Made by a program: the position numbers and the translations under genes. A stretch of DNA of 64,000 nucleotides, taken from positions 145,005-209,004 of the forward strand of contig JAJTUP010000099.1 in the NCBI GenBank assembly GCA_021399435.1, read 5' to 3'. This stretch comes from Diaporthe sp. PMI_573 (lineage: Eukaryota > Ascomycota > Sordariomycetes > Diaporthales > Diaporthaceae). Each line of letters begins with the position of its first letter. Within the stretch, counting starts at the first letter, position 1. The notes below the pieces were generated by a model. That model searched no databases. It saw only the letters and a program-made list of their open reading frames with translations, and had not been told where the DNA came from. Shown here piece after piece: positions 1 to 64,000 of the stretch.

Positions 1-1480
1 GAAGTCTTATTTGCTCAGGTTGATCTGGAAGGGGCTGTATAATGCGTCTGGGTCTGTCATGCGCCCAGAGATCATTCTGGTAGGCGGTCGTGTAAGTACT
101 ACGCCTTCGGGCGGTGGCTCTGCTGAGCATTATCCCGGCTCAGCGCCTCCTCAAATTGACGTGATTGACGACAGTAGCACTTCGCAGCATCAGATGCTTC
201 TTCAGGCCACTATGAAGAGTAGTCTTGCCCGTGCCTTGAATTCCATAGATGCCAACGACGGTAGGCTTTTCGTACATGATTGGTGTGTCGTGTGAGGACT
301 TCTTGGGCGGACCACTCCTACAGGTATGGAGAAGTCATCATGGAGTCTTAGAAACGATCCCCGAATTAGTGATTGAGGGACGGAAATTGTCGGAATTGAA
401 ATTTAAATTTTCCTGTGCTCATGTTACCGTGGGGGCCATAATTGTGTGGCCAAAAACAAATACTCGGAAGCAGAACAATCGCGCCTCTCAAATGACTTAG
501 AGGGGAAGAAAGACAACTAGACCAAATTAAAACATTTAATGCACTCCTCTATTTTATACAACTAGAAAACTAGAGCACATGGTGGTCACTCATTGTGTCC
601 GTCTCGAAGGCAGTGGAGACTACCGAGTCTCCCAGCCGGAGCTTGTCGAATTGGAATCCAAGAGCCTTCTTTTCTACTGCCTCTTCCGGTAATCAGCACT
701 CGAAGTAGGGAACAGCCTCAGGTAGCTGTGTGGCAAGCGTGGAAGAGAGTCCTGCCTTGCTTCGACTTCCTTTAGCTTCAAATGGAGGTCCTCTACCACT
801 TCTTGCCCGCTAAAACTTGATACGCCAAGCTCAGAGATATTATCAGCGTCCTCCACATTACTACTTACAGAAAGGGCATTCTCAACTCTTCCATATCAAA
901 CAGGAAACGGGTTTGAAACTCGAGAATAGATCTGATGTTTAAGAAAATAGAGTGGACAATTTTTCCCGGGATAGAGTTTGTCCAATCGAGATTCGTTTTC
1001 AGGCTATAATGACTGGGGTCCACGTGATCAGCAAGATGCGACGCTTAACAGTCGACGCGTCTCCTCTCCAAGGAGTACTTTTGTGCTACGCTTAGAGTAC
1101 CAAGGGATTCCAACAGTTTCCATGGAGATCCAGGAGCCAACACATTAGGGGTTAGTTTTTAACATTTAAGGACACTGTTTACTATTAACATTTCCTAGAC
1201 CATTTGAAACCTGCTACTCTTATGCGTCCAAATATCCATCCCTATTAAAAATCTTATCCCTTTTCTCATTTATAATGCATCCTTTTCCCAACATCATCCC
1301 GGATTGCTATAATAGCTTAACTAGTATTACCGTAACCTATAATGGGGTTCAAGTTGACTACAAGTTCAGATATGATTAGCAGCTAAAAGAACCTGGTACT
1401 CCTAAGATCTTAAAAAAGTGCCAAACCAGTGTATGTATTAACCACGTTGGATGGATGAAGAGTAGGTTGGCGGATGCCAT
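1..1480. other. Stretch without a supportable gene
   Basis: No reading frame here exceeds about 95 codons and none shows a recognisable domain. A 94-codon frame (11-295) could be the 3' end of a gene entering from the left, but no motif supports it. The stretch from about 900 becomes AT-richer and is probably intergenic. Confidence 0.4.
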
Positions 1481-2030
1481 AAGCTCTGGGATGGGGCAGA
1501 CAACACCAACCATATCATTACGCGGCCGTTCCCACCACTAGCAGCAACAAAGAAAAAAAGGCCGCCAGGAGGGTAATGATATGCTTAACAACAAACGGCA
1601 TGCAGGCAGGATGAATAGTGCCAAAGAAAGAAGGACCAACACTCTTGCGCAGCCGCCTGTAACATCTAGCAACAGGAGGAGATGGGAGCTTAGTAAGAAT
1701 AAGGAAGAGGCTGGTGGCCACGCAACATTAAAAAGAAGGACAACTAACAGGGACATCGCTGGGCTGAGTAGCAGCCAAGGCCGCAGAACAAGACGGGTTG
1801 CTCCCCAGGTGGCATCGCCCATTGCTGCTGGTAGTGAGGTGATCAGCTAACCCCGCACCCAGGTTGCTGCTGCTACTGCTGGTGCTATCACGTCGTTTTC
1901 ATCGTTATCATCGCTGCCACCATCGTCTTCCACCCGCATCACTTGCGCACAGCGCCGCCAGCTCGCGGGCGAGAACGCCAACCTGTTCCAGCTTGGGCAC
2001 CGCGGCGAGACCCACCTGCAGGAAGAAGGG
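1481..2030 (+). pseudogene. Decayed partial copy of the nuclear-protein gene at 5664-7040
   Basis: This segment matches, in inverted orientation, about 550 bp of the gene at 5664-7040 (its + strand interval about 5925-6490). The plus strand still encodes pieces such as EEAGGHAT, KRRTTNRD and APQVASPIAAGSEVIS. The first is identical to the intact copy; the last differs from it only in the flanking residues. Substitutions, small indels and a stop break the frame (longest piece 89 codons, 1581-1850). Homology begins near the GGGATGGGGCAGACAACACC at about 1488 and ends abruptly after CCTGCAGGAAGAAG near 2030. Only the middle of the parent gene is present, without its start or end, so this is a dead segmental duplicate. 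Confidence 0.8.
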
Positions 2031-2443
2031 TCTCAGCATTGGGAGATATTGATCCTCTGACTCCCATTGCTGGAATCGCATGGCGCCTAAGAGGGCATAA
2101 CCATAACGGATTCACCTTACTGTAAGAAATTTGATTAAAACAATATCCTAATGCAGCATAGAAGACATTGAGAGAACCAGCAGGTTGTGCAGCCTCCAAA
2201 AACTGTTGTACGAATCGCCCATCTCTTCTTAAATTAGGAAACAAACCAGCTATCTGCAACACGGCATGGGCCAGGCTTGCAGCTCGCTTAGCAGAGAACT
2301 GGTTGAATTTCGATTTCTTACGCGGTGCGGATCTAGCGAGTTTGAAGGGAAGCACCGCGAACCCATACCGTCTTCCTACATTGATCCTTAGACTTAGCAA
2401 GACCAGACCTAGGTCTAGTCATCCAAAGGGCTGTAACGTTACT
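2031..2443. other. Spacer between duplicate and pogo element
   Basis: A 153-codon minus frame (1939-2400) and a 92-codon plus frame (2168-2446) overlap here and neither matches a family I know. The minus frame has a weakly protein-like middle part (SKFNQFSAKRAASLAHAV) that may be a gene remnant. Nothing firmer can be said. Confidence 0.3.
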
Positions 2444-2445
2444 TA

Positions 2446-4307
2446 ACGTAGTTCATAAGCGACCCGCCATTACAAGCATCCCGCCACTTTTCGACTGCGT
2501 CATGACCTCTTAACTTCTACACGTAATAACTTCACAACCACAGCATGTCTTCTATTTCTAAAGAGGCTCGCGTTCTCCTTGCCATCCAAGCTATCCAGTC
2601 AGACCCTAAAATGAAGCTTAACCGCGCTGCTAAGACGTACGATATCCCTCGATCAACCCTGCGCGATCGAATTGCTGGATCCCTCCCAAAGGCCGAACAA
2701 CGCAATGCCCAACATAATTTGACCCTGACCGAGGAGGAGACGCTCGTACGATATATCCTCGACCTAGATTCGCGAGGATTCCCGCCCCGGATCGACGACG
2801 TACGAAGTATGGCCGATCTCCTCCGGAAGACGCGTCACGCGTCGCCCGTCGGTAAGCAGTGGCCTTATAACTTCGTCCAGCGCCGCCCCGAGCTTAAGAC
2901 GCGTTTTTCGCGTGCATACGACTTCCAAAGGGCCCTCTGCGAAGACCCTGATATTATAAACGCGTGGTTCCGGCTAGTGGCCAATATGCGCGCGAAGTAC
3001 GGCATCCAGGACTGCGACTTTTATAACTTTGACGAGACAGGCTTTATGATGGGGGTTATTTGCAGCAATATGGTTGTTACACGCGCAGATCGACGTGGCC
3101 GAGGCAAGCATCTTCAGCCTGGGAATCGGGAATGGGCGACAGCGATCGAGTGCATGAGCAGCGACGGTTTTGTGCTACCGCCGTTCTTGATCGTACAAGG
3201 CGTCAACCACCTCGCCTCATGGTACACAGAGTGCGGCCTCCCTCACCCTTGGGTGATCAAAACCTCGGAAAATGGCTGGACGAACGACGATACGGCTCTA
3301 GATTGGATCCAGCACTTTAATAAGCATACCCTCGTACGGCGAAAGGGTGCATATCGGATGATCGTCCTAGACGGCCACTTAAGCCACCTGTCGGCCCCGT
3401 TCGAGGAATTCTGTAAGGAGAAGAATATTATTACCCTCTGCCTCCCTTCGCACTCCTCGCATCTCACCCATCCTCTCGACGTTGGTTGTTTCGCTGTGCT
3501 AAAGCGGATGTACGGTCAGGGACTTGAGGACTTGATCAAGGCCCATATTAATCACGTTACTAAGCTCGAGTTCTTTATCGCGTTTAAGGCCGCCCACCTT
3601 AGCACAATGACTCCCGAAAACATCCAAGCTGGGTTCCGAGGTGCTGGCCTAGTACCGTACGATCCCCAGGCTGTCCTATCGAAGCTTGACGTTAAGCTAC
3701 GGACGCCAACACCTACTAGCCCCCCCCCTTCCTGAGGCTGACCCTTGGGTTTCTCAGACCCCCCACGGCGCGGCTGAAGCCGTATCGCAGTCTCAATTCG
3801 TACAAAATCGAATTAATAAACACCAAGGAAGCTCGCCGACTTCGATGTTTTCAGCTATAAAGCAGCTAGCAAAGGGGACAGAGCTGATTGCTCATCGGAT
3901 GACCCTTATGGAGGATGAGCTTCGGACGCTTCGTAAGGCTAACGAGGCCCTTGCAAAGCGTCGGAGGGCCAAAAAGACACGCGTACGAGCTGGGGGTGCA
4001 CTTTCTGTAGAGGATGCACTTAGTCTGATCGAGTTGAAGGACACTGGCAATCATCAATCAGGTGGAAGGTCGGCGGGAGGGGGGGCGTCGGAGGCTGGGC
4101 CAGCAGCTTTGCGGTGCTGCAGGCAATGCGGTAAGCCTGGGCATAACGCACGAACCTGTCAGGAGGCTGAGGAGGCTTCTGACGAGGAGAGCTGTATTGA
4201 GTACAGCTAATTTTCTTATGTAGTTATAGAGTAATGGAATCAGGACGTTACGATGCAGTTGAAAAGTGCCGGGATGCTTGTAATGGCGGGTCGCTTATGA
4301 ACTACGT
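2446..4307 (+). mobile_element. pogo/Fot1-type DNA transposon, complete ends, TA target duplication
   Basis: The element is 1,862 bp. Its ends form inverted repeats of about 54 bp starting ACGTAGTTCATAAGCGACCC, at 2446 on the plus strand and at 4307 on the minus strand, with about three mismatches. A TA dinucleotide flanks each end (2444-2445 and 4308-4309), the target duplication expected for Tc1/mariner-pogo elements. The interior is one transposase frame broken once. Nearly perfect termini and one lesion suggest a fairly recent insertion that might be mobilised by an intact relative. It lies between the two inverted copies of the nuclear-protein sequence. Confidence 0.93.
2545..4210 (+). 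pseudogene. pogo-type transposase with one frameshift
   Basis: The first part (2545-3735, 396 codons) starts at MSSISKEARVLL and has an N-terminal psq-like helix-turn-helix (KTYDIPRSTLRDRI) and a CENP-B-type DNA-binding region to about residue 130. The DDE nuclease core follows, with aspartates in NFDETGFMMG, IVLDGHLSHLS and HPLDVGCFAVLK, giving the DDD-like triad of fungal pogo enzymes. The frame then hits TGA right after a run of nine C (3720-3728). Removing one C joins it to the second frame, which runs to 4210. That part adds a coiled-coil-like stretch (LMEDELRTLRKANEALAKRR) and a C-terminal zinc knuckle, CRQCGKPGHNARTC. The whole would be about 555 residues, normal for the family. The lesion is probably slippage in the C run, or a sequencing error there. 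Confidence 0.9.
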
Positions 4308-5305
4308 TACCAGGGATTTAAAGCTATCTTGTAAAAGTTGCTTTACTTCCTTATATTGCCCCTTAGTGTAAAGCTCCAGAAGAACTTAATACAATGCGTC
4401 ACCATTGAGTTTAGTCATATCCGTCTTCAGGGAAAGTAATGATACAAAATTGTCTGCAGTATATATATTGCGACTGTAATATGCAGTTCATTCGTTGAAG
4501 CGTTGATCTTCTGATATTACGCCCGCTTCAATTTGCGCCCTCCGAATGGCCTCAATGTCGGCGAAAAGTTCATTTTCCACCTGCTTGATAATGGGTTTGA
4601 AGATTTCATTGGGACTACAAGAATGGGCGGGTATCGTCCTCCCCGCAGGCACCTAACCCCAACGTGTACTGTCAGGTCACCGGTTTGGAAGTCAGAACTC
4701 AGAACAGGAGAATATTCAGCGTCTGTAAAATTGAGAATGCTTTTCTTCGGCTGCTCTGCAGAAGTCTTCAATGGATCAAGATAAGCTTGGGAAGTTTACC
4801 CTTATCCCCACGGACACTACAAAGAAGCTTGAATGGACTATCTGGGGTCTGGTTAAGATGTCCCCTGCAGTCGGTGTTCGATCTTTAGCTTTCCATGGAA
4901 GATCTGATCCGTGGGAAATCGGAGAGGTGAGTGAACTGCTAGAGTACCATGATAAACAATTGTATATATGACAAGAGCAGCGACGGTTCACCGACTTTGC
5001 TCTGAGATCCTGACCTCTATTCAGCCCCTTGCCATGATGATGGCATAAGTTAATGGAAACACTTTTAAGCACATATATATACACAGCACCTGTCGTAGGC
5101 AGCAAGCTGCTGCTGCTATTGTGATAGCATCACTAGTCTCTGGATATTGGAATATTTCCTAATCGGTCAAGAGGCGCGAGGTCTGGCTTCCTCTCATAAA
5201 GGAGCAGCCTTCCTCTCGGCATCAGACATCGTCTTCCCTCCTGGTGGCGCATGTTGGATGGTGGGAAACCCCACAACTGCTCGCAGTGGGAAGTGGAGGC
5301 ATTAC
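4308..5305. other. Spacer with a possible protein remnant
   Basis: No intact gene is visible. On the minus strand, 4501-4625 reads in one frame as EIFKPIIKQVENELFADI and ends at a stop. This resembles the segment before the GGFG motif in fungal Hsp70-like ATPases, but the ATP-binding motifs are absent, so the resemblance is only a hint. A TATATATA run lies at about 5073. Confidence 0.25.
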
Positions 5306-5560
5306 TGGCTGCACCCGACCCTGTCAGGATGGCCAGCATATGCAACGTATCCCCACTGCGAACTGCGAACTACCGCGAGAAGGGGAGACAGAAGGGCTCG
5401 GCCGTCCAGCCCGCAAGGCCCGTCGTCGGCTGCACCCGACCCTGTCAGGATAACCGATACACGCGACCTCATGGGCCCTTCTTCTGTCTGCTGCCTGCGA
5501 CGCAGGAGACTGAGGAGCGTCACTGGCTGCACCCGACCCTGTCAGGATAACCAGCATACG
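5306..5560 (+). repeat. Three dispersed direct repeats, about 25 bp
   Basis: The sequence GGCTGCACCCGACCCTGTCA followed by GGAT occurs at about 5308, 5428 and 5525, spaced 120 and 97 bp apart. The first and third copies share a longer tail (AACCAGCATACG-like) and the second differs there. The unit lies downstream of the minus-strand gene ending at 5664. The spacers are unrelated to each other, so this is neither a simple tandem array nor a CRISPR. Confidence 0.8.
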
Positions 5561-5663
5561 CCACCCTCGCCCGTTGGCCCGTCCTTGCCCGCTGCCTAGT
5601 AAATGCTGCCGGCTGCGCCCAGATAGACTTGCTGCAGAGCTAACTTCCTGCCCCCGGTGCCAA

Positions 5664-7040
5664 TTATGTTGCCCTAAACCGACGTGTTCCCGCAGTTCTG
5701 GCGCCGGCTGTCGCATGGGTGATGGTAGCTTTGGATTTGGTCCTAGTCCTGGTCTTGGATTTGGCGCTGACCTTGCTGCTGACGGCGGTGTTGGTAGCAT
5801 CACCAGCCTTGACCCTGGTGCTGGCAGGCTGCTGCCTCGGCCTGTTGGCTGCTGCGGCGAGGGTGGTGTCAGCAGCAGCAGCAGCAGCAGCCTCGGGGGC
5901 TTCCCGGCGGCCCACTTCTTCCTGCAGGCGGGTCTCGCCGCGGTGCCCGAGCTGGAACAGGTTGGCGTCCTCGCCCGCGAGCTGGCGGCGCCGTGCGCGA
6001 GTGATGCGGGTGGAAGACGATGGCGGTAGCGATGATGACGATGATAACGACGTGATAGCACCGGCAACAGCAGCAGCAGCAGCAGTGGCAGCAGCAACCT
6101 GGGTGCGGGGTTGGCTGATCACCTCACTGCCGGCAGCAATGGGCGATGCCACCTGGGGAGCACCCCGTCTTGTTCTGCGGCCTCGGCCGCTACTCGGCCC
6201 AGCAGTGTCCCTGTCAGTTGTTCTTCTTTTTGATGTTGCGTGGCCACCGGCCTCTTCCTTATCCTCACTAAGCTCCCGTTTCCTCTTGCTGCCAGACGTC
6301 ACAGGCGGCCGCGCGAGAGTGTCGGTCCTCCTTTTTTTGGCACTATGCGTCCTGCCTGCGTGCCGCTCCTCATCGAGCACGTCGTCGCCCTCCTCGCGGC
6401 CTCTCTTTCTTTGCTGCTGCTGGTGGTGGGAACGGCCGCGGCGCGATGATATGCTCGGTGTTGTTTGCCCCATCCCAGGGCTTGTGGGATCCGCCGTCCT
6501 ACTTTTCTTGGAGGCGGCCAGTGTTGTCTCGTCGGTATGCTCGTCGTGGTCTTGGCCTCTCTTTCTCTTGTGGCCCGATCTTGCGCTCGGTCCGGTTGGT
6601 GCTGTGGTAGGGCTTCCTGTGCTTGTGTGCATCCTCGCCGATGCTTCCGCTGCCACCAGCTCCGGGTCGTAGGGGCCAAGCATATCTAGGTTGCTCCAGC
6701 ACTCCTCGGAGCGGTCTGGTTTATAACCACTGATCTCGCTCAGGGACTTGTGCTCGAAATCGGGGGGGAACTCGATACGAGGCCATTCTCTGGGTTTAGG
6801 CAAATCCTCAGGTCTCGGCCGCCCTTCCTCGATACGGATCTCTCGTTCGTGGAAGCGGACTTCGGCTCCGAACTCCTCAAAGGTGACGCCGTCGCTGTCT
6901 GGGGACATTCTTCCTGATTCCTTTTGCCGGTAGTACTCGTCGATAAGCTCGCGACGCTTCGCATCTCGGAAATCCAGCCGCCTCTGGTAGTAGTCTTCGC
7001 TCGACTCGCTTGGGCGCCGGGGCGAACAGAGATATGACAT
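5664..7040 (-). CDS. Hypothetical low-complexity nuclear protein, 458 aa
   Basis: The start is ATG at 7040 (MSYLCSPRRPSESSEDYYQR). The N-terminal 120 residues are the most protein-like part: charged, with EDYYQRRLDFRDAKRRELID followed by RIEFPPDFEHKSLSEISGYK. The rest is basic, Ser/Ala/Gln-rich low complexity with many bipartite nuclear-localisation-like clusters (HKRKRGQD, KKRRTD, GSKRKREL, KRRTTD) and polyalanine and polyserine runs. CAG/GCT microsatellites encode these runs at 5875-5893 and 6066-6084. No domain is recognised; a DNA- or RNA-associated nuclear role is inference. It is divergent from the kinase gene with only 272 bp between start codons, so the two may share a promoter. A decayed partial copy lies at 1481-2030. 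Confidence 0.65.
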   Translation of the reverse strand: MSYLCSPRRPSESSEDYYQRRLDFRDAKRRELIDEYYRQKESGRMSPDSDGVTFEEFGAEVRFHEREIRIEEGRPRPEDLPKPREWPRIEFPPDFEHKSLSEISGYKPDRSEECWSNLDMLGPYDPELVAAEASARMHTSTGSPTTAPTGPSARSGHKRKRGQDHDEHTDETTLAASKKSRTADPTSPGMGQTTPSISSRRGRSHHQQQQRKRGREEGDDVLDEERHAGRTHSAKKRRTDTLARPPVTSGSKRKRELSEDKEEAGGHATSKRRTTDRDTAGPSSGRGRRTRRGAPQVASPIAAGSEVISQPRTQVAAATAAAAAVAGAITSLSSSSSLPPSSSTRITRARRRQLAGEDANLFQLGHRGETRLQEEVGRREAPEAAAAAAADTTLAAAANRPRQQPASTRVKAGDATNTAVSSKVSAKSKTRTRTKSKATITHATAGARTAGTRRFRAT

Positions 7041-7312
7041 GATGCAAGAGCGGTATTGTGTTGATATGCTGATGATGGAGGTTGATGCTGATGATGGAGG
7101 AGGTGTGAAGGACTTCGGTGTTGGATTACGGATTATGGATTGCGGAGTGCTTGGCTTACGAGATTGGTGAAGGCGAAAAGCGGGGGTTTCCCAGCCACCC
7201 CCTTTTGGTTACCATTATATCACAGCAGTACCCTACACATTTGTGCCGCCGCGTCTCAACAAAGACCCGGGGATATAAACACTACCTAGGCAATAAGTTG
7301 AGGAGGAGCGAT
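7041..7312. promoter_or_regulatory. Bidirectional promoter region between nuclear-protein and kinase genes
   Basis: The 272 bp between the two start codons is the only space for both promoters. GGATATAAAC at about 7270-7279 is a TATA-like box 35-40 bp before the likely kinase start. GATGATGGAG repeats (7069-7100) lie near the other start. Confidence 0.45.
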
Positions 7313-9058
7313 ATGTCTCGACCTCAGTCCATTTTGGCAACGCTGACGCCAGAGAATGCCCAGGCCCAGAAGTGCTTGGAGTCTCTTGTCGAGAAGCATG
7401 GGCTGTCCTCACTGTCGACAAGCCTTCGCATTAACCCCAACGTCCCAAAGCACAGCCGCCGGTCTTCGCAGTCTCGATACCAGCTCGTCCTTTCGCTGGA
7501 CAGAGAAGGTGCCGGCCTAGGCGGTCCCTGGAGAGTCGGGAAGCTGGGTCCAAAGTCTGTTGGTATTGATCTACCAATCTGCTCGATCCGATCGCGCCAG
7601 TTCCAAGGCACCAAAGTCTGCAAGATCTACATTCATCCACAATCTCACGTCCTTATGCTACAAAATTCGAATGAGTACAATTCCATCACATACCTGCTGG
7701 GCGATGGGAATGCCGACGCCGAGCTGCAATATGGGGAGACACACGTTATCCATATGAAGACCAATCATCTTCGCTTCGGTCCGCTTGACTTCGTGCTCGA
7801 GTTCTCCGTCGAGGACGTTGGGGCATTCGCTGCTAGCCGCAGGACCTACATGCAGCGACACCTGCGTCAGGATGCCGGACCCGACTCGGAATGCGAAGAG
7901 GATCAGCAGCAGCAGGTGCAAGGGCACAGCTGCCTCGACCCGCTGCCGACGCGCGAGCAGCTGCGCGTAAGGGATGTTATTCTGCATCATACGGTTGGAA
8001 AGGGCGCCTTCGGCCTCGTTATGGTCGGCGTGGACAGATGGTCCGGTGATATGGTGGCGTGCAAAATGATCCACTGCCGCAGCCATGACGCACAAGGGGT
8101 AAATAGCGAGCTCCTGATCGCGTCGCGAATCCCTTTGGGCACGGTCGGGCTGGTACCGCTGTCATCGTCGTGGTGCGAGCACGGCCAGTCGCCGGCGTGC
8201 TTCCAATCAATTTATGAGACGGTGTATATGATTATGCCGTACGCGCCGTTGTCGTTCAGTACAACGGCATGGCGTAAGGTAGCACCGGCGACGCGGCTGG
8301 CGCTGTTCCGCCAAGTGCTGGAGGGCTTAAGAAACCTGCACGCCATGGGCATTATGCACCGGGACATTAGCCCTCAGAACCTACTGGTGTTCTCACTAGT
8401 ACCCCCACAGGCGGCCATCTGCGATTATGGCAAGTCCAAGGTCGGTACCAGGGGCCACCAGGGAGCCCTGGGTCCGCAGGGCTTCACGGCGCCCGAGGTG
8501 GGCGGGCCGGCAGGCTACACCAGTGCCATCGATATCTTCAGCCTGGGGCTCTCGCTCCTGGCAACGTTCGGACGCTGGGCCGGGTGGAACAAGTCCCTAT
8601 CCAGCCCAGATATCTACCAGCTGGTGCTCCAGCACCTGGCAGGCCTGGAAGACGTGATGCCCGACGGCCTAGGGGCTCTGCTGCGGTCCATGCTGGCGTG
8701 GGATCCCGCGGACCGGCCAACGGCCGAAGATGCCCTGGCGCACCAGGTCTGGGAGCAGGTCGTTGTGGCGGGCTCAGGGTTGCCCCCCTCTACATCCAGC
8801 AGCAGCAGCAGCTCTGGAAATGCCACAGGTAGCAGCACGGCGGCGGCAAGGCGGCGGCGATCAGGTGGCATGTCTCCGTCCGGCTCCAGAGGGATGAACA
8901 AGAGGATGCGGGTATCAGACCTGCCGCCGCCGCCGCCCCTGTCTGGGAGTAAGATACGGCGGTCGGATGCGCGTGGCTCGGGTGTGGGAAGGATGAAAGA
9001 GAGTGGAATCACGAGGACGTCAGGCAGTGACTCCCTGCTCTCACCGCCGCCTGCGTAA
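7313..9058 (+). CDS. Serine/threonine protein kinase with FHA-like N-terminus, 581 aa
   Basis: The frame is open from 7118, but ATG at 7313 (MSRPQSILATLTPEN) is the better start because a TATA-like box precedes it. Residues about 50-165 (LDREGAGLGGPWRVG through FGPLDFVLEFSV) look like a degenerate FHA phosphopeptide-binding fold; this is weak. Residues about 220-480 are a kinase domain: glycine loop VGKGAFGLV, ATP-anchoring lysine in MVACKMI, catalytic loop MHRDISPQNLL, DYG in place of DFG in CDYGKSK, APE motif in TAPEVGG, and the subdomain XI arginine in DPADRPTAEDA. The catalytic residues are all present, so it should be active. The C-terminal 100 residues are Ser-rich and basic (ARRRRSG). 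FHA plus kinase recalls Chk2/Rad53 checkpoint kinases, but orthology is not claimed. Confidence 0.85.
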   Translation: MSRPQSILATLTPENAQAQKCLESLVEKHGLSSLSTSLRINPNVPKHSRRSSQSRYQLVLSLDREGAGLGGPWRVGKLGPKSVGIDLPICSIRSRQFQGTKVCKIYIHPQSHVLMLQNSNEYNSITYLLGDGNADAELQYGETHVIHMKTNHLRFGPLDFVLEFSVEDVGAFAASRRTYMQRHLRQDAGPDSECEEDQQQQVQGHSCLDPLPTREQLRVRDVILHHTVGKGAFGLVMVGVDRWSGDMVACKMIHCRSHDAQGVNSELLIASRIPLGTVGLVPLSSSWCEHGQSPACFQSIYETVYMIMPYAPLSFSTTAWRKVAPATRLALFRQVLEGLRNLHAMGIMHRDISPQNLLVFSLVPPQAAICDYGKSKVGTRGHQGALGPQGFTAPEVGGPAGYTSAIDIFSLGLSLLATFGRWAGWNKSLSSPDIYQLVLQHLAGLEDVMPDGLGALLRSMLAWDPADRPTAEDALAHQVWEQVVVAGSGLPPSTSSSSSSSGNATGSSTAAARRRRSGGMSPSGSRGMNKRMRVSDLPPPPPLSGSKIRRSDARGSGVGRMKESGITRTSGSDSLLSPPPA

Positions 9059-9079
9059 TGCAGCCGTTGATCTGATTTT

Positions 9080-9111
<32 letters not shown>

Positions 9112-9113
9112 AA
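9080..9113 (+). repeat. AAAG microsatellite
   Basis: About eight perfect units of AAAG/AGAA lie 20 bp after the kinase stop codon. Confidence 0.95.
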
Positions 9114-9272
9114 TGAGGGCAGTTAGAAAATTATTTAGATTTGCAACTGGCTTTCTGATATCCCATCTGCTCACCTTTTTCCAAACCAATTTGGCCATGG
9201 CTGGGGCAGTATTAGTCTATCTGAGGCAAATTATGAGCAGCAGGAGAAGGCTGCAGATTTACATTTCAGGAA

Positions 9273-9434
9273 TGCCTTTCGGTACGAAAGGTCTTCTTAA
9301 GCTCTGGGATTCCACCCCCAAAATTTTCGCCCCCCCTTGCAAAATTACCGCTTTGCCTTTCGGTACGAAAGGTCTTCTTAAGCTCTGGGATTCCACCCCC
9401 AAAATTTTCGCCCCCCCTTGCAAAATTACCGCTT
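9273..9434 (+). repeat. Perfect 81-bp tandem duplication containing a hairpin
   Basis: Two adjacent 81-bp units (9273-9353 and 9354-9434) appear identical. Each begins TGCCTTTCGGTACGAAAGGT, which contains a 7-bp stem (CCTTTCG/CGAAAGG) with a 3-nt loop, and ends in C-rich and A-rich runs. It lies just upstream of the Copia relic and may be part of its 5' long terminal repeat or a target-site rearrangement; neither can be shown here. Confidence 0.92.
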
Positions 9435-9557
9435 TAAGCGATTACCCGATTAGGAACCGCAACTGCACCTCTTGTTGGTCCGGATTAACCCCATCCGAAT
9501 GCCCCCAGAGGTGCCAATCTCTTCTCTTGCTCTCATTCGCTCTCTGAGATTAAGTGA

Positions 9558-10760
9558 AATGCACGTGAAGAATGGAATGATTGGGACCACGAATTCCTTC
9601 TCCAAGCCGAATCCTACGGGCTCAGTGCTCATATAAATCATCGAGAAAACCTCCTACCGAGACCACAGAAACCCGACATCCGACTGCGGAAGTATACGAA
9701 GACCGTCGCAGCCGCACGAGGCGCAACCTCCCAGACAATCGGAGGATCTGCCGACGAAATCGACGAAGCCGAGGTCATCCAGGAGAAGAGGAACGGCCAA
9801 TGGTTGCTATCCGATCTCACCGATGCCGGCCTGAAGACCTATAATCTCGACCTCCAGGGGTACAAGCAACTCGAGCCGGACTACAAGGAAGAACAAAGCT
9901 CGGTCCAGAAACTCAGAAAGTGGATCATGCAGACAGTCGCACCTCCATATAAGTCAACATGCTGTAATGCAGGAGAACCGCTATGGAAATGGCATAACAA
10001 CCTGCAGAAGAGATGCGGACAGTCGAGGGCAGATGAATTGCTAGAGACAAGAACTGCCTACAAGAACTCCCTGAAACCGCCGAGGAATCCGAGGGATGCC
10101 TTGATGTGGGTTGACAAATGGGAAACCGCAATGGCGAAAGCTACCCAACAAGGGGTTGCGGAAACGAAACAAACCATTGCATGGGTCCCGGACCTATTGC
10201 AAGCCTTACAAGGCATTATGCCAATATGGGCAACCACATTTCGGCAGACACGAGAACAGGAAATTGCAGATGGGAGCATTACCTTCAGAAGCGTTGGGAA
10301 CCTTATCCGTAAGGAGTTGCAAGCCTTAAGCTCGCAGAACAAAACTGCTAGAGCGTCAAAAGGGGCATGGGTAACTACCTATGATGGCCTGAAGGGTCAT
10401 GACAGTGATGAGGACGCTCAATCTGTTGATGAGAAGAAACCACGCAGAAAGGGCTTGAAAGAATCACGTGGAAGCAACGCGGGCCAAAAGCGCAGCCGGT
10501 CTAGAGCTGAAGGCTCGACTGATATGTGCGCGGCATGCGATCGGCCCCACGCCCTTGCAAACTGTTACTACGTGTTCCCGGAGAAAGCCTGGAGTGGCTT
10601 CCGGAAGAGTCGAGTGACTGAAGAAAAGGTGCAGGAAGCCCTTGCAAACAATGCTGATTTACAAGCACAGGTCCGAGCCCTCAAAGGTCCGAGATCGAAG
10701 TCCAAGTCAAGGACACCTAAACCGACGAAAGAAGAAGTCGTCGAGGAAGTCGAAGATTGA
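9558..10760 (+). pseudogene. Copia Gag
   Basis: The frame reads through from a TGA at 9555 (AREEWNDWDHEFLLQAESYG) to TGA at 10758-10760, about 400 codons. The first ATG in frame is at 9804, but coding character clearly begins earlier, so the original start is lost or lies in a removed upstream segment. The middle is the helical capsid-like region (WKWHNNLQKRC, ALMWVDKWETAM). A C-x2-C-x3-H-x4-C knuckle (CAACDRPHALANC) near 10528-10565 would bind RNA. A Lys/Arg/Ser-rich tail follows. The next stretch continues in the same frame after the TGA into protease. Confidence 0.8.
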
Positions 10761-13140
10761 CTCCCAGGATATTGTGTCACGAGTATAGAGGCTAGGGGAG
10801 CTTTTGCCATAAACGCAAAAGAATACCCTCTTCGACACTCGGTGATACTTGACCCAGCGAGTACGATCTCGATTACAAACAACAGCGATAGACTGTTCAA
10901 CACAAGACCAGCCACACACGACGATTATCTGTGGGCTGGAGACAGACAATTGCCAGTACTCGCATACGGCACAATGCCGGTCCGCACTGGACCGACCGTC
11001 CTACACCTCGAAAACGTTGCCCTCTGCCCACGACTCCTGACAACACTCGTCTCTCTGAGGCAACTTCGAAGGAAGGGTATCTTTTGGGACAACGAACTCG
11101 TTCCAACAACTTTGAAACGACGTGACAGGTCAACTCTGTGCAAACTCAGGGACATCCACGGCCAATACGTCATCGACTACCAACCACACGAAGTGCAAAG
11201 CGCCTTCAGCACATGGAGGAAGAAACACACTACCTACACCAAAAGGAGACCACTCACAGGCGAAGCCATCCTCTGGCACGGCCGTCTTGGTCACCCAGGT
11301 CCGAGCGCGCTTGAGCACCTAGTTGCCTCATCTCAGGGGGTGCGCATTCGGGGACCAACAACAGTCGAGTGTGAAGCTTGTGCCTTAGCCAAGATCACGA
11401 GGCAAATCCGTCGAGCACCGAGGGAGATCCTCGAACGAGAAGGCGAAAGGATAGCACTTGACTTTCACGACTATGAACCAGGGATCAACAACTATACGTC
11501 GCAACTATTGCTCACCTGCAGAGCATCAGGACTCATCTGGGATTACTACCTCGAAAAGTCGTGATAGCGAAACCCTCCTCACGGTTCTGAAATCATTCCT
11601 GGGGATGATGAAGACGCAATACAACACCAAGGTCAAGATCATCGAATGTGACGGAGAACTGTTCAGCCGCAGACGAGCCGTCAGAGAATTTCTCGAGTCA
11701 AAACATATCAAGATCGAGCCCTCAGCACCCAACACACAAGCACAAAACGGAGGAGCCGAGCGCTCAGGGGGTGTGATCAAGGAGAAGATGCGTGCGATGC
11801 GAACAAGCTCAAAACTCCCACACTCTCTTTGGCCCGAAATTGGACGAACAATCGTCTATCTCAACAACCGAACACCAAATTACGGACTGGACTGGAAGGC
11901 ACCCTACTACCAATTTCACTCAGCGATTGCCAAACGCTTGGGTATCCCACGACCAGATCCAAGACCAGATCAAACTCATCTTCGCGTATTTGGCTGCAAG
12001 GCCTACGCGATGACCTCAGACGCACAGCTCAAGAAAAGAAGACGTCAACGTCTCGAGCCACGTGCATGGATTGGTTACCTTGTTGGATACCGATCATCGA
12101 ACATCTACCGGATATGGATTCCCTCTACCGGAAAGATTGTCAATACAAGAGACGTGATCTTTAATGAGCACGAAGTGTTTGATGGGAATTGGGAAGGCTT
12201 CAAAGATGAGCTTCTCACCACAGACATCAATCGTCTCGCGGAGTGGACAAGAAAATACGCCCTCCCAGACAATGACACAATATCGGAACCGGAAGGAGAA
12301 GATCTGATTGAAGAAAGCTCCCCGGCAGAAGATTCCGAACACGACCGCGAATTTGAGGGACTTGATGCCGATAGCGCCCAGGAGGCAGACGTAGAGACTG
12401 CAGAGGATGATCGCTCCGAGGCGGACCGAGAAAACGGCCCCTACACAGAAGCCAAATTCACCCTGCTACCTACTCCTCCTCGATCGCCGCCATCAGCCCT
12501 GCTCGCACACACAATTCAAACCCAGTCTGGCGAAGAAATGCCGTCTACTGAAGAAAATCAAAAGACAAGCCCGTGGCAGGCCGCATTCATCGCTGGCACA
12601 AAATCTGCCTGGATGGCCAAGTCAGAGGGAAAATACCTGACGAAGGCACAAATTGAAAGACGCTTGCGTCAGGGGGTGAAGTTGAAAAGAAACAACCTCC
12701 CCGAACCGCCAAGATGGCACAATGACCTGGATAATCATCCACTTGGACCAATATTCAGACAAGCAGAAGCTGACCATTTGCAGAGTCACATTGAAATGAA
12801 GTCATGGACCGAAATCCTCAAGAAAGACCGCCGCGCAGCAGGAAAACAAATCCTGGACTGCATGTGGGTGTATGTCTACAAATTCAACAAGCATGGCGTT
12901 CTTCAGAAGTGCAAAGCAAGACTCGTGGTCCGCGGAGATCAACAAGCGCGAGGGCAAACACAAGAAACCTACGCAGCAACTCTCGCGGGACGGTCATTCC
13001 GAACACTGACCGCCATTGCCAACAAATTTGATCTCGAGCTGATCCAATACGACGTTGTCAATGCGTTCGTGCACGCTCCTATCGATCAAGATATCTTCAT
13101 GAGAATGCCTCGAGGATACGAGAAGAAGGGCACAATCTTG
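10761..13140 (+). pseudogene. Copia Pol (protease, integrase, start of RT)
   Basis: In the Gag frame after the TGA come a protease-like site (ILDPASTISI, where DPAS replaces the usual DSGA), the GAG-pre-integrase block (WHGRLGHPGPSALEHL) and CEACALAK. The integrase core follows, with DDE candidates in ALDFHDYE, IIECDGELF and NGGAERSGG. A frameshift at about 11545-11560 (near CTCGAAAAGTCG) moves translation to the frame that stays open to 13215. That frame carries the end of integrase, an acidic linker (12280-12440) and the first RT block. The final 25 codons (MLVSSSSSPASE) belong to unrelated flanking DNA. Confidence 0.85.
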
Positions 13141-13600
13141 ATGCTCGTGTCGTCGTCCTCGTCTCCAGCGAGCGAAGAGGTATCGGAGCATGCGTCGAGT
13201 TCGATGTCCGCATAGCCCTCTGGCGGCTTTCGGACGACCGGCCTCTTCTTTATGAAAATCGAGGAGGGGAATCATTAGCGTCATCCTCTTCTTCGGATGA
13301 CTCGGACTCAGACGACGCCCGCGCCTCCTCCTTGTCATCATCTGCGTCTGGGCTAGGCTCGCGGACGTCCTCCTTAGAGCGCGAGCTGGCCTTAGAGGAC
13401 GCTCCGTCCGGTTTTTTCCATGACTCAATTTCGGCCTTCGCCTTGGCCGCTGCGCAAAACTTCCAGTATATCTCTCCAATCGCATCTTTTTCCTCGCAGG
13501 ACGAAACGACAGCCTCCAAGAGCTGCATATCCTGGCAAAAATATCTGGACACGCGCGTGTCAGCTCCCACTTCTTCCTACAAGTCAATTGCTATGGAGTA
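13141..13600 (-). pseudogene. Fragment of an unknown acidic-tailed gene cut by the Copia junction
   Basis: On the minus strand, 13570-13250 reads as a compact helical stretch (SRYFCQDMQLLEAVVSS, EIYWKFCAAAKAKAEIE) followed by a Ser/Glu/Asp-rich tail. The frame ends at TAA, but adding one T at the CGATTTTC near 13260 continues it into VVRKPPEGYADIELDACSDT and on to the Copia junction at 13140. Both ends are therefore incomplete. No family is recognised. Confidence 0.45.
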
Positions 13601-14966
13601 TGCTCTTACTTGGGTCAATATTTTCGAGGGTGGTCCTGGCGAACAGAGGAGACAATACTAGCACTATCAATAGTCCTTTGATCACTATTATCTATTGAAG
13701 AATTCGCTTATCCGTGTAGCAACCGGCTTGGATGCGAATACGGCGTCGGATTGGAAACGTCCCTTGAGGTTTAGTTAGGTGCGGTTTATTGCGTAGCGTA
13801 ACAAAAATGGGGCTCAAGACGGCAGACCTCGAGCTTCGTACGTTGTTGGATACATCACGCACTTTTGCCTCTTAATTTGTTGCCACTGTGGTAGCTGCAG
13901 TGTATAATTGCGGGGCGCAGGCGGATGCGTAGTATAGCATGGCAGTGACTTCGACACCCCCGACAAGGACTAAGGATGACAAGGCGGAGAATCAGGGTTA
14001 CATGAAAACAGCCACAGATCAGCGGACAAGCCCATAATGTGACAGATGGACCGACCAAACTATGGCTGCTGTAACATCTTGATTTTATTCTGACTATATT
14101 CATCTCATAAATCCTCTTTCACAATCCTCAAGAAGCATTTTCGCGCCTCCAGTCACACAATTACCTGCAGCGGTGGGACGTTCTTCTCTGTGGTTTATTG
14201 GGAGGCACATAGTGGGGAGCAAAAAGTGCTGTCGTTGGCAGGAAAGTCACCACTTGTAGCATGAAATGCGAATTCTCGCATAAGTTCTAGAGAATGCTCT
14301 CCAAGCAGAGCACAGCAGGCTACAGGCAAGGATTATTGAGGCAGGATAGATACGAACGGCTGAAATAGAGGGGATATCCGGGCAGCAACAACTAGCCATA
14401 GACAACGGAGACTATTCTCTCTTGATATTGCTTAATCTAGGTTCGTGAAGCTTCGCCATCGTACTTCTTGAGGTCTCCTTGTGGCAGCGAATTCATTCGT
14501 ACGTTCTCCTGAGACCCAGAATCCAACGCATATACCCAGTACTTCCTCGGTATCAGCGTAGGCAAAGCGTTGTGATCACGTCTTCTAGGTGACCCGGAGG
14601 CCCCGTCAGCTAACCGTCGTGATCTTATCATTTTACCAAGAGTGACTATGTCCACATGCAAGCCTCTTACCACCTCCCAAGGCACCCGCGGGATATTCAA
14701 GGGGTGCGTGGCAGGGAAAGGCTACCGACCTTTGGCCCAACGCACTCGACGTCGTCACATACCTCCCTCGAGGCAGCATGTCCAAAGTCATGCCGGCATC
14801 TAGGGCAACCCGCTGTGCCACGCGCATGACCCACCACATTGACGCTGAAGCTGAATATTTAAAGGGGTCAAGGCCTCGTCGAACCTCTCCTCGAACCCTT
14901 CTTCTCTTCATTTCTCTCGTCTCGTTCTCCTGCAGCTCAGCACGCCGCCTGCGCAACGCCTTCATC
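13601..14966. other. Spacer and upstream region
   Basis: No supportable gene in 13601-14700. From about 14850 the sequence becomes promoter-like: AATATTTAAAGG at 14853 could be a TATA box, followed by a CT-rich leader just before the start at 14967. Confidence 0.4.
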
Positions 14967-15995
14967 ATGAACATGCTCATTCCCTCATCTTTCCCGGAGA
15001 CGCTTCTCCATTATCCGGATTCCATCAGTCTCAAGGACAGTCTCCAGTCGCCCTGGATGACTCCCGCCACGGATATTGACGACGTGGACGGTGATCACCC
15101 TCCTCAGCACGCAAGTGACGCTGACTTCGAGCTGGCGGTAGCCGAGTATGGTCTCTGGCTGCCGGACCAACATGATCTCTACTTGTCAGAGGTCCTCGCT
15201 ATGGGTCACGATGAACTGTTAGCCTCAGCCTTCGCGGAAATGGTCCCTAAAAAGGGCACTGTGCCAAACCCAGTAGACCTCACCGACGAGAATCCTCCAA
15301 AGTCCACATCAAACGGCCTGGGCAAACTTCTGTGCGCCACAGGTAATAGCGAAAGCTGCCACCACCACTTAAGCGCCCCCGCGACTGGAAGAAGGCAGGC
15401 ACGACCAGACCGAGGGTCGTCATCCGACTCGGCTCTGTCGTCGTCAAACCCACGATTTTGTCCTCATTCACCAGACCAGCCGGGGAGAAAGCGCAAGGCA
15501 TCTTCACAAGGTTCCTCGAGGTCGTCAAAACGCACCAAGGCAAGGCAGTCGAGCGCCATGCAGCATGAGACGCCAGCGGCTGGCCAAACAGCTCTCTATC
15601 TGGACGAAGAGCAGGTTTTCTTGCGACTGGAGAAGGCTTTCATGACTTTCGGAAGAGAAACGTACGAATACCACTGGGTTAAGAGGATTAAGTCGTGGTT
15701 CTCTGACACCGACAAGGTTGTGGACATCGGTTGGATGTTCGAGGAGCCCAGTGATGCTGTGTCAGTGCAGGTCCGACCGGACGGTGTCGGACATCCAGTG
15801 GTATTAGTGTGGGATGGCGAGGACCAGGTTTTTACCGGCAAAGCTTTGGATGAAAAGTGGATAACGGTATCAAGTGAGGTGATGAAGGCTATGCATGACA
15901 ACCCTCTTCGTGGCCAGTTTGAAGGGAGCCGCTGGCATTCGAGAGGTGGTCCTAGGAATACGCTCGAGAGGGAGGTAGAAAGGGCCACGTCTTAG
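14967..15995 (+). CDS. Hypothetical protein, 342 aa, nuclear-localisation-like
   Basis: ATG at 14967 (MNMLIPSSFPETLLHY) is preferred over ATG at 14778 because a TATA-like box and pyrimidine-rich leader lie between them. Residues 1-100 are acidic (TDIDDVDGDHPPQH, FELAVAEYGLWLPDQHD). The middle is Ser/Pro-rich with a strong basic cluster (RKRKASSQGSSRSSKRTK) at about residues 170-195. The C-terminal 140 residues look folded (VFLRLEKAFMTFGRETYEYH, VKRIKSWFSDTDKVVDIGWM, VSVQVRPDGVGHPVVLVWDG). No domain is recognised. It is uninterrupted and has codon-like structure throughout, so it is probably a real gene; function unknown. Confidence 0.65.
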   Translation: MNMLIPSSFPETLLHYPDSISLKDSLQSPWMTPATDIDDVDGDHPPQHASDADFELAVAEYGLWLPDQHDLYLSEVLAMGHDELLASAFAEMVPKKGTVPNPVDLTDENPPKSTSNGLGKLLCATGNSESCHHHLSAPATGRRQARPDRGSSSDSALSSSNPRFCPHSPDQPGRKRKASSQGSSRSSKRTKARQSSAMQHETPAAGQTALYLDEEQVFLRLEKAFMTFGRETYEYHWVKRIKSWFSDTDKVVDIGWMFEEPSDAVSVQVRPDGVGHPVVLVWDGEDQVFTGKALDEKWITVSSEVMKAMHDNPLRGQFEGSRWHSRGGPRNTLEREVERATS

Positions 15996-16199
15996 TCTTT
16001 CGTGATTCCTATGGAGTCAGAAATGTGTGTTAAGGATGGTCCGTACATAGAAACCCAGCGTCGGAAAGTCTTTATGGTATTGACTTCAACCTTTTGTTCT
16101 TCGGCTTTAGACTTGACTAAAGATGACTTATACGGGACTGAGTGACTGCACGGATGCCTTATGAATTCACTGTTTTTGTGTCAAGGGATCCTGAGAGGT

Positions 16200-17027
16200 G
16201 GGGCGCGGGGAGGGGCGCTTGCGCAAGGTCCTCAACCATTTCTTTCCAAGCTGCCCTCCTTGCCTGTAGCAGAGATACACTCGATGAAGGAGGTCCACGC
16301 TCGACTTCCATTGCTTTTTCGAGAAATAAGCTTCCTTCCTTCAGGGCCGAGGACTATTCCATTGGATCCCTCGCCTTCGGCAACCCCCCCTTCATCCATA
16401 TTGTGGCGATTCTCGTCAAGAATCTCAGCAACAGCTGGCAGGCGAAGGAGGTTGAACCACGGCTTGGTTATACCCATTGTTGCCCCATTAACCCTGCTGA
16501 AGTGCATCTGACGGCTTCGTAGACTTCGAATCTCGGGATTCCTCTCGAGAAAAGCACCTAGCCAGCGCTTGCCAAGAGGTGGGGTCGTAGTTGAGGATTG
16601 GCGACGCGGGCTGCGAATATCCTCATTTTAGATGCGTCAACGGCAGCCTCAGAGATGCCTGGGTAAGCGTGAACTTCACTAAACGGCCCTCCTGGCCTGG
16701 CGATAGCTTCATCTGCCAATTTGACGCATCAGAATGGCACAAGGAGCCCCAACGGCAACCTTAAAGTGTACTCCTTGGAATGCCCCAGTGTGAGGAGGCC
16801 TCGTGCTCGCCAGCGCCGTTTGCGATCGCCTCAAGCGCTGCCTGCACGTCTTCTTCGGTATATTGCTTCATTATATAATAAAGAACGTTGATGTAAAGTT
16901 TGAAGAGAAGAGAAAATTTTGTTGAGAAGAAAACGCGTTTTATGTGCAGGTGTGGGCCTGACGCGAACGCGGGTGTGGAGTGGCCCAAAAGGGGGGGGGG
17001 TTGACCGTATGGGGCTACGTTGACTTA
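16200..17027 (-). mobile_element. Decayed pogo-type transposon, second family, one end left
   Basis: The minus strand begins at a terminal-repeat-like sequence (GTCAACGTAGCCCCATACGG, near 17023, then a C run). The transposase start is at about 16895 (MKQYTEEDVQAALEAIANGA) with the psq-type helix-turn-helix SSHWGIPRSTL. Further on, with several frame breaks, come KPWFNLLRLPAVAEILDENR, the first catalytic aspartate in HNMDEGGVAEGEGSNGIVLG, and SRAWTSFIECISATG. Similarity ends near 16220; the other two catalytic residues and the other terminus are missing. It differs in sequence from the element at 2446-4307. Confidence 0.8.
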
Positions 17028-18157
17028 ACCTGTTCAAACCCTTTTTCTTCCCTTGCTTTGCGACTACTTCGACTTTTCTTCCCCGGGGTTCTTGGCGGAT
17101 TTGTCGCTGGGGATTCGCCCTGGCTGAAGTGTGAATCCTGCAGTTGGCGGCAGGATGGAGTTATTCACACGCAGAGTACAAGTCGGAAGGAACCGCTATA
17201 CTGATGGAGATGACAAAAGGAGCATTTGCATTGACAACTCGTTGTCTGCGCATGCAGGAATACGATGTACTAATCGATATAGCCCGAACGAAAAGACATA
17301 ACGTAGCCCTCTGATATGTGCAGAGTGATTTCACTGATCTATTTGTAAAAAGCAGAGGACTGGCTGAGAGTGACATGCCAGTCGCAATAATGCCACTGCC
17401 TTAATTCCGTGGATCCGTGCATGGCCTCTGGCGAATTCCCATTTCTAACCACATCCTGCTTGATGACCTGCTGCCGCACTCCGGTTGTGTGTTACGTTCT
17501 TTAGACTGGAGGTACAACTATGGACATAACATCGGGAACGTTTGCTATAAGTCGCGATTCATGGGAGACCTTTGCACGGGCAGGGATTAGCAGTACCTAA
17601 AGTACTGATAAGAGTGTTTTGCTTGTTAGGTACTTTACTGTACAGTAGCGTGCCCTGTTGCAATACGCCCGGTCTTAGAGTCCATTTGCCGGACACAGAT
17701 TTCGGTTCCCACTGTATTTTCAGAAGAGTTTCGCGTAAATGACTGGCAGGTACTTTTGAATTGTTGTCTGGTTTCTTGTGTAATTACTGAAACGTGTGTT
17801 TTGCTGGTTAGGAATTTTATTGGGGTACTTTTGCTTATACATCTGAGACTTAAATTGAACCAAATTTGATGTGATGAAAGACTTTTTAAGCACTTAGCGA
17901 TCTTTTGTGAATCATGAAGGACCTTTCACTTAACGGAGAGTACCATACAGCACCATATGTTTATATGGAAGTAAATGCCTAAAATGCTTTCCTTCGGTAT
18001 TATCAGTAAGATTATGTATAAGTTATTCCAGAAGGTCAATTTAGTACGGTAAAGGGCGTATGGGTGTCGCTGAAATCTTTAGTTAATGTTTTTAGTAGTG
18101 GTGGTGTGGGTCTGTGGCTTATGTGGCTTGGCAGATCACTGGTGTAGCACAGAGGTA
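17028..18157. other. Gene-poor AT-leaning spacer
   Basis: No frame above about 75 codons and no recognised motif. 17590-18030 is rich in short TACTTT/GTACTTT words and looks like old non-coding or decayed repeat DNA. Confidence 0.4.
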
Positions 18158-18867
18158 TTAAATGAGGGTGAAGCGGTCCTTCTGACCTCGGTAGGCGGTA
18201 AGCTGTGAGACATACCCGGCGTCGTGGCAGGCGGCAAAATAAATATGTTTGCACTGGGCATTCTCTGCATAAAGTCTCAACATCTCGCGAAGCTTGAAGT
18301 CTGCATTCTCTTTGAATTCTCCGGCGTCGACAAAGTCGGTCAGCCCGTAAGACTTATTGAAGTTCGCGATAAATGGGGCCAGGGAGCGTTTGTCGGCTCC
18401 TGAGAGGCCACATTTGGAGAGGGCTTTGGACAAGCCAGCGACATTGGCATAGACACGGACCATAGTCTCGCAGTTCTCCATTCCCTTCTTCGCTTGGCTG
18501 GTCTTGACTGCTTGGTTGAGTAACTGGGCAGCTCGAGCGCCGCCGTCCTGGCCGGCCGCAATCACTAGACAACAAGATTAGCGAACATGAGAGCCATTTG
18601 TGGAGCATACGAGTCGCACATACAGTGGTCATCAAAAATGTAGCCGTCGCCGTCGACAAGGACCAGGACGAATGGGTTACGCTCCTGGCCACGGGCCTGC
18701 AGTTTCCAGCGCTCTCGAGCCTCTCGCTCCTCCTCGTAGTCGCTACTGAGGCGTCTGTAGTCGTCCAGAAGGATTTCATAGCTTTTCAAAACGTCCTGCA
18801 GTGCGTCAGTCCTGCGATAGGCGGCAAGCTGGGCCGCGGCGGCGTCGAGTTCGTCGCCGCTCAGCAT
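18158..18867 (-). CDS. DUF7923-like protein (N-terminal domain of fungal CCCH zinc-finger proteins), apparently lacking the finger
   Basis: Exon 1 is 18867-18624 and exon 2 is 18564-18158. The 59-bp intron (18565-18623) starts GTATGT and ends CTAG on the minus strand. The join gives FDDHLIAAGQDGGARAAQLL, the conserved block after LVLVDGDGYIF. The 216-residue product has an N-terminal coiled-coil-like part (SYEILLDDYRRLSSDYEEER) and the whole alpha/beta domain (VRVYANVAGLSKALSKC, ACHDAGYVSQL). Relatives usually continue into one or more CCCH zinc fingers. Here a TAA follows DRFTLI directly, so the RNA-binding part seems lost. ATG at 18867 (MLSGDELDAAAAQL) is preferred over 18942, which only adds residues unlike the family. 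Function is unknown; RNA-related by family. Confidence 0.75.
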
Positions 18868-19908
18868 GGTAACGGCCAGCCCTGACTTGTCTGTCGCTGA
18901 GCTATGGTAAGCGTGGTGAACTCCAGAGAGAGTGAGAAGCAATGTGACGGGAAAGACGAAGTCGACGATTGAGCCCTGCCAAGGGGCTATGCGGCCCTTT
19001 TGTGGAATGCGGGCCCTGCTTGACTTGTATTTCCGGCCTGAGCTTCAACATCTTCCCCGTCTGTTGTGCTCGTGAAAATGTGTCACAGGCGATGAGGGTG
19101 CGAAATAATACTTTCAGTAGAGGTAGGGCGACCAGGGCGACTGCAGCAAGTGCCCATGGCGATGAGATAGGGTGGAATAGTGCCTTTTACTGACCAATGG
19201 CGAGGAAGACTCCAGGCCCCTGGTCGTTAATCTGATATGATGGCGACCTTTTGATCTACGCGGTAGTCTGGACCTTCATCACTGATTCCCACAGTTGTCT
19301 AGTCCGCCGGGTCGGGGATGGAGGGGGAAAACACCTGCACAAAGTAACATCTCTGCGGATACAGAAACGTGGATGGTCTGTGGTGGCGGAATAGGGTGAT
19401 CGAGGCCTGGAGAACTTCTATTGTAAGATCCGACCATGACAAGGGAAGCCTGAGCCATTCTGGCTTGAGTGGCCATGGCCGAAGATTTATGGCTCGATGT
19501 ACTTAGGCCAATAGACTCGGGATTTATTTCGGACGTCTTGAGTATATCTGGCTGGTAAAGGCTTCAAGGAGACTTCTGCGGCTAGTGCTGTATTAGCTGT
19601 TGTGGGAGGAAGCAAGTTGGTTGTCGAAGGTGGGAACCCCGTTGGTCGTCGCAGGTAAATAGGTATAGCAAGTATTCTCACGCGCAGATTTGGAAAGGAG
19701 ATCGAGGTCGTAACATCGTCTTCTTTTTATTGGTCGGATTGACTGTACTTGGGCAGAATCCAATACGATACGGTCTATATGCGTGGTGATCTATGACTCG
19801 AAACATCTACTGGGTCAGCAATTATCCAATGAGAAAACCAATGTCCATTCACAGCATTCGACTACTACGTGTAGGGCCTTCTGCGGCCTCCCTTCTTTCT
19901 GATCCAAC
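18868..19908. other. Spacer upstream of hAT cluster
   Basis: Only short unrelated frames. No supported gene or RNA. Confidence 0.4.
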
Positions 19909-20107
19909 CAGGGTTCAAATCCACGACACTCCACGACACATTTGTGAATATGGCGTGGATATGGATGCTGACTAATGACTTCGACGTGGAATGGGTGGAA
20001 ATGGATCCATTATGGAAATGGATCCATATTGTGGAATTTGTGGAATGGAAACCTACTTCGTCCGACAATGGTAATTAGTGGGTCGCATCCATGCCTTGGT
20101 CATTTTG

Positions 20108-22463
20108 TCACTCGTCCATTAGAATCCTATCTAGCGACCCGATCAAACCAGCACGCAACCAACTCCGTAGTGTCTGACAAAGCCCAATTGTACTGGCATC
20201 TAGCCTATTGCGGCTCTTGGTAACCATGCGGCCAGTGGTCGAGAATAGCCTCTCACACTCGGCTGACATAGGTGGCACAGTAAGCAGATCCAAGGCCATC
20301 CTAGACAGCCGGGGGTATTTGAGCCGCCTTATGTGCCAGTATTCGTAGGGATCTGTGACAGAAGCGTCAGCATCCTCGATATCGCGCTGCCACTGCTCGT
20401 ATTCATCAAGATCCAGACCGCCAACTGAGGACCTAGGGGATTGAGCTGGGGATTGAATGTGCGACTCGGTAACAGAAATCCCTCCAGCCATCAGTCCTCG
20501 CTTTTTCGTGCGCCACGCTGTGAACTTGTTTCTTGAGGTCTTCAGACGCTTATTGGCAGGCAATTCAATCTCTGGATCATCAACCTCAAGGTCCCTATAC
20601 TCTCCCCCCCAAAGATCCTGGACCATCTCCTGCGCCTTGGTAATCCACAGCTGTCTTTCCTCGTCGTCTCCCCACAAATCGTCAAACAGTGCCTATTGGT
20701 AAGCAGGATGGAGAACTGTGGCGCCATAGATCAGGGGGTTATCGTTTAAATGCTTGTAGTATTCGTTTAATTTGAGCCAACCCAGGTTGATGTTGACTGC
20801 GAGGTGGTGGCCGTCTGGAAAATTGGCGACTGCTCTTTTCGCGGATTCAAGGGTTTCGAGAAGAAATTCGTACGCGTGAATAAGATCCCAGCTTGTACCT
20901 GTACAAGTCAGCTGCTAGAATAAGAATAGGGCCGCTTTTGCGAAGTCTAAGGCTTACCAGACAGTGGGGGCTCGACCTCGTTTTCCTCGACGTTTCTGCG
21001 GTGTTTTCCCTGTCCATCACCCTCAAGGCCTTTCACAACCAGCTTGAAGTCAAGCAAAATGTCGTAAAGAGTCCCGAGCACATGCCAATCATCAGTTGTC
21101 ATGCGGTTCTCTTCCTTCAGGAAGAAGGGCTGCTTGGAGCCCTTTTTGATGTTGCCAGCTCTCGTCAAGCTGGCCTTCTCCCACTCGTTTGACGCTCTCT
21201 GGACAAAAGAATTATAAAATGGCCTTAAAACCAGAGCACGCTCAATCATCGAGAATTGAGAAAGCCACCGGGTAGCATTGTCGACCACAACTCCAACTGG
21301 ACGGTGTTTCTTGAGCTGAGCGTCGTCAGAGAGTTGGCTCTCGACAGCCTGTACCTTCTTGAGCATATCGGTCCACGTGTCCGATCTGCTCACCTCCTAG
21401 GACTTCGTGAGTATGACAAATAAAATCGGGGACTGAGCCACCTACAACAGCAAAGTTATGCCATTTTCCAACGGAGCCTCGCCTCCTCCAGACTTCATGC
21501 TCCTTCGCTGCCGTGTGAAGTCCTTCGAAGAGCTCTTTCTCAAAAGCATCCGGGTTCTTGCCATACAGCATCTGTTTCACTACTATGTTGACAACGTGGC
21601 CAACGCAGCGAACCCATCGCTTTTTCCAGTCGAAGCCGAATTCTAATGCAAGCTCCTCCATCGAGGTTTTATTGTTACCGGCATTATCCAGTGTGAAATA
21701 CCCGATTTTATCGCTGATCTCGTACTCTCGAATGATCTCGATGATCTGCCCGGCGATATTCTCGCCTGTGTGCCGCTCTGTAAGTTCAGGCAGGCCGAGG
21801 ACACACTTCTGTGGCCGGTCGTTGGAATCCCGAAACACACATGTGATGCCGTATAAGGCGTGTCGGTTACCAGACTTCCAGCCATCGTACGGTCACGTCA
21901 GTAATGTTAGCTTTTGTGATCTCGACAGATGGATTGAGGTAGTTGAAGATGTCTCGAAGATCTTGATCGTTGACGATCGAGAAGGATTGGTTAGAATTGA
22001 CAATCCAGTTGACAAGTTTCTGCTGGAATACAGTTTTGTCGAAACGTTTGATCAGCGTATTGATCAAATCTTGTTCCTTCGGCTCCGTGGGGTTCAACTG
22101 TAGGATTGTTGCAATGGACTGATGTGCTTTCTCAGATGCCTTTGCAGGCTTTTGCCTCTTGCCCGTCGGATCCATGATGCCATTGTGGTCCGTGTACAGG
22201 TGACCCTCAGCGTTCTGCAACCCTTTGATGGCATAACTCTTTGGCCTCGGCCGCTTTTGCTTGATGCAAAGACAACACACCCATCGGCGTTCCCCCTTCT
22301 GGGCATGCTGGATATCGTAGCCGAATTGATATACCCATTGACGCACTTGGCCGTCTCTCTCCGTCAAGGTCCAGCCTTTGTAGAGCTGAAAGAGCCGTTG
22401 ATTGTCTTCTTCTGTACGTTCTGGAACGGGCGTGGTTGACTTGGTAGGATGGAAGGTGGCCAT
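20108..22463 (-). pseudogene. hAT transposase (hAT-1), spliced, with internal deletion and a stop
   Basis: The N-terminus (22463, MATFHPTKSTTPVPERTEED) includes a BED-like zinc-binding region with CCLCIKQK and HLYTDHNG. The frame is continuous to DVTVRWLE near 21880. There the text switches frame directly to DGWKSGNRHALYGITC, so the expected segment before the catalytic domain is deleted; CGATGGCTGG serves both sides of the joint. Then come FTLDNAGNNKTSMEEL and WVRCVGHVVNIVVKQML. A 49-bp intron (21397-21445) precedes VSRSDTWTDMLKKVQ and a 59-bp intron (20899-20957) precedes TSWDLIHAYEFLLE. A TAG at 20693-20695 replaces the expected tryptophan before ALFDDLWG. The C-terminal dimerisation block is intact (YWHIRRLKYPRLSRMALDLL, SAECERLFSTTGRM). 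Confidence 0.88.
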
Positions 22464-22627
22464 TTCGATTTGAGGTAGTAAGGTCGTAACAGTAAAACCT
22501 CCCAGAATAGACTTGTTTAACTTTGTGTACGGATAAAACGGGGTGGAAAATCGTTTTTATTTTGTTGTGGGCGATCGAAGGTACTTAGGGTATGCGCTAT
22601 TTCACAAGGAAATCCAGGTATTTTCAA

Positions 22628-23722
22628 GGCAATTGATAGGGACGCATCACGAATTGATAGGGGCGCATCCGCCTTAGGGACGCGCCAGGTTTGCAGCCTC
22701 TGATTCGTCAGCCACGTTTTTGTTAGTGCAGGCAGAATTCTGCCGACGCTCCCGAAGTACCTCGAGCTTGGCTCTCAATATACCTAAATGAGCGGATGAT
22801 CCACCATCAGTCTCTCAACCATCAACCGTAGGTCTTTCGTCATGCTCCAGTCTGAGTCACCTTTTAGCTCAGAGAGCAATTCAAGACGTCGAACTCGAAG
22901 CCCCAGTCCTAGCTGCGAATCGCGTCCCCGAAAACGACAGCGGCAGAGCCGACAAGCCAGTTTCAGCCCACCACTTCTCGCGAATAGACCTCGTTCAGCG
23001 AGCAGCAACGGAACAAGTATCGGCCAATACTACGGAGTCGGCGACGGAGATGCAATCGGAAACCTCTTCGCATCTTTTCCACAGACCTTTACGACCGCTC
23101 CACGGCCCCACGGATCGCAAGGGCTTCATGAGCCACGATGGGAGCTCCGTTTTGATCACGAGATATACCTTTCGAACGATTTCCCATCCCAAGGGGGACG
23201 ACGACAGCGGGTCAGAATACCTATACCAGGCCCAGAAACCGACCTCCAACCTTCCTATTCTCCGCCGCAATCACCACGAGAGCAGTCGTCACCCACAAGG
23301 GCCGACTATTTTTAGAGCGGGGAGAACGACGGGAGTACGTGCTAGTGGACGGAGGACGCAACCGAGTCTTCGGAGACGAAGAAGTCAATGGGAGCTGCGT
23401 AATAGCGACGAGGAGATTCTTCCTTCAATAACGGTAAGAGAAAGAGACGTAGATAGCTGCTCTTAATGGAATCGTTCTGATTCTGTATCGTAAATAATAC
23501 TGAGTTGGCACCTGAACGCGACCTGTTCTAGAGAGGATTGGCCTGATGTCGTTGCTTCTAGACTAGGAAGAACTAGGCTTGTTAAGAGAGCTGGCTTCGC
23601 CGCCCTCACGGGGAAGTATTTATGGGTCTGGACAATTTGGCCCAATCAGATGTTATAAAAGCTGGCGCGTCCCTAAGGCGGATGCGCCCCTATCAATTCG
23701 TGATGCGTCCCTATCAATTGCC
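22628..23722. mobile_element. Nested 1,095-bp element with perfect 59-bp inverted ends and 8-bp target duplication
   Basis: The ends are exact inverted repeats of 59 bp, 22628-22686 and 23664-23722, starting GGCAATTGATAGGGACGCAT. ATTTTCAA flanks both sides (22620-22627 and 23723-23730), an 8-bp target duplication as made by hAT and some other DNA transposons. Each 59-bp end holds three iterations of TAGGG(A/G)CGC about 20 bp apart, plausible transposase-binding iterons. The interior encodes no transposase but has one 157-codon frame. It lies inside hAT-1, between that element's terminus and its transposase start. Perfect ends and target duplication imply a recent, non-autonomous insertion. 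Confidence 0.9.
22842..23315 (+). CDS. Unknown basic protein carried by the nested element, 157 aa
   Basis: The frame starts at ATG 22842 (MLQSESPFSSESNSRRRTRS). The first 60 residues are Ser/Arg-rich with a nuclear-localisation-like cluster (SRPRKRQRQSRQ). The rest is Pro/Arg-rich (RVRIPIPGPETDLQPSYSPP). No transposase or known domain is visible. Another plus frame (23050-23466) overlaps its second half, so the real reading frame is uncertain; an intron could join them. It is the only candidate cargo of the 1,095-bp element. Confidence 0.4.
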   Translation: MLQSESPFSSESNSRRRTRSPSPSCESRPRKRQRQSRQASFSPPLLANRPRSASSNGTSIGQYYGVGDGDAIGNLFASFPQTFTTAPRPHGSQGLHEPRWELRFDHEIYLSNDFPSQGGRRQRVRIPIPGPETDLQPSYSPPQSPREQSSPTRADYF

Positions 23723-23901
23723 ATTTTCAAACCCCACCAAAAATGTCCATTCCTTTCCACAATTTCCACATATGGAACATGTGGAAGGGGCTTTGTGGCG
23801 TGGATATGGAAATGCAGAAGCCCGCGTGGAATGGAATGGAATGGATATGGATCCACATTATGGATCCATATGTGGATTTCGTGGTATGGATTTGAACCCT
23901 G

Positions 23902-24867
23902 CTCGCCAGTGTGCCTACCGTTGACGACCCTCAGCCCAATCAAGCGGTTCCTCACATTATAGTCAAGATCCACGAAATGCGCAACCACGGCTACCAACGC
24001 CTTGCTGTTGGGCGAAGTCCACAGATCAGCAGACAGATGGATCTTGGACAGAGCGGTGCTGTGAAGCTGTCTCTTCAGGGCATTGAGGTTCTCCGTAAAG
24101 GCTTCAACTAGCCACTTCATCATCGTGGTGTCGCTTTTCGGGAGGATCTGATCGGTAAACGTGGGATTCCAGACGTGTAGCAGCTGACGGAACTGGGGCG
24201 CCTCTAATAACGAGATGGGCAGGTCACAACAAGCAACAAGCTCTGTAATGGCCTTTCTCGCGAGATTAGCGGCAGCGAGGGTTGGTGTATCACTATTAGC
24301 TGTGGCAGAATGAGGGAAAGGAACTGGGTGCTGTGAGTGAGTAACGAGGTCGTGATGGTCTGTACGCCTCCTCTTCCTGCGACCTAACTCTGCTGGGCTG
24401 ACATCATCACGGTCAGCCCCTCTAATAAAGTCTTTCAGCTTCCCAAATCGGTGGCCGTTGTTATCACTGCCCTCGAGATGATTTAGAGCAGAACTGGTTG
24501 TGATATTCTTGCCGCTTTTGGTCTGATACAACGTGTGCTGACGCTTCTCATCACAGGGACGGCAAAACCAGCACTCATCGCCAGTCTTTCTGACACCGTC
24601 GGGGTTCTGAATAACCTCTAGCAGCTTCTCCCCGAAGTGCCAGATGCCAGACTGTGTTGAAGAGCTCTTCCGTTTCGGCTGGGGGTCTGGCATCCATCTG
24701 GCGGCTACAAACTGGTGGCGCCGGCCTTTGACCGTGATACGTGGGAGGTCTTTGAGGGAACCAATAGCAAAGCGAGCTGTCACGTCGTGAGTGTCAATTT
24801 GGCTCTGGATGGATTGCGAGGAAGGCTGACGAGGCTGGCCAAGCAACGAAAGGGCGTTTGTAGCCAT
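23902..24867 (-). pseudogene. Second hAT transposase (hAT-2), cut off exactly at the hAT-1 terminus
   Basis: The product starts at 24867 (MATNALSLLGQPRQPSSQSI). It has a BED-like finger region (CWFCRPCDEKRQHTLYQT, then SSALNHLEGS), the dimer-like region LPISLLEAPQFRQLLHVWNP, and the start of the RNase-H-like catalytic fold (IHLSADLWTSPNSKALVAVV, NRLIGLRVVNGRHTGE). Right after HTGEQ the sequence becomes the terminus of hAT-1 at 23901, and the open frame runs on artificially to 23653. The catalytic remainder and dimerisation domain are not found on the far side of hAT-1, so the missing half was lost. It is a different family from hAT-1. Confidence 0.88.
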
Positions 24868-26412
24868 GATGATGCCTACAGTACAGGTACACTCGATGAT
24901 GAGACGCGACGAAGCCTAAGATCAGAGGACGGCTACAACAAACAGCTCAACTGCAGAAAAGCTGACAGATTTGACTCCGGATGCCGGGGGGGGGGGGCCA
25001 AATCGGGCTAACGATCGACATAGGTTTCGGAGCAAAACAACAAAAATGGGCTCACGATCCTCAATACAGTGGGGCAAACAGAGTCACATGTGGGGCCGCC
25101 AGGTCAACGTCCATTTGTTTGGTTCGTTTGCAAGTCATTTGCATATAAATGTCCCTTGTTTGGCTTGCTGAAATGTCGGGCTTTGCGACTTTCATTTGGC
25201 AAATGACTTGCAAAGGCTTGGTTTGCGTGGAACGCTGAGAGTTGCATTGTTTCAGGCAGGGTCTGTGGTCGTATCGGGTGCGTCCTCGGGTCGGTTTGGG
25301 TGTGTGAACGGACCTGGTGGGGTCGGAATCGGAAGCAGGAATCCGTGCTGGTGGAACTCGTCGGCAGTACTGTACTATAACGAAGGCACCGATGGAAGTA
25401 TTGATAGATTCAGCGATGTGATGGAGAGGTTGAAAGAATCATGTGGAGGCTGGAAACGTTGCACGTGGTAATGACGGGTAGGCAAGGGTTACCTCAGGCA
25501 CTCAGCCCCACACACTAGCCGAATAGACGCAAGCGCTAAGCGCACGTGATTCTGTGTGTGGGCCTGAGAGATTTTCGGCACAATTTGGTGGCCCATCCCT
25601 TAGGATAACTACATACATTTTGTATGTGTCCTCAGCTGTAAATTATGTATCCCCATCTGTTACGCCAGACCGATTTCATCAAGAGAATTACAACGCCTCA
25701 TATCACCTTTAATGCAACAGAAAACATCAAAATAGCTGTGTGCGAAAGATCTATAACGTCTCAGCTACCGATTGAATTGAGTATCATTTGGATATGATGC
25801 TTCATTGTTGAGATATCGCGGTCGATGCTGCGCGTGCTGCGCAACTTGCTCCTGGTAGTCGACGTGTGGTTACTTCCACGGACGTCGTCTCGCGATTATA
25901 TGTACGATTCCCCAGACGCATTTTAACTCTCTGGCAAGCTCCGACTGACGATTCCATCCGGCCAGGTCGCGTCTAGGTCAAATTGCCACCTCGGCCATGG
26001 ATAGGACGCAATTGGCATCGAGGATTGAAAGTACAGTAGGGTTCAGGCCGCGACGGGTGACGGGGCTGCAGGCAGCTTGATCTGCTGGAGCGGCCTGACT
26101 TCTGCCGCCATCTTGTCTTTGCAAAATGGTGGATTGGACGGTGGACAGAGAAAGAGATGTTGGGTGCCGGCCAGAAGCTGCTGGTTGAAGGCATGGGGAT
26201 GGAGATGGAGATGATCGCCTTGGCCAGGAAACTTTTTGAGACCCACCTTGCTTATCGGGGTGGCTTGTCACGGGCTAGTGCGGCAGATAAGCAGCACCCA
26301 GCGACTTGAGTATGGAAAACGGTGGAACCTGGACAACGGCGCGCAGGTCTTGAACGGTCTCCCTTCATACCCAGGTACCTAACCAAAGTTCCCTGGCCAA
26401 GGTATTTTGGTC
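24868..26412. other. hAT-2 upstream flank and spacer
   Basis: A run of about 13 G lies at 24988-25000. A perfect 15-bp inverted pair (TTGCAAGTCATTTGC at 25128-25142 and its complement at 25199-25213, 56 nt between) may belong to the hAT-2 subterminal region. A 91-codon plus frame (25196-25471) has no recognised motif. 25480-26400 shows nothing supportable. Confidence 0.4.
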
Positions 26413-27706
26413 TTTGTTTCTGTACCTTTTTGTTGGAGTGTTGAACGTTTGGAGTCAAGCCCCAGACTCGGTCGGTCAACAAGTACCTACCGTACCTGTA
26501 CTGTTGTGTCAGACAGGATGTTACGTAATATGTGGCTGTGCTCTTTCGCACACTGTATTTAGCCCTGACCTAGAACACGCTAGCATCAGGGACACACCGA
26601 CAGAAGACATCAACCAAGATGGTGACGGCGAAGTGTACAAGGTTCCAGTTGTTCTCATACGCGACTTTGGATACCAAGCGTAAGCAGACTTATCATTTCC
26701 CCTTAGCTCGAGTTCGACTATCGCGCTTGCCACTAATGTAACTATCAGCATTGACCCACGAACTCTTTGCAATGGTGAGGGCTTTCCACTTATCCAACCG
26801 GTTGTTTCTTTGACGGGGCAGGTTCTCGGGACAGGTCAAACCCACTTGGTCAAGGACTCTGTCCCGCTGTTGGATGATGCGCAGCTGAGATGCTGTGCAT
26901 TTATCCAGTGCTGTACCTACATCACGCCGGGTCAGCCATCAAAGAGCCCTTTCAAAGGCTTCCACCCCTTTCAAGTTTTTATTCTCTTTCCTATTCGCGC
27001 TTTGCCATTCTCTCTCCTCTGCAAGAAGATGGCAGATAGGAAGGATACACAGTTTGTTCCAGGTGTTCCCTTCAACTGCGTCGGCAAGATTGTTGGCCTG
27101 CTTGACCATAGTCTTATGGTAGCTGCCCCTACAGTTGATGAGAAGGACTATGTTTTCATTGTCGTTCCCGACTCTTGGACCTTTCCGGACAAGAGCACGC
27201 CACCTGCACCTGCCGCTAACACAGTCCCCCCCTCCAAAACCGAACCTGGCCCATCCCAAGCTGGCGGCTTCGCAGCAGCGAGGTCTATGTTCAAGTCTCC
27301 CTCCAAGAAATCTTCACAGGTGCAACAGTCACGGTCACAATCATCACAATCGCCGCAGGGAGGTCCATCCCAACAACCCGTTACTCCATCTCAGAACAAA
27401 AGGCCCGCAATCTCCGCATCTCCATTGTCTCAGTCAAGTTCGAACAACCCGGCCCCCAAGAGACTCAGGGGGTCTACTGTAACTACCGCAACATCTCCAA
27501 TCATTGCAGGGTCGCCGGTCTCCCCTTTAACATCCGTAGACTCTGATGAAAATGATAACCATGAAGAAGGTGAAGCGAAGGAAAACGAGGACTCTCGATC
27601 ACCTAACATATCTGCCACACTCCGATCCTCCGTTCGTCCTAATATGAGGTCATCAACTACCGAACCAGGTGGCAGGAACAAGAGGCATCCGACAAAGACA
27701 CTTTAA
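26413..27706 (+). CDS. Hypothetical Ser/Pro-rich protein; one intron, start uncertain
   Basis: The 3' part is clear: ATG at 27029 (MADRKDTQFVPGVPFNCVGK) opens a 225-residue frame with a folded-looking start (VGLLDHSLMVAAPTVDEKDY) and a long Ser/Gln/Pro-rich, later acidic tail. The frame is open further upstream. A good 69-bp intron (26680-26748, GTAAGC to TATCAG) joins KVPVVLIRDFGYQ to AIDPRTLCNGEGFPLIQPVV in the same frame, so the gene may really begin before 26600. No ATG is found in the first exon frame back to 26413, so a further exon may exist. No domain recognised. Alternatives are a 226-codon gene at 27029, or two overlapping genes. Confidence 0.5.
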
Positions 27707-28803
27707 CTAGCAGAGTATAGTGATAGTGTGTGGTATTTTGGGCTGTTGTATTGGGTTTGGAAAACTTATAGATTGATATATGGGAGAAATAAGCGTGCGG
27801 TTTCAACACCAGTGCGAGTGATAAAAGTCCAATGGTCTCAACACCAGGACATCTTGGCATGGCCGCTTCTTATACTCAAATTGACAATTTTCCCTCTTTG
27901 GTATTGCGAATGATTGATCTCTGCTAGTCTCAGTCCCCTGATCCCTGTCTCAATTATTGACCCTCACCCTATTGGCTAGGTCTCTTAGGTTCGCATTAAG
28001 CTCTTCAAATCGTGCCACTCAAAATGGTGCCTTCTCCTCAAAGCCAGCTGCGTACGTCTTATTGGCTACGCAAAATAAAGCTAACACACACACGCGCCCT
28101 ACTGGCCAAGTCTCTTCATCCACCCACCCAGAGCCGACCACTTAAAACCGCGCCCTCTTCTCAACACGTGCAGCAACCCACTAGTAAAACAGCCATACAG
28201 GCTCTTGTTGCAAGCTTCGTACCGGAAGGCTACTCAGCGCAAGGGAGCCGCCAACTTGCCCACTACGCCCAGCTTCCAACTTCCAACTTCCAACTTCCCC
28301 CGGCGGACGTGCGCCTTCCCCTGTACTGAGTAAACAAACAATTCCAAATGGACGTAAGCTGCCGGCAATCCGCGTGAGCCTTTTGGGGGCCAGCACCGAT
28401 TGGCCCCACTCTTTTGGTGCCATCAGCCAGTTGCGCGTTCTTTCGCCGCTGGCCATACAAAATCTGGACCAATCAGATTCCGAGAAACTTATTTATCCCT
28501 GTCTGCACCAAACCCTCATTATTCGGGAAAACTTATGAATTAATGTAGAGTCAGCCTTCGGCTGAATAAAGCGGACCAATTAGACGCCAGGAACGCCGTG
28601 CTGAGTTTATGAGTTAACTCACGAGTTAGCAGCGATAACTCAAACTCATGTGAGTTTTATGAGTTAGAGTTATGAGTTAACTCATAAACTAGGATTGATT
28701 TAACTAAAATGCCCAGGTATGGCCTTTCCCCAGACCCCTCTTGTGTCACGCTATGATAAAAAAATATTAGAGAATTTGGAAGGAAAGGTAAAAAGGTATT
28801 CTG
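27707..28803. other. Spacer with palindrome cluster
   Basis: No gene. 28604-28692 is packed with GAGTTAACTC-type words, including the 16-bp perfect palindrome TATGAGTTAACTCATA near 28670. A small hairpin TCAGCC-TTC-GGCTGA lies near 28551. Confidence 0.5.
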
Positions 28804-30417
28804 CTATTGAATCGATTTCAGCAGCTGCACGACCGCCTCGTGCCCTCTCCCTGCGGCATTCGACAGCGGCGTCTGGCCATAGCGACCCTTCGCCTCGGGA
28901 TCGGCGCCCCTGTCGAGCAGCAGCCGTACGACCGCCTCGTGCCCTCTCCCTGCGGCATTCGACAGCGGCGTCTGGCCACCCTTATCCTTTGCCTCGGGAT
29001 CGGCGCCCCTGTCGAGCAGCAGCTGTACGACCGCCTTGTGCCCGCTCCCTGCGGCATTCGACAGCGGCGTCTGGGGCGGCGTCTCGCCCCAGTAACCCTT
29101 CGCCTCGGGATCGGCCCCCCTGTCGAGCAGCAGCCGTACGACCGCCTCGTGCCCTCTCCCTGCCGCCCACAACAGCGGCGTCTGGCCCCAGACGCCGCTG
29201 TCGAGGGCGCCCTCGTCGAGCAGTATCTTCACCACCGCCTCGTGGCCTCCAGTTGAAGCCGCCTGGAGTGCGTTGCCGTAGTGTCCACCCTGCGCGTTGG
29301 GGTCGGCGCCCGCTTCGAGCAGCATCTTCACTACCGCCTCCTGGCCTCCGCGTGAAGCCGCCTGGAGTTCTACAAGAAATCCATGTACTACGGTCGGGCT
29401 TTGCCAGGCGAAGGCGCTTGCTTGGGGACGCACGATGCTCGAGACTGAGAGGGCAGGAGACGGCATCTGCGGACTCTGCGCCGCGAGATATGTGCCTCCG
29501 GGCGACGAGACCGAAGCCACCGGCCTGTATACAGAGACCGTCGCGGGCGAGCCTCGCTCGGAGATCGTGTGGCATCCTACAGCAGACGGCGTGGCTCCGG
29601 TGCATCAGCAAAGAAAGGTCGAGTCGGTCTGGCGCTGACTTACATGCTGCTGGACTGGGTGCATACAGAAAGCTCTCTGCTACGTCGTGTCGCTTCATCC
29701 ACCGCTCGATCTTCTGCGGCTCTACTTGGCCGCCTCGTACCTCGAACACAAGCGGGCGCTTGTCGGTCTCGACGAGCTTTCTCTTCTGTCGCTTCCGCAC
29801 GATCGCCTCCATCTCCTGCGGCTTGACGTTCCTGTCTTTGCCCCACTGGCTGATGCGCGTTCGGTACTGCCGTAGCCTGCGGACGCATCTGTGTCAGCAT
29901 CTTGCTGGGGGCTCTCACTTTATCTTGTACGAAGAGGAGCGACGTACTCAGCTTTAAAGCCATACTCCTCCTCGATCATCTCCCTCACCTTTGGCAAGGG
30001 CAGTTTCTGCACGATATGCAAGTCGAGGATGCGTTCCTTATACGGCTCCCAGTCATTCGCGTAAAGAGTCGGCGCCTTGCGCTTTCGCGGCGGATCCATG
30101 ATCGATGGGGCCCCTGCAGGCGCTGTAGGTGCAGACGCAGACGCAGACTGGCTGTTGCCAGCAAACCCTATGTCGAACCGTGCATGGCTAGGGTGTGCTG
30201 TGTAGAGATTGAACGGGTGCGGGGCATGGTTCTGCATAGTCGCGACCTGTCCGCCGGAGAGCTGTACCTGCAGGGTAAATGCAGCGGTCTGATCGACGCC
30301 AACCGATCCGTACAGTTGCTGGGTCGGAAGAGCATTGTGGTGTACAGTATGTAAGGGCTCGAGCTGGCGCGGGTAGGCTGGCGCCAGGTCAGGCAGGCTG
30401 CGCGGCGGGAGGTCCAT
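28804..30417 (-). CDS. Clr5-domain protein with C-terminal ankyrin repeats, 497 aa
   Basis: Three exons: 30417-29948, 29876-29644 and 29594-28804. The introns are 71 bp (GTACGT to CCGCAG) and 49 bp (GTAAGT to CCGGAG). Start MDLPPRSLPDLAP at 30417 follows a TATATTTT box near 30433. Residues about 115-170 form the Clr5 domain: DWEPYKERILDLHIVQKLPL, then across intron 1 GFKAELRQYRTRISQWGKDR. The second exon has a conserved-looking block (KRPLVFEVRGGQVEPQKIER). Residues about 310-490 are five or six ankyrin repeats (GHEAVVRLLLDRGADPEAKG and variants), ending raggedly at LLKSIQ. Clr5 is a fungal domain linked to heterochromatin factors and often fused to ankyrin arrays. The last repeats are nearly identical at DNA level. 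A long plus-strand frame over the same DNA is a shadow. Confidence 0.85.
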
Positions 30418-31241
30418 CCTCAGTCGTACGAAAATATAGAGTGGCCGATCGCCAGACGCTGTAAGACATGTAGAGCGGGGAGTGCCTGCCTGGGGCAGGG
30501 ACAGGGTAAGGGGGGTTTTATATTTCATGTTGCGGTCAGAGTGAGACTCTGAGGTGTCGCAGTCACGCAAACCTTTAGGCGTGCGCTGGGGAAAGGCGAT
30601 TGGGCACAGGTCAAAACTCCCATTGTTAGCTCAGCTGGCGGAGCGCGCTAACGCTGTTAGGACGCAGCACGGCGCTGGTGGAGCGCCTGTGCGCGAGCTG
30701 TCCAAGCGTTCCACCGGCAGAGCCTCCGCCCCGCCCGCACTAGCAAAAGTACAATTCTAAAGGAGCGAGCAGCACGCGAGCCCGCTCATTGGCCGGCGGG
30801 CAATACTACTCTGCACCCTGGATTGAACTTTGGCATGACAACAAATCACGAACGAATAATCGCAATGGGCGTGCCGACCATCTCGCTCCTGACGCCCTAC
30901 CATTGCGTTTCTTCTGCAACGACGCACGAGCACGTAACCTGCCTGTACTCAGGTGCCGGGGCAAAGATGCTTCAGAGTTCTCATAATGCTCAAGAGTCAT
31001 TTCAGCATCTATAAGTAGATATGTTTCCTGCTAATGAGCGAGCTTGACTGTTATCTTCAATTGTGGTACAAGAAGAAATACCGTCTTCGACACGGACATA
31101 ATACTAGCCATTTCCCGCCTCCTCCTTATCCTGTTGCTAGACGTGGTGCATGTGTCGTTTCTTTTCGCCTTCTCCTAATCAAAACTGCATTTTTCTACCA
31201 GATTAAAGTAATCACGAACGCGGACCGAGTAGCAACATTAC
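30418..31241. other. Intergenic region
   Basis: Promoter side of both flanking genes. A short tRNA D-arm-like string occurs at about 30627-30652 but no tRNA can be folded. Nothing else supported. Confidence 0.4.
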
Positions 31242-31307
31242 AAGTAAGTGTTGGGGAATTTCGCAGATACCTCGACTTGGAACAAGACTGACGCCTGCTG
31301 CTCAGCT

Positions 31308-32130
31308 ATGCAACACAACGACGACCCTGGCCAACTCAGTCTGCATGAAAAGTATCTTGGGCAAATCGACGAGAATACCAGTACCAGAGGAGGTCTGTCA
31401 GCACTTACAAAGGGGTTGCTGCTGTCTGACTAACGAATGCATAGTACATCAATGGAACAATCTCAACCATAATCGAGCACATACACTGGTAGACGCAACA
31501 CAAGGGCAAGGTGCCCTGACAGAACATGGTCAATACTCCGGACCTGGGGTGTGGCGCAACGACCAACCGTGGCCGGCAACCGATAATTGCAACATGGATT
31601 CAATTGTTCCCTATCAGTTTCCATCGCCATACAATGCACATGTGATGAGCAACTCCATGAGCATACCTTGCTGGACAGCGAATGAGAACATATTCAGGAA
31701 AGTACCAATGGTGATTACAACATTGTTTCCAGCTAACATACCTCACAGCCAATTCTCCTCAACACCCTCGACTCCTGTCCTCTTTCAACCTGATCCTATG
31801 ACTATGCAAGATACGGAACAGGAACAAGGCCAAGCTTCCAGCGCTGTAACCGCAATTACCGAGACCGAAGATGCTGTTGCGAGAATTGGCTCTGTACTTG
31901 ACAATGGCAAGTTTGCGTGTGACGTTGAAGGATGCAGAGGCAAGACTTTCGCGCGTCTAGCTGAGTTTAGACGACACCACACAACACATCATGCCAGCAA
32001 CAAACCGAACTTCTGGTGCCAAGTTTCAAGTTGTCGACGAAGCATGAGCGGAGGGGGCGAAGCTTTCCACAGGAAGGATAATTTGGATGCGCATGTCCGA
32101 AGCATACACTCTGGTGCACAACATTCTTGA
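31308..32130 (+). CDS. C2H2 zinc-finger protein, 256 aa
   Basis: Exon 1 is 31308-31392 (MQHNDDPGQLSLHEKYLGQI) and exon 2 is 31445-32130. The 52-bp intron (31393-31444) ends GACTAACGAATGCATAG with a classic branch point. A second intron may lie in the 5' UTR (31242 GTAAGT to about 31304 CTCAG). The middle is Pro/Ser/Thr/Gln-rich, like an activation region. Two fingers close the protein: CDVEGCRGKTFARLAEFRRH followed by TTHH, and CQVSSC with a longer loop (RRSMSGGGEAFHRKDNL) before H-x4-H. Paired C-terminal fingers of this style are common in fungal DNA-binding regulators. Target unknown. The gene looks intact. Confidence 0.8.
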
Positions 32131-32789
32131 AGAGAGTAAGAAACAAGAAAACACTCCCGGTCATCCTCAATTTTACTCGCTGTCGCTCTCCCTCTGTTCC
32201 TCTGGCTGGTGATACAGGTGCATATGGGGCCAGTGGCATCATGCAGGCGTCCCCAGAATGGATAGATCATATGCCGGCACCTGTCCTGGGCCACCAGTAG
32301 CCTAAATAAGATCCTAGGATTATGCTTAGAACTGTGTTGCAGACGCACCTTTAAATGATGAAATCGAAGCCATTCGACGCCTTTCTTTTATCCCTGCCGG
32401 TAACCTCCGTTCGCTATTGACTCCTTCACCTCCTCACGCTACCTAATGCTAGTGCCAATTGCTCCGTAAGTGCTACTAACAGCTGGATCTAGAGGCACCA
32501 AAACCAAGAGCAATATTGCGGCCGGTTGATAAGTGACGCTACTTCTGTTAATACCAGCAAAAACTATGTCTTACTCCTACCCCTCCGCCCCTCCCCTCTG
32601 TATTATGTTGCGCTGCGGAACGTTGAGGGGCGGTAGACAACAAATTGCCCGCCCAAGGTTCAATACAGCGGACGTCCCTAACGCTTAGGGAGGTACCCAG
32701 CCAATCAGGACTGCAGACATACCCATACCCCACCTTCCCGTGGACACTTGTGAATCTCCGGGATCACCTACAGCGCCGCCCCCGCCAAG
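32131..32789. other. Spacer
   Basis: No supported feature; only short overlapping frames. Confidence 0.4.
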
Positions 32790-33390
32790 TTTGTAAGATC
32801 GAAAACTATGTGCGCGTGCGTGATCGTACCGGTACACCTGCACTACCTCGTCACAGGACTAAGAGCTTTGTGGGAAAATCGCCACCAGCTGTCCAGGATC
32901 TGCATTCGCTACTTGGCAATGGAAGAGGTCGGTCGACCGACAAACTACAAGCGTAGCGACTTTCCTTTCCTCCATTACGCCACAACCTCATGGGTGAAGC
33001 ACGAAGTGATCGTAAAAGTGTCCCTCAAAAGGATCCTTTGGAATGTTTTGGCTGGCCGTCAAACGCTCTCGTGGAACGATGGGTGCGAGTTTACAAGGCA
33101 CTAGAGAAATATTTCCTTGAGTGTCCACCAGAAGGGACCAGTCTGGTACATGTCATGTCGAGGAATGGAGTGGTAGGGCTGTTGAGGATCATTTTGCAGA
33201 CGGCGAACCGCACTGATATCGACACTAAAGACGAAGATGGCCGGACGCCGCTGTTGCACGAGTGGGTGGGGGCGTGGCCGTCGTGCAGCTGCTGCTCGAC
33301 AAGGGCGCTGACATCAATGGGGTGGATAAGGATGGTGGGACACACATATCCCGTCTTACAGCTATATTTATAAGAAAAAAGGAAATTTGA
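32790..33390 (+). pseudogene. Remnant of an NLR-type (NACHT/ankyrin) protein gene
   Basis: Two plus frames are pieces of one conserved stretch. The first reads LWENRHQLSRICIRYLAMEE and SDFPFLHYATTSWVKHE. After a frameshift near 32985 the second reads SVPQKDPLECFGWPSNALVE, RWVRVYKALEKYFLECPPEG and IDTKDEDGRTPLL. A further shift is needed for the ankyrin unit AVVQLLLDKGADING to follow. This is the linker and first ankyrin repeat of fungal STAND/NLR proteins involved in non-self recognition. The nucleotide-binding domain and most repeats are absent. Confidence 0.7.
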
Positions 33391-34091
33391 CTATGCTGAG
33401 AACTACTTGGGACTTTATCACCCCGCCCTTCTGCGATGGCGGCTTCGTGGTGCGCCATTCGGGGACGAATTAAGGGCTTGCCTTTTTACCAGAAAGCGAA
33501 TCTATCATGATAAGGAGGGATACAGTGGTCTCGTCGGGCCCAGTCTTGAGTAAGGACAATGTCGAGTGGTGCAGACATCACCAAAACGATCCCCTCCCCT
33601 CCCAAGATGACGACAGCGAGTCCCGCACGAAGATTACCGAGATAGATGAGTGGGACCAGAAGTACATGCAGGTGGGCTAGGAGATGCTCTTCAAGATAGA
33701 AGAGGAAGCAGGGCAAAAGATGTACGTAAGAACAAGCCTTGGTCCGAAAGAATTCTAGGTAGTAAGAAAGGTATTAACAAAAGAGAAAAGTCGTAAAACA
33801 CTTGCACCCGTTCCTCATGCAATTGCAATTGCTTACGGGCTGTGTAGCTCTTTTCACGATAGGAGCGTCACCGAGCAGGCACACTTATCCGCCTCCGAGT
33901 TGTTGTCTGAGTGGTCAAGGGTATGCGACAAAGCTGGGATCTGTGGGTGTTGTGTTAGCCTTTCTCTCTTGGGATATCGAAAGCGTTTTCTTTTCTCTCT
34001 ATGATGTTGTTGTTGTGATTTCTTCTCACCGTGGAACAATTTACATCGTTCTTCTTCAACTCTGAGACGGGGAAGCAGGATAGCGAGGGCC
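33391..34091. other. Spacer
   Basis: Only short frames without recognisable motifs. Confidence 0.4.
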
Positions 34092-35012
34092 TTAACGAAC
34101 AGGCGCAGCAAGATTGCTAGCGTATGTACCAGCGTTGGCGCTGCCAAAGGTAGGGAGAATAGTGGAAACGAGAGGACTGTGTTGATAAACTTGCATGTGG
34201 CGAAAGGAACTCACATGATGATTTGAATCGTAGGCCAAGGGGTTCAACTGATCACCAGTCGTGTAGTCGCCGTAGTTGGAGAACGACGACATCGACTCAT
34301 TGCCCCTGTTGAGGTTGGGTGATTCAGGAAAGTGCGTCATTGGCGGCAGTATGGGCGCGTTTGTCGTCACCATACCGAATTGGTAAGGGGCGGTTGTTGT
34401 GCTTTCCTGCTGGTGTGGGCTGCCGTAGGACTGCATGATCATGCCATTGTCGCGCGAGTATGTTGGCTGGTAGCTGGTGAATGGTGGCGGGCTGCTTGCA
34501 AGCGGGCCTGGCGAAGAGGAGAGGTGGTCCTCCGGGTTTATGAGCGGCGTGAAGGGGAGTAGTGGAGTGCCCGAATGTAATGGTGGCTGCAGCGTCTGGT
34601 GTCCCGAAGGCGGTCGTAATGACTGGTGCGTCTGTCTCTTCTTGCTCGACTTTGGCGAGTTCTTGCTGTGCGTATTGCTGTTCTTGTTGCCATCAGAGCT
34701 CACGCGCCTCTCCAGGTCGGCCATGCGCTCTTTTATCTTCTTGCCTGCGCTCGGGTTTTAGCCACGCTAGAAAAAGTGTGCTGTCTTGACCGTGCGGGAA
34801 GGCCACCTACGGTAGTTACGTTGGGCAATCCTGTTCTGTATCCGCCTGCGCTCAGCAAGATCCGAGACTTTGGTCCAGTCCTCATCTGGATGCGCTGAAG
34901 TGCTGAAGGCGCTGCTGGTGCTTAGGTAATTGCGGACCGAGGTTTGCTGGGGCTGCTCTGCTGGACAGCCCGAGTACTTGTGGACGGATACGTGTTGGTC
35001 AGGCGCCATCAT
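34092..35012 (-). CDS. bZIP transcription factor, 284 aa
   Basis: Exon 1 is 35012-34811 and exon 2 is 34744-34092. The 66-bp intron (34745-34810) splits the basic region. Splicing gives DLAERRRIQNRIAQRNYRKK followed by IKERMADLERR, the N-x7-R signature of fungal bZIP proteins (Asn in RIQNRIAQRNYR). The heptad region after it is short (few leucines), as in the AP-1-like and four-bZIP fungal groups. Exon 2 is Ser/Pro/Gln/His-rich and ends at APVR. Start MMAPDQHVSVHKYSG at 35012 is preferred over 35072. A possible 38-bp intron near 34178-34215 (GTGAGT...ACACAG) would change only the last residues. Part of exon 1 is duplicated at 36124-36231. Confidence 0.85.
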
Positions 35013-36123
35013 TGGAAACAGGTGGTGTGCTTCTGTAGATATATTTTCGCAAATAACTTGAGGGCAAGGCAAGGGTAAACAAGGCTGGGGTTGTGTGATG
35101 CTTCTCTGTGGATTGCCATGAAAAATAGAAGATTCACTTGGGACGGGAGAGAGTGTTGACCAGGGATCTCGAGATATAAGTAGTGTTCAGCCAGAGGAGA
35201 GATGGTACGCTTAGGCGACCCCAGGGCACGTCAAGGCCTATGTGGATTAGCGCTCCCACGGCGGTGGCAATTTCCCTGCGAAGAGGATCAAACTTGTCTG
35301 TCCCATGCTATGCTGTATTGGATTTGCTCATCTACACATGTGTACGTAGGTACACGGGCAAAGGTACGTACACATTAGAAGTCCGAAGAATTGAAACGAG
35401 AGGCCAGATTGTGACCAAAGGTTACATTGGCACCCTGCACAGCCCAGGGCGGTGTCTTCCCAGCAGACGTAGGAAGGGATTTTTGCATTAGTATTCGTAA
35501 CAAATTAGGCAGCAGGGAGAGGAGAGTGTGGCTGAACTCCGACCAAGAAATTCAGTGAAATGCTCATCTAGATACTGTACTATTCACGAACACGGTCAGA
35601 ATTATTTGACAACCAGTTCGTCTGGTTGACTATAAGGAAGCTCGCCTCGCCAACACTGAGTGACAGAAACGAGCTGTCAAATGCTCTGGTTCAAGAACAG
35701 GGTAGGTACAGCGGAGGTTTCTGACGCGGTAGCCCACAACCACCCAAAGAAAAAGAGAAAAAAGTGAAGGATAGCGGTTGCATTGCGGCAGGAAAAGCTG
35801 GCAACCACTTATCGAAAATACCCTCTAGTTGCTCAGACCTTGCTGTTTTGCCCTTGCAGCGAAGGTCCCGGTAACATTTGCTGCATCTCACTGGGGCACC
35901 CAGTTGCAAGATATCTGACCTCCAATCCACTACCGCCGGGCGCGACGGCTTCGCGATCCGTTCAGCTTTATCAAACGGATTATGGGAGCGTGGCCTTTTG
36001 GCGACGGGCTTGTCGTCGCTTCTGCTACTCTTATTCAATGACAAAACGCTGGCTGCGTTGTGGATAATTATGCTTAATAAACAGGACTGCCTAATGTTAA
36101 CATCTTTTGGAAAACCGCGCGCG
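35013..36123. other. Spacer
   Basis: A minus frame across 35691-36281 contains YRDLRCKGKTARSEQLEGIF and other weakly protein-like pieces, but no motif allows a call. Confidence 0.3.
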
Positions 36124-36231
36124 TGTTGGCAATGGGGGCTATTCTGTATCCGCCTGCGCTCAGCAAGATCTGAGACCTTGGTCCTCATCGGGAAGCGCTG
36201 AGCTGCTGAAAGCGCTGCTGGTGCTTCGGTA
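36124..36231 (-). pseudogene. Duplicated fragment of the bZIP exon 1
   Basis: About 105 bp matches 34816-34928 in the same orientation with some 10 differences and a short deletion. The minus strand still reads KVSDLAERRRIQN. It contains the middle of the basic region but no start or leucine zipper. Its right end (GGTATAAATACAC) supplies the TATA-like box of the next gene. Confidence 0.85.
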
Positions 36232-36317
36232 TAAATACACCAGCAGCCCCCTCCAAAGCGTCGAACCCCTCTGCCTCGCATTTCATTTCCTCACCAACAC
36301 GTGATGTTCCTGCCGCA

Positions 36318-37453
36318 ATGGCGGTCGCTGCCGGTAACTGCACCATCATAGAAGTAAGGGACTCCCAAGTGAGCACCCAGAGCGAGGACTACGACTCTCA
36401 GGGAAGGGAAATACCCGAAACCCAGAGCCAGGGGATAAAGGGCGAGGACGACGATTTAGCCATTTGTCCAGACGACACCCTATGGACGACCGGCCATGCC
36501 ATCCGTGCCATAAGCCCGCCCCCGCGCCGCCCAGTGGGTGGACAGGAGGACGAGTGGAGGTAGGCCGTCTCCGACCCCTTGTGCTGAGAAAAAGCCATTA
36601 ACAAGCCGACACCAGGGGCCACGAGGAGGATCATGAGGCGGAGCACGAGAACCCGTACACCCACACGCAGGTTGCGCGCAGCAAGATGGCCGGCAACACG
36701 CCGTGGGCGTCGCAGCTGTTTCCCGATCCCACGCAGGAGTCGGTACCCGCATCCTTGGTCACCGGCGACGAGCCCTACTCCGCCAAACTCGCCAACTTCA
36801 CCGACGCCTTGACCCAGCTCCCGGACACACAAGGACAAAGCCAAGAAACGGACGCAACAGAAGAGGATGGTGCCGAGGGCCAGCAGTCCTCGTGTCCCAG
36901 GTATGGACAACAGGACAACGACATACGAACCCTCGTGGCCACGGAGGGAACCAGTACTGTTGGGCGGGAAGTCACAAGGGTGGAGGTATCAGCCCAGACA
37001 GGGGCCAGTGCGGTGGAAGAAGAGCCACAGAACCCGCCGCCTGGTGGGCCACAGCTACAAAAAACCCGAGGGTCGGAGGACGGCGGTGCGAAGGAGCAGC
37101 AGCACGCTGCAGTGGGCGCATGCGGGTCGCAGGTGGTCGGCCACAGGAGTCAGGACACCGGCGCCAGCAAGTGCTGGCATGAGGAGGAGGCGGGAACAAG
37201 CGACGAGTGGCCGGCCAGTAAGAGGCTCAGGAGGGAAGAACAGCAAGACGAACAACAGGCCGGGGCCAGCAGCAGCCTCGAGCCGCCAGCAGGGGCGGCG
37301 GTGGATGTGGTTGGCGCGTTCGCGGAGCACCTGATGAAGGGCCTGCTGGACCTTGGATCCGAGCACGGCGTAGCGGCCAGCATGACGGTGACCGCCGACA
37401 GGGTGGTCTTGGAGGTGCGGCTGGATAGGTCGCAGCGCGGCGGAACCCTATAA
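36318..37453 (+). CDS. Hypothetical acidic, Gln/Glu-rich protein, 359 aa
   Basis: TATAAATA at about 36230 is followed by a pyrimidine-rich leader and ATG at 36318 (MAVAAGNCTIIEVRDSQVST). Exon 1 ends at 36559; a 56-bp intron (36560-36615, GTAGGC to ACACCAG) joins it in frame to HEEDHEAEHENPYTHTQVAR and MAGNTPWASQLFPDPTQESV. The middle is low complexity (Gln, Glu, Gly, Ala) with a nuclear-localisation-like KRLRREEQ. The C-terminal 60 residues look folded (VVGAFAEHLMKGLLDLGSEH, SMTVTADRVVLEVRLDRSQ). No known domain. It stands immediately before a FunK1 kinase fragment in the same orientation, so the two may once have been one locus. Confidence 0.6.
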
Positions 37454-37515
37454 GGGGAGGCGGCCCCGGTTCTATAACGTAGTAGATATATAATAGCGCG
37501 AGTCGTCATCGCTCA

Positions 37516-37762
37516 GATCTTCGACAAAGGCAGGCATTTGTACACTGCCAAATCGGGTATACCGACGTATCGTTCTCTGACTACGGAAAGCCCATCTACG
37601 AGGCAAGCTCCCGAGCGGCTCTGTTTTGCGCACTGGAGAGCTGCATTGAGGGTCACGGGTCTTTGCACAAAGCCGGCGTCCTCCATAGAGACATCTCGGC
37701 CAATAATCTTATGGTAAACGAGGACGAGGACAACCAGTCTTGGCGTTCGTTTTTGATCAACC
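37516..37762 (+). pseudogene. FunK1-type protein kinase fragment
   Basis: The plus strand encodes NRVYRRIVL, then after a frame slip SDYGKPIYEASSRAALFCAL, CIEGHGSLHKAGVLHRDISA and NNLMVNEDEDNQSWRSFLI. The HRDIS-x-NNLM catalytic loop is diagnostic for the fungal FunK1 family. There is no start and no DFG-containing part: the sequence ends abruptly at about 37762 where an unrelated kinase fragment begins on the other strand. Confidence 0.85.
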
Positions 37763-38213
37763 AGTGTATGTGGTATATTCGATAAATCAGCTGGTCGACT
37801 AAGAGAAGGATTGTCTTCAGCGAGAATTTTCTGTCGCAGTAATAGAATAAATCTTCGAGGGATGGTCCAAGAAGATCATAGACCATCACGGAGAAGTCAT
37901 ATACCTGCCCAAACCATTTGGCCTCTGGGAATCCTGTGCGACCTGCCAAGGCTTCGTATATATCTGCCTCGTAGCTGAGCTCGCCGTGCGAGTCACAGAT
38001 ATGCTCGAGCTTGATAGCGACTTCCTCGCCATATTTGACGTTTGTACCTTTGTAATCAGCTGTAAGACTGCAATTTTGTCCAATGAGAGCTCAATAGAGA
38101 CCAGTTGTACCTGCGTAGATGAGACCAAACCCTCCTTCACCGATCTTCCGGTCTATACGAAAAAGTTCGTTGATTACAATGTCCTAAAAGACACTTCCAT
38201 GAGAAAGAGACAT
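37757..38213 (-). pseudogene. Casein kinase I-like N-terminal fragment
   Basis: On the minus strand the start is at 38213 (MSLSHGSVF). A TAG (38184-38186) stands where the family usually has Gln, followed by IVINELFRIDRKIGEGGFGL, a 51-bp intron (38060-38110), then VKYGEEVAIKLEH (ATP lysine in AIK) and SYEADIYEALAGRTGFPEAK. MVYDLLGPSLEDLFYYCDRK and LLLVDQLIYRIYHIH follow. It breaks off at about 37760, just before the HRD loop, at the junction with the FunK1 fragment. CAG to TAG is a RIP-type change. The glycine loop and lysine are intact but the lobe with the catalytic aspartates is gone. Confidence 0.87.
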
Positions 38214-38975
38214 ATCGGTGGGAAGTGTTCTGAATGCATGCCTTCATTTTGATGATAGTTCAATTTATAAACAAGTCGGTGCTGCTCACACGCACAAGCA
38301 AACTCTGAACTGCTGGAGATTGCTGCCGGTGGCGGTTATGACTGCGGGGGCTAAAATGATGTCTGGCGCTTGGGTGCAACGGGTGTCCGTCCTCTCTTCT
38401 GATTTTCATTAGAATCGGTCTTCTTAAAACCATCGTAGTCATGGTGCGCGCGTAGGAAACTTACTAGACGGGATATTAGGTATTCGTTGAGTAGAGTGGG
38501 CGAGGTCGGACATGATCGGGTTTCAAGAGCAAGAAATCGCTTCATAAGTTGCGCTTCGGGCCGCCGCTTTACTTAGACCCCCTGGTACGTCTGTACCTGG
38601 GAGAAGGGACCCACGAGCGAAAGAACTACTACCATTTGGACTTGGCACGGGCAAATACCCGCTTCGAGATTAGCCGGTTTCGATGCATCATGAACTGGGT
38701 GTCATGCAATGTGGAAGTCAGAACCAATGGACAGCCTGAAGCCCACACGTACGATAATTTGAGAGGCTGAGTACAGATGTAGCCCGGTTCGCTGCTTCTC
38801 ACCGCTCGATGTCGTGCCGCAGTCTGCGACATAACCTTCTCCACTTAAACTATTATGTATTATAGGATACAATATATGAACACAAGAATGAGCGGTATCT
38901 CAGATTTATAAGGCGTTCTGCTAATGGCCGAGACTATACAACATTAAGTCCGCAGCTATGAAGTATAGTACTTTA
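38214..38975. other. Spacer
   Basis: No supportable feature. Confidence 0.4.
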
Positions 38976-39407
38976 TTACCCGTTGTGACTGCATAGACTT
39001 TGTAATTTACTTAGTATCCTCTGTCCAAGAAAGGCGACGTTAGACACGGTGGCGGCGTTGTCGGGAAGCTCGCCCCTACTTCTAAGCGACTCAATCGAAA
39101 AGACGATGGGATCGAAAAGGTAGGACAGAACTAAGAGAACCGACAGGGCCGTATAGACACGCGGGATACTGCAGTCAACTGAACCCGCAAGGGCAGTCTC
39201 CTTCGATAAGAAAAGCAAACACAGCTTTGGGGCGACAGTCAGAACAGGGAGGACGATGAGGGCCGTGTTCCGGCCAGTGTAGAGCAGGTCATCCATGGAT
39301 TCAGGCGCTTCGGGATCAAATTTCAAAGAAAAGTGGAATATTCCAGAGATTTGGAAGTCGGGTGATGCATCTCGAAAAGTGTTCAGCTCCAAAGATATAT
39401 CTGCCAC
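38976..39407 (-). CDS. Small putative membrane protein, 143 aa
   Basis: Start MADISLELNTFRDASPDFQI. Two hydrophobic stretches could span a membrane: residues about 48-68 (NTALIVLPVLTVAPKLCLLFL) and about 86-107 (YTALSVLLVLSYLFDPIVF). The segment before them is acidic and the one after is neutral. No family recognised; an intact frame with a distinct hydropathy pattern is the only evidence. It may be a truncated copy of a larger membrane protein. Confidence 0.4.
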   Translation of the reverse strand: MADISLELNTFRDASPDFQISGIFHFSLKFDPEAPESMDDLLYTGRNTALIVLPVLTVAPKLCLLFLSKETALAGSVDCSIPRVYTALSVLLVLSYLFDPIVFSIESLRSRGELPDNAATVSNVAFLGQRILSKLQSLCSHNG

Positions 39408-39691
39408 GGCGGGAGGCCTGCTGACCGCCTTACACTAAGCCTTCCAAGTCAAAACATACAAACACTGTCCTCCCAGCCTCGCTATTACGCCCGGTCCAAT
39501 GGTCTAACGCGTAATACGAAGGCAATACTGAGCCAATCGACCGATAGAAAAGTATGGACACGCAAGGTCAGAGCCAGAAATTGACACTGCTTCTCCTTTT
39601 AGGTACCGCCCTCGCATTCCCATTGCTGAGACGCCGGGCGTTTGACCTCAGCAACTGCGCACACACGTCTGATATTCGCACAGCCATGCTG

Positions 39692-39988
39692 CTATACATG
39701 CCAATGAGCCATCGCTGATGGCCAATATCTTTTTTCCCAAAGCTTGCGCATGACTACATAAATGAACAGGAATTGCGGCTCCGCCTGCACCATGCTGCGC
39801 CGCTGTTCGCGCAGCTGGTTCACCGTGTGGAAGATGAGGTTGGCGCCCTCTATCTCTGCTGGGGGCATGCTGTCCTCCCTCAAGGCAATCTTTCCTTCTG
39901 AGTCGTCGACCTTTTGCTGGTAAACAATGCCGCCACCTTGGGTGGTGGGTGAGTTGCACGCGTTCGTCCTCATATGCCGGGAAAGCAA
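39692..39988 (-). pseudogene. Protein tyrosine phosphatase C-terminal fragment
   Basis: The minus strand reads NLIFHTVNQLREQRRSMVQA followed by EPQFLFIYVVMRKLW. The QLREQRRSMVQ block is the Q-loop motif that closes classical tyrosine phosphatase domains. The catalytic HCSAG-x5-R loop is not found upstream, where 40030-40250 reads only as Ser-rich sequence. The fragment is probably a relic; it could be a last exon if the rest lay elsewhere, but I see no such exons. Confidence 0.65.
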
Positions 39989-40029
39989 CGGTGATATATA
40001 CTTTAACTATCCACCTGCCATCTCTGCGT

Positions 40030-41489
40030 TTATCGCGGCCTGTTGGAACTGGAGCCGTGCGAGGACGGGAGGGAAGAGGAGCCTTTGCCACCCTGCGAGG
40101 AAGAAGTGTTGTAAACCCCGTAGACGATGTCCAACTTGACCACACCGAGGGGGGAGGAGTAGCGGAGGACCTCGTTCCAGTTGGTCTGGGAACCTGGCGG
40201 CGAGGGCCTCGAGGTTATGGAACCGGACGAAGACTGTTGGTGGGACATGTTGGTCCTGGTGGGAGGGACATGTTTAGCTGGGCGTCTTCTTACAGTTTGA
40301 AAGGCGTCACCTGGTAAATTTCTGGGGAGAATGTGAATGAATTCTAACCTTGGATAATGAAGTTTACACAAAATGGGGCAGTATTATCTCAGGGATTTGT
40401 TCGACAAGGTTTGAAAAGGAAAATGTTTGAAATTGGCTGTGCTCGTAAATAATGGGATCGGGGCGACTGTGTAAGTTAGGCCGGTTGGTGGCCTAAATAA
40501 TGCAGGTGTTGGAAACCCCCGCACGTCCCGGCAAGATTTGCCTCGAAGCCCTTGACAAAGTGTTTAGGCGGGCCGCGGCAGGATTGGTAGCACTCGTGGC
40601 TCTGTGGGCAGCCCCGACCTTTGCAGGACTGTTTTCCACCCTCCCCTTCGTTTTCATGTATGCATTCTGCTGCGAGCCTGCACCGTTCGGCTGAGGATGG
40701 GCCTGCGTGGCTCGGAATGAACCAGCCCGCGCGCCATCCAGTAAGTAATGAGGCTATCGTGCAACTTGTTAGCCGAACCTCATGCCTGACTGGCGACACT
40801 TTTCGAATAGAACAGCCTCGGCGCGCCGGACCGATACCATGCAGAGATCTGTTTTTTCGCAGCTTTCCGCATCGGCAAAGATATTGTTAAGTCGAATGCA
40901 CATGTCGACCATCACTCAGGACTTATCCAATTTCCCCTTACCGCGTGCAAACCAGACATCGTTCTTACCCGTCCACAAGGCCCTGGGCAGCGGCAGCCGC
41001 TTTGTAGAGAGGAACGCTAATGCGTAGATGTTTGAGAGGTCAATGATCTGCTGCATGCTAATTGAGACTGACCGAATTTGAACAACGCAAGGATCGCATC
41101 TTCATTGTCATAGGCCGAAGTTGCTCTCTAATTTACCGCTTCAATATGGGGGGGGGGGCCTATTGTTTCATTTCCAGCTTTTCTTAGACGTCCAGGCTTT
41201 CTGAGCTTAGGAGGTCCTTTCTTAAATCGGCTCTCATTGCTAGGAAGGTCTGATAGTAGAAAACTTGCGGTATTAATGAAATAGCAGGGGTCTGGGATGG
41301 ATATGTTGGCGTTCAGATTAAACGCAAGATTCGTCCCTCGGACTGAGCTAATGACGATGGTAGGAAAGCGGCTGCCTGTAGGGGAGGGGTACTTAATTGA
41401 GAACAAAACAATTGCCAAGCTGAACCATGCTGTCAGCGACCATATGCCCTTTCGAGCGGTAGACACATTGTTAGGACTAATATCTCTCG
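40030..41489. other. Spacer with short unassigned frames
   Basis: Frames of 64-113 codons occur on both strands (for example 40476-40799 minus and 41128-41466 minus), but none shows a motif. A run of nine or more G lies near 41148. Confidence 0.35.
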
Positions 41490-41934
41490 AAACCTATGGA
41501 GTGATGGCTCCCATGCCCATCAAGAATTAACAGCCAATAAACACCCTTTGTGCGTGGTGCAGTATACTTTTCGAAGTGTTCAATCCATTCCATAGCAATT
41601 GCATTGCTTATCTATCCATTTGCCCTTAGTATACCAGCTTGTAAGGTACATCTTGGCCTTGACAACGAGGAACGGCGGTCCGCACCACCCATCCCCACTG
41701 ATCAATTCAATAGCTGTTGCCCATTTCCGATTCCCAGGTTGTATTTGCTTTGCTCGTCCTTGCCGATCGGAACTTGTAACCACTGTTTTGGGTGCACCAA
41801 CGCCCATCATGAAGCCAGACTCGTTGAAGTTGTAGGTATCGCAGTGTTGGATCCCATATTTGTCGCATGTATTAGCAACAAGGCCAAATCGCACGTTTAT
41901 TACGTCTGGATCTTTGCAGATGGCCCTCCTGTAG
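41490..41934 (-). mobile_element. Internal fragment of a pogo-type transposase
   Basis: The minus strand reads DPDVINVRFGLVANTCDKYG, YNFNESGFMMGVGAPKTVVT, RKWATAIELISGDGWCGPPF, then after a frame slip WIEHFEKYTAPRTKGVYWLL and ILDGHGSHHS. It covers the first and second catalytic blocks only. The first catalytic Asp has become Asn (NFNESG for NFDETG), so it is inactive. Both ends are cut: the left end meets unrelated DNA near 41490 and the right end meets the Est1-like fragment near 41935. Confidence 0.87.
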
Positions 41935-42451
41935 TTATATATACGATTAACGCGAACTTGCCAGGGAGTGCGAGGTTGTAGCCCAGCCAGAGGACACGCT
42001 CCTTCCTCTGCTCGGTCATGGAAGCAAGCTCGAAGCCCCTTTCATCGTCGTCAACATTGTCACCGGAACACCAGTCGGATGGGTATAGCTTGTCGGTCCA
42101 GAGAAGCCCTCGGAGTGACCAATCCTCCGGTAGAGGTCTGTCGCTCGGTCGGGGAAATTCCTCAGACTCGATGTGTACATAGTTCTGGAATGTAACGGAC
42201 AGAGAATTAAGCATCAAAGCTACCAGTACCCAGGGAAATACTCCTTGAATGTACGCCATGGCGGCCTCGTTGCCAGCAATAAACTTCAGGAAAGATAGGC
42301 GAACGGGAGGGTAGACCCCACCACATCTACCGACAGTTGAGGCCAAAGTGAAGAGACTGGCCCAATTCCCTCGCTTCAGCCGGTTTCCAGGTGAGATTCG
42401 CAATCGTGTAGGGCTCGCTCCTGCTGCCTCTATCCCACCCAGAGGGCTCAT
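41935..42451 (-). pseudogene. Est1-like DNA/RNA-binding domain protein, truncated
   Basis: The minus frame (start MSPLGGIEAAGASPT at 42451) carries AAMAYIQGVFPWVLVALMLN, HIESEEFPRPSDRPLPEDWS, LRGLLWTDKLYPSDW and ERGFELASMTEQRKERVLWL. The LPEDxxLRGLLW and ASMTEQRKERxLWLG blocks are typical of the Est1/SMG-type DNA/RNA-binding domain in fungal proteins. The C-terminal part is replaced at about 41935 by the pogo fragment. The N-terminal helical domain is also missing, so this is a middle piece. Confidence 0.7.
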
Positions 42452-43628
42452 ATGGTATCACGAAATTGTCGTAAATTTTGCGAAATTGAGGGGCAGAATA
42501 TTACTAACAGCGCAGCGATAGGGCGTGTCAATTCAGGCGCCATGTGATACGGATTTCGAGATTCGTCAGGCAATTTCGACGATGAACTCCGGTAGGTTTA
42601 TGTCCCGTTGCTCGTCTCTGCTGGCCTCAACAAGCCCAGGCTCAAGCCGAACAAGAGAGCCGCGAGAACCCAAGCCTGGTAGGAGGAATCTGAAAATTCA
42701 CAACTGGGACCAGGCTGTGCCTATCGCCTCGGCCTAAGGCCTCCGGCCTAAGCAGAAACCTGCGGACACTTGACTTAAAGACCATGAAGACCTCGTTCGA
42801 TTCTGATGATCCGCCCTGCAAGGAAAATATTACCCGGCTTGCTGAGCTGTGCCCTTACCTTGAGGACCTTAGCATCAACATTGGCCGCTCACTCGACAAT
42901 ACTGTGAGAAAGTTGTGTATATTCAGAGTGACTATATGGTCTATGTGAGGGCGGGCGAGGCCCTCTATTTATCTTCTGTCTGTCTTTGCTAGCAAATAGG
43001 TAGTGGAGTCGGACACCGAGCCAAAAGAAGGCTCGGTCAGTGTAAAACACTAGTGCATAAACTCACAAATACCGCTGAGATTGAACTGAGGGGGGTAGTA
43101 TGCACCATGCAATCTTCAGGCTTTAGAACTGCCTGTTGGGAGTGTTTGGATCATGTTAACTTACAATGGGAAGTAGCAAGGTCGCTCAATACAAGCAGAC
43201 CGATGAATCTAGTAGGTTGAAAAACAATTTTTTCTTATTGCATGTTACAGTTCCACGAGGGAGAAATATTACACGACCCAAAAGATTCGAGAATGAGAGC
43301 TCAATATCCTATGTTATATATCATCGTACTGCGTGACGGTTACACTACCAATAGCGGCACTTCTTCACAGCTTCCTGAGCTTTTCCTGCAATTGCATGAA
43401 CTTAGATAGCCTTTCGTTATGGGATTTGAGGGCGGCTAGGGTGTTCTGCGGACGCTTAATGGCGATGATTCCGTTGGGGCCCAGAGAAATTGAGTAAGAA
43501 AGAAGTACATCAAGAATCCTAGCTTGGCGAGTTCCCATCCAGCTCCACTGCCTGTTCCTTTGCACACCACATCGCATCAAATAACTTAAGCGACTCCCAA
43601 GGTTTCACAGGCTTCCAAAATATCGACT
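42452..43628. other. Spacer
   Basis: No gene. A perfect hairpin, ACCGAGCC-AAAAGAA-GGCTCGGT, lies at 43015-43037; no role can be assigned. Confidence 0.45.
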
Positions 43629-44354
43629 CTAGGTAGAAGGAAATCCTTGCGACTCGAGTAGACTTTTGTTTATCATATCCATGCCTAAGAATGCACCTAT
43701 TGGTTGTGTGCATTGTTGGTCGTATCCCATTAATGGCGTCAGTAATGTGTTTGGGGGCCAGTCTGTGGATGGTGCCAAGTAGCTGTCGGAGTAATCATAC
43801 GTGAGGCTCGTAGGGGAAACAGTCCTGGTGATGCTTGCTTGGCGGCCACTACCAAATATTACCTTGTAGTACTCCTCAAAACCGGAATAGTCCAGGTCGG
43901 AGGAGCTCGTGCCACCAGTCCTTGCGTTATGGCCGGCGCCATGCCCCGCCTTCTCGTACTGTTGCTGCTTCTCAACTTGTCGTGCGAGCTCCGACAGGCC
44001 TTGCTCGTCTTCTGGGAAAAGGGAGTGTACTGGGAGGTCGATATCGCTGTTGGGTCGTATACAGCCAAGCTTCTGGACAATGTTGTGGATTACGGGTTGG
44101 CCACGGTCATTGACATCAGGCTCTCCAAGGTCCCATCGTTTCCCATTTCGGACCATCGAGTATAGCTTGTGCACTGTGGCGGTAAGGGCAAATTGAGTGT
44201 TCTCCAGAATCTCCGCATATCTGCAAATTATGGTGTAAGCTGATGCGCTTCCCAACAGCGCGGTTAAGTGCAGGTGGCCTACTCTCGAGGCAATTGCTTG
44301 AATTTCGCCTTCTTTCTTGTACCTGCTATACAAACAACGCCGTTGTCCTTGCAT
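43629..44354 (-). pseudogene. C-terminal part of a fungal transcription-factor-like protein
   Basis: The minus frame (241 codons) includes FALTATVHKLYSMVRNGKRW, LGEPDVNDRGQPVIHNIVQK, LGCIRPNSDIDLPVHSLFPE and DEQGLSELARQVEKQQQYEK. This order of blocks recurs in a group of fungal regulatory proteins, several with Zn2Cys6 clusters; the assignment is from memory and moderate. No DNA-binding motif precedes it. The first 45 residues (MQGQRRCLYSRYKKEG) do not look like the family, and an intron acceptor may lie at about 44221 before RYAEIL. It is probably 5'-truncated, or its upstream exons have decayed. Confidence 0.5.
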
Positions 44355-44689
44355 TTCTTACATGGGGATTCACCGTCACACTGTTGCCATTAGTGCGCTG
44401 GCCCTTGGGATATATTTATAAATCCTGGTTTGCAGTCTAATTACCTTTGTCTTCTTCATTCTACACCTCCCATGTGGTAATGTGCGACCGTAGGGCGGGC
44501 CTGGGAGTACCGAGAACCGATCGATGGATTCATTCGTCTAAGCGAAGCAAATCAGAATTGGGATTGTGGTGTGCTATCATAGGAACTAGCTCCTCGCTGT
44601 GGACGACGTTCCCAAAGCTCCCCCCGCCACCTCGGCGTTGCTCCAGCTACAGCGAAGACTTGCAATTTGAGTGAGATGATCCGTGCACG

Positions 44690-44765
44690 GCGTATCGACG
44701 ATATCGACGATATCGATGGTCGATATCGATATCGTATCGTATCGTATCGATCTTATCGATGACCA
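44690..44765. repeat. ATCG-rich simple repeat
   Basis: About 75 bp composed almost only of TATCGACGATATCG and TATCGTATCG words, strongly self-complementary, 120 bp before the next start codon. Confidence 0.9.
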
Positions 44766-44883
44766 CCCTGACTTAGAATCGCACAGGCCGGCGGAGCTGT
44801 GAGATACTCGTGTTTCTATATCAAACTTTTCCTCTTTCTTTCTGTCTATCATTGGCGGCTCGATGTCTTTCCTTATCGCATCA

Positions 44884-46290
44884 TGGCGACATCCCACCCA
44901 TATGACATGGACGACCCCGACCTGGACGAGATTTACCAAAACCTTAAGGACATCGCAAATGGCAAAAGACGACTCAAGTGGACATACCCTGACGAGAAAG
45001 CTTGCATTACCCCTGAAGAGAGGCTCCGGAGCAAATATCCACGCCAATGGTGCTGCAACTGGAGTGCCAATATCTCCTTTCTTGAAGATGAAGACAACAT
45101 TGAGAATACTGGGGATCTATGGGGCCCTTTTCCGGACTCTGAGTCCAGTTGCGGAGGCGACGATTCAGACAATCGCAATGACGAAGATGGGTTCTGGGGA
45201 GTCCACCCTCGCTTCAAAGTTCAAGACAACAACACCATGCAATTAGACGAGGACGAAGAAGACGAGGACGAAGAGGACGAGGAAGATGATGACAACGATA
45301 ACTATAGCGAGTCATTCAATCAAAGCCACGACCAGATGAGCTCACAGTCGAGTGGAGACTCGATACAATCGGTTGCAAATAGCGATTATACTGCCAAACG
45401 CTACCACCATCTTGCCGGGGTAGGCTTAGAGCTCCAGCGCCCCGCCCAGGGGGTAGCTTATGTCTCTCCATCCCTGGCTATGCGAAGCTGCCCATGCCCT
45501 CGCCAGACGAGAATGACACCGACCGAGAGCTGGAACAACATTATTTCGGATTACTGCGCGAGGCTGAGTGGCGCCCTGCATATATACCGGGAACTTTTCA
45601 GGCCACGTGTGAGCGACAGCGCAAGGGCTATGGGGTACGCTCAAGTCGTATCCTTGATTATGGGGATAGGCCTAGCGACCGCCTTATCATAGATGATAAC
45701 CCGATCTGGGCATGGATTCGGCCCGACGCCGTGGAGCCTAAAGGCTGGATGGCATTAAAAGAGCAAGTACAAGATCTGATGAATTTTTTGTGTGGCAGCA
45801 TCGTGCCCGCGGCTGGAAGGTTTCCGAAGACGACCTTCGAGATCTGGAAAAGGAGATTGGTATTGACCTAGGCGATCCCGCCCTACCACCCGAATACTAC
45901 GACGACTTCCCCAAGAGCTATCTCCATCACGGTTATCAGCACTTCATGTGGATCTTCGGCTCCTGTGTGGAAAGCAAACCTTTCACCCGCTTTAACCTGG
46001 ATGAACCCCAGAGTCAGGGGCTGGGGACCAGACAAGCCGAATATATGGTGTACATCACGCATTGTCTCAACGTCAAGGCCCGCGCTGTTCGCAAGACGCA
46101 GCCCGGCGCCGTGGAGGCTTTTGAGGAAGTGCTGGCCTCAGGATGCTTGGGCGACCCAGATCGAGAACGCGGCGACGATATCCTTCGCAAGTACTGGGAA
46201 GCCACCAAGGATTGGAGAAAGGCCAACCTGGAATTCTGGTGGTGGTGGTACCGCGAGAAGTGGGCCGGAATGGCGATGAAGATCCCCTGA
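44884..46290 (+). pseudogene. Hypothetical acidic protein gene with two frame breaks
   Basis: The first part starts at ATG 44884 (MATSHPYDMDDPDLDEIYQN) and runs through a long Asp/Glu tract (45245-45300) to about HHLAG near 45418. The text continues in another frame from 45460 (IPGYAKLPMPSPDENDTDRE) to DLMNFL near 45790. It then shifts again to WQHRARGWKVSEDDLRDLEK and runs to the stop at 46290 (EKWAGMAMKIP). The last part is well folded-looking (HHGYQHFMWIFGSCVESKPF). The first break could be a short intron; the second (at TTTTTTGTGTGG) is a likely one-base indel. No family recognised. Confidence 0.5.
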
Positions 46291-47103
46291 AGCCGGCACC
46301 CAGGGTCTTTCGTCGGCCGTAGGCGACGAGTAGAAGCCTGTCGAGATAGTGCCAGCCGCGCGTGAACAGGTCGAGGGGAAGCAAAGACACTAGACTATTG
46401 TAACGATGATCACTCAACGGACTCTCATCTTCTACAGAGTTGTGCATCAGGAGGCGGGGGCACTTGGCGCCAATCAGGTCCACAGCCGATGCATTTGCCA
46501 AAAGGGCTGACCTTCTCACCTTCCTTCGTGTCACTTACGTAGGCGACACCGGTGCTCACTTCCCCGCTTCGGGCTAGTAACTTCATCCGGACTGCCGCCG
46601 CCGCGAAGACCTTTGTGCCAACGGTACGCAGCACGCCTTCCTACATCACATCAATAAAAGAGAGTCTGTGCAGCCACGTCTGGCGCGCAACTTGTCTGCG
46701 CAGGTGATGTAAATGAGTGTAGATTGTAGTGGTGGAGACCTAAATTACGACAGGCGCTTGTTCGGGCGCAGGCGAGCCGCGACCTCAGCTACGTCTGCGA
46801 GCAGACCAAGGCTGTCTTATTTTCGGGGACTCCGCATCGAGGGTCCAGCTTCAGCACATGGGGATGGCTGGCAGCGCAAGCCCTCTGGCCCCTTGGCTCG
46901 AATCCGATCATCTTGGCCAACCTGGAGTACGATTCGACTTCGCTGCTTGACCTACACAAGGGCGTTTACAGGGACGACGCGTGACAACTGGCGCGTATAC
47001 AACTTTTTCGAGCAGCGGCCGACGCAGATTTTCCGGCTGTGGTTGATTCGGTGGCAGCAACTGGTAAGTGGGGCCCTAGCCTAGAAGTAGGGTCTCGGCT
47101 TGG
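46291..47103. other. Spacer; possible first exon of the BCS1-like gene
   Basis: A plus frame (46713-47084) ends at a good donor (CTGGTAAGTG at about 47062) that could splice to about 47125, but its sequence does not resemble known BCS1 N-termini except weakly near NWRVYNFFEQRPTQIFRLWL. Confidence 0.3.
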
Positions 47104-47943
47104 ATGGGCAGTGCTGACGGCAGATGCAGTGTGTTCGTGAGCCGTCTGCGACATACGAGGGACCTAATATCCGAAACATCCAGTGAGGTGTACCACATGG
47201 TTAGTCTCTGGCAGACCTCTCAGCCATTCGCTCACAGAGCTCGGTCGTCCCTTGCCCGAGTAGGCTGGAGACGATCATTCGGCGATGACAAGGTGACGCA
47301 GAAAAAACCCCTGCACTACTCTCCTTGGAAGGGGACGTTTTACTTCATCTACAACCAGCATCTGTTCTGGTTTCGCTCGGTGGAGAAAGAACTCGGAATC
47401 CGCACGGAAGAGGTGGTTACGGTCTCGTGCTTTGGATCTCCTGCAATCCTGAAGCAGTTCTTCGATGACTGTCGGGAGGCATACCTAAAGTTGACCAAGA
47501 ACAAAACCACTATCTTCGAGCACCGCAACGACAAGTGGGAACGCACGAATTTGAAGAGCATCAGGCCCATCTCGACTGTTGTCATGAACGAGAAGGACAA
47601 GCGAGGCCTTTTGCAGGACATCGACAGCTTCCTCGAACCGAAAGCTCCGACATGGCACGTCAACCGCGGCATACCTCACCGGAAGGGCTACCTGCTGTAC
47701 GGGCCGCCTGGGACCGGCAAATCGAGCTTGTGCTTGTACTTAGCAGGGCGCTTTGACTTGGACGTCTACATCCTCAATGTTTCTGCCGCTGACGGCCAAT
47801 CTCTCGCCGCTCTCGTCTCGGAACTCCCGTCTCGTTGTCTCCTTCTGCTGGAGGACGTCAGGGATGCCGTTGAAAAGGGGATGTTTGGGCCCGCTGCAAA
47901 CCCCCAGTCGTTGACGTCAAAACACCACCGCGAGACTCGTTAA
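47104..47943 (+). pseudogene. BCS1-like mitochondrial AAA ATPase, truncated after Walker B
   Basis: The frame contains the BCS1-specific domain (VYHMVSLWQTSQPFAHRARS, KPLHYSPWKGTFYFIYNQHL, TVSCFGSPAILKQFFDDCRE). Then come SIRPISTVVMNEKDKRGLLQ and the AAA start: KGYLLYGPPGTGKSSLCLYL (Walker A) and SRCLLLLEDV (Walker B start). After EDV near 47862 the sequence becomes unrelated (RDAVEKGMFGPAANP), so the second AAA half with arginine finger is missing. BCS1 relatives are membrane-anchored AAA proteins; in filamentous fungi they form an expanded family, some linked to heterokaryon incompatibility. An acceptor before about 47125 suggests a lost or unrecognised 5' exon. Confidence 0.8.
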
Positions 47944-48937
47944 GTCCTGCGGTGGGTGCTGAGGCGGATGGGGCTGATAACAGCCGGTCCGAACCGACAT
48001 TCACCCTTCGCCTCGGACCCACTTGATGGCGCCTTAAGGACCATAAATGCCATCTCTCCCGCCCGTCAAATGCAGCCCCACGTCCATGGACAGGGTGTCG
48101 AAGAACTCGCAAGCCGGGACGGCCCGCCCTTTCCGGGTCTCCTGCTGAGGCGCCGGCCGAAGTTTGGGCTCCTGGCCAAGCCTTAATGTTGCTGGACCGC
48201 CGAGCAAGGAGCCAACGCGATAGGTTTTGTCGTAGCACCAGGGTAACGAGTTCTGACGCGCCAAAAACCTGCTGCTCACGTTTCCGGCCTCTTGAGCGCG
48301 AGCGGGGCCGAAAGGGATGCAGCCGAGAAGGCGGGAGCAACCAAGGAGCTGGAAATGGAGCTGGAAATGGCACCTGCGGGCCCGACAACCTCCAAGAGTC
48401 TCCCGAGCGTTCCTCTCAGAGGGTCTCTCTCCGAGCGCTCCAACCACTGCCCGAGCCTTCGTAGTGCCAAAACTCTGACGGAATCGCGATCCTGCAGCGG
48501 GCAACCACCACTCCCGACAACCCCCGCATCAGCTCGCACCTGCATGCCCCGTGCCGGCCCTTCAATGCCCTCCACCTACGGCACTTGGTTGCCACCTTCA
48601 ATGAGTCAAGGCTCATCTAAAATTAGACGTTTCGTTGCATGAGGTTGGGCTTTGCAGCTCTGGCGGCGGCTAATGTGTGGGTCAATGGGGGAGAGTCGGG
48701 CTCACCTCCCTATTGGTCAGTCGGCCCAGGAGCCAAATGAGAAGGCGACCCGTGGTCCGTCCATTGGATGAAAACTGTGGGGCTCGCAGTGACTATGGCG
48801 CTTAACGATTGGTCGGCACTAGTGGTTCCCATTCCTGCACGCTCGCAGCCATCCATTCCTCACACGTCACTCCATCTCGAGACCTTCTTCCCCAGACACA
48901 TAACCAGGACCTCGCCCTCCCCTCCGTTCTCATCGCC
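47862..48937. other. GC-rich stretch without a supportable gene
   Basis: Several overlapping open frames on both strands reflect high GC; none has a motif. The sequence replacing the BCS1 C-terminus begins here. Confidence 0.4.
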
Positions 48938-49704
48938 ATGGCCCGCACTCGAGCCCAAACAGCGGCCCAGAAGGGGCTTCCGTCGCTGGCGTCAAATGAT
49001 CAAGGTACTTATTCTTCGCAGCGCCAAGAGACTTCTTTTGCTAACACTCGCAGGAAAACGACCCCAGGGCAACCAGTTGCGCAAAAGCGGATCTCCAAAG
49101 CGCGGTCGCTTCCAAGAGCAGCACGCAACCGAGCGCGCCGAACGCAATCGCCCAAGTCCGCCTACAATCAGCAAGACGCCGTCTCGACAAGTATGCCTTC
49201 TATCCTCTGTATTGCATGGTTCACAAGCTAAGTTGGGTCACAGGACTCACCGGCGCCTGCCCAGAGCAGAGGTCGCAAGCGCAAGCGGTCAATCGAAAAC
49301 GTGCTCGTGCCCAGCCCAGACCCAGACCCGAAGCGACAACGGACATCCCCCACACGCCCTGCAGGGAACACAATTGACGAGCTCCTTTCAAGGAAGCGTG
49401 GGGTTGACGGCCCTGCGGAGAGCAATCTGCCCCGCGCGAAACTGCTCCGGAAAGCGAAGGCGTTGGAGCACGCGTCACAAGAGCGAGCCATATCGGATCA
49501 CGCCGACTTCTACTCATCCCAAGAGGTCAGGCGAGCCTTTCTTTGCTGAGATCTTTTGCTAACGTGTTGTAGAATCTAGCAGCATCCGTTGAAGGCGAAG
49601 GCGAGAAGCTATCGCATACAATTCAAGATTTACTCGATCACACTCCAGACGGGTCCCTTGGGAAACGCCAACGAACATCCCTTGGACAGTCTATCCCAGT
49701 ATAG
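48938..49704 (+). CDS. Small basic nuclear-type protein, four exons, 205 aa
   Basis: Not visible as one frame, but four exons join cleanly: 48938-49004, 49054-49190, 49244-49525 and 49573-49704. The introns are 49, 53 and 47 bp, all GT-AG, with CTAAC boxes in introns 1 and 3. The product starts MARTRAQTAAQKGLPSLASN, continues GKRPQGNQLRKSGSPKRGRF, has a strong nuclear-localisation cluster (SRGRKRKRSIENVL), then GNTIDELLSRKRGVDG and AKLLRKAKALEHASQERAIS. It ends HTIQDLLDHTPDGSLGKRQR plus a short tail. Residues about 130-165 may form a coiled coil. No family is recognised. Four consistent splice sites and one continuous frame make a real gene likely. Confidence 0.72.
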
Positions 49705-49802
49705 GAAATCGCAGATTTCTTGAAGGTCAGAGTCGGGCTTGTGGGTTAGGAACTCCTTGGTCCTCTGTTGCACAGCTGTTAGCTAACGTACGTATAAGCA
49801 GG

Positions 49803-50043
49803 GCAACGAGAAATAATGAACCTCCTCGTGATACGGCTTCATCAGCTGTCTGCCAGCATACGATTGCTTCACCTCCAGGCTCCCTGTGATGGCCCATTTC
49901 TTCCGGTTGCGCTGGGCGCTGCGGCGAGAGCATCCGCTATATTCAGCGATAGCCTCGTTATCAACGCCGCCCTGCAGCAGCAGTTCCATCTTAGCCCGCT
50001 GCCAGTGCGAGAGATGTACACCATGAAGAGGCATAACGGGCAC
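49803..50043 (-). mobile_element. Tc1-type transposase helix-turn-helix fragment
   Basis: The minus frame reads SHWQRAKMELLLQGGVDNEA followed by AEYSGCSRRSAQRNRKKW and ITGSLEVKQSYAGRQL. A helix-turn-helix with this spacing opens Tc1/mariner transposases of fungi. No DDE domain follows. A GTACGT donor-like site near 49795 could end an exon, but no continuation is found. Confidence 0.55.
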
Positions 50044-50600
50044 AACACCAGAATAACAGAGTTCACGATGATTTTGATGATCAAGAGGCTGACCGAGGGG
50101 GATCTGGTCAACACGAAATCACGCTTTTTTTTTGCCTGTGGCCCGTGCCACCCGGATCCCTGCCGGTCGCGACTCACGGATTGCAACGGACAGCATACTT
50201 CGGGCGAGATGGCCCCCAGCCATATCCCCTGATGTTCTATGGGACTCGTAGCTAACCACTGATTATCAGGCACAATTCGGCATTAATGCTGGCCAAAGCT
50301 TGATCACCGTTCCAGCTCGTGTGTTGCAGGAGCCCAAGGTGTTCTACAGGAATAAATAAGCCTGTCAATGTTGCTTTCGGCAGCTGGAACATGTAGAATG
50401 TCATGTTCAACAAACCTGGCAACCTGAAAACCTGGTCGTGGCTGATCATCCGAGACTGGAAGGCCCTCTGATGATATGGCATACATTGCTAGACTTAATT
50501 TCTTTGGGGATAAAACTATACTGACAAAATCAGAGGGTACCCACGGTATAAATGCAGCCGCATAGAATACATTCCCCTCATCACGATTATTGTTTCCTAC

Positions 50601-50808
50601 TGTTGAATGGCCTTTGCCATATGGCGTAATGTACGTACGTACGTGTCTGTGCAATTGATTCTGAATTCGTTGATGTCTGTGTAAACTATGAAACAAGCGG
50701 GGAACTTCGCGCGCAGACCTAAGAGGTCTGCATGCACTCCCTTGCCTGCTTAGTCATCCTCCCTAGCCAATATGGCTATGTGCGATCAGCCTCAGTGCTA
50801 TTCCAACA
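50601..50808 (-). repeat. 3' LTR of the Copia element
   Basis: 208 bp, beginning TGTTGAATGGCC and ending TTCCAACA on the plus strand, with TG...CA ends in either reading. It matches 57883-58090 base for base as far as I can read. It contains (GTAC)n and an inverted AGACCT-AAG-AGGTCT hairpin. Confidence 0.95.
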
Positions 50809-51259
50809 CTGGGGGTCTTTTGTTTTCTGATCGCACACTCCCTTTGGGCCGGTCGAGCAAGTTGAATTGCTCGTACGCCCTTTTCCCATAACAAATGAAA
50901 ATCACCCTGCCCAGGCAGGTTGTGCTGCCATGGTTTTGGTGGGCGTGCGATGTAAGTGAACCCCCACTTGGTGGTCCAGATCAAGCACTTATTGCACTAA
51001 CTTTCTCAACCTTCTTTTCAGCACCCCTTCTGACCTGCTTTCCAACCACCTTTTCTCACGACTCTCATCGTACTGGCCAGAAGGCTAGAAGGGACTGTTG
51101 CCTGTGACTCACTTGTACGAGTGACCCTTTTTTCCAGCCAGTTGAGGTGGTCTGTGCACAGCGCCCTTCTGGTGCCAGCACAAAAACCTCACGCCTTTCG
51201 CCTTTTGCTTCAACCTTCCCTTCTTCTCTTCTCTATCGCACGACACTCTTTCTCTCTCT

Positions 51260-51292
51260 CACACACACACACACATACACACACACACACAC
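51260..51292 (+). repeat. CA microsatellite
   Basis: About 15 CA units with one interruption, in the CT-rich leader just upstream of the antisense gene. Confidence 0.9.
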
Positions 51293-51360
51293 CTTGTGTG
51301 TCGTGCGATCAAAAACATCTTCAAAACTTACCCCCCCATCGTCACCAAACCTTTCACACG

Positions 51361-51788
51361 ATGGCCAACGCTTTCGGGGTCATGACTGTCGACGAGCTGG
51401 ACGGGGTGCGCTGGCTGAACCTTCCGACTAGCCAGGTGGTCAACCGCCGGTTCCTTCTCGCGATGTGCACCAGTGTTCGTACTACCCTTCCTCCCCTTCG
51501 CACGACATGCCCTTGCTAACGTACGAAAAACAGGATGAGGAGCGCAACGCCTGCCGTCTCCCTTTGCGCGATATCTCGATTCGGATGGCCGACGGCGACA
51601 CGATTCAGCTGGCTTGGGCCAAGCTTATTCGTCGAGAGAGCTACTTCCGTGCGATCATCATCCAGTCGCGCGGCAATGTGGCTGGCCGCTGTCCCCAGAA
51701 GTGTGGTAACCGTCGGGTTACCTGTCGTACCGAGGCCTGTGTGCGCATCGATGGATTCTGTGGTGGCGCTTGTGCTGAGTGCGTCTAG
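51361..51788 (+). CDS. Antisense cysteine-rich protein inside the Copia element, 122 aa
   Basis: It reads opposite to Gag-Pol. Exon 1 is 51361-51474 (MANAFGVMTVDELDGVRWLN) and exon 2 is 51534-51788. The 59-bp intron (51475-51533) has TTGCTAACG and ends AAACAG. Exon 2 starts DEERNACRLPLRDISIRMAD and carries a cysteine cluster: C-x3-C in GRCPQKC, then VTCRTEAC and FCGGACAECV. This pattern resembles the fungal DUF3716 cysteine domain (moderate, from memory). Two TAG codons follow at once. Beyond them the same frame continues with SHGNRCGHHDSNQPSD, which would complete the cluster, and an acidic tail to a stop at 51980. The original protein was thus probably about 187 residues, shortened by TGG-to-TAG-type changes. 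A CT-rich, CA-repeat leader precedes the start, as in fungal promoters. Confidence 0.7.
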
Positions 51789-52174
51789 TAGTCGCACGGC
51801 AATCGTTGCGGCCACCATGATAGCAATCAGCCGTCCGACTCGGAGGATGAGGATGATGAGTCGTACGACTCAGACAACGATGACGAGGAGGATGATTCGG
51901 ACGATGCTCGCAGTAATGCCAGCGTCAAGATGGAGGACATGGTGATTGATCCCTGGCGCAACGCTCAGGTGATCGAGTAGGGGGAGGATCGTACGGAGGG
52001 TGGTGAATTTTCGTGAGCTGGGTTGAGTCGTGCGTTGAGCTTTTTGTACACTACCACAAATTGACTCCCCTCTGACCGTTTTTCTTTGTGCGAAAGTCGC
52101 CTGCTCTTTTGTGAAATGTTCTGTCGCACGGTTGGGGTCTTCCCTTTCTGGTTCCCCTGGGCCAATTCTTGGCC

Positions 52175-52414
52175 GTCCTTATGTAGCCTGACACTGTCCT
52201 GGGTTTGCCTTTGGTTGTTTTCGTGCGATCTGAAGTGTCCTGGCTCTGTCCTGGTGTGTCCTGGACCTGTCCTCGTACGTCCTTGAGCAGTCCTAGCCAT
52301 GTCCTGAGTTGTCCTGGCTGTGTCCTTTGTGCGTCCTGAAGCTGTCCTGTAGCTGTCCTGGGCCTTTCCATCGTGCGTCCTGGGCCTGTCCTGGGCCTGT
52401 CTCCCTTCAGTCCT
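52175..52414. repeat. GTCCT array phased at 10-11 bp
   Basis: GTCC(T) starts at 52237, 52248, 52258, 52269, 52279, 52290, 52301, 52311, 52322, 52333, 52344, 52354, 52377, 52388, 52399 and 52410, with two outliers in phase at 52175 and 52196. Steps are 10 or 11 bp (one gap of two units), averaging close to the DNA helical repeat. The bases between are degenerate. On the Gag-Pol sense strand the word is AGGAC. It lies between the convergent ends of Pol and the antisense gene. Confidence 0.9.
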
Positions 52415-52450
52415 CAAGTTTTTTTTTTTCGTGCGGCTGTCCTGCAGCTT

Positions 52451-52510
52451 TTTCTTCTTGTCCTCGTACCCTCCAGTCCATTTCTTCTTGTCCTCGTACC
52501 CTCCAGTCAA
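52451..52510 (+). repeat. 30-bp tandem duplication
   Basis: Two adjacent copies beginning TTTCTTCTTGTCCTCGTACC, differing by one base at the end, next to the GTCCT array and 46 bp from the Pol stop. Confidence 0.92.
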
Positions 52511-52555
52511 GCACCTCTTCCCTTATTCCTCCTTATAATCACGCCCTTATTCCTT

Positions 52556-55500
52556 CTAGCTGAGGCGTTCCACGTACGCCTCCACCCTGATCTTTAACGT
52601 ATTTGTTGAGATCAGCTTTTCCAATGCTCCATTTGGTGCCTTCTTCGTACAAGCATCAGCTGGGTTGTCCTTCCCATCGATCCACCGTACTTCAGAAATT
52701 TCTTTCTTTTCGTACGCTTCCCTCAGTGACATGATGTCAATCATCAGTCTCTTCTCATCTGTCGTGCCCAGCCTAACTAGACAGTCGTACAATGATCTTG
52801 AATCTGTACAGATAACGACTGGAATTCTTGGCATTTCCAGACAGGTCATAATCTGGTTGAGTGTCGTACTAAGTGCCATGCCACTGTCAAATCCAGTCAT
52901 CATCCCATACAGCTCACTCGCCAGTACGCTTCGAGTCACTCTTTTGCACTTAGTTGAGCTCCAATGGATGATGTTTCCACAGATTTCAAAGTCCTCTCTC
53001 GTACGGCCAGCTTCCATTGCCAGTACAATAATAAATCCTAGCTGTGAGCTAAGATCCATGTTGTTGGCAAAAGACCCGTCTGTAAAAACATAGAGCTTCG
53101 CACGTTCAAGGTCCAGTGGTACAAATGTTATTCCTCTTTCAGGATTTTCCATTTGCCACTTGATTCGTACGTTGAGTGCCTCTATATCTTTCTTCTCGGG
53201 ATCCTTGATTTGTGCGGCCACTGATAGGTCGTACGCTGCTTCCGGTTGACATATTGAAGCAACATATGCACCCCTCGCACGTTGTGCGACGTACTGTTGG
53301 GGTCTATCTTCTGCTTCTGGATCGATTAGGCGAAGGTTTGCGATTTGTCCCTTCTGTACGAAGGTAATATTGTCCTCATCAAGTTCAATCCTTCCTCCAT
53401 TGAATTCAATTGGCTGTTGTGGTCCCAGCATTTGCTTGTCCTTTGCACGGAACTTCTTCTTCTCCAATTCCTTTTCTTCCCTCCCAGAGAATAGGGGGGT
53501 TGCAAACCCAAATGTATCGTCTGTCTGCATTCCAACCAACCCAAATTCGTGCGGCCCATTTGTAGTAAACAGCAGACATGGGTCGTACGTGGAAACCTTC
53601 ATTTCCAGGGCTTCAGTGTGGTGTGAGTGGTATGTTTTGTACCAGTGTAGGCCTGACTCTGCTAGCCCGTACAATGGCTTCTGGATCAGAAGAATTGTCC
53701 CTGGTGGATACCTGTCGTGCAATTCGGCTGGCAATTCTGCCAAGATAGTGCGCGTGAGTGGGTCGCGCGATTGTGTATAGGCTTGGGTAATGTCCCTCAA
53801 TTCCCCTTGGCAGTTGAATTGTTGTACGAGGGTCGGTCCCAGTGCAAGGATTAGCCCTTGGCTCATCCTCTGGATTGTTGGGGCTTGGGTTAGAATTGCT
53901 TCCTTCTCTGAATCCCCATACCCTTGTACGACCAGCCTAGACTTTTCTATCGGCTTAGTCGACCTGTTCTTTACCTCTCGTACCATCCTTGTCTTGAAAA
54001 TCCGGAGCCCACTATGTCGTCTTGCATCGTACCGAATGAATTGGAAGACATCCTCACTGGCTAGTGCGTCTATTTCCAGTGCATCAGACTCTTCGAACGG
54101 TCTTCCAGGAGTAGTGATGACGTTGTCTTGGCGAAGTTTGACTGCCAAATCGTACGAGTCCTTCTCCTTCTGGGTGAGAAAAATACCCGGCAACCACTGC
54201 ATGTACGTAACAAATGTTGGTCGTACAGCAGCCCTGCGGGGGCGTCCTCTTCTCCTTGGTTGAATGGCTTGTACGGTAGCCTTCCTTGGTCGTCCCCTTT
54301 TCCTTGGCTGGGGTTGTTCTCGTACAATAGGCTGAGGGGTATCTAATTCGTCTTGGGGTATGGCTTCTACCGTACGGTAATATGGCTTGACATGTGTTGC
54401 CCGTATTTGAATTGGTCCATTTGTCGTACCCACTGTGATTGTATGTCCCTCGATACTGTCGACTTTGTACGGTCCTTTCCACCCCTTATTTTCTCTCCAG
54501 ATCAGGACGTCGCTCTGAATTGGTAGAGATAGGGTAGATTGGAGGTCCGGGCCATTTCTGGTGTTGATCGCACGGTTGACTTCCACCTCGGCTCGGATCG
54601 TACGTAACATCTTCATTGCTTTCTGAACTGCTAATGCTCGTCGTGCAATATCTGGTGAGGGTGGCGAGTCTTGTGATATCCGTGGGTATGCTCCAAAAAC
54701 TAGGAGTGTTGGTACGATGCCATTTGGTCCCGCAGTATCGTTCAGTGCCTTCACGGCCATCTGTAGGAGTGTTTCGTCGTCCGTACAGTAGCCAATCTCA
54801 GCCTTCAGAATCTCAAAAGCTCTTCTCAGGGGGCCGTGCGAGCGTTCAACCTTGCCCAAAGCCCAGTGTGCTTCTATGGGCATCTCTTCGCACGTAATTC
54901 CCATGATCTTTGCATTGTTCCGGAATTCCTCTGAAGCAAAGTTGGTTCCTGGGTCATGTACGATGTGGTCTGGAGGACCAATATATGTGTAGATCCAGCA
55001 CTTGCAGAGTGCATTCCAGGTGTCTCGTGCGGAAAGAGAGTTGAGAAATGTGGCTGCTTGAAAGCTTGTGTCTGAGTCGATTACATGAAGTACATTCCTT
55101 TCGCCTAGGTGTACGACGTCAATAACCACTTCGTAGTTAAAGTGGCTTTCGTCTTTGATTGAGAACTTGAATCTCCTTGGTGATGGATCGTGCAGTTGGC
55201 AGAAGTGGCAGAACTTCTGAATCTTCTCCAGGATTGCCTCTTCAACATCATCGTGCCCTGCATTCCTCAATAGCTTGTATAGCCTGTCCGTACGAGGGTG
55301 CCCAAATCGTCTGTGGAGTCTCCTAAGCTGTGGCTCTGTGAGGAATACCCCAGCCTCCGTACGGCTTGTGTTAAAGAATGCATGTCCCCATTTCCTAACT
55401 ACCGGAATTGTCGTATCCCCTTGTACGATGACGTCTGATAGGTTGTTGAAGTAGGCTTTCAGCCTGTCTGCATCGTACAGGGAGAATAGAAAAGGGGTTG

Positions 55501-55816
55501 ATGTGTCTAGGATATGGTATGTAACACTTCCCAGTTGGTTTACAACCTTGATCGTACCAACCGCTGAGATAGCGTCACTATCACCAAATTTGACTTTGGC
55601 TGTGTCTGCACCCCATTTGATCTTCGTACCTGGGTTTTCTCGTACGTAGGCTAATGCTTGTAGCATCCCCACTGTAGAGAACTTGGCGGCTCCTGTGTCC
55701 CAGAGCTCTCCCTGATACTTCGTACTATATGGGTCATGCAGTACGAATTGGCTTGCCTCAGTCACTTTTGGGGCTGTGTAGATGTCCTCCCCCAGTCGTG
55801 CGGTGGTTGAATGCAA
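52556..55816 (-). CDS. Copia Pol polyprotein, 1,086 aa, uninterrupted
   Basis: Domain order is that of Copia. Aspartic protease site ELWDTGAAKFSTVG is at about residue 40 and the GAG-pre-integrase block (RRLHRRFGHPRTDRLYKLLR) at about 170. The integrase core follows with D, D and E in EVVIDVVHL, IVHDPGTNF and GKVERSHGP (about 235-330). A linker with GRPRK AT-hook-like repeats (KRGRPRKAT, RRRGRPRRA) comes at about 500-530. RT spans about 600-830 with QTDDTFGF in place of the usual YVDD. RNase H has YVFTDGSFANN, SVLASELYGM and ICTDSRSLYDC, ending IDGKDNPADACTK. The AT-hook-like repeats are unusual and could target DNA. The natural start is a frameshift from Gag or a single polyprotein; the ATG at 55816 may not be used. 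Confidence 0.92.
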   Translation of the reverse strand: MHSTTARLGEDIYTAPKVTEASQFVLHDPYSTKYQGELWDTGAAKFSTVGMLQALAYVRENPGTKIKWGADTAKVKFGDSDAISAVGTIKVVNQLGSVTYHILDTSTPFLFSLYDADRLKAYFNNLSDVIVQGDTTIPVVRKWGHAFFNTSRTEAGVFLTEPQLRRLHRRFGHPRTDRLYKLLRNAGHDDVEEAILEKIQKFCHFCQLHDPSPRRFKFSIKDESHFNYEVVIDVVHLGERNVLHVIDSDTSFQAATFLNSLSARDTWNALCKCWIYTYIGPPDHIVHDPGTNFASEEFRNNAKIMGITCEEMPIEAHWALGKVERSHGPLRRAFEILKAEIGYCTDDETLLQMAVKALNDTAGPNGIVPTLLVFGAYPRISQDSPPSPDIARRALAVQKAMKMLRTIRAEVEVNRAINTRNGPDLQSTLSLPIQSDVLIWRENKGWKGPYKVDSIEGHTITVGTTNGPIQIRATHVKPYYRTVEAIPQDELDTPQPIVREQPQPRKRGRPRKATVQAIQPRRRGRPRRAAVRPTFVTYMQWLPGIFLTQKEKDSYDLAVKLRQDNVITTPGRPFEESDALEIDALASEDVFQFIRYDARRHSGLRIFKTRMVREVKNRSTKPIEKSRLVVQGYGDSEKEAILTQAPTIQRMSQGLILALGPTLVQQFNCQGELRDITQAYTQSRDPLTRTILAELPAELHDRYPPGTILLIQKPLYGLAESGLHWYKTYHSHHTEALEMKVSTYDPCLLFTTNGPHEFGLVGMQTDDTFGFATPLFSGREEKELEKKKFRAKDKQMLGPQQPIEFNGGRIELDEDNITFVQKGQIANLRLIDPEAEDRPQQYVAQRARGAYVASICQPEAAYDLSVAAQIKDPEKKDIEALNVRIKWQMENPERGITFVPLDLERAKLYVFTDGSFANNMDLSSQLGFIIVLAMEAGRTREDFEICGNIIHWSSTKCKRVTRSVLASELYGMMTGFDSGMALSTTLNQIMTCLEMPRIPVVICTDSRSLYDCLVRLGTTDEKRLMIDIMSLREAYEKKEISEVRWIDGKDNPADACTKKAPNGALEKLISTNTLKIRVEAYVERLS

Positions 55817-57593
55817 AATCTACTAGATTCTGTTGGGGATGCCTCGTTGTCTGTATCCCACGGATCGAATAGTGAACCTTCCACTTCGCACAGTGGATCC
55901 TCTCCTTCGTACTCAAGCAAGTAGGTAGCAAACTTCTCCTCTTCCAGGATAGGTTCTTGCTTGAAGTCTTCGCACGCCTGGAGGTATTGTTTTCGTGCGT
56001 CTATCCTTTCCTTGTCTGTATGGTTTGTAGACCAACACCCATCTTTCTTGCATACAAAGCATTTCATTGTCTTAGCTGTTGTACGGTATGGTTTGAAGGG
56101 TTGTTGTTGTCTTGGTCTGAAGGAAATTCGCGCTGAGGAATGGTGGTTGTTTGGCCGAAAAGGGGTTTGTGGTGAAGATTGGTGATTGTACGAAGTCCTC
56201 TGGCGGTCCTTGAAGTTTGAGCTGTACCTCCTGTCCACAAAATTGATTCCAGCTTCTTCGTGCGACATGAATTGTTGGATAGAGTCTCTTTCCATAGCTA
56301 CTTGCAGAGCTGCACGAAGGTCTGCAAATAGGGCCTCGCACGTAGGCTTCTGGTTGATCATGGCGGTTCCAATTCTGGTACTGCGCGGCATGCTCTGACC
56401 ACTGTCGTACGGAGTGCTATTTCACCCTGATATCCCTCTCCTAGAGCTCTTTGTACGAGCTGTAGTTTGTCTAAGAGGGTTTCCAAGACTCCGGTAAGGT
56501 CTTGTCTGGGTTTTCTTTCCTTACTCGCACAAATGACAAGGTTGTCCAGTCTGCCCAGTACTGGCTGTGGTTCATTGTTGTGTTGAAGTGTGTGTCCATG
56601 AGGTTATATACTTCGTCCCACCTCTTGTCTGGTCCAATGTGGTATATATAGAAGTCTTCTGCGCGACCAGAGAGGATGTCTGGAAAGACTGCATGGTATT
56701 GATCTTCAGTGATTGCAGTCGTCTGCAATAACCAATAAAGATCCGTACCTTATCGTACAATAGGTCGTAGGCTTGCCGGTATAGTTCCTGTCTTTTCTCC
56801 ACCCCTTCTGGAAGGTAGATACTTGTTGAGGGTCTATCGGCCCGTTGTCGACGATTCGAGTTGGAGGTAGGTCGTACGGTGCATTATCCATATAGACTGA
56901 ATGTGCTGTGAGCGCCGTACCATGTTGTTGTGGAAAATTGCCCACCTCTTGCATGTATCTTGTTCCCGGGGGTGTTTGTCGCGCGGCTTGTGTTTCAACG
57001 GTAGGTGCTCGAAGATTCCGTGATGTCTCGTGCGACTGCATTTGGGGCGGTGGCTCAATTGTCTGTCGTACATGGGCTGGTTCTGGCGCTTGTAGTGGGT
57101 AGTCTTCTGCTGCCTTCTCGGCTTCGATGAGTCGTAGAATCCGACTAGTATAGGGACCCCTTGATGTTGGGATTCCTCTTGCCTCGATGATATTCAGGAG
57201 TACTTTCTTGAACGTACGGTCCACTTTGTTGAATTGGTAGGAAGTCCACCCTTCAAAGTCGTTAACCAGAGACCCTAGTATGTTGGCCTTGCTTAGGTCT
57301 AGATGAATAATATCCATCATGACCCGTGCGAAGTATGTATTGATCTGGGTGTCGTTCGGTGGGGCATCTAGGTCGATATCTAGGTCCCAGTACCTTGGAT
57401 TTGTCGTGCTTCGCCATACTTTCAGTGGTATTGTGCTTCCCTCGCTCATCTCTTCGTACGTCACTTGGTTTCGGCTACTTGAGCTTGCCGCTGTGGCCGA
57501 AGCTGATGGTTCTGGTATATTGGAGGATGACATCTTGTGTGGTGTTCTCGGGTTGTCTACAAGGTGTCCTCTTTGTCGTGCATTGGCGCACAC
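55762..57593 (-). pseudogene. Copia Gag, broken by five single-base shifts
   Basis: Gag begins near MSSSNIPEPSASATAASSSS (about 57530) and stays open to 56775. It then needs one extra base at each of five places to stay in frame: near 56769, 56714, 56491, 56369 and 55810. Pieces in order are RNYTGK, then YDLLYDKVRIF, then ITEDQYHAVFPDILSGRAED and NLMDTHFNTTMNHSQYWADW, then ETLLDKLQLVQRALGEGYQG, then INQKPTCEALFADLRAALQV. The zinc knuckle CFVCKKDGCWSTNH (C-x2-C-x4-C-x4-H) and an acidic tail that leads into Pol complete it. Each site is a homopolymer or doublet one base shorter than expected. The capsid and knuckle regions are otherwise well conserved. Confidence 0.82.
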
Positions 57594-57882
57594 TGCTTCT
57601 TCCTAGTCGTACAAGGTCTTGGCTGCAGATATATTCCGTCTGGCGTTCAATATAGCAGTCTTGATTCGTGCGATTTCGAGAAGATTTCGTCTTCCAGGGG
57701 TGTTCTCTTCCTTCCTGACTGGCGGGGAGGTCGAGATAGCCTCTGGGCTCTTAGCACGAGCGTACGATTCTAGTTGCCTCTGCGTCCCGTCTGGCGTTCT
57801 GCAGCTGCAACCATGGAGTCGTACCGGTACTCGTCTCTTCACTCTTGCTAATCTGTGATCGCACCAAGCAATCACTGATCAG

Positions 57883-58090
57883 TGTTGAATGGCCTTTGCC
57901 ATATGGCGTAATGTACGTACGTACGTGTCTGTGCAATTGATTCTGAATTCGTTGATGTCTGTGTAAACTATGAAACAAGCGGGGAACTTCGCGCGCAGAC
58001 CTAAGAGGTCTGCATGCACTCCCTTGCCTGCTTAGTCATCCTCCCTAGCCAATATGGCTATGTGCGATCAGCCTCAGTGCTATTCCAACA
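57883..58090 (-). repeat. 5' LTR of the Copia element
   Basis: 208 bp identical to 50601-50808. The sequence just inside it on the sense strand, GATCAGTGATTGCTTGG, should hold the primer-binding site, but it does not match the initiator-tRNA complement. Confidence 0.95.
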
Positions 58091-61000
58091 AATACTATAA
58101 AATACTAAAATTAAAACATAGATTAAAATTAATAAATATAATAAAGAATATAAAGTAAAATAAATTATTAACTTATAATATTAAAAAATAATAGAATACT
58201 TTATTAAATAGAAAAATTACAACCTTAGTAAGAATATATAGAAACTAATTAAAAATCTTACTAGTTATAAATAGATTTTTTAATAATACTAAGCCTAAAA
58301 CTTAACTAACCAAAAGACAAAAATATATCTATACTCTAGAAGACTTAAACTACTAGAAATTAAACCTAAGTCTCTAATTTTAATTATTAGAATTTAACTA
58401 CTAAACTATAAAATTTTATACCCTTAATAGTATATAATATACTAATAAGACAAACCTTTTCTTCCTTATAAGTATAAAGCGTAGAAGTACTATTTATTTA
58501 AAACCTACTAGAGAGATTAAATATAACCTAAAAGCAAAAAGAGAATAATTTACTTAACTAATGTTACGGGGTACAGTGTTTCACATAGCTAGTACAATGA
58601 ATTTCTTTCTTAGCCATCCATACTAAAGTACTAGACATACTTCTATCCCTCTCAAGGGCCGAAGCAACAATTAAACTCATTCTTCTATTATTATTTTAAT
58701 AACCTATGACATTGTCTAATCAGAACCCAAACACTACTTTTATTACTTCGTAGCCCTTCCAGCCCTTTTTCATTATCTCTTCTTCTTCACATTAGAGCCC
58801 TCTAGCAGTTTCCTCTCTCTCGCTCAGAGGGGCCAGCAGAACACACACCTATGCTTAGCTTGGTATCCACGTTTTTACTAGTGATCTAGCCCAGGCTAAG
58901 CTAACTACGTAACCTTTAAAGACTAAGGAGAGAGCTCACAACTATCGACTTAGTCTAAAGCTTGCCTGTTCTTCATAATCATGTATAGAATTATCTCACC
59001 TACGCCTAATCAGAACTACCAAGGGAACACCTCGCTAGGAAGAGAGTTATATAACCAAACCAAAGACAAGAGAAGTATAACTAAAGCATATAGGAAGAAC
59101 CCTGCTTTCAAACCTACTCTCTTACCAAGGTTCTAAAGGGTACCCTCTTGACTAAGCTTCACGCCTAAGGCATAAACATTAGCTATTATGCCAGGGATTA
59201 TTTCACAGTAATAGCTAAAGCCCTGGTAGAGTAATACATTTACTTATGAAATGCTTAGTTAAGGAGGGGATCAGACTTTTATAGGATTTATCAAGCTCAG
59301 ATCAGAGGAGAACGGCCCTTAATCTGATTCCATAGTTACTTTAGTAACTAAAGTCTAGTTAGAAAGTAGCGCCATCACGACAATTACCCCCATAATCCAT
59401 CGCGACAAGGTTCGTAGCAAGGTACTTTCAGGTATAAGTACAAAGCCCAAGGAGTATATATAGAGGCAAGGCCAAGGTATTATAGCTTTTAATCAGAGCT
59501 AATAGGAGACTTTAAGGAGAGACTATGTATACTAGGAAGAAGAAAAGCACTTTAAAAAGGTATGATGTTTTAAGTATTATTACTATACTAAGTACTAACC
59601 TAAGAATATTCAACTCTCTAGATAATATATAAACTCTCTTAATAATAAGCCTATAGCTCTAATTACTTTTCTAATAATATCTAGTACTAGAATATCCATG
59701 GTAGCTAGCCCTACTAAAGACGCTACTTCTACCAGAATACTAGGCTTCCTAACTATATTATCTAAAGGCTCAAGCCTACCACGTCTACCTTTACTCACTC
59801 CAAGCTCTACCTACTAGCAAGTAATTACTAGTCCTTAATTCCTCCTGATTACTAAAGGACTAGAAAGGAGTATGGAAGAGACTAGTTACTAAAGAAACCT
59901 AAGCCTAAGGGTAAAGGATTTCCTAGCGAAACCTCTTCACCTTCTACCTAGGACCCTCCTACTTAGCCACGACAACCCCTTTTAGCTAAGCCTAACACTA
60001 TAGGCTAATACCTATTTAGTCTATTTCTCCTATAGTACCATGATACTACCCTAGATAGTACTACTTATATTATATAACCTTAATATACTAAGGTTTGATG
60101 GAATAAATATATTATTAAGTTAATATTTACCTTAGAGGATATTTTCTACTATTTTTTATCTAATGACTAGATCCTTTCCTTGTTAAAACAATACTATACT
60201 AGCTCTGATCTAGTCTATTTAATTAAGAAGGTTACTACTAGACTAAGTACCTAGGCTTTATAGAGTTAGGAACTCTTAGCCTACTTAAAACCAATAATAC
60301 TTCCTCTCAAGTAGATCTAGGCTTGGTAATAGAAGCAATCCTCCGCTAGAATCCCTTAGATAACCTTGAGGAATGAAAATAGAGGATTACTAACTACAAC
60401 TAAGTACTAATTAAAGCTAGAGAGACGTCTAATTAGGGAAGCAGGACCTTCTATAAGACGCTTCCATCCTAGATCAAGAAGTAGCTTCTTTCTAGACTAA
60501 CCTATAAGGAGAAGGTTAAAGACATACCCTAGATAAAATTTAAGGATAGGCTTCTATCTATCCTTAATAGAGAACTAGAGTACTCTAAGCAGGACTATTA
60601 CCTAGCTATAAAAGGACTTCCTAATCATTCCTAGACAAACCTATAAAATTAATAGAATCAACAGTATATAGAAAAGTAACGAAGTAATGATCTAAGATAC
60701 TCAAACCTACCAATATATATCTAGAACCTATTAGACCTAATTAGTATAGAAATCAGGGTAACAATTCTTTTAAATAAAGGATAAACAACCTTATAAATAA
60801 ATTTACTAACTTAAAAATCAAGTAGCTAAGAATATAAGAGGAAAAGGAGATTAATAAATAACTTAGACATCATACTAAAGCAACCTCTTATAATAGACAA
60901 TAAACTAAACTTAGACTAACTAGAACAAGTATAATAGGGTCTATTCAAAGACCTAGTAGCTAGGAAATCTACTCCCTAGCCTTAAGTAATAATAATAACA

Positions 61001-61580
61001 ATACTTATAGTATTTCTACTATTTAGCTAAAGAAGGATAGTTCTCCATATATATACTACGGCTATATAAGAAAGAAGACACAGCTTATAAGTATAATAAG
61101 ATTAATAAGCTTATTACTAATAAGCTCTTCTATATAGAAAAGTACAAGGGTTCTTTAATAATCCTTAGTACTATTATAAATACTTAAACAAGTATTCTAA
61201 ATTTCTAGACCCTATTAGTATTTAACTCTATTATAATTAAAAAGGAATTAGGATTAAGAAGTATACCAGAGGCTAACTAGAGTTTCTATCATAGAAAGGT
61301 AAAACCAACTTACTATACATCCTTTAATACTAAAAACTCGTTAAGGCAAACCTATCATTTAGAGGTAACCCAGCCTTAGGAGAGGTTAAACTAGTCTAGA
61401 ATCCTGAAACTACTAGGAAAACCACTAGTAATTAGATCCATATTAATAACCTTAGACCCATCTCTCTATACCATTACTATAAACAAAGAGTAGATTTATT
61501 TAAAAGATCTACAAACCTTTATTAATACTATAAAAAAAAAATAAGTAATAGAGGACAGTATAGATCAGGACGACAAGGTA

Positions 61581-61832
61581 ATGTACGAAGCTATACTAGA
61601 TACCCCTCACCCTAAAACACACGTCTACTTTAAAAACGATTTACCAAGTCCAAGTAGTCTAAGCAAAAAGAAACTAGATAACTCAGAAAGCCACGTAGCA
61701 AAAGAATTTACTAGGTACATAGAACATGATCAAGTTAGTACAGCAGCAGGGGCGGTAGTAGAAAAACCAACCCATGCTAAGCTAAAAAAACAACTAGCAG
61801 AAACCTTACCTCTAGAAGAAGTAGTAATATAG
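61581..61832 (+). pseudogene. Gypsy polyprotein segment, longest open piece in the RIP block
   Basis: An 83-codon frame (MYEAILDTPHPKTHVYFKND through KKQLAETLPLEEVVI) is the only sizeable open stretch. It belongs to the region between Gag and protease in fungal Gypsy elements (HARYIEHDQ-like TRYIEHDQVSTAAGAVVEK). After the TAG the frame continues with VILSKTIKIHTSNLLVLG-like text, so the stop is a mutation inside a longer gene. Confidence 0.6.
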
Positions 61833-63389
61833 GTAATTCTTAGTAAAACTATAAAGATACATACTTCTAATCTCCTAGTCTTAGGGAGATAAATACTACT
61901 CTAATTAGGTACCTATAAGCCCTATAAGATAGGGTAAGGACTATTTCATAAGTTCCTTTTAAACCTGTCTATAAAATAAGGGGATAGAGAGACCAGTACC
62001 CAAGTATCAAAGTTATCAGCACTTTAACAAGCAACTTACTAGGGGAAACTACTCCAACCCTAATAATGATTAAATATTATATTAGCTCTCTAGCTACATT
62101 AACTTTAGATATAATTAACTAAGGATATTATAGTTCAGCTTTCCTTACCATATATATAGAAGTAACTAATATATACCTTTACTAGCTTTACTTAATACCA
62201 GGGTAGAGATAAATCTACTACTATTAAGCTATTATAGCCAAAACCAGCTTATTTTTCTCCTCTTAAGGATATAACCTCTATAGTCTATAATAGAGAAGCC
62301 TTATCTAATTAAGGTAACTAAAGACTAGATTTACATTAGCCCTAAGTAGATAAAGTAAGTTTTCTTTATTATTAACAATATAACCTATAATATTACATAC
62401 TATATTCTTCTTAAAATACATTCTTTCTTAATACTAATCTAACCTTTAAAAAATTAAAGGGTTTCCTATTTATACATTATGCTAGGAGACTCCTAGATAA
62501 AGTATAGCCTAGGATAAAGGAACTAAAAGCCTTTTTATATAGTCCTAGTAATAGTACACGAGTCTTAGAAAAATATATTCCATAGACTTTAGCTATTTAA
62601 AATATATTTAGAGTAATCTAATTAGAAACTAGTAGTAATCAATACTCTAGTTAAGCCTTCTTTAACCTATCTTAGTATTAAAGGGTAATGAAATTCTTAG
62701 TATCCTCTAGGATAAGGATATTTAAAAGTTATTAGTTTCTTTTATAAAAAGACCTTTAGTACGAAGTACATTAGCTATATATACTTAAAGGTATTAAAAA
62801 ACCTAATCCTTAATATATCTATAGATTATATCTAAAAACAAGAATAGCCTATACTTGTAAATAGATAAACTTGATCTCATTACCATAAGTATTGCTAAAT
62901 TAATTAGTTATACTATTAACTTATAATTAGAACCCTCTATAAGAGGGTAGGAGTTAAAGTATATCTAGTAGACGATTACCTATTTAATAGATTAGTTCTA
63001 AGAGAACGATTAACTAGAAGCCAAGCTATGAAGTAGAAATCAGGGATATTATAAACTAGACTATAAACGATAAATAACCCCTAGATATGGCTAAAATTCT
63101 CTAAGATTAAGAGGAGATCTCGACTTACTCCTAATTACTTAGAATAAATTATGAAGAATAACTATGATAGCTTTTTAACTAAGGAAAAAAATATATTTAC
63201 CTATCTCTTATTAATAAAGAAAAGGCCTTACCTAGAACTAGTCTATATATCTTAAATCAATAGATATTACTTTACCTTAAATAATTAAAACCATACTATA
63301 CAAGGCCTACTAAGTAAAGATAATTAAGTTACCTAGAGCCCTTAGTAATAGCTATTAAAATACTAAGAAAAAGAGAGGTAAGTAGTATT

Positions 63390-63990
63390 ATCAAGGAATC
63401 TTACATAGTATATTAAAATAGCTATTCCTAGTTAAGAAAAAGGACTCAGGGTACTAGCTAATTAATAACATCTTTAAGGAAATAAGGTTATAATTAGAGA
63501 CGCCTTTATCCTCTAGTAGTAGATGAATTTATAGAGGAATTTTATAATATAGAAGATTCTCTCTCTTTTTAGATTTCTTCTTAGGCTATGATTAGGTAAA
63601 GCTTAATAAGAAGAGCCACGATATAACAACCTTTATAACACTAATTAGGTTATCAATAATATAGCCTACTTATAGGTACTACTAATTCTATAGCCTAGTT
63701 TATATAATATATAGTATAGCTATTATATAACTTATCCCCTTAATCTATAGACCTTTTCTAGATAATATAGCTATTAGAGGTCCTAACATAGATTATAATA
63801 ACAAGGAAATTCCTAATCTACCTAGAGTTAGAAGATATATAGTAAAATATATTAAGAATCTTAACAACATTCTCTACATATAGAACTAGCTAGTATAGCT
63901 ATTAATACCTATAAGTAGAATAGTATAAGTATTAAACTAATATTATAAATAATATATAGTACTCTTAGCTAAGTACTAGTAAACAAAAAG
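63390..63990 (+). pseudogene. Gypsy reverse transcriptase remnant
   Basis: Scattered conserved words in the usual order: LFLVKKKDSGYxLINNIFKE, then FLDFFLGYDQVKLNKKSHDI, TTFITLIRLS, RPFLDNIAIRGP (the site of the catalytic FLDD motif, here FLDN) and RRYIVKYIKNLNNIL. At least a dozen stops interrupt it. The second catalytic Asp has become Asn (D to N, a G-to-A change as expected from RIP). Confidence 0.75.
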
Positions 63991-64000
63991 ATCATTAAGA

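Follow-up and report, generated by a model that had tools for sequence, protein, structure and literature searches.

The window analysed here, a stretch of 64,000 nucleotides of fungal origin, probably from a Diaporthe, contains a Copia-type LTR retrotransposon of 7.49 kb (50601-58090, gag-pol on the minus strand) in which an array of the short word TCGYRC spans the sequence from LTR to LTR. There is strong support for selection on the array as a mark at the nucleic-acid level. We suggest, at roughly even odds (about 0.5), that the DUF3716 protein of the element's own family, which is encoded antisense and predicted to bind zinc, reads the array on double-stranded DNA, and that this reading would keep the element from silencing or repeat-directed mutation.

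The element ends, at 50601 and 58090, in direct, identical LTRs of 208 bp; on the gag-pol (minus) strand the 5' LTR lies at 57883-58090 and the 3' LTR at 50601-50808, and each holds two TCGYRC sites. The same strand carries a pol ORF of 1086 aa (52556-55816) and two gag-side ORFs (55762-56391 and 56706-57593). Within Pol, rve (228-308) comes before RVT_2 (610-793), both under the curated Pfam cut-offs, and PF07727 is present in many Pol homologues. The direct LTRs and an integrase upstream of the reverse transcriptase place the element in the Ty1/copia group. Its tandem arrays are short and confined to 51260-51292 and 52235-52508.

There are 112 TCGYRC matches at 102 centres in the element, a density of 15.0 per kb compared with 2.05 per kb outside it, and the word is also over-represented in unbiased k-mer lists. 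An earlier note had described saturation by three strict hexamers (TCGTAC, TCGTGC, TCGCAC and their complements), and 103 of these indeed start within the element. Every one of the seven 1-kb bins of 51001-58000 holds 10-17, while bins elsewhere hold 0-7, mostly 0-4, and a Copia relic at 9600-13100 holds 7, in line with the near-background level claimed for it and for the flanks. The 26 copies reported for 53980-55800 were recovered as 25 starts in 53980-55795 and one at 55796; the individual positions listed agree within about 2 bp, but no strict hexamer lies at 54783. The word uses all three reading frames of Pol, and sites lie in the intron of the antisense gene as well as in both LTRs, as had been noted.

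Synonymous shuffling, which the note had named as a possible refutation, does not reproduce this density. Pol holds 44 strict hexamers against 8.4 +/- 2.7 expected (maximum 17 in 2000 shuffles), and under the same null the gag-side ORFs hold 10 against 1.5 (55762-56391) and 9 against 2.1 (56706-57593). Among control ORFs of the window outside the element, 3 of 19 score above z 4 by one measure or more: 2530-3732, encoding a pogo-like transposase, and the overlapping pair 28704-29954 and 28807-29604. The pogo-like element, an unrelated one, is mildly enriched in TCGTAC, and the ORFs at 28.7-30.0 kb are mildly enriched as well.

The spacing, which the note had proposed to compare with random placement, proved far more even than that (coefficient of variation of gaps 0.57 vs 0.98), and a second element, L066, behaves likewise (0.51 vs about 0.98). 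Sites recur at intervals of roughly 70 bases (about 65-80 bp) in coding and non-coding parts alike. Gaps longer than 147 bp between CGYRC centres number 0 in the window element (8.9 expected) and 2 in L066 (9.4 expected). Even spacing thus leaves few nucleosome-sized stretches without a mark, which fits an address that needs to cover the whole element. A product of mutation, either RIP-type CpA-to-TpA change of CGCAC and CGTGC or biased composition, is very improbable. Transitions do connect CGCAC, CGTGC and CGTAC, and RIP-like relics are common among DUF3716 loci (TpA/ApT of 1.37-1.56 in 19 of the 20 AT-rich loci measured, with L044 left out of the tally); however, the window element has no RIP signature (TpA/ApT 0.79), the word is missing from the related Copia element L065 of the same genome, and the synonymous null, a codon-process null and the even spacing contradict mutation as the sole cause.

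A scan of all 16 central dinucleotides in two elements found enrichment at YR alone (TA, CA, TG and CG), and the word is therefore a degenerate palindrome, TCGYRCGA. TCGYRC(GA) is a better spelling than the strict hexamers, and TCGCGC belongs to the set. The earlier suggestion of a DNA- or RNA-level mark is strongly supported by both coding nulls, the spacing and the YR rule; between the two, double-stranded DNA is likelier, because the site is palindromic and both orientations are used. A signal in RNA, for example for packaging or for protein contacts along the genomic RNA, could account for the orientation skew in the window element (76 to 36) and for the commoner GYRCGA form on the Pol coding strand (33 to 13). 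Yet it is improbable given the palindrome, the weaker skew in L066 (58 to 42), and the sites in the antisense gene, its intron and its promoter.

The same motif was sought in relatives. L066, whose Pol is 75% identical to that of the window element, likewise carries the array; relative to the window element it has kept 24 sites and gained 31, where the codon-process null gives 5.5 and 5.8. At 14 of the 24 kept sites the encoded amino acids differ between the two elements. Densities inside and outside the elements, per kb, are 15.7 and 0.58 for L066, 13.9 and 0.21 for L063, 20.4 and 1.36 for L064, and 14.0 and 1.03 for L061. L065, a 56% relative, has Gag and Pol and lacks both the array and DUF3716. 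Density over the host genome was assessed through a clustered-site pattern, which occurred at 47 places, compared with 13 in the reversed control, and 45 of the 47 were assigned to the Copia clade of the window element or to DUF3716 loci by comparison with known element and DUF3716 loci and by the matched text. Clustered sites are thus nearly confined to this clade and these loci. Farther afield, GTACGA comes out at rank 1 of 2080 hexamers for one group of 22 Pol homologues and at rank 204 for a group of 92; Pol proteins in other fungi bear the imprint of the array.

The antisense gene lies on the plus strand between pol and the 3' LTR, as it does in several copies. Its promoter module (51236-51308) consists of the palindrome TCGCACGA, a CT/CA tract and the palindrome TCGTGCGA. 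Splice sites were placed from the sequence, the end of predicted exon 1 (51361-51474) following from phase and from length relative to homologues; a predicted intron (51475-51533) with TCGYRC sites inside is followed by predicted exon 2 (51534-51785), which is Cys-rich and DUF3716-like. Two in-frame TAG codons (51786-51791) then separate exon 2 from an acidic tail in the same frame (51792-51977). The Pfam scan gave no hit for the window pieces of the gene; it was provisionally assigned to DUF3716 because exon 2 is 77% identical to its relative in L063, whose ORF scores 30.2 bits for PF12511 (DUF3716), above the curated cut-off of 22. Exon 2 is identical in the window and four further copies, and the frame is interrupted in each of the five. 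C166 and C158/C181 have a stop at the same Trp codon, and C209 is uninterrupted.

DUF3716 as the reader is supported by its promoters: sites paired around a CA tract lie upstream of the gene at all five loci examined, with modules like that of the window in L064 and L061 and half-sites in L063 and in L062, a 41% lineage that has DUF3716 without an element-wide array. The joint absence of array and gene in L065 points the same way. The assignment is weakened by the interrupted frame of the window element and its four copies, by L066 with its full array and no DUF3716 gene, by L062 with the gene and no array, by a fold comparison that returned no informative match, and by the mild enrichment in the pogo-like element and the ORFs at 28.7-30.0 kb. 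The array might instead be read by Gag or integrase, in replication or targeting, or by a DNA-binding factor of the host, with more open chromatin or stronger transcription as the effect. We consider this possible though unlikely; the L066 types, the five interrupted copies and the pogo-like element favour it, whereas the sites kept in DUF3716 promoters of the array-less L062 lineage, and the L065 type with Gag and Pol and no array, speak against it.

If DUF3716 is the reader, the array of TCGYRCGA every ~65-80 bp over the whole element, coding sequence included, would be bound at its palindromes by a dimeric protein, presumably the small, predicted zinc-binding DUF3716, with TCGTACGA as its candidate target sequence. 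The protein might be supplied in trans by uninterrupted copies such as C209, and by coating the element would hold it away from silent chromatin or repeat-directed mutation, with anti-silencing as the presumed outcome. The promoter site pair may act as an autoregulatory switch. More tentatively, and somewhat short of even odds, the entire genome of this Copia clade could be an evenly spaced palindromic lattice for its own DUF3716, for which Pol would have been bent in several fungal orders and nearly every nucleosome-sized stretch marked, a shield against silencing or RIP whose protein would be borrowed by sister elements without the gene.

The analogy drawn earlier with the VANC proteins of Arabidopsis VANDAL elements holds in part. 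As described for that system (PMC5735166, PMC10398659), a mobile element is rich in one short word, a protein of the element family is the reader (here a candidate), and silencing escape is the likely purpose; the DUF3716 family and the paired promoter sites are circumstantial evidence for the parallel. Against it, VANC target motifs are non-coding tandem repeats (PMC5735166), whereas the Copia sites are dispersed, evenly spaced and within pol and gag; the frame is interrupted and L066 lacks the gene. Moreover, the window element is a fungal LTR retrotransposon with a Copia-type pol rather than a Mutator-like DNA transposon, and its candidate reader is a DUF3716 protein whose binding and anti-silencing are predicted. 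Antisense genes of like position and orientation are described between pol and the 3' LTR in the plant elements Grande, RIRE2 and Retand, in a description of which a dense site array is not part (PMC7264820), and in fungal Boty, where brtn sits in a Gypsy-type element (cited in PMC8365987). Fungal TET/JBP dioxygenase transposons also carry a gene with a possible action on epigenetic marks, but these are DNA transposons encoding enzymes, and a site array is not part of their description (PMC12730594).

If the DUF3716 reading is true, a self-recognition code would run the full length of a retrotransposon, through its genes too, and be visible even in protein sequence, with selection at the DNA level shaping a polymerase. 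It would name the fungal DUF3716 family as candidate reader, with escape from silencing or RIP as the outcome, and would mean that VANC-like addressing occurs in fungal LTR elements as well as in plant DNA transposons.

The Copia-type LTR retrotransposon at 50601-58090 is 7490 bp long, and comparison of its ends gives mutually identical LTRs of 208 bp; a target-site duplication was looked for at these ends and no matching pair was seen. The gag and pol ORFs lie on the - strand in Copia domain order, with domain scores under the curated cut-offs, and an antisense gene occupies the + strand between pol and the 3' LTR. The flank at 58091-64000 is AT-rich, its GC content being 26-38%, and its TpA/ApT of 1.68 is a RIP-like signature.

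In a motif-free count, CGTACG (52 on the two strands together, against 1.7 expected) and TCGTAC (53, against 2.4) head the 6-mer list of the element. Among the 16 TCGNNC words tested, strong enrichment is confined to NN = TA, CA, TG and CG, both here (53, 27, 23 and 9 against 2.4, 3.4, 3.4 and 1.9 expected) and in the related element L066 (41, 24, 27 and 8 against 2.2, 2.6, 2.6 and 2.1). The core is preferentially preceded by T and followed by G then A. The word thus takes the form TCGYRCGA, a degenerate palindrome of which half-sites are tolerated too; the window element has 10 complete palindromes and L066 has 21.

Codon choice alone does not produce this density, as the earlier note had argued. 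When synonymous codons were shuffled within each ORF, the 44 strict hexamers (TCGTAC, TCGTGC, TCGCAC and complements) of Pol compared with 8.4 +/- 2.7 (maximum 17 in 2000 shuffles), and those of two gag-side ORFs (10 and 9) with 1.5 and 2.1; exon 2 of the antisense gene (51534-51785) plus its tail showed no significant excess (5 versus 2.5). Among 19 ORFs taken as controls from outside the element, three exceeded z 4 on some measure: one encodes a pogo-like transposase (2530-3732), and the other two overlap each other at 28.7-30.0 kb. The transposase ORF belongs to a pogo/Fot-like DNA transposon (2444-4309; DDE_1, HTH_psq, HTH_Tnp_Tc5, inverted ends) mildly enriched in TCGTAC, with 13 CGTAC against 4.2 under shuffling; a 72% relative has 9 TCGYRC in 1.5 kb and a 58% relative has 2. 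The region 28000-31000 carries 17 TCGYRC centres in 3 kb, over ORFs, including three pairs exactly 13 bp apart, and the one ORF scanned there (28704-29954) has no Pfam match.

The near-regular spacing noted previously also stands. The 102 centres of the window element have a mean gap of 73 bp and a CV of 0.57, versus 0.98 +/- 0.09 at random, a value as low being reached in none of 20,000 random placements; L066 has 79 centres, mean gap 80, CV 0.51. Gaps of <=25 bp are depleted (10 versus 29 expected; L066, 6 versus 21), as are gaps >147 bp between CGYRC centres (0 versus 8.9; L066, 2 versus 9.4) and between TCGYRC centres (4 versus 13.2; L066, 7 versus 12.2).

Within the 83.7-Mb host genome, the window's own family has 40 LTR matches (scored out of 209 candidates) of 100% to 89% identity. 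Longer sequence was taken from six of 20 or more candidate stretches. Among relatives the motif recurs at four loci, dense inside and sparse outside: L066 (C208), a 6.4-kb element with Pol 76% identical (100 hexamers inside, 15.7/kb, 1 outside); L063 (C209), a partial element with RT (13.9/kb versus 0.21/kb); L064 (C166), a 1.2-kb piece around the DUF3716 gene (20.4/kb versus 1.36/kb); and L061, an LTR plus DUF3716 remnant on C158 (14.0/kb versus 1.03/kb), duplicated on C181. It did not extend to L065 (C113, Pol 56%), where neither array nor DUF3716 was found, or element-wide to L062 (C8, DUF3716 41%), where 10 of 19 sites fall in 6492-8211, around the DUF3716 gene. AT-rich, interrupted relics have few full sites, and CGTACG is still above expectation in many. 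Genome-wide, the pattern TCGYRCGA-N40..70-TCGYRC-N40..70-TCGYRC has 47 matches against 13 for the reversed control; judged by eye from coordinates or matched text, 45 can be attributed either to the Copia clade of the window element or to promoters of DUF3716, which leaves C138:527869 and C143:324560 unassigned.

Sites have been both kept and gained during divergence. A codon alignment of window and L066 Pol (1054 codons; 75.5% amino acid, 71% nucleotide identity) contains 45 and 55 sites, respectively, 24 of them at the same place, with the hexamer changed in 10 and amino-acid differences spanned by 14. Drawing codons from changes observed at non-motif places predicted 5.5 +/- 2.1 kept sites (maximum 14 in 5000 draws) and 5.8 +/- 2.4 gained sites, versus 31 gained. 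Window and L063 kept 11 (2.8 predicted) and gained 11 (3.0), and L066 and L063 kept 17 (3.5); window and L065 showed no excess (kept 1 versus 2.6, gained 6 versus 7.0).

Single-linkage clustering at 62% identity split the Pol homologues (120 listed of 444) into groups of 92, 22, 3, 2 and 1. The group of 22 comprises proteins from Colletotrichum tabaci, Xylaria grammica, Truncatella angustata and metagenomes; one of its members, P0049, matches the window's own Pol. Ranking 2080 hexamers by mean excess of compatible residues placed GTACGA first in this group (z 4.97) and 204th in the group of 92 (z 0.78), among the homologues listed. Individually it ranks first in 16 of the 22 (worst, 12) and enters the top 20 of 6 of the 92, and TCGYRC tops 256 NNNYRN words in the 20 clade members <73.5% identical to L066. 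Because ancestry is shared and independent-gain tests were weak or mixed, the imprint speaks for age and breadth, not for 22 separate origins. Outside this group, P0138 and P0160 each rank GTACGA first of 2080 and may represent another lineage that carries the word.

The candidate reader is the antisense gene, whose L063 relative, an uninterrupted ORF, matches PF12511/DUF3716 (30.2 bits, cut-off 22). Fungi with homologues include Pyricularia, Colletotrichum, Xylaria and Nemania. An alignment of 30 members has several Cys and one Trp among its invariant or nearly invariant residues, from which zinc binding is predicted. P0040, alone among 48 hits, has an added GCR1-type domain. Upstream of the gene lies a module of site, CA-rich tract and site, whose sites are full-length palindromes in the window, L064 and L061 and half-sites in L063 and L062; these five loci represent four distinct lineages, as window and L064 are close. 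No DUF3716 start was found at L057. Autoregulation by DUF3716 would explain the recurring module. Exon 2 is identical in five copies of the family, the window's included, and is followed by two TAG codons (51786-51791) at a position that is Trp-Gln in homologues; there, C166 has a single stop, C158/C181 have a stop at the same Trp codon, and C209 and C30 read through. These stops weigh against DUF3716 as the reader, and Gag, integrase or a host factor might take that role instead, though this is the less likely reading. Stop codons at this invariant Trp codon recur in lineages that have diverged (L036 and L054, at 96% and 44% to the window's protein).

With DUF3716 as reader, the array may work in outline like VANC/VANDAL, by analogy. 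It differs in transposon type and motif placement and so is no member of that system, VANC words being placed, in the parts of the literature consulted, in tandem repeats within the non-coding regions of VANDAL transposons (PMC5735166, PMC10398659). Silencing or RIP pressure exists in this genome, as RIP-like relics show: of the 20 DUF3716 loci that are AT-rich, 19 (L044 left out) have a TpA/ApT of 1.37-1.56, versus 0.79 in the element. A putative DUF3716 dimer, produced by uninterrupted copies, would bind the palindromes across family members; types such as L066, in which tblastn found no DUF3716, would use the protein in trans, and binding would keep family members free of silent chromatin or RIP.
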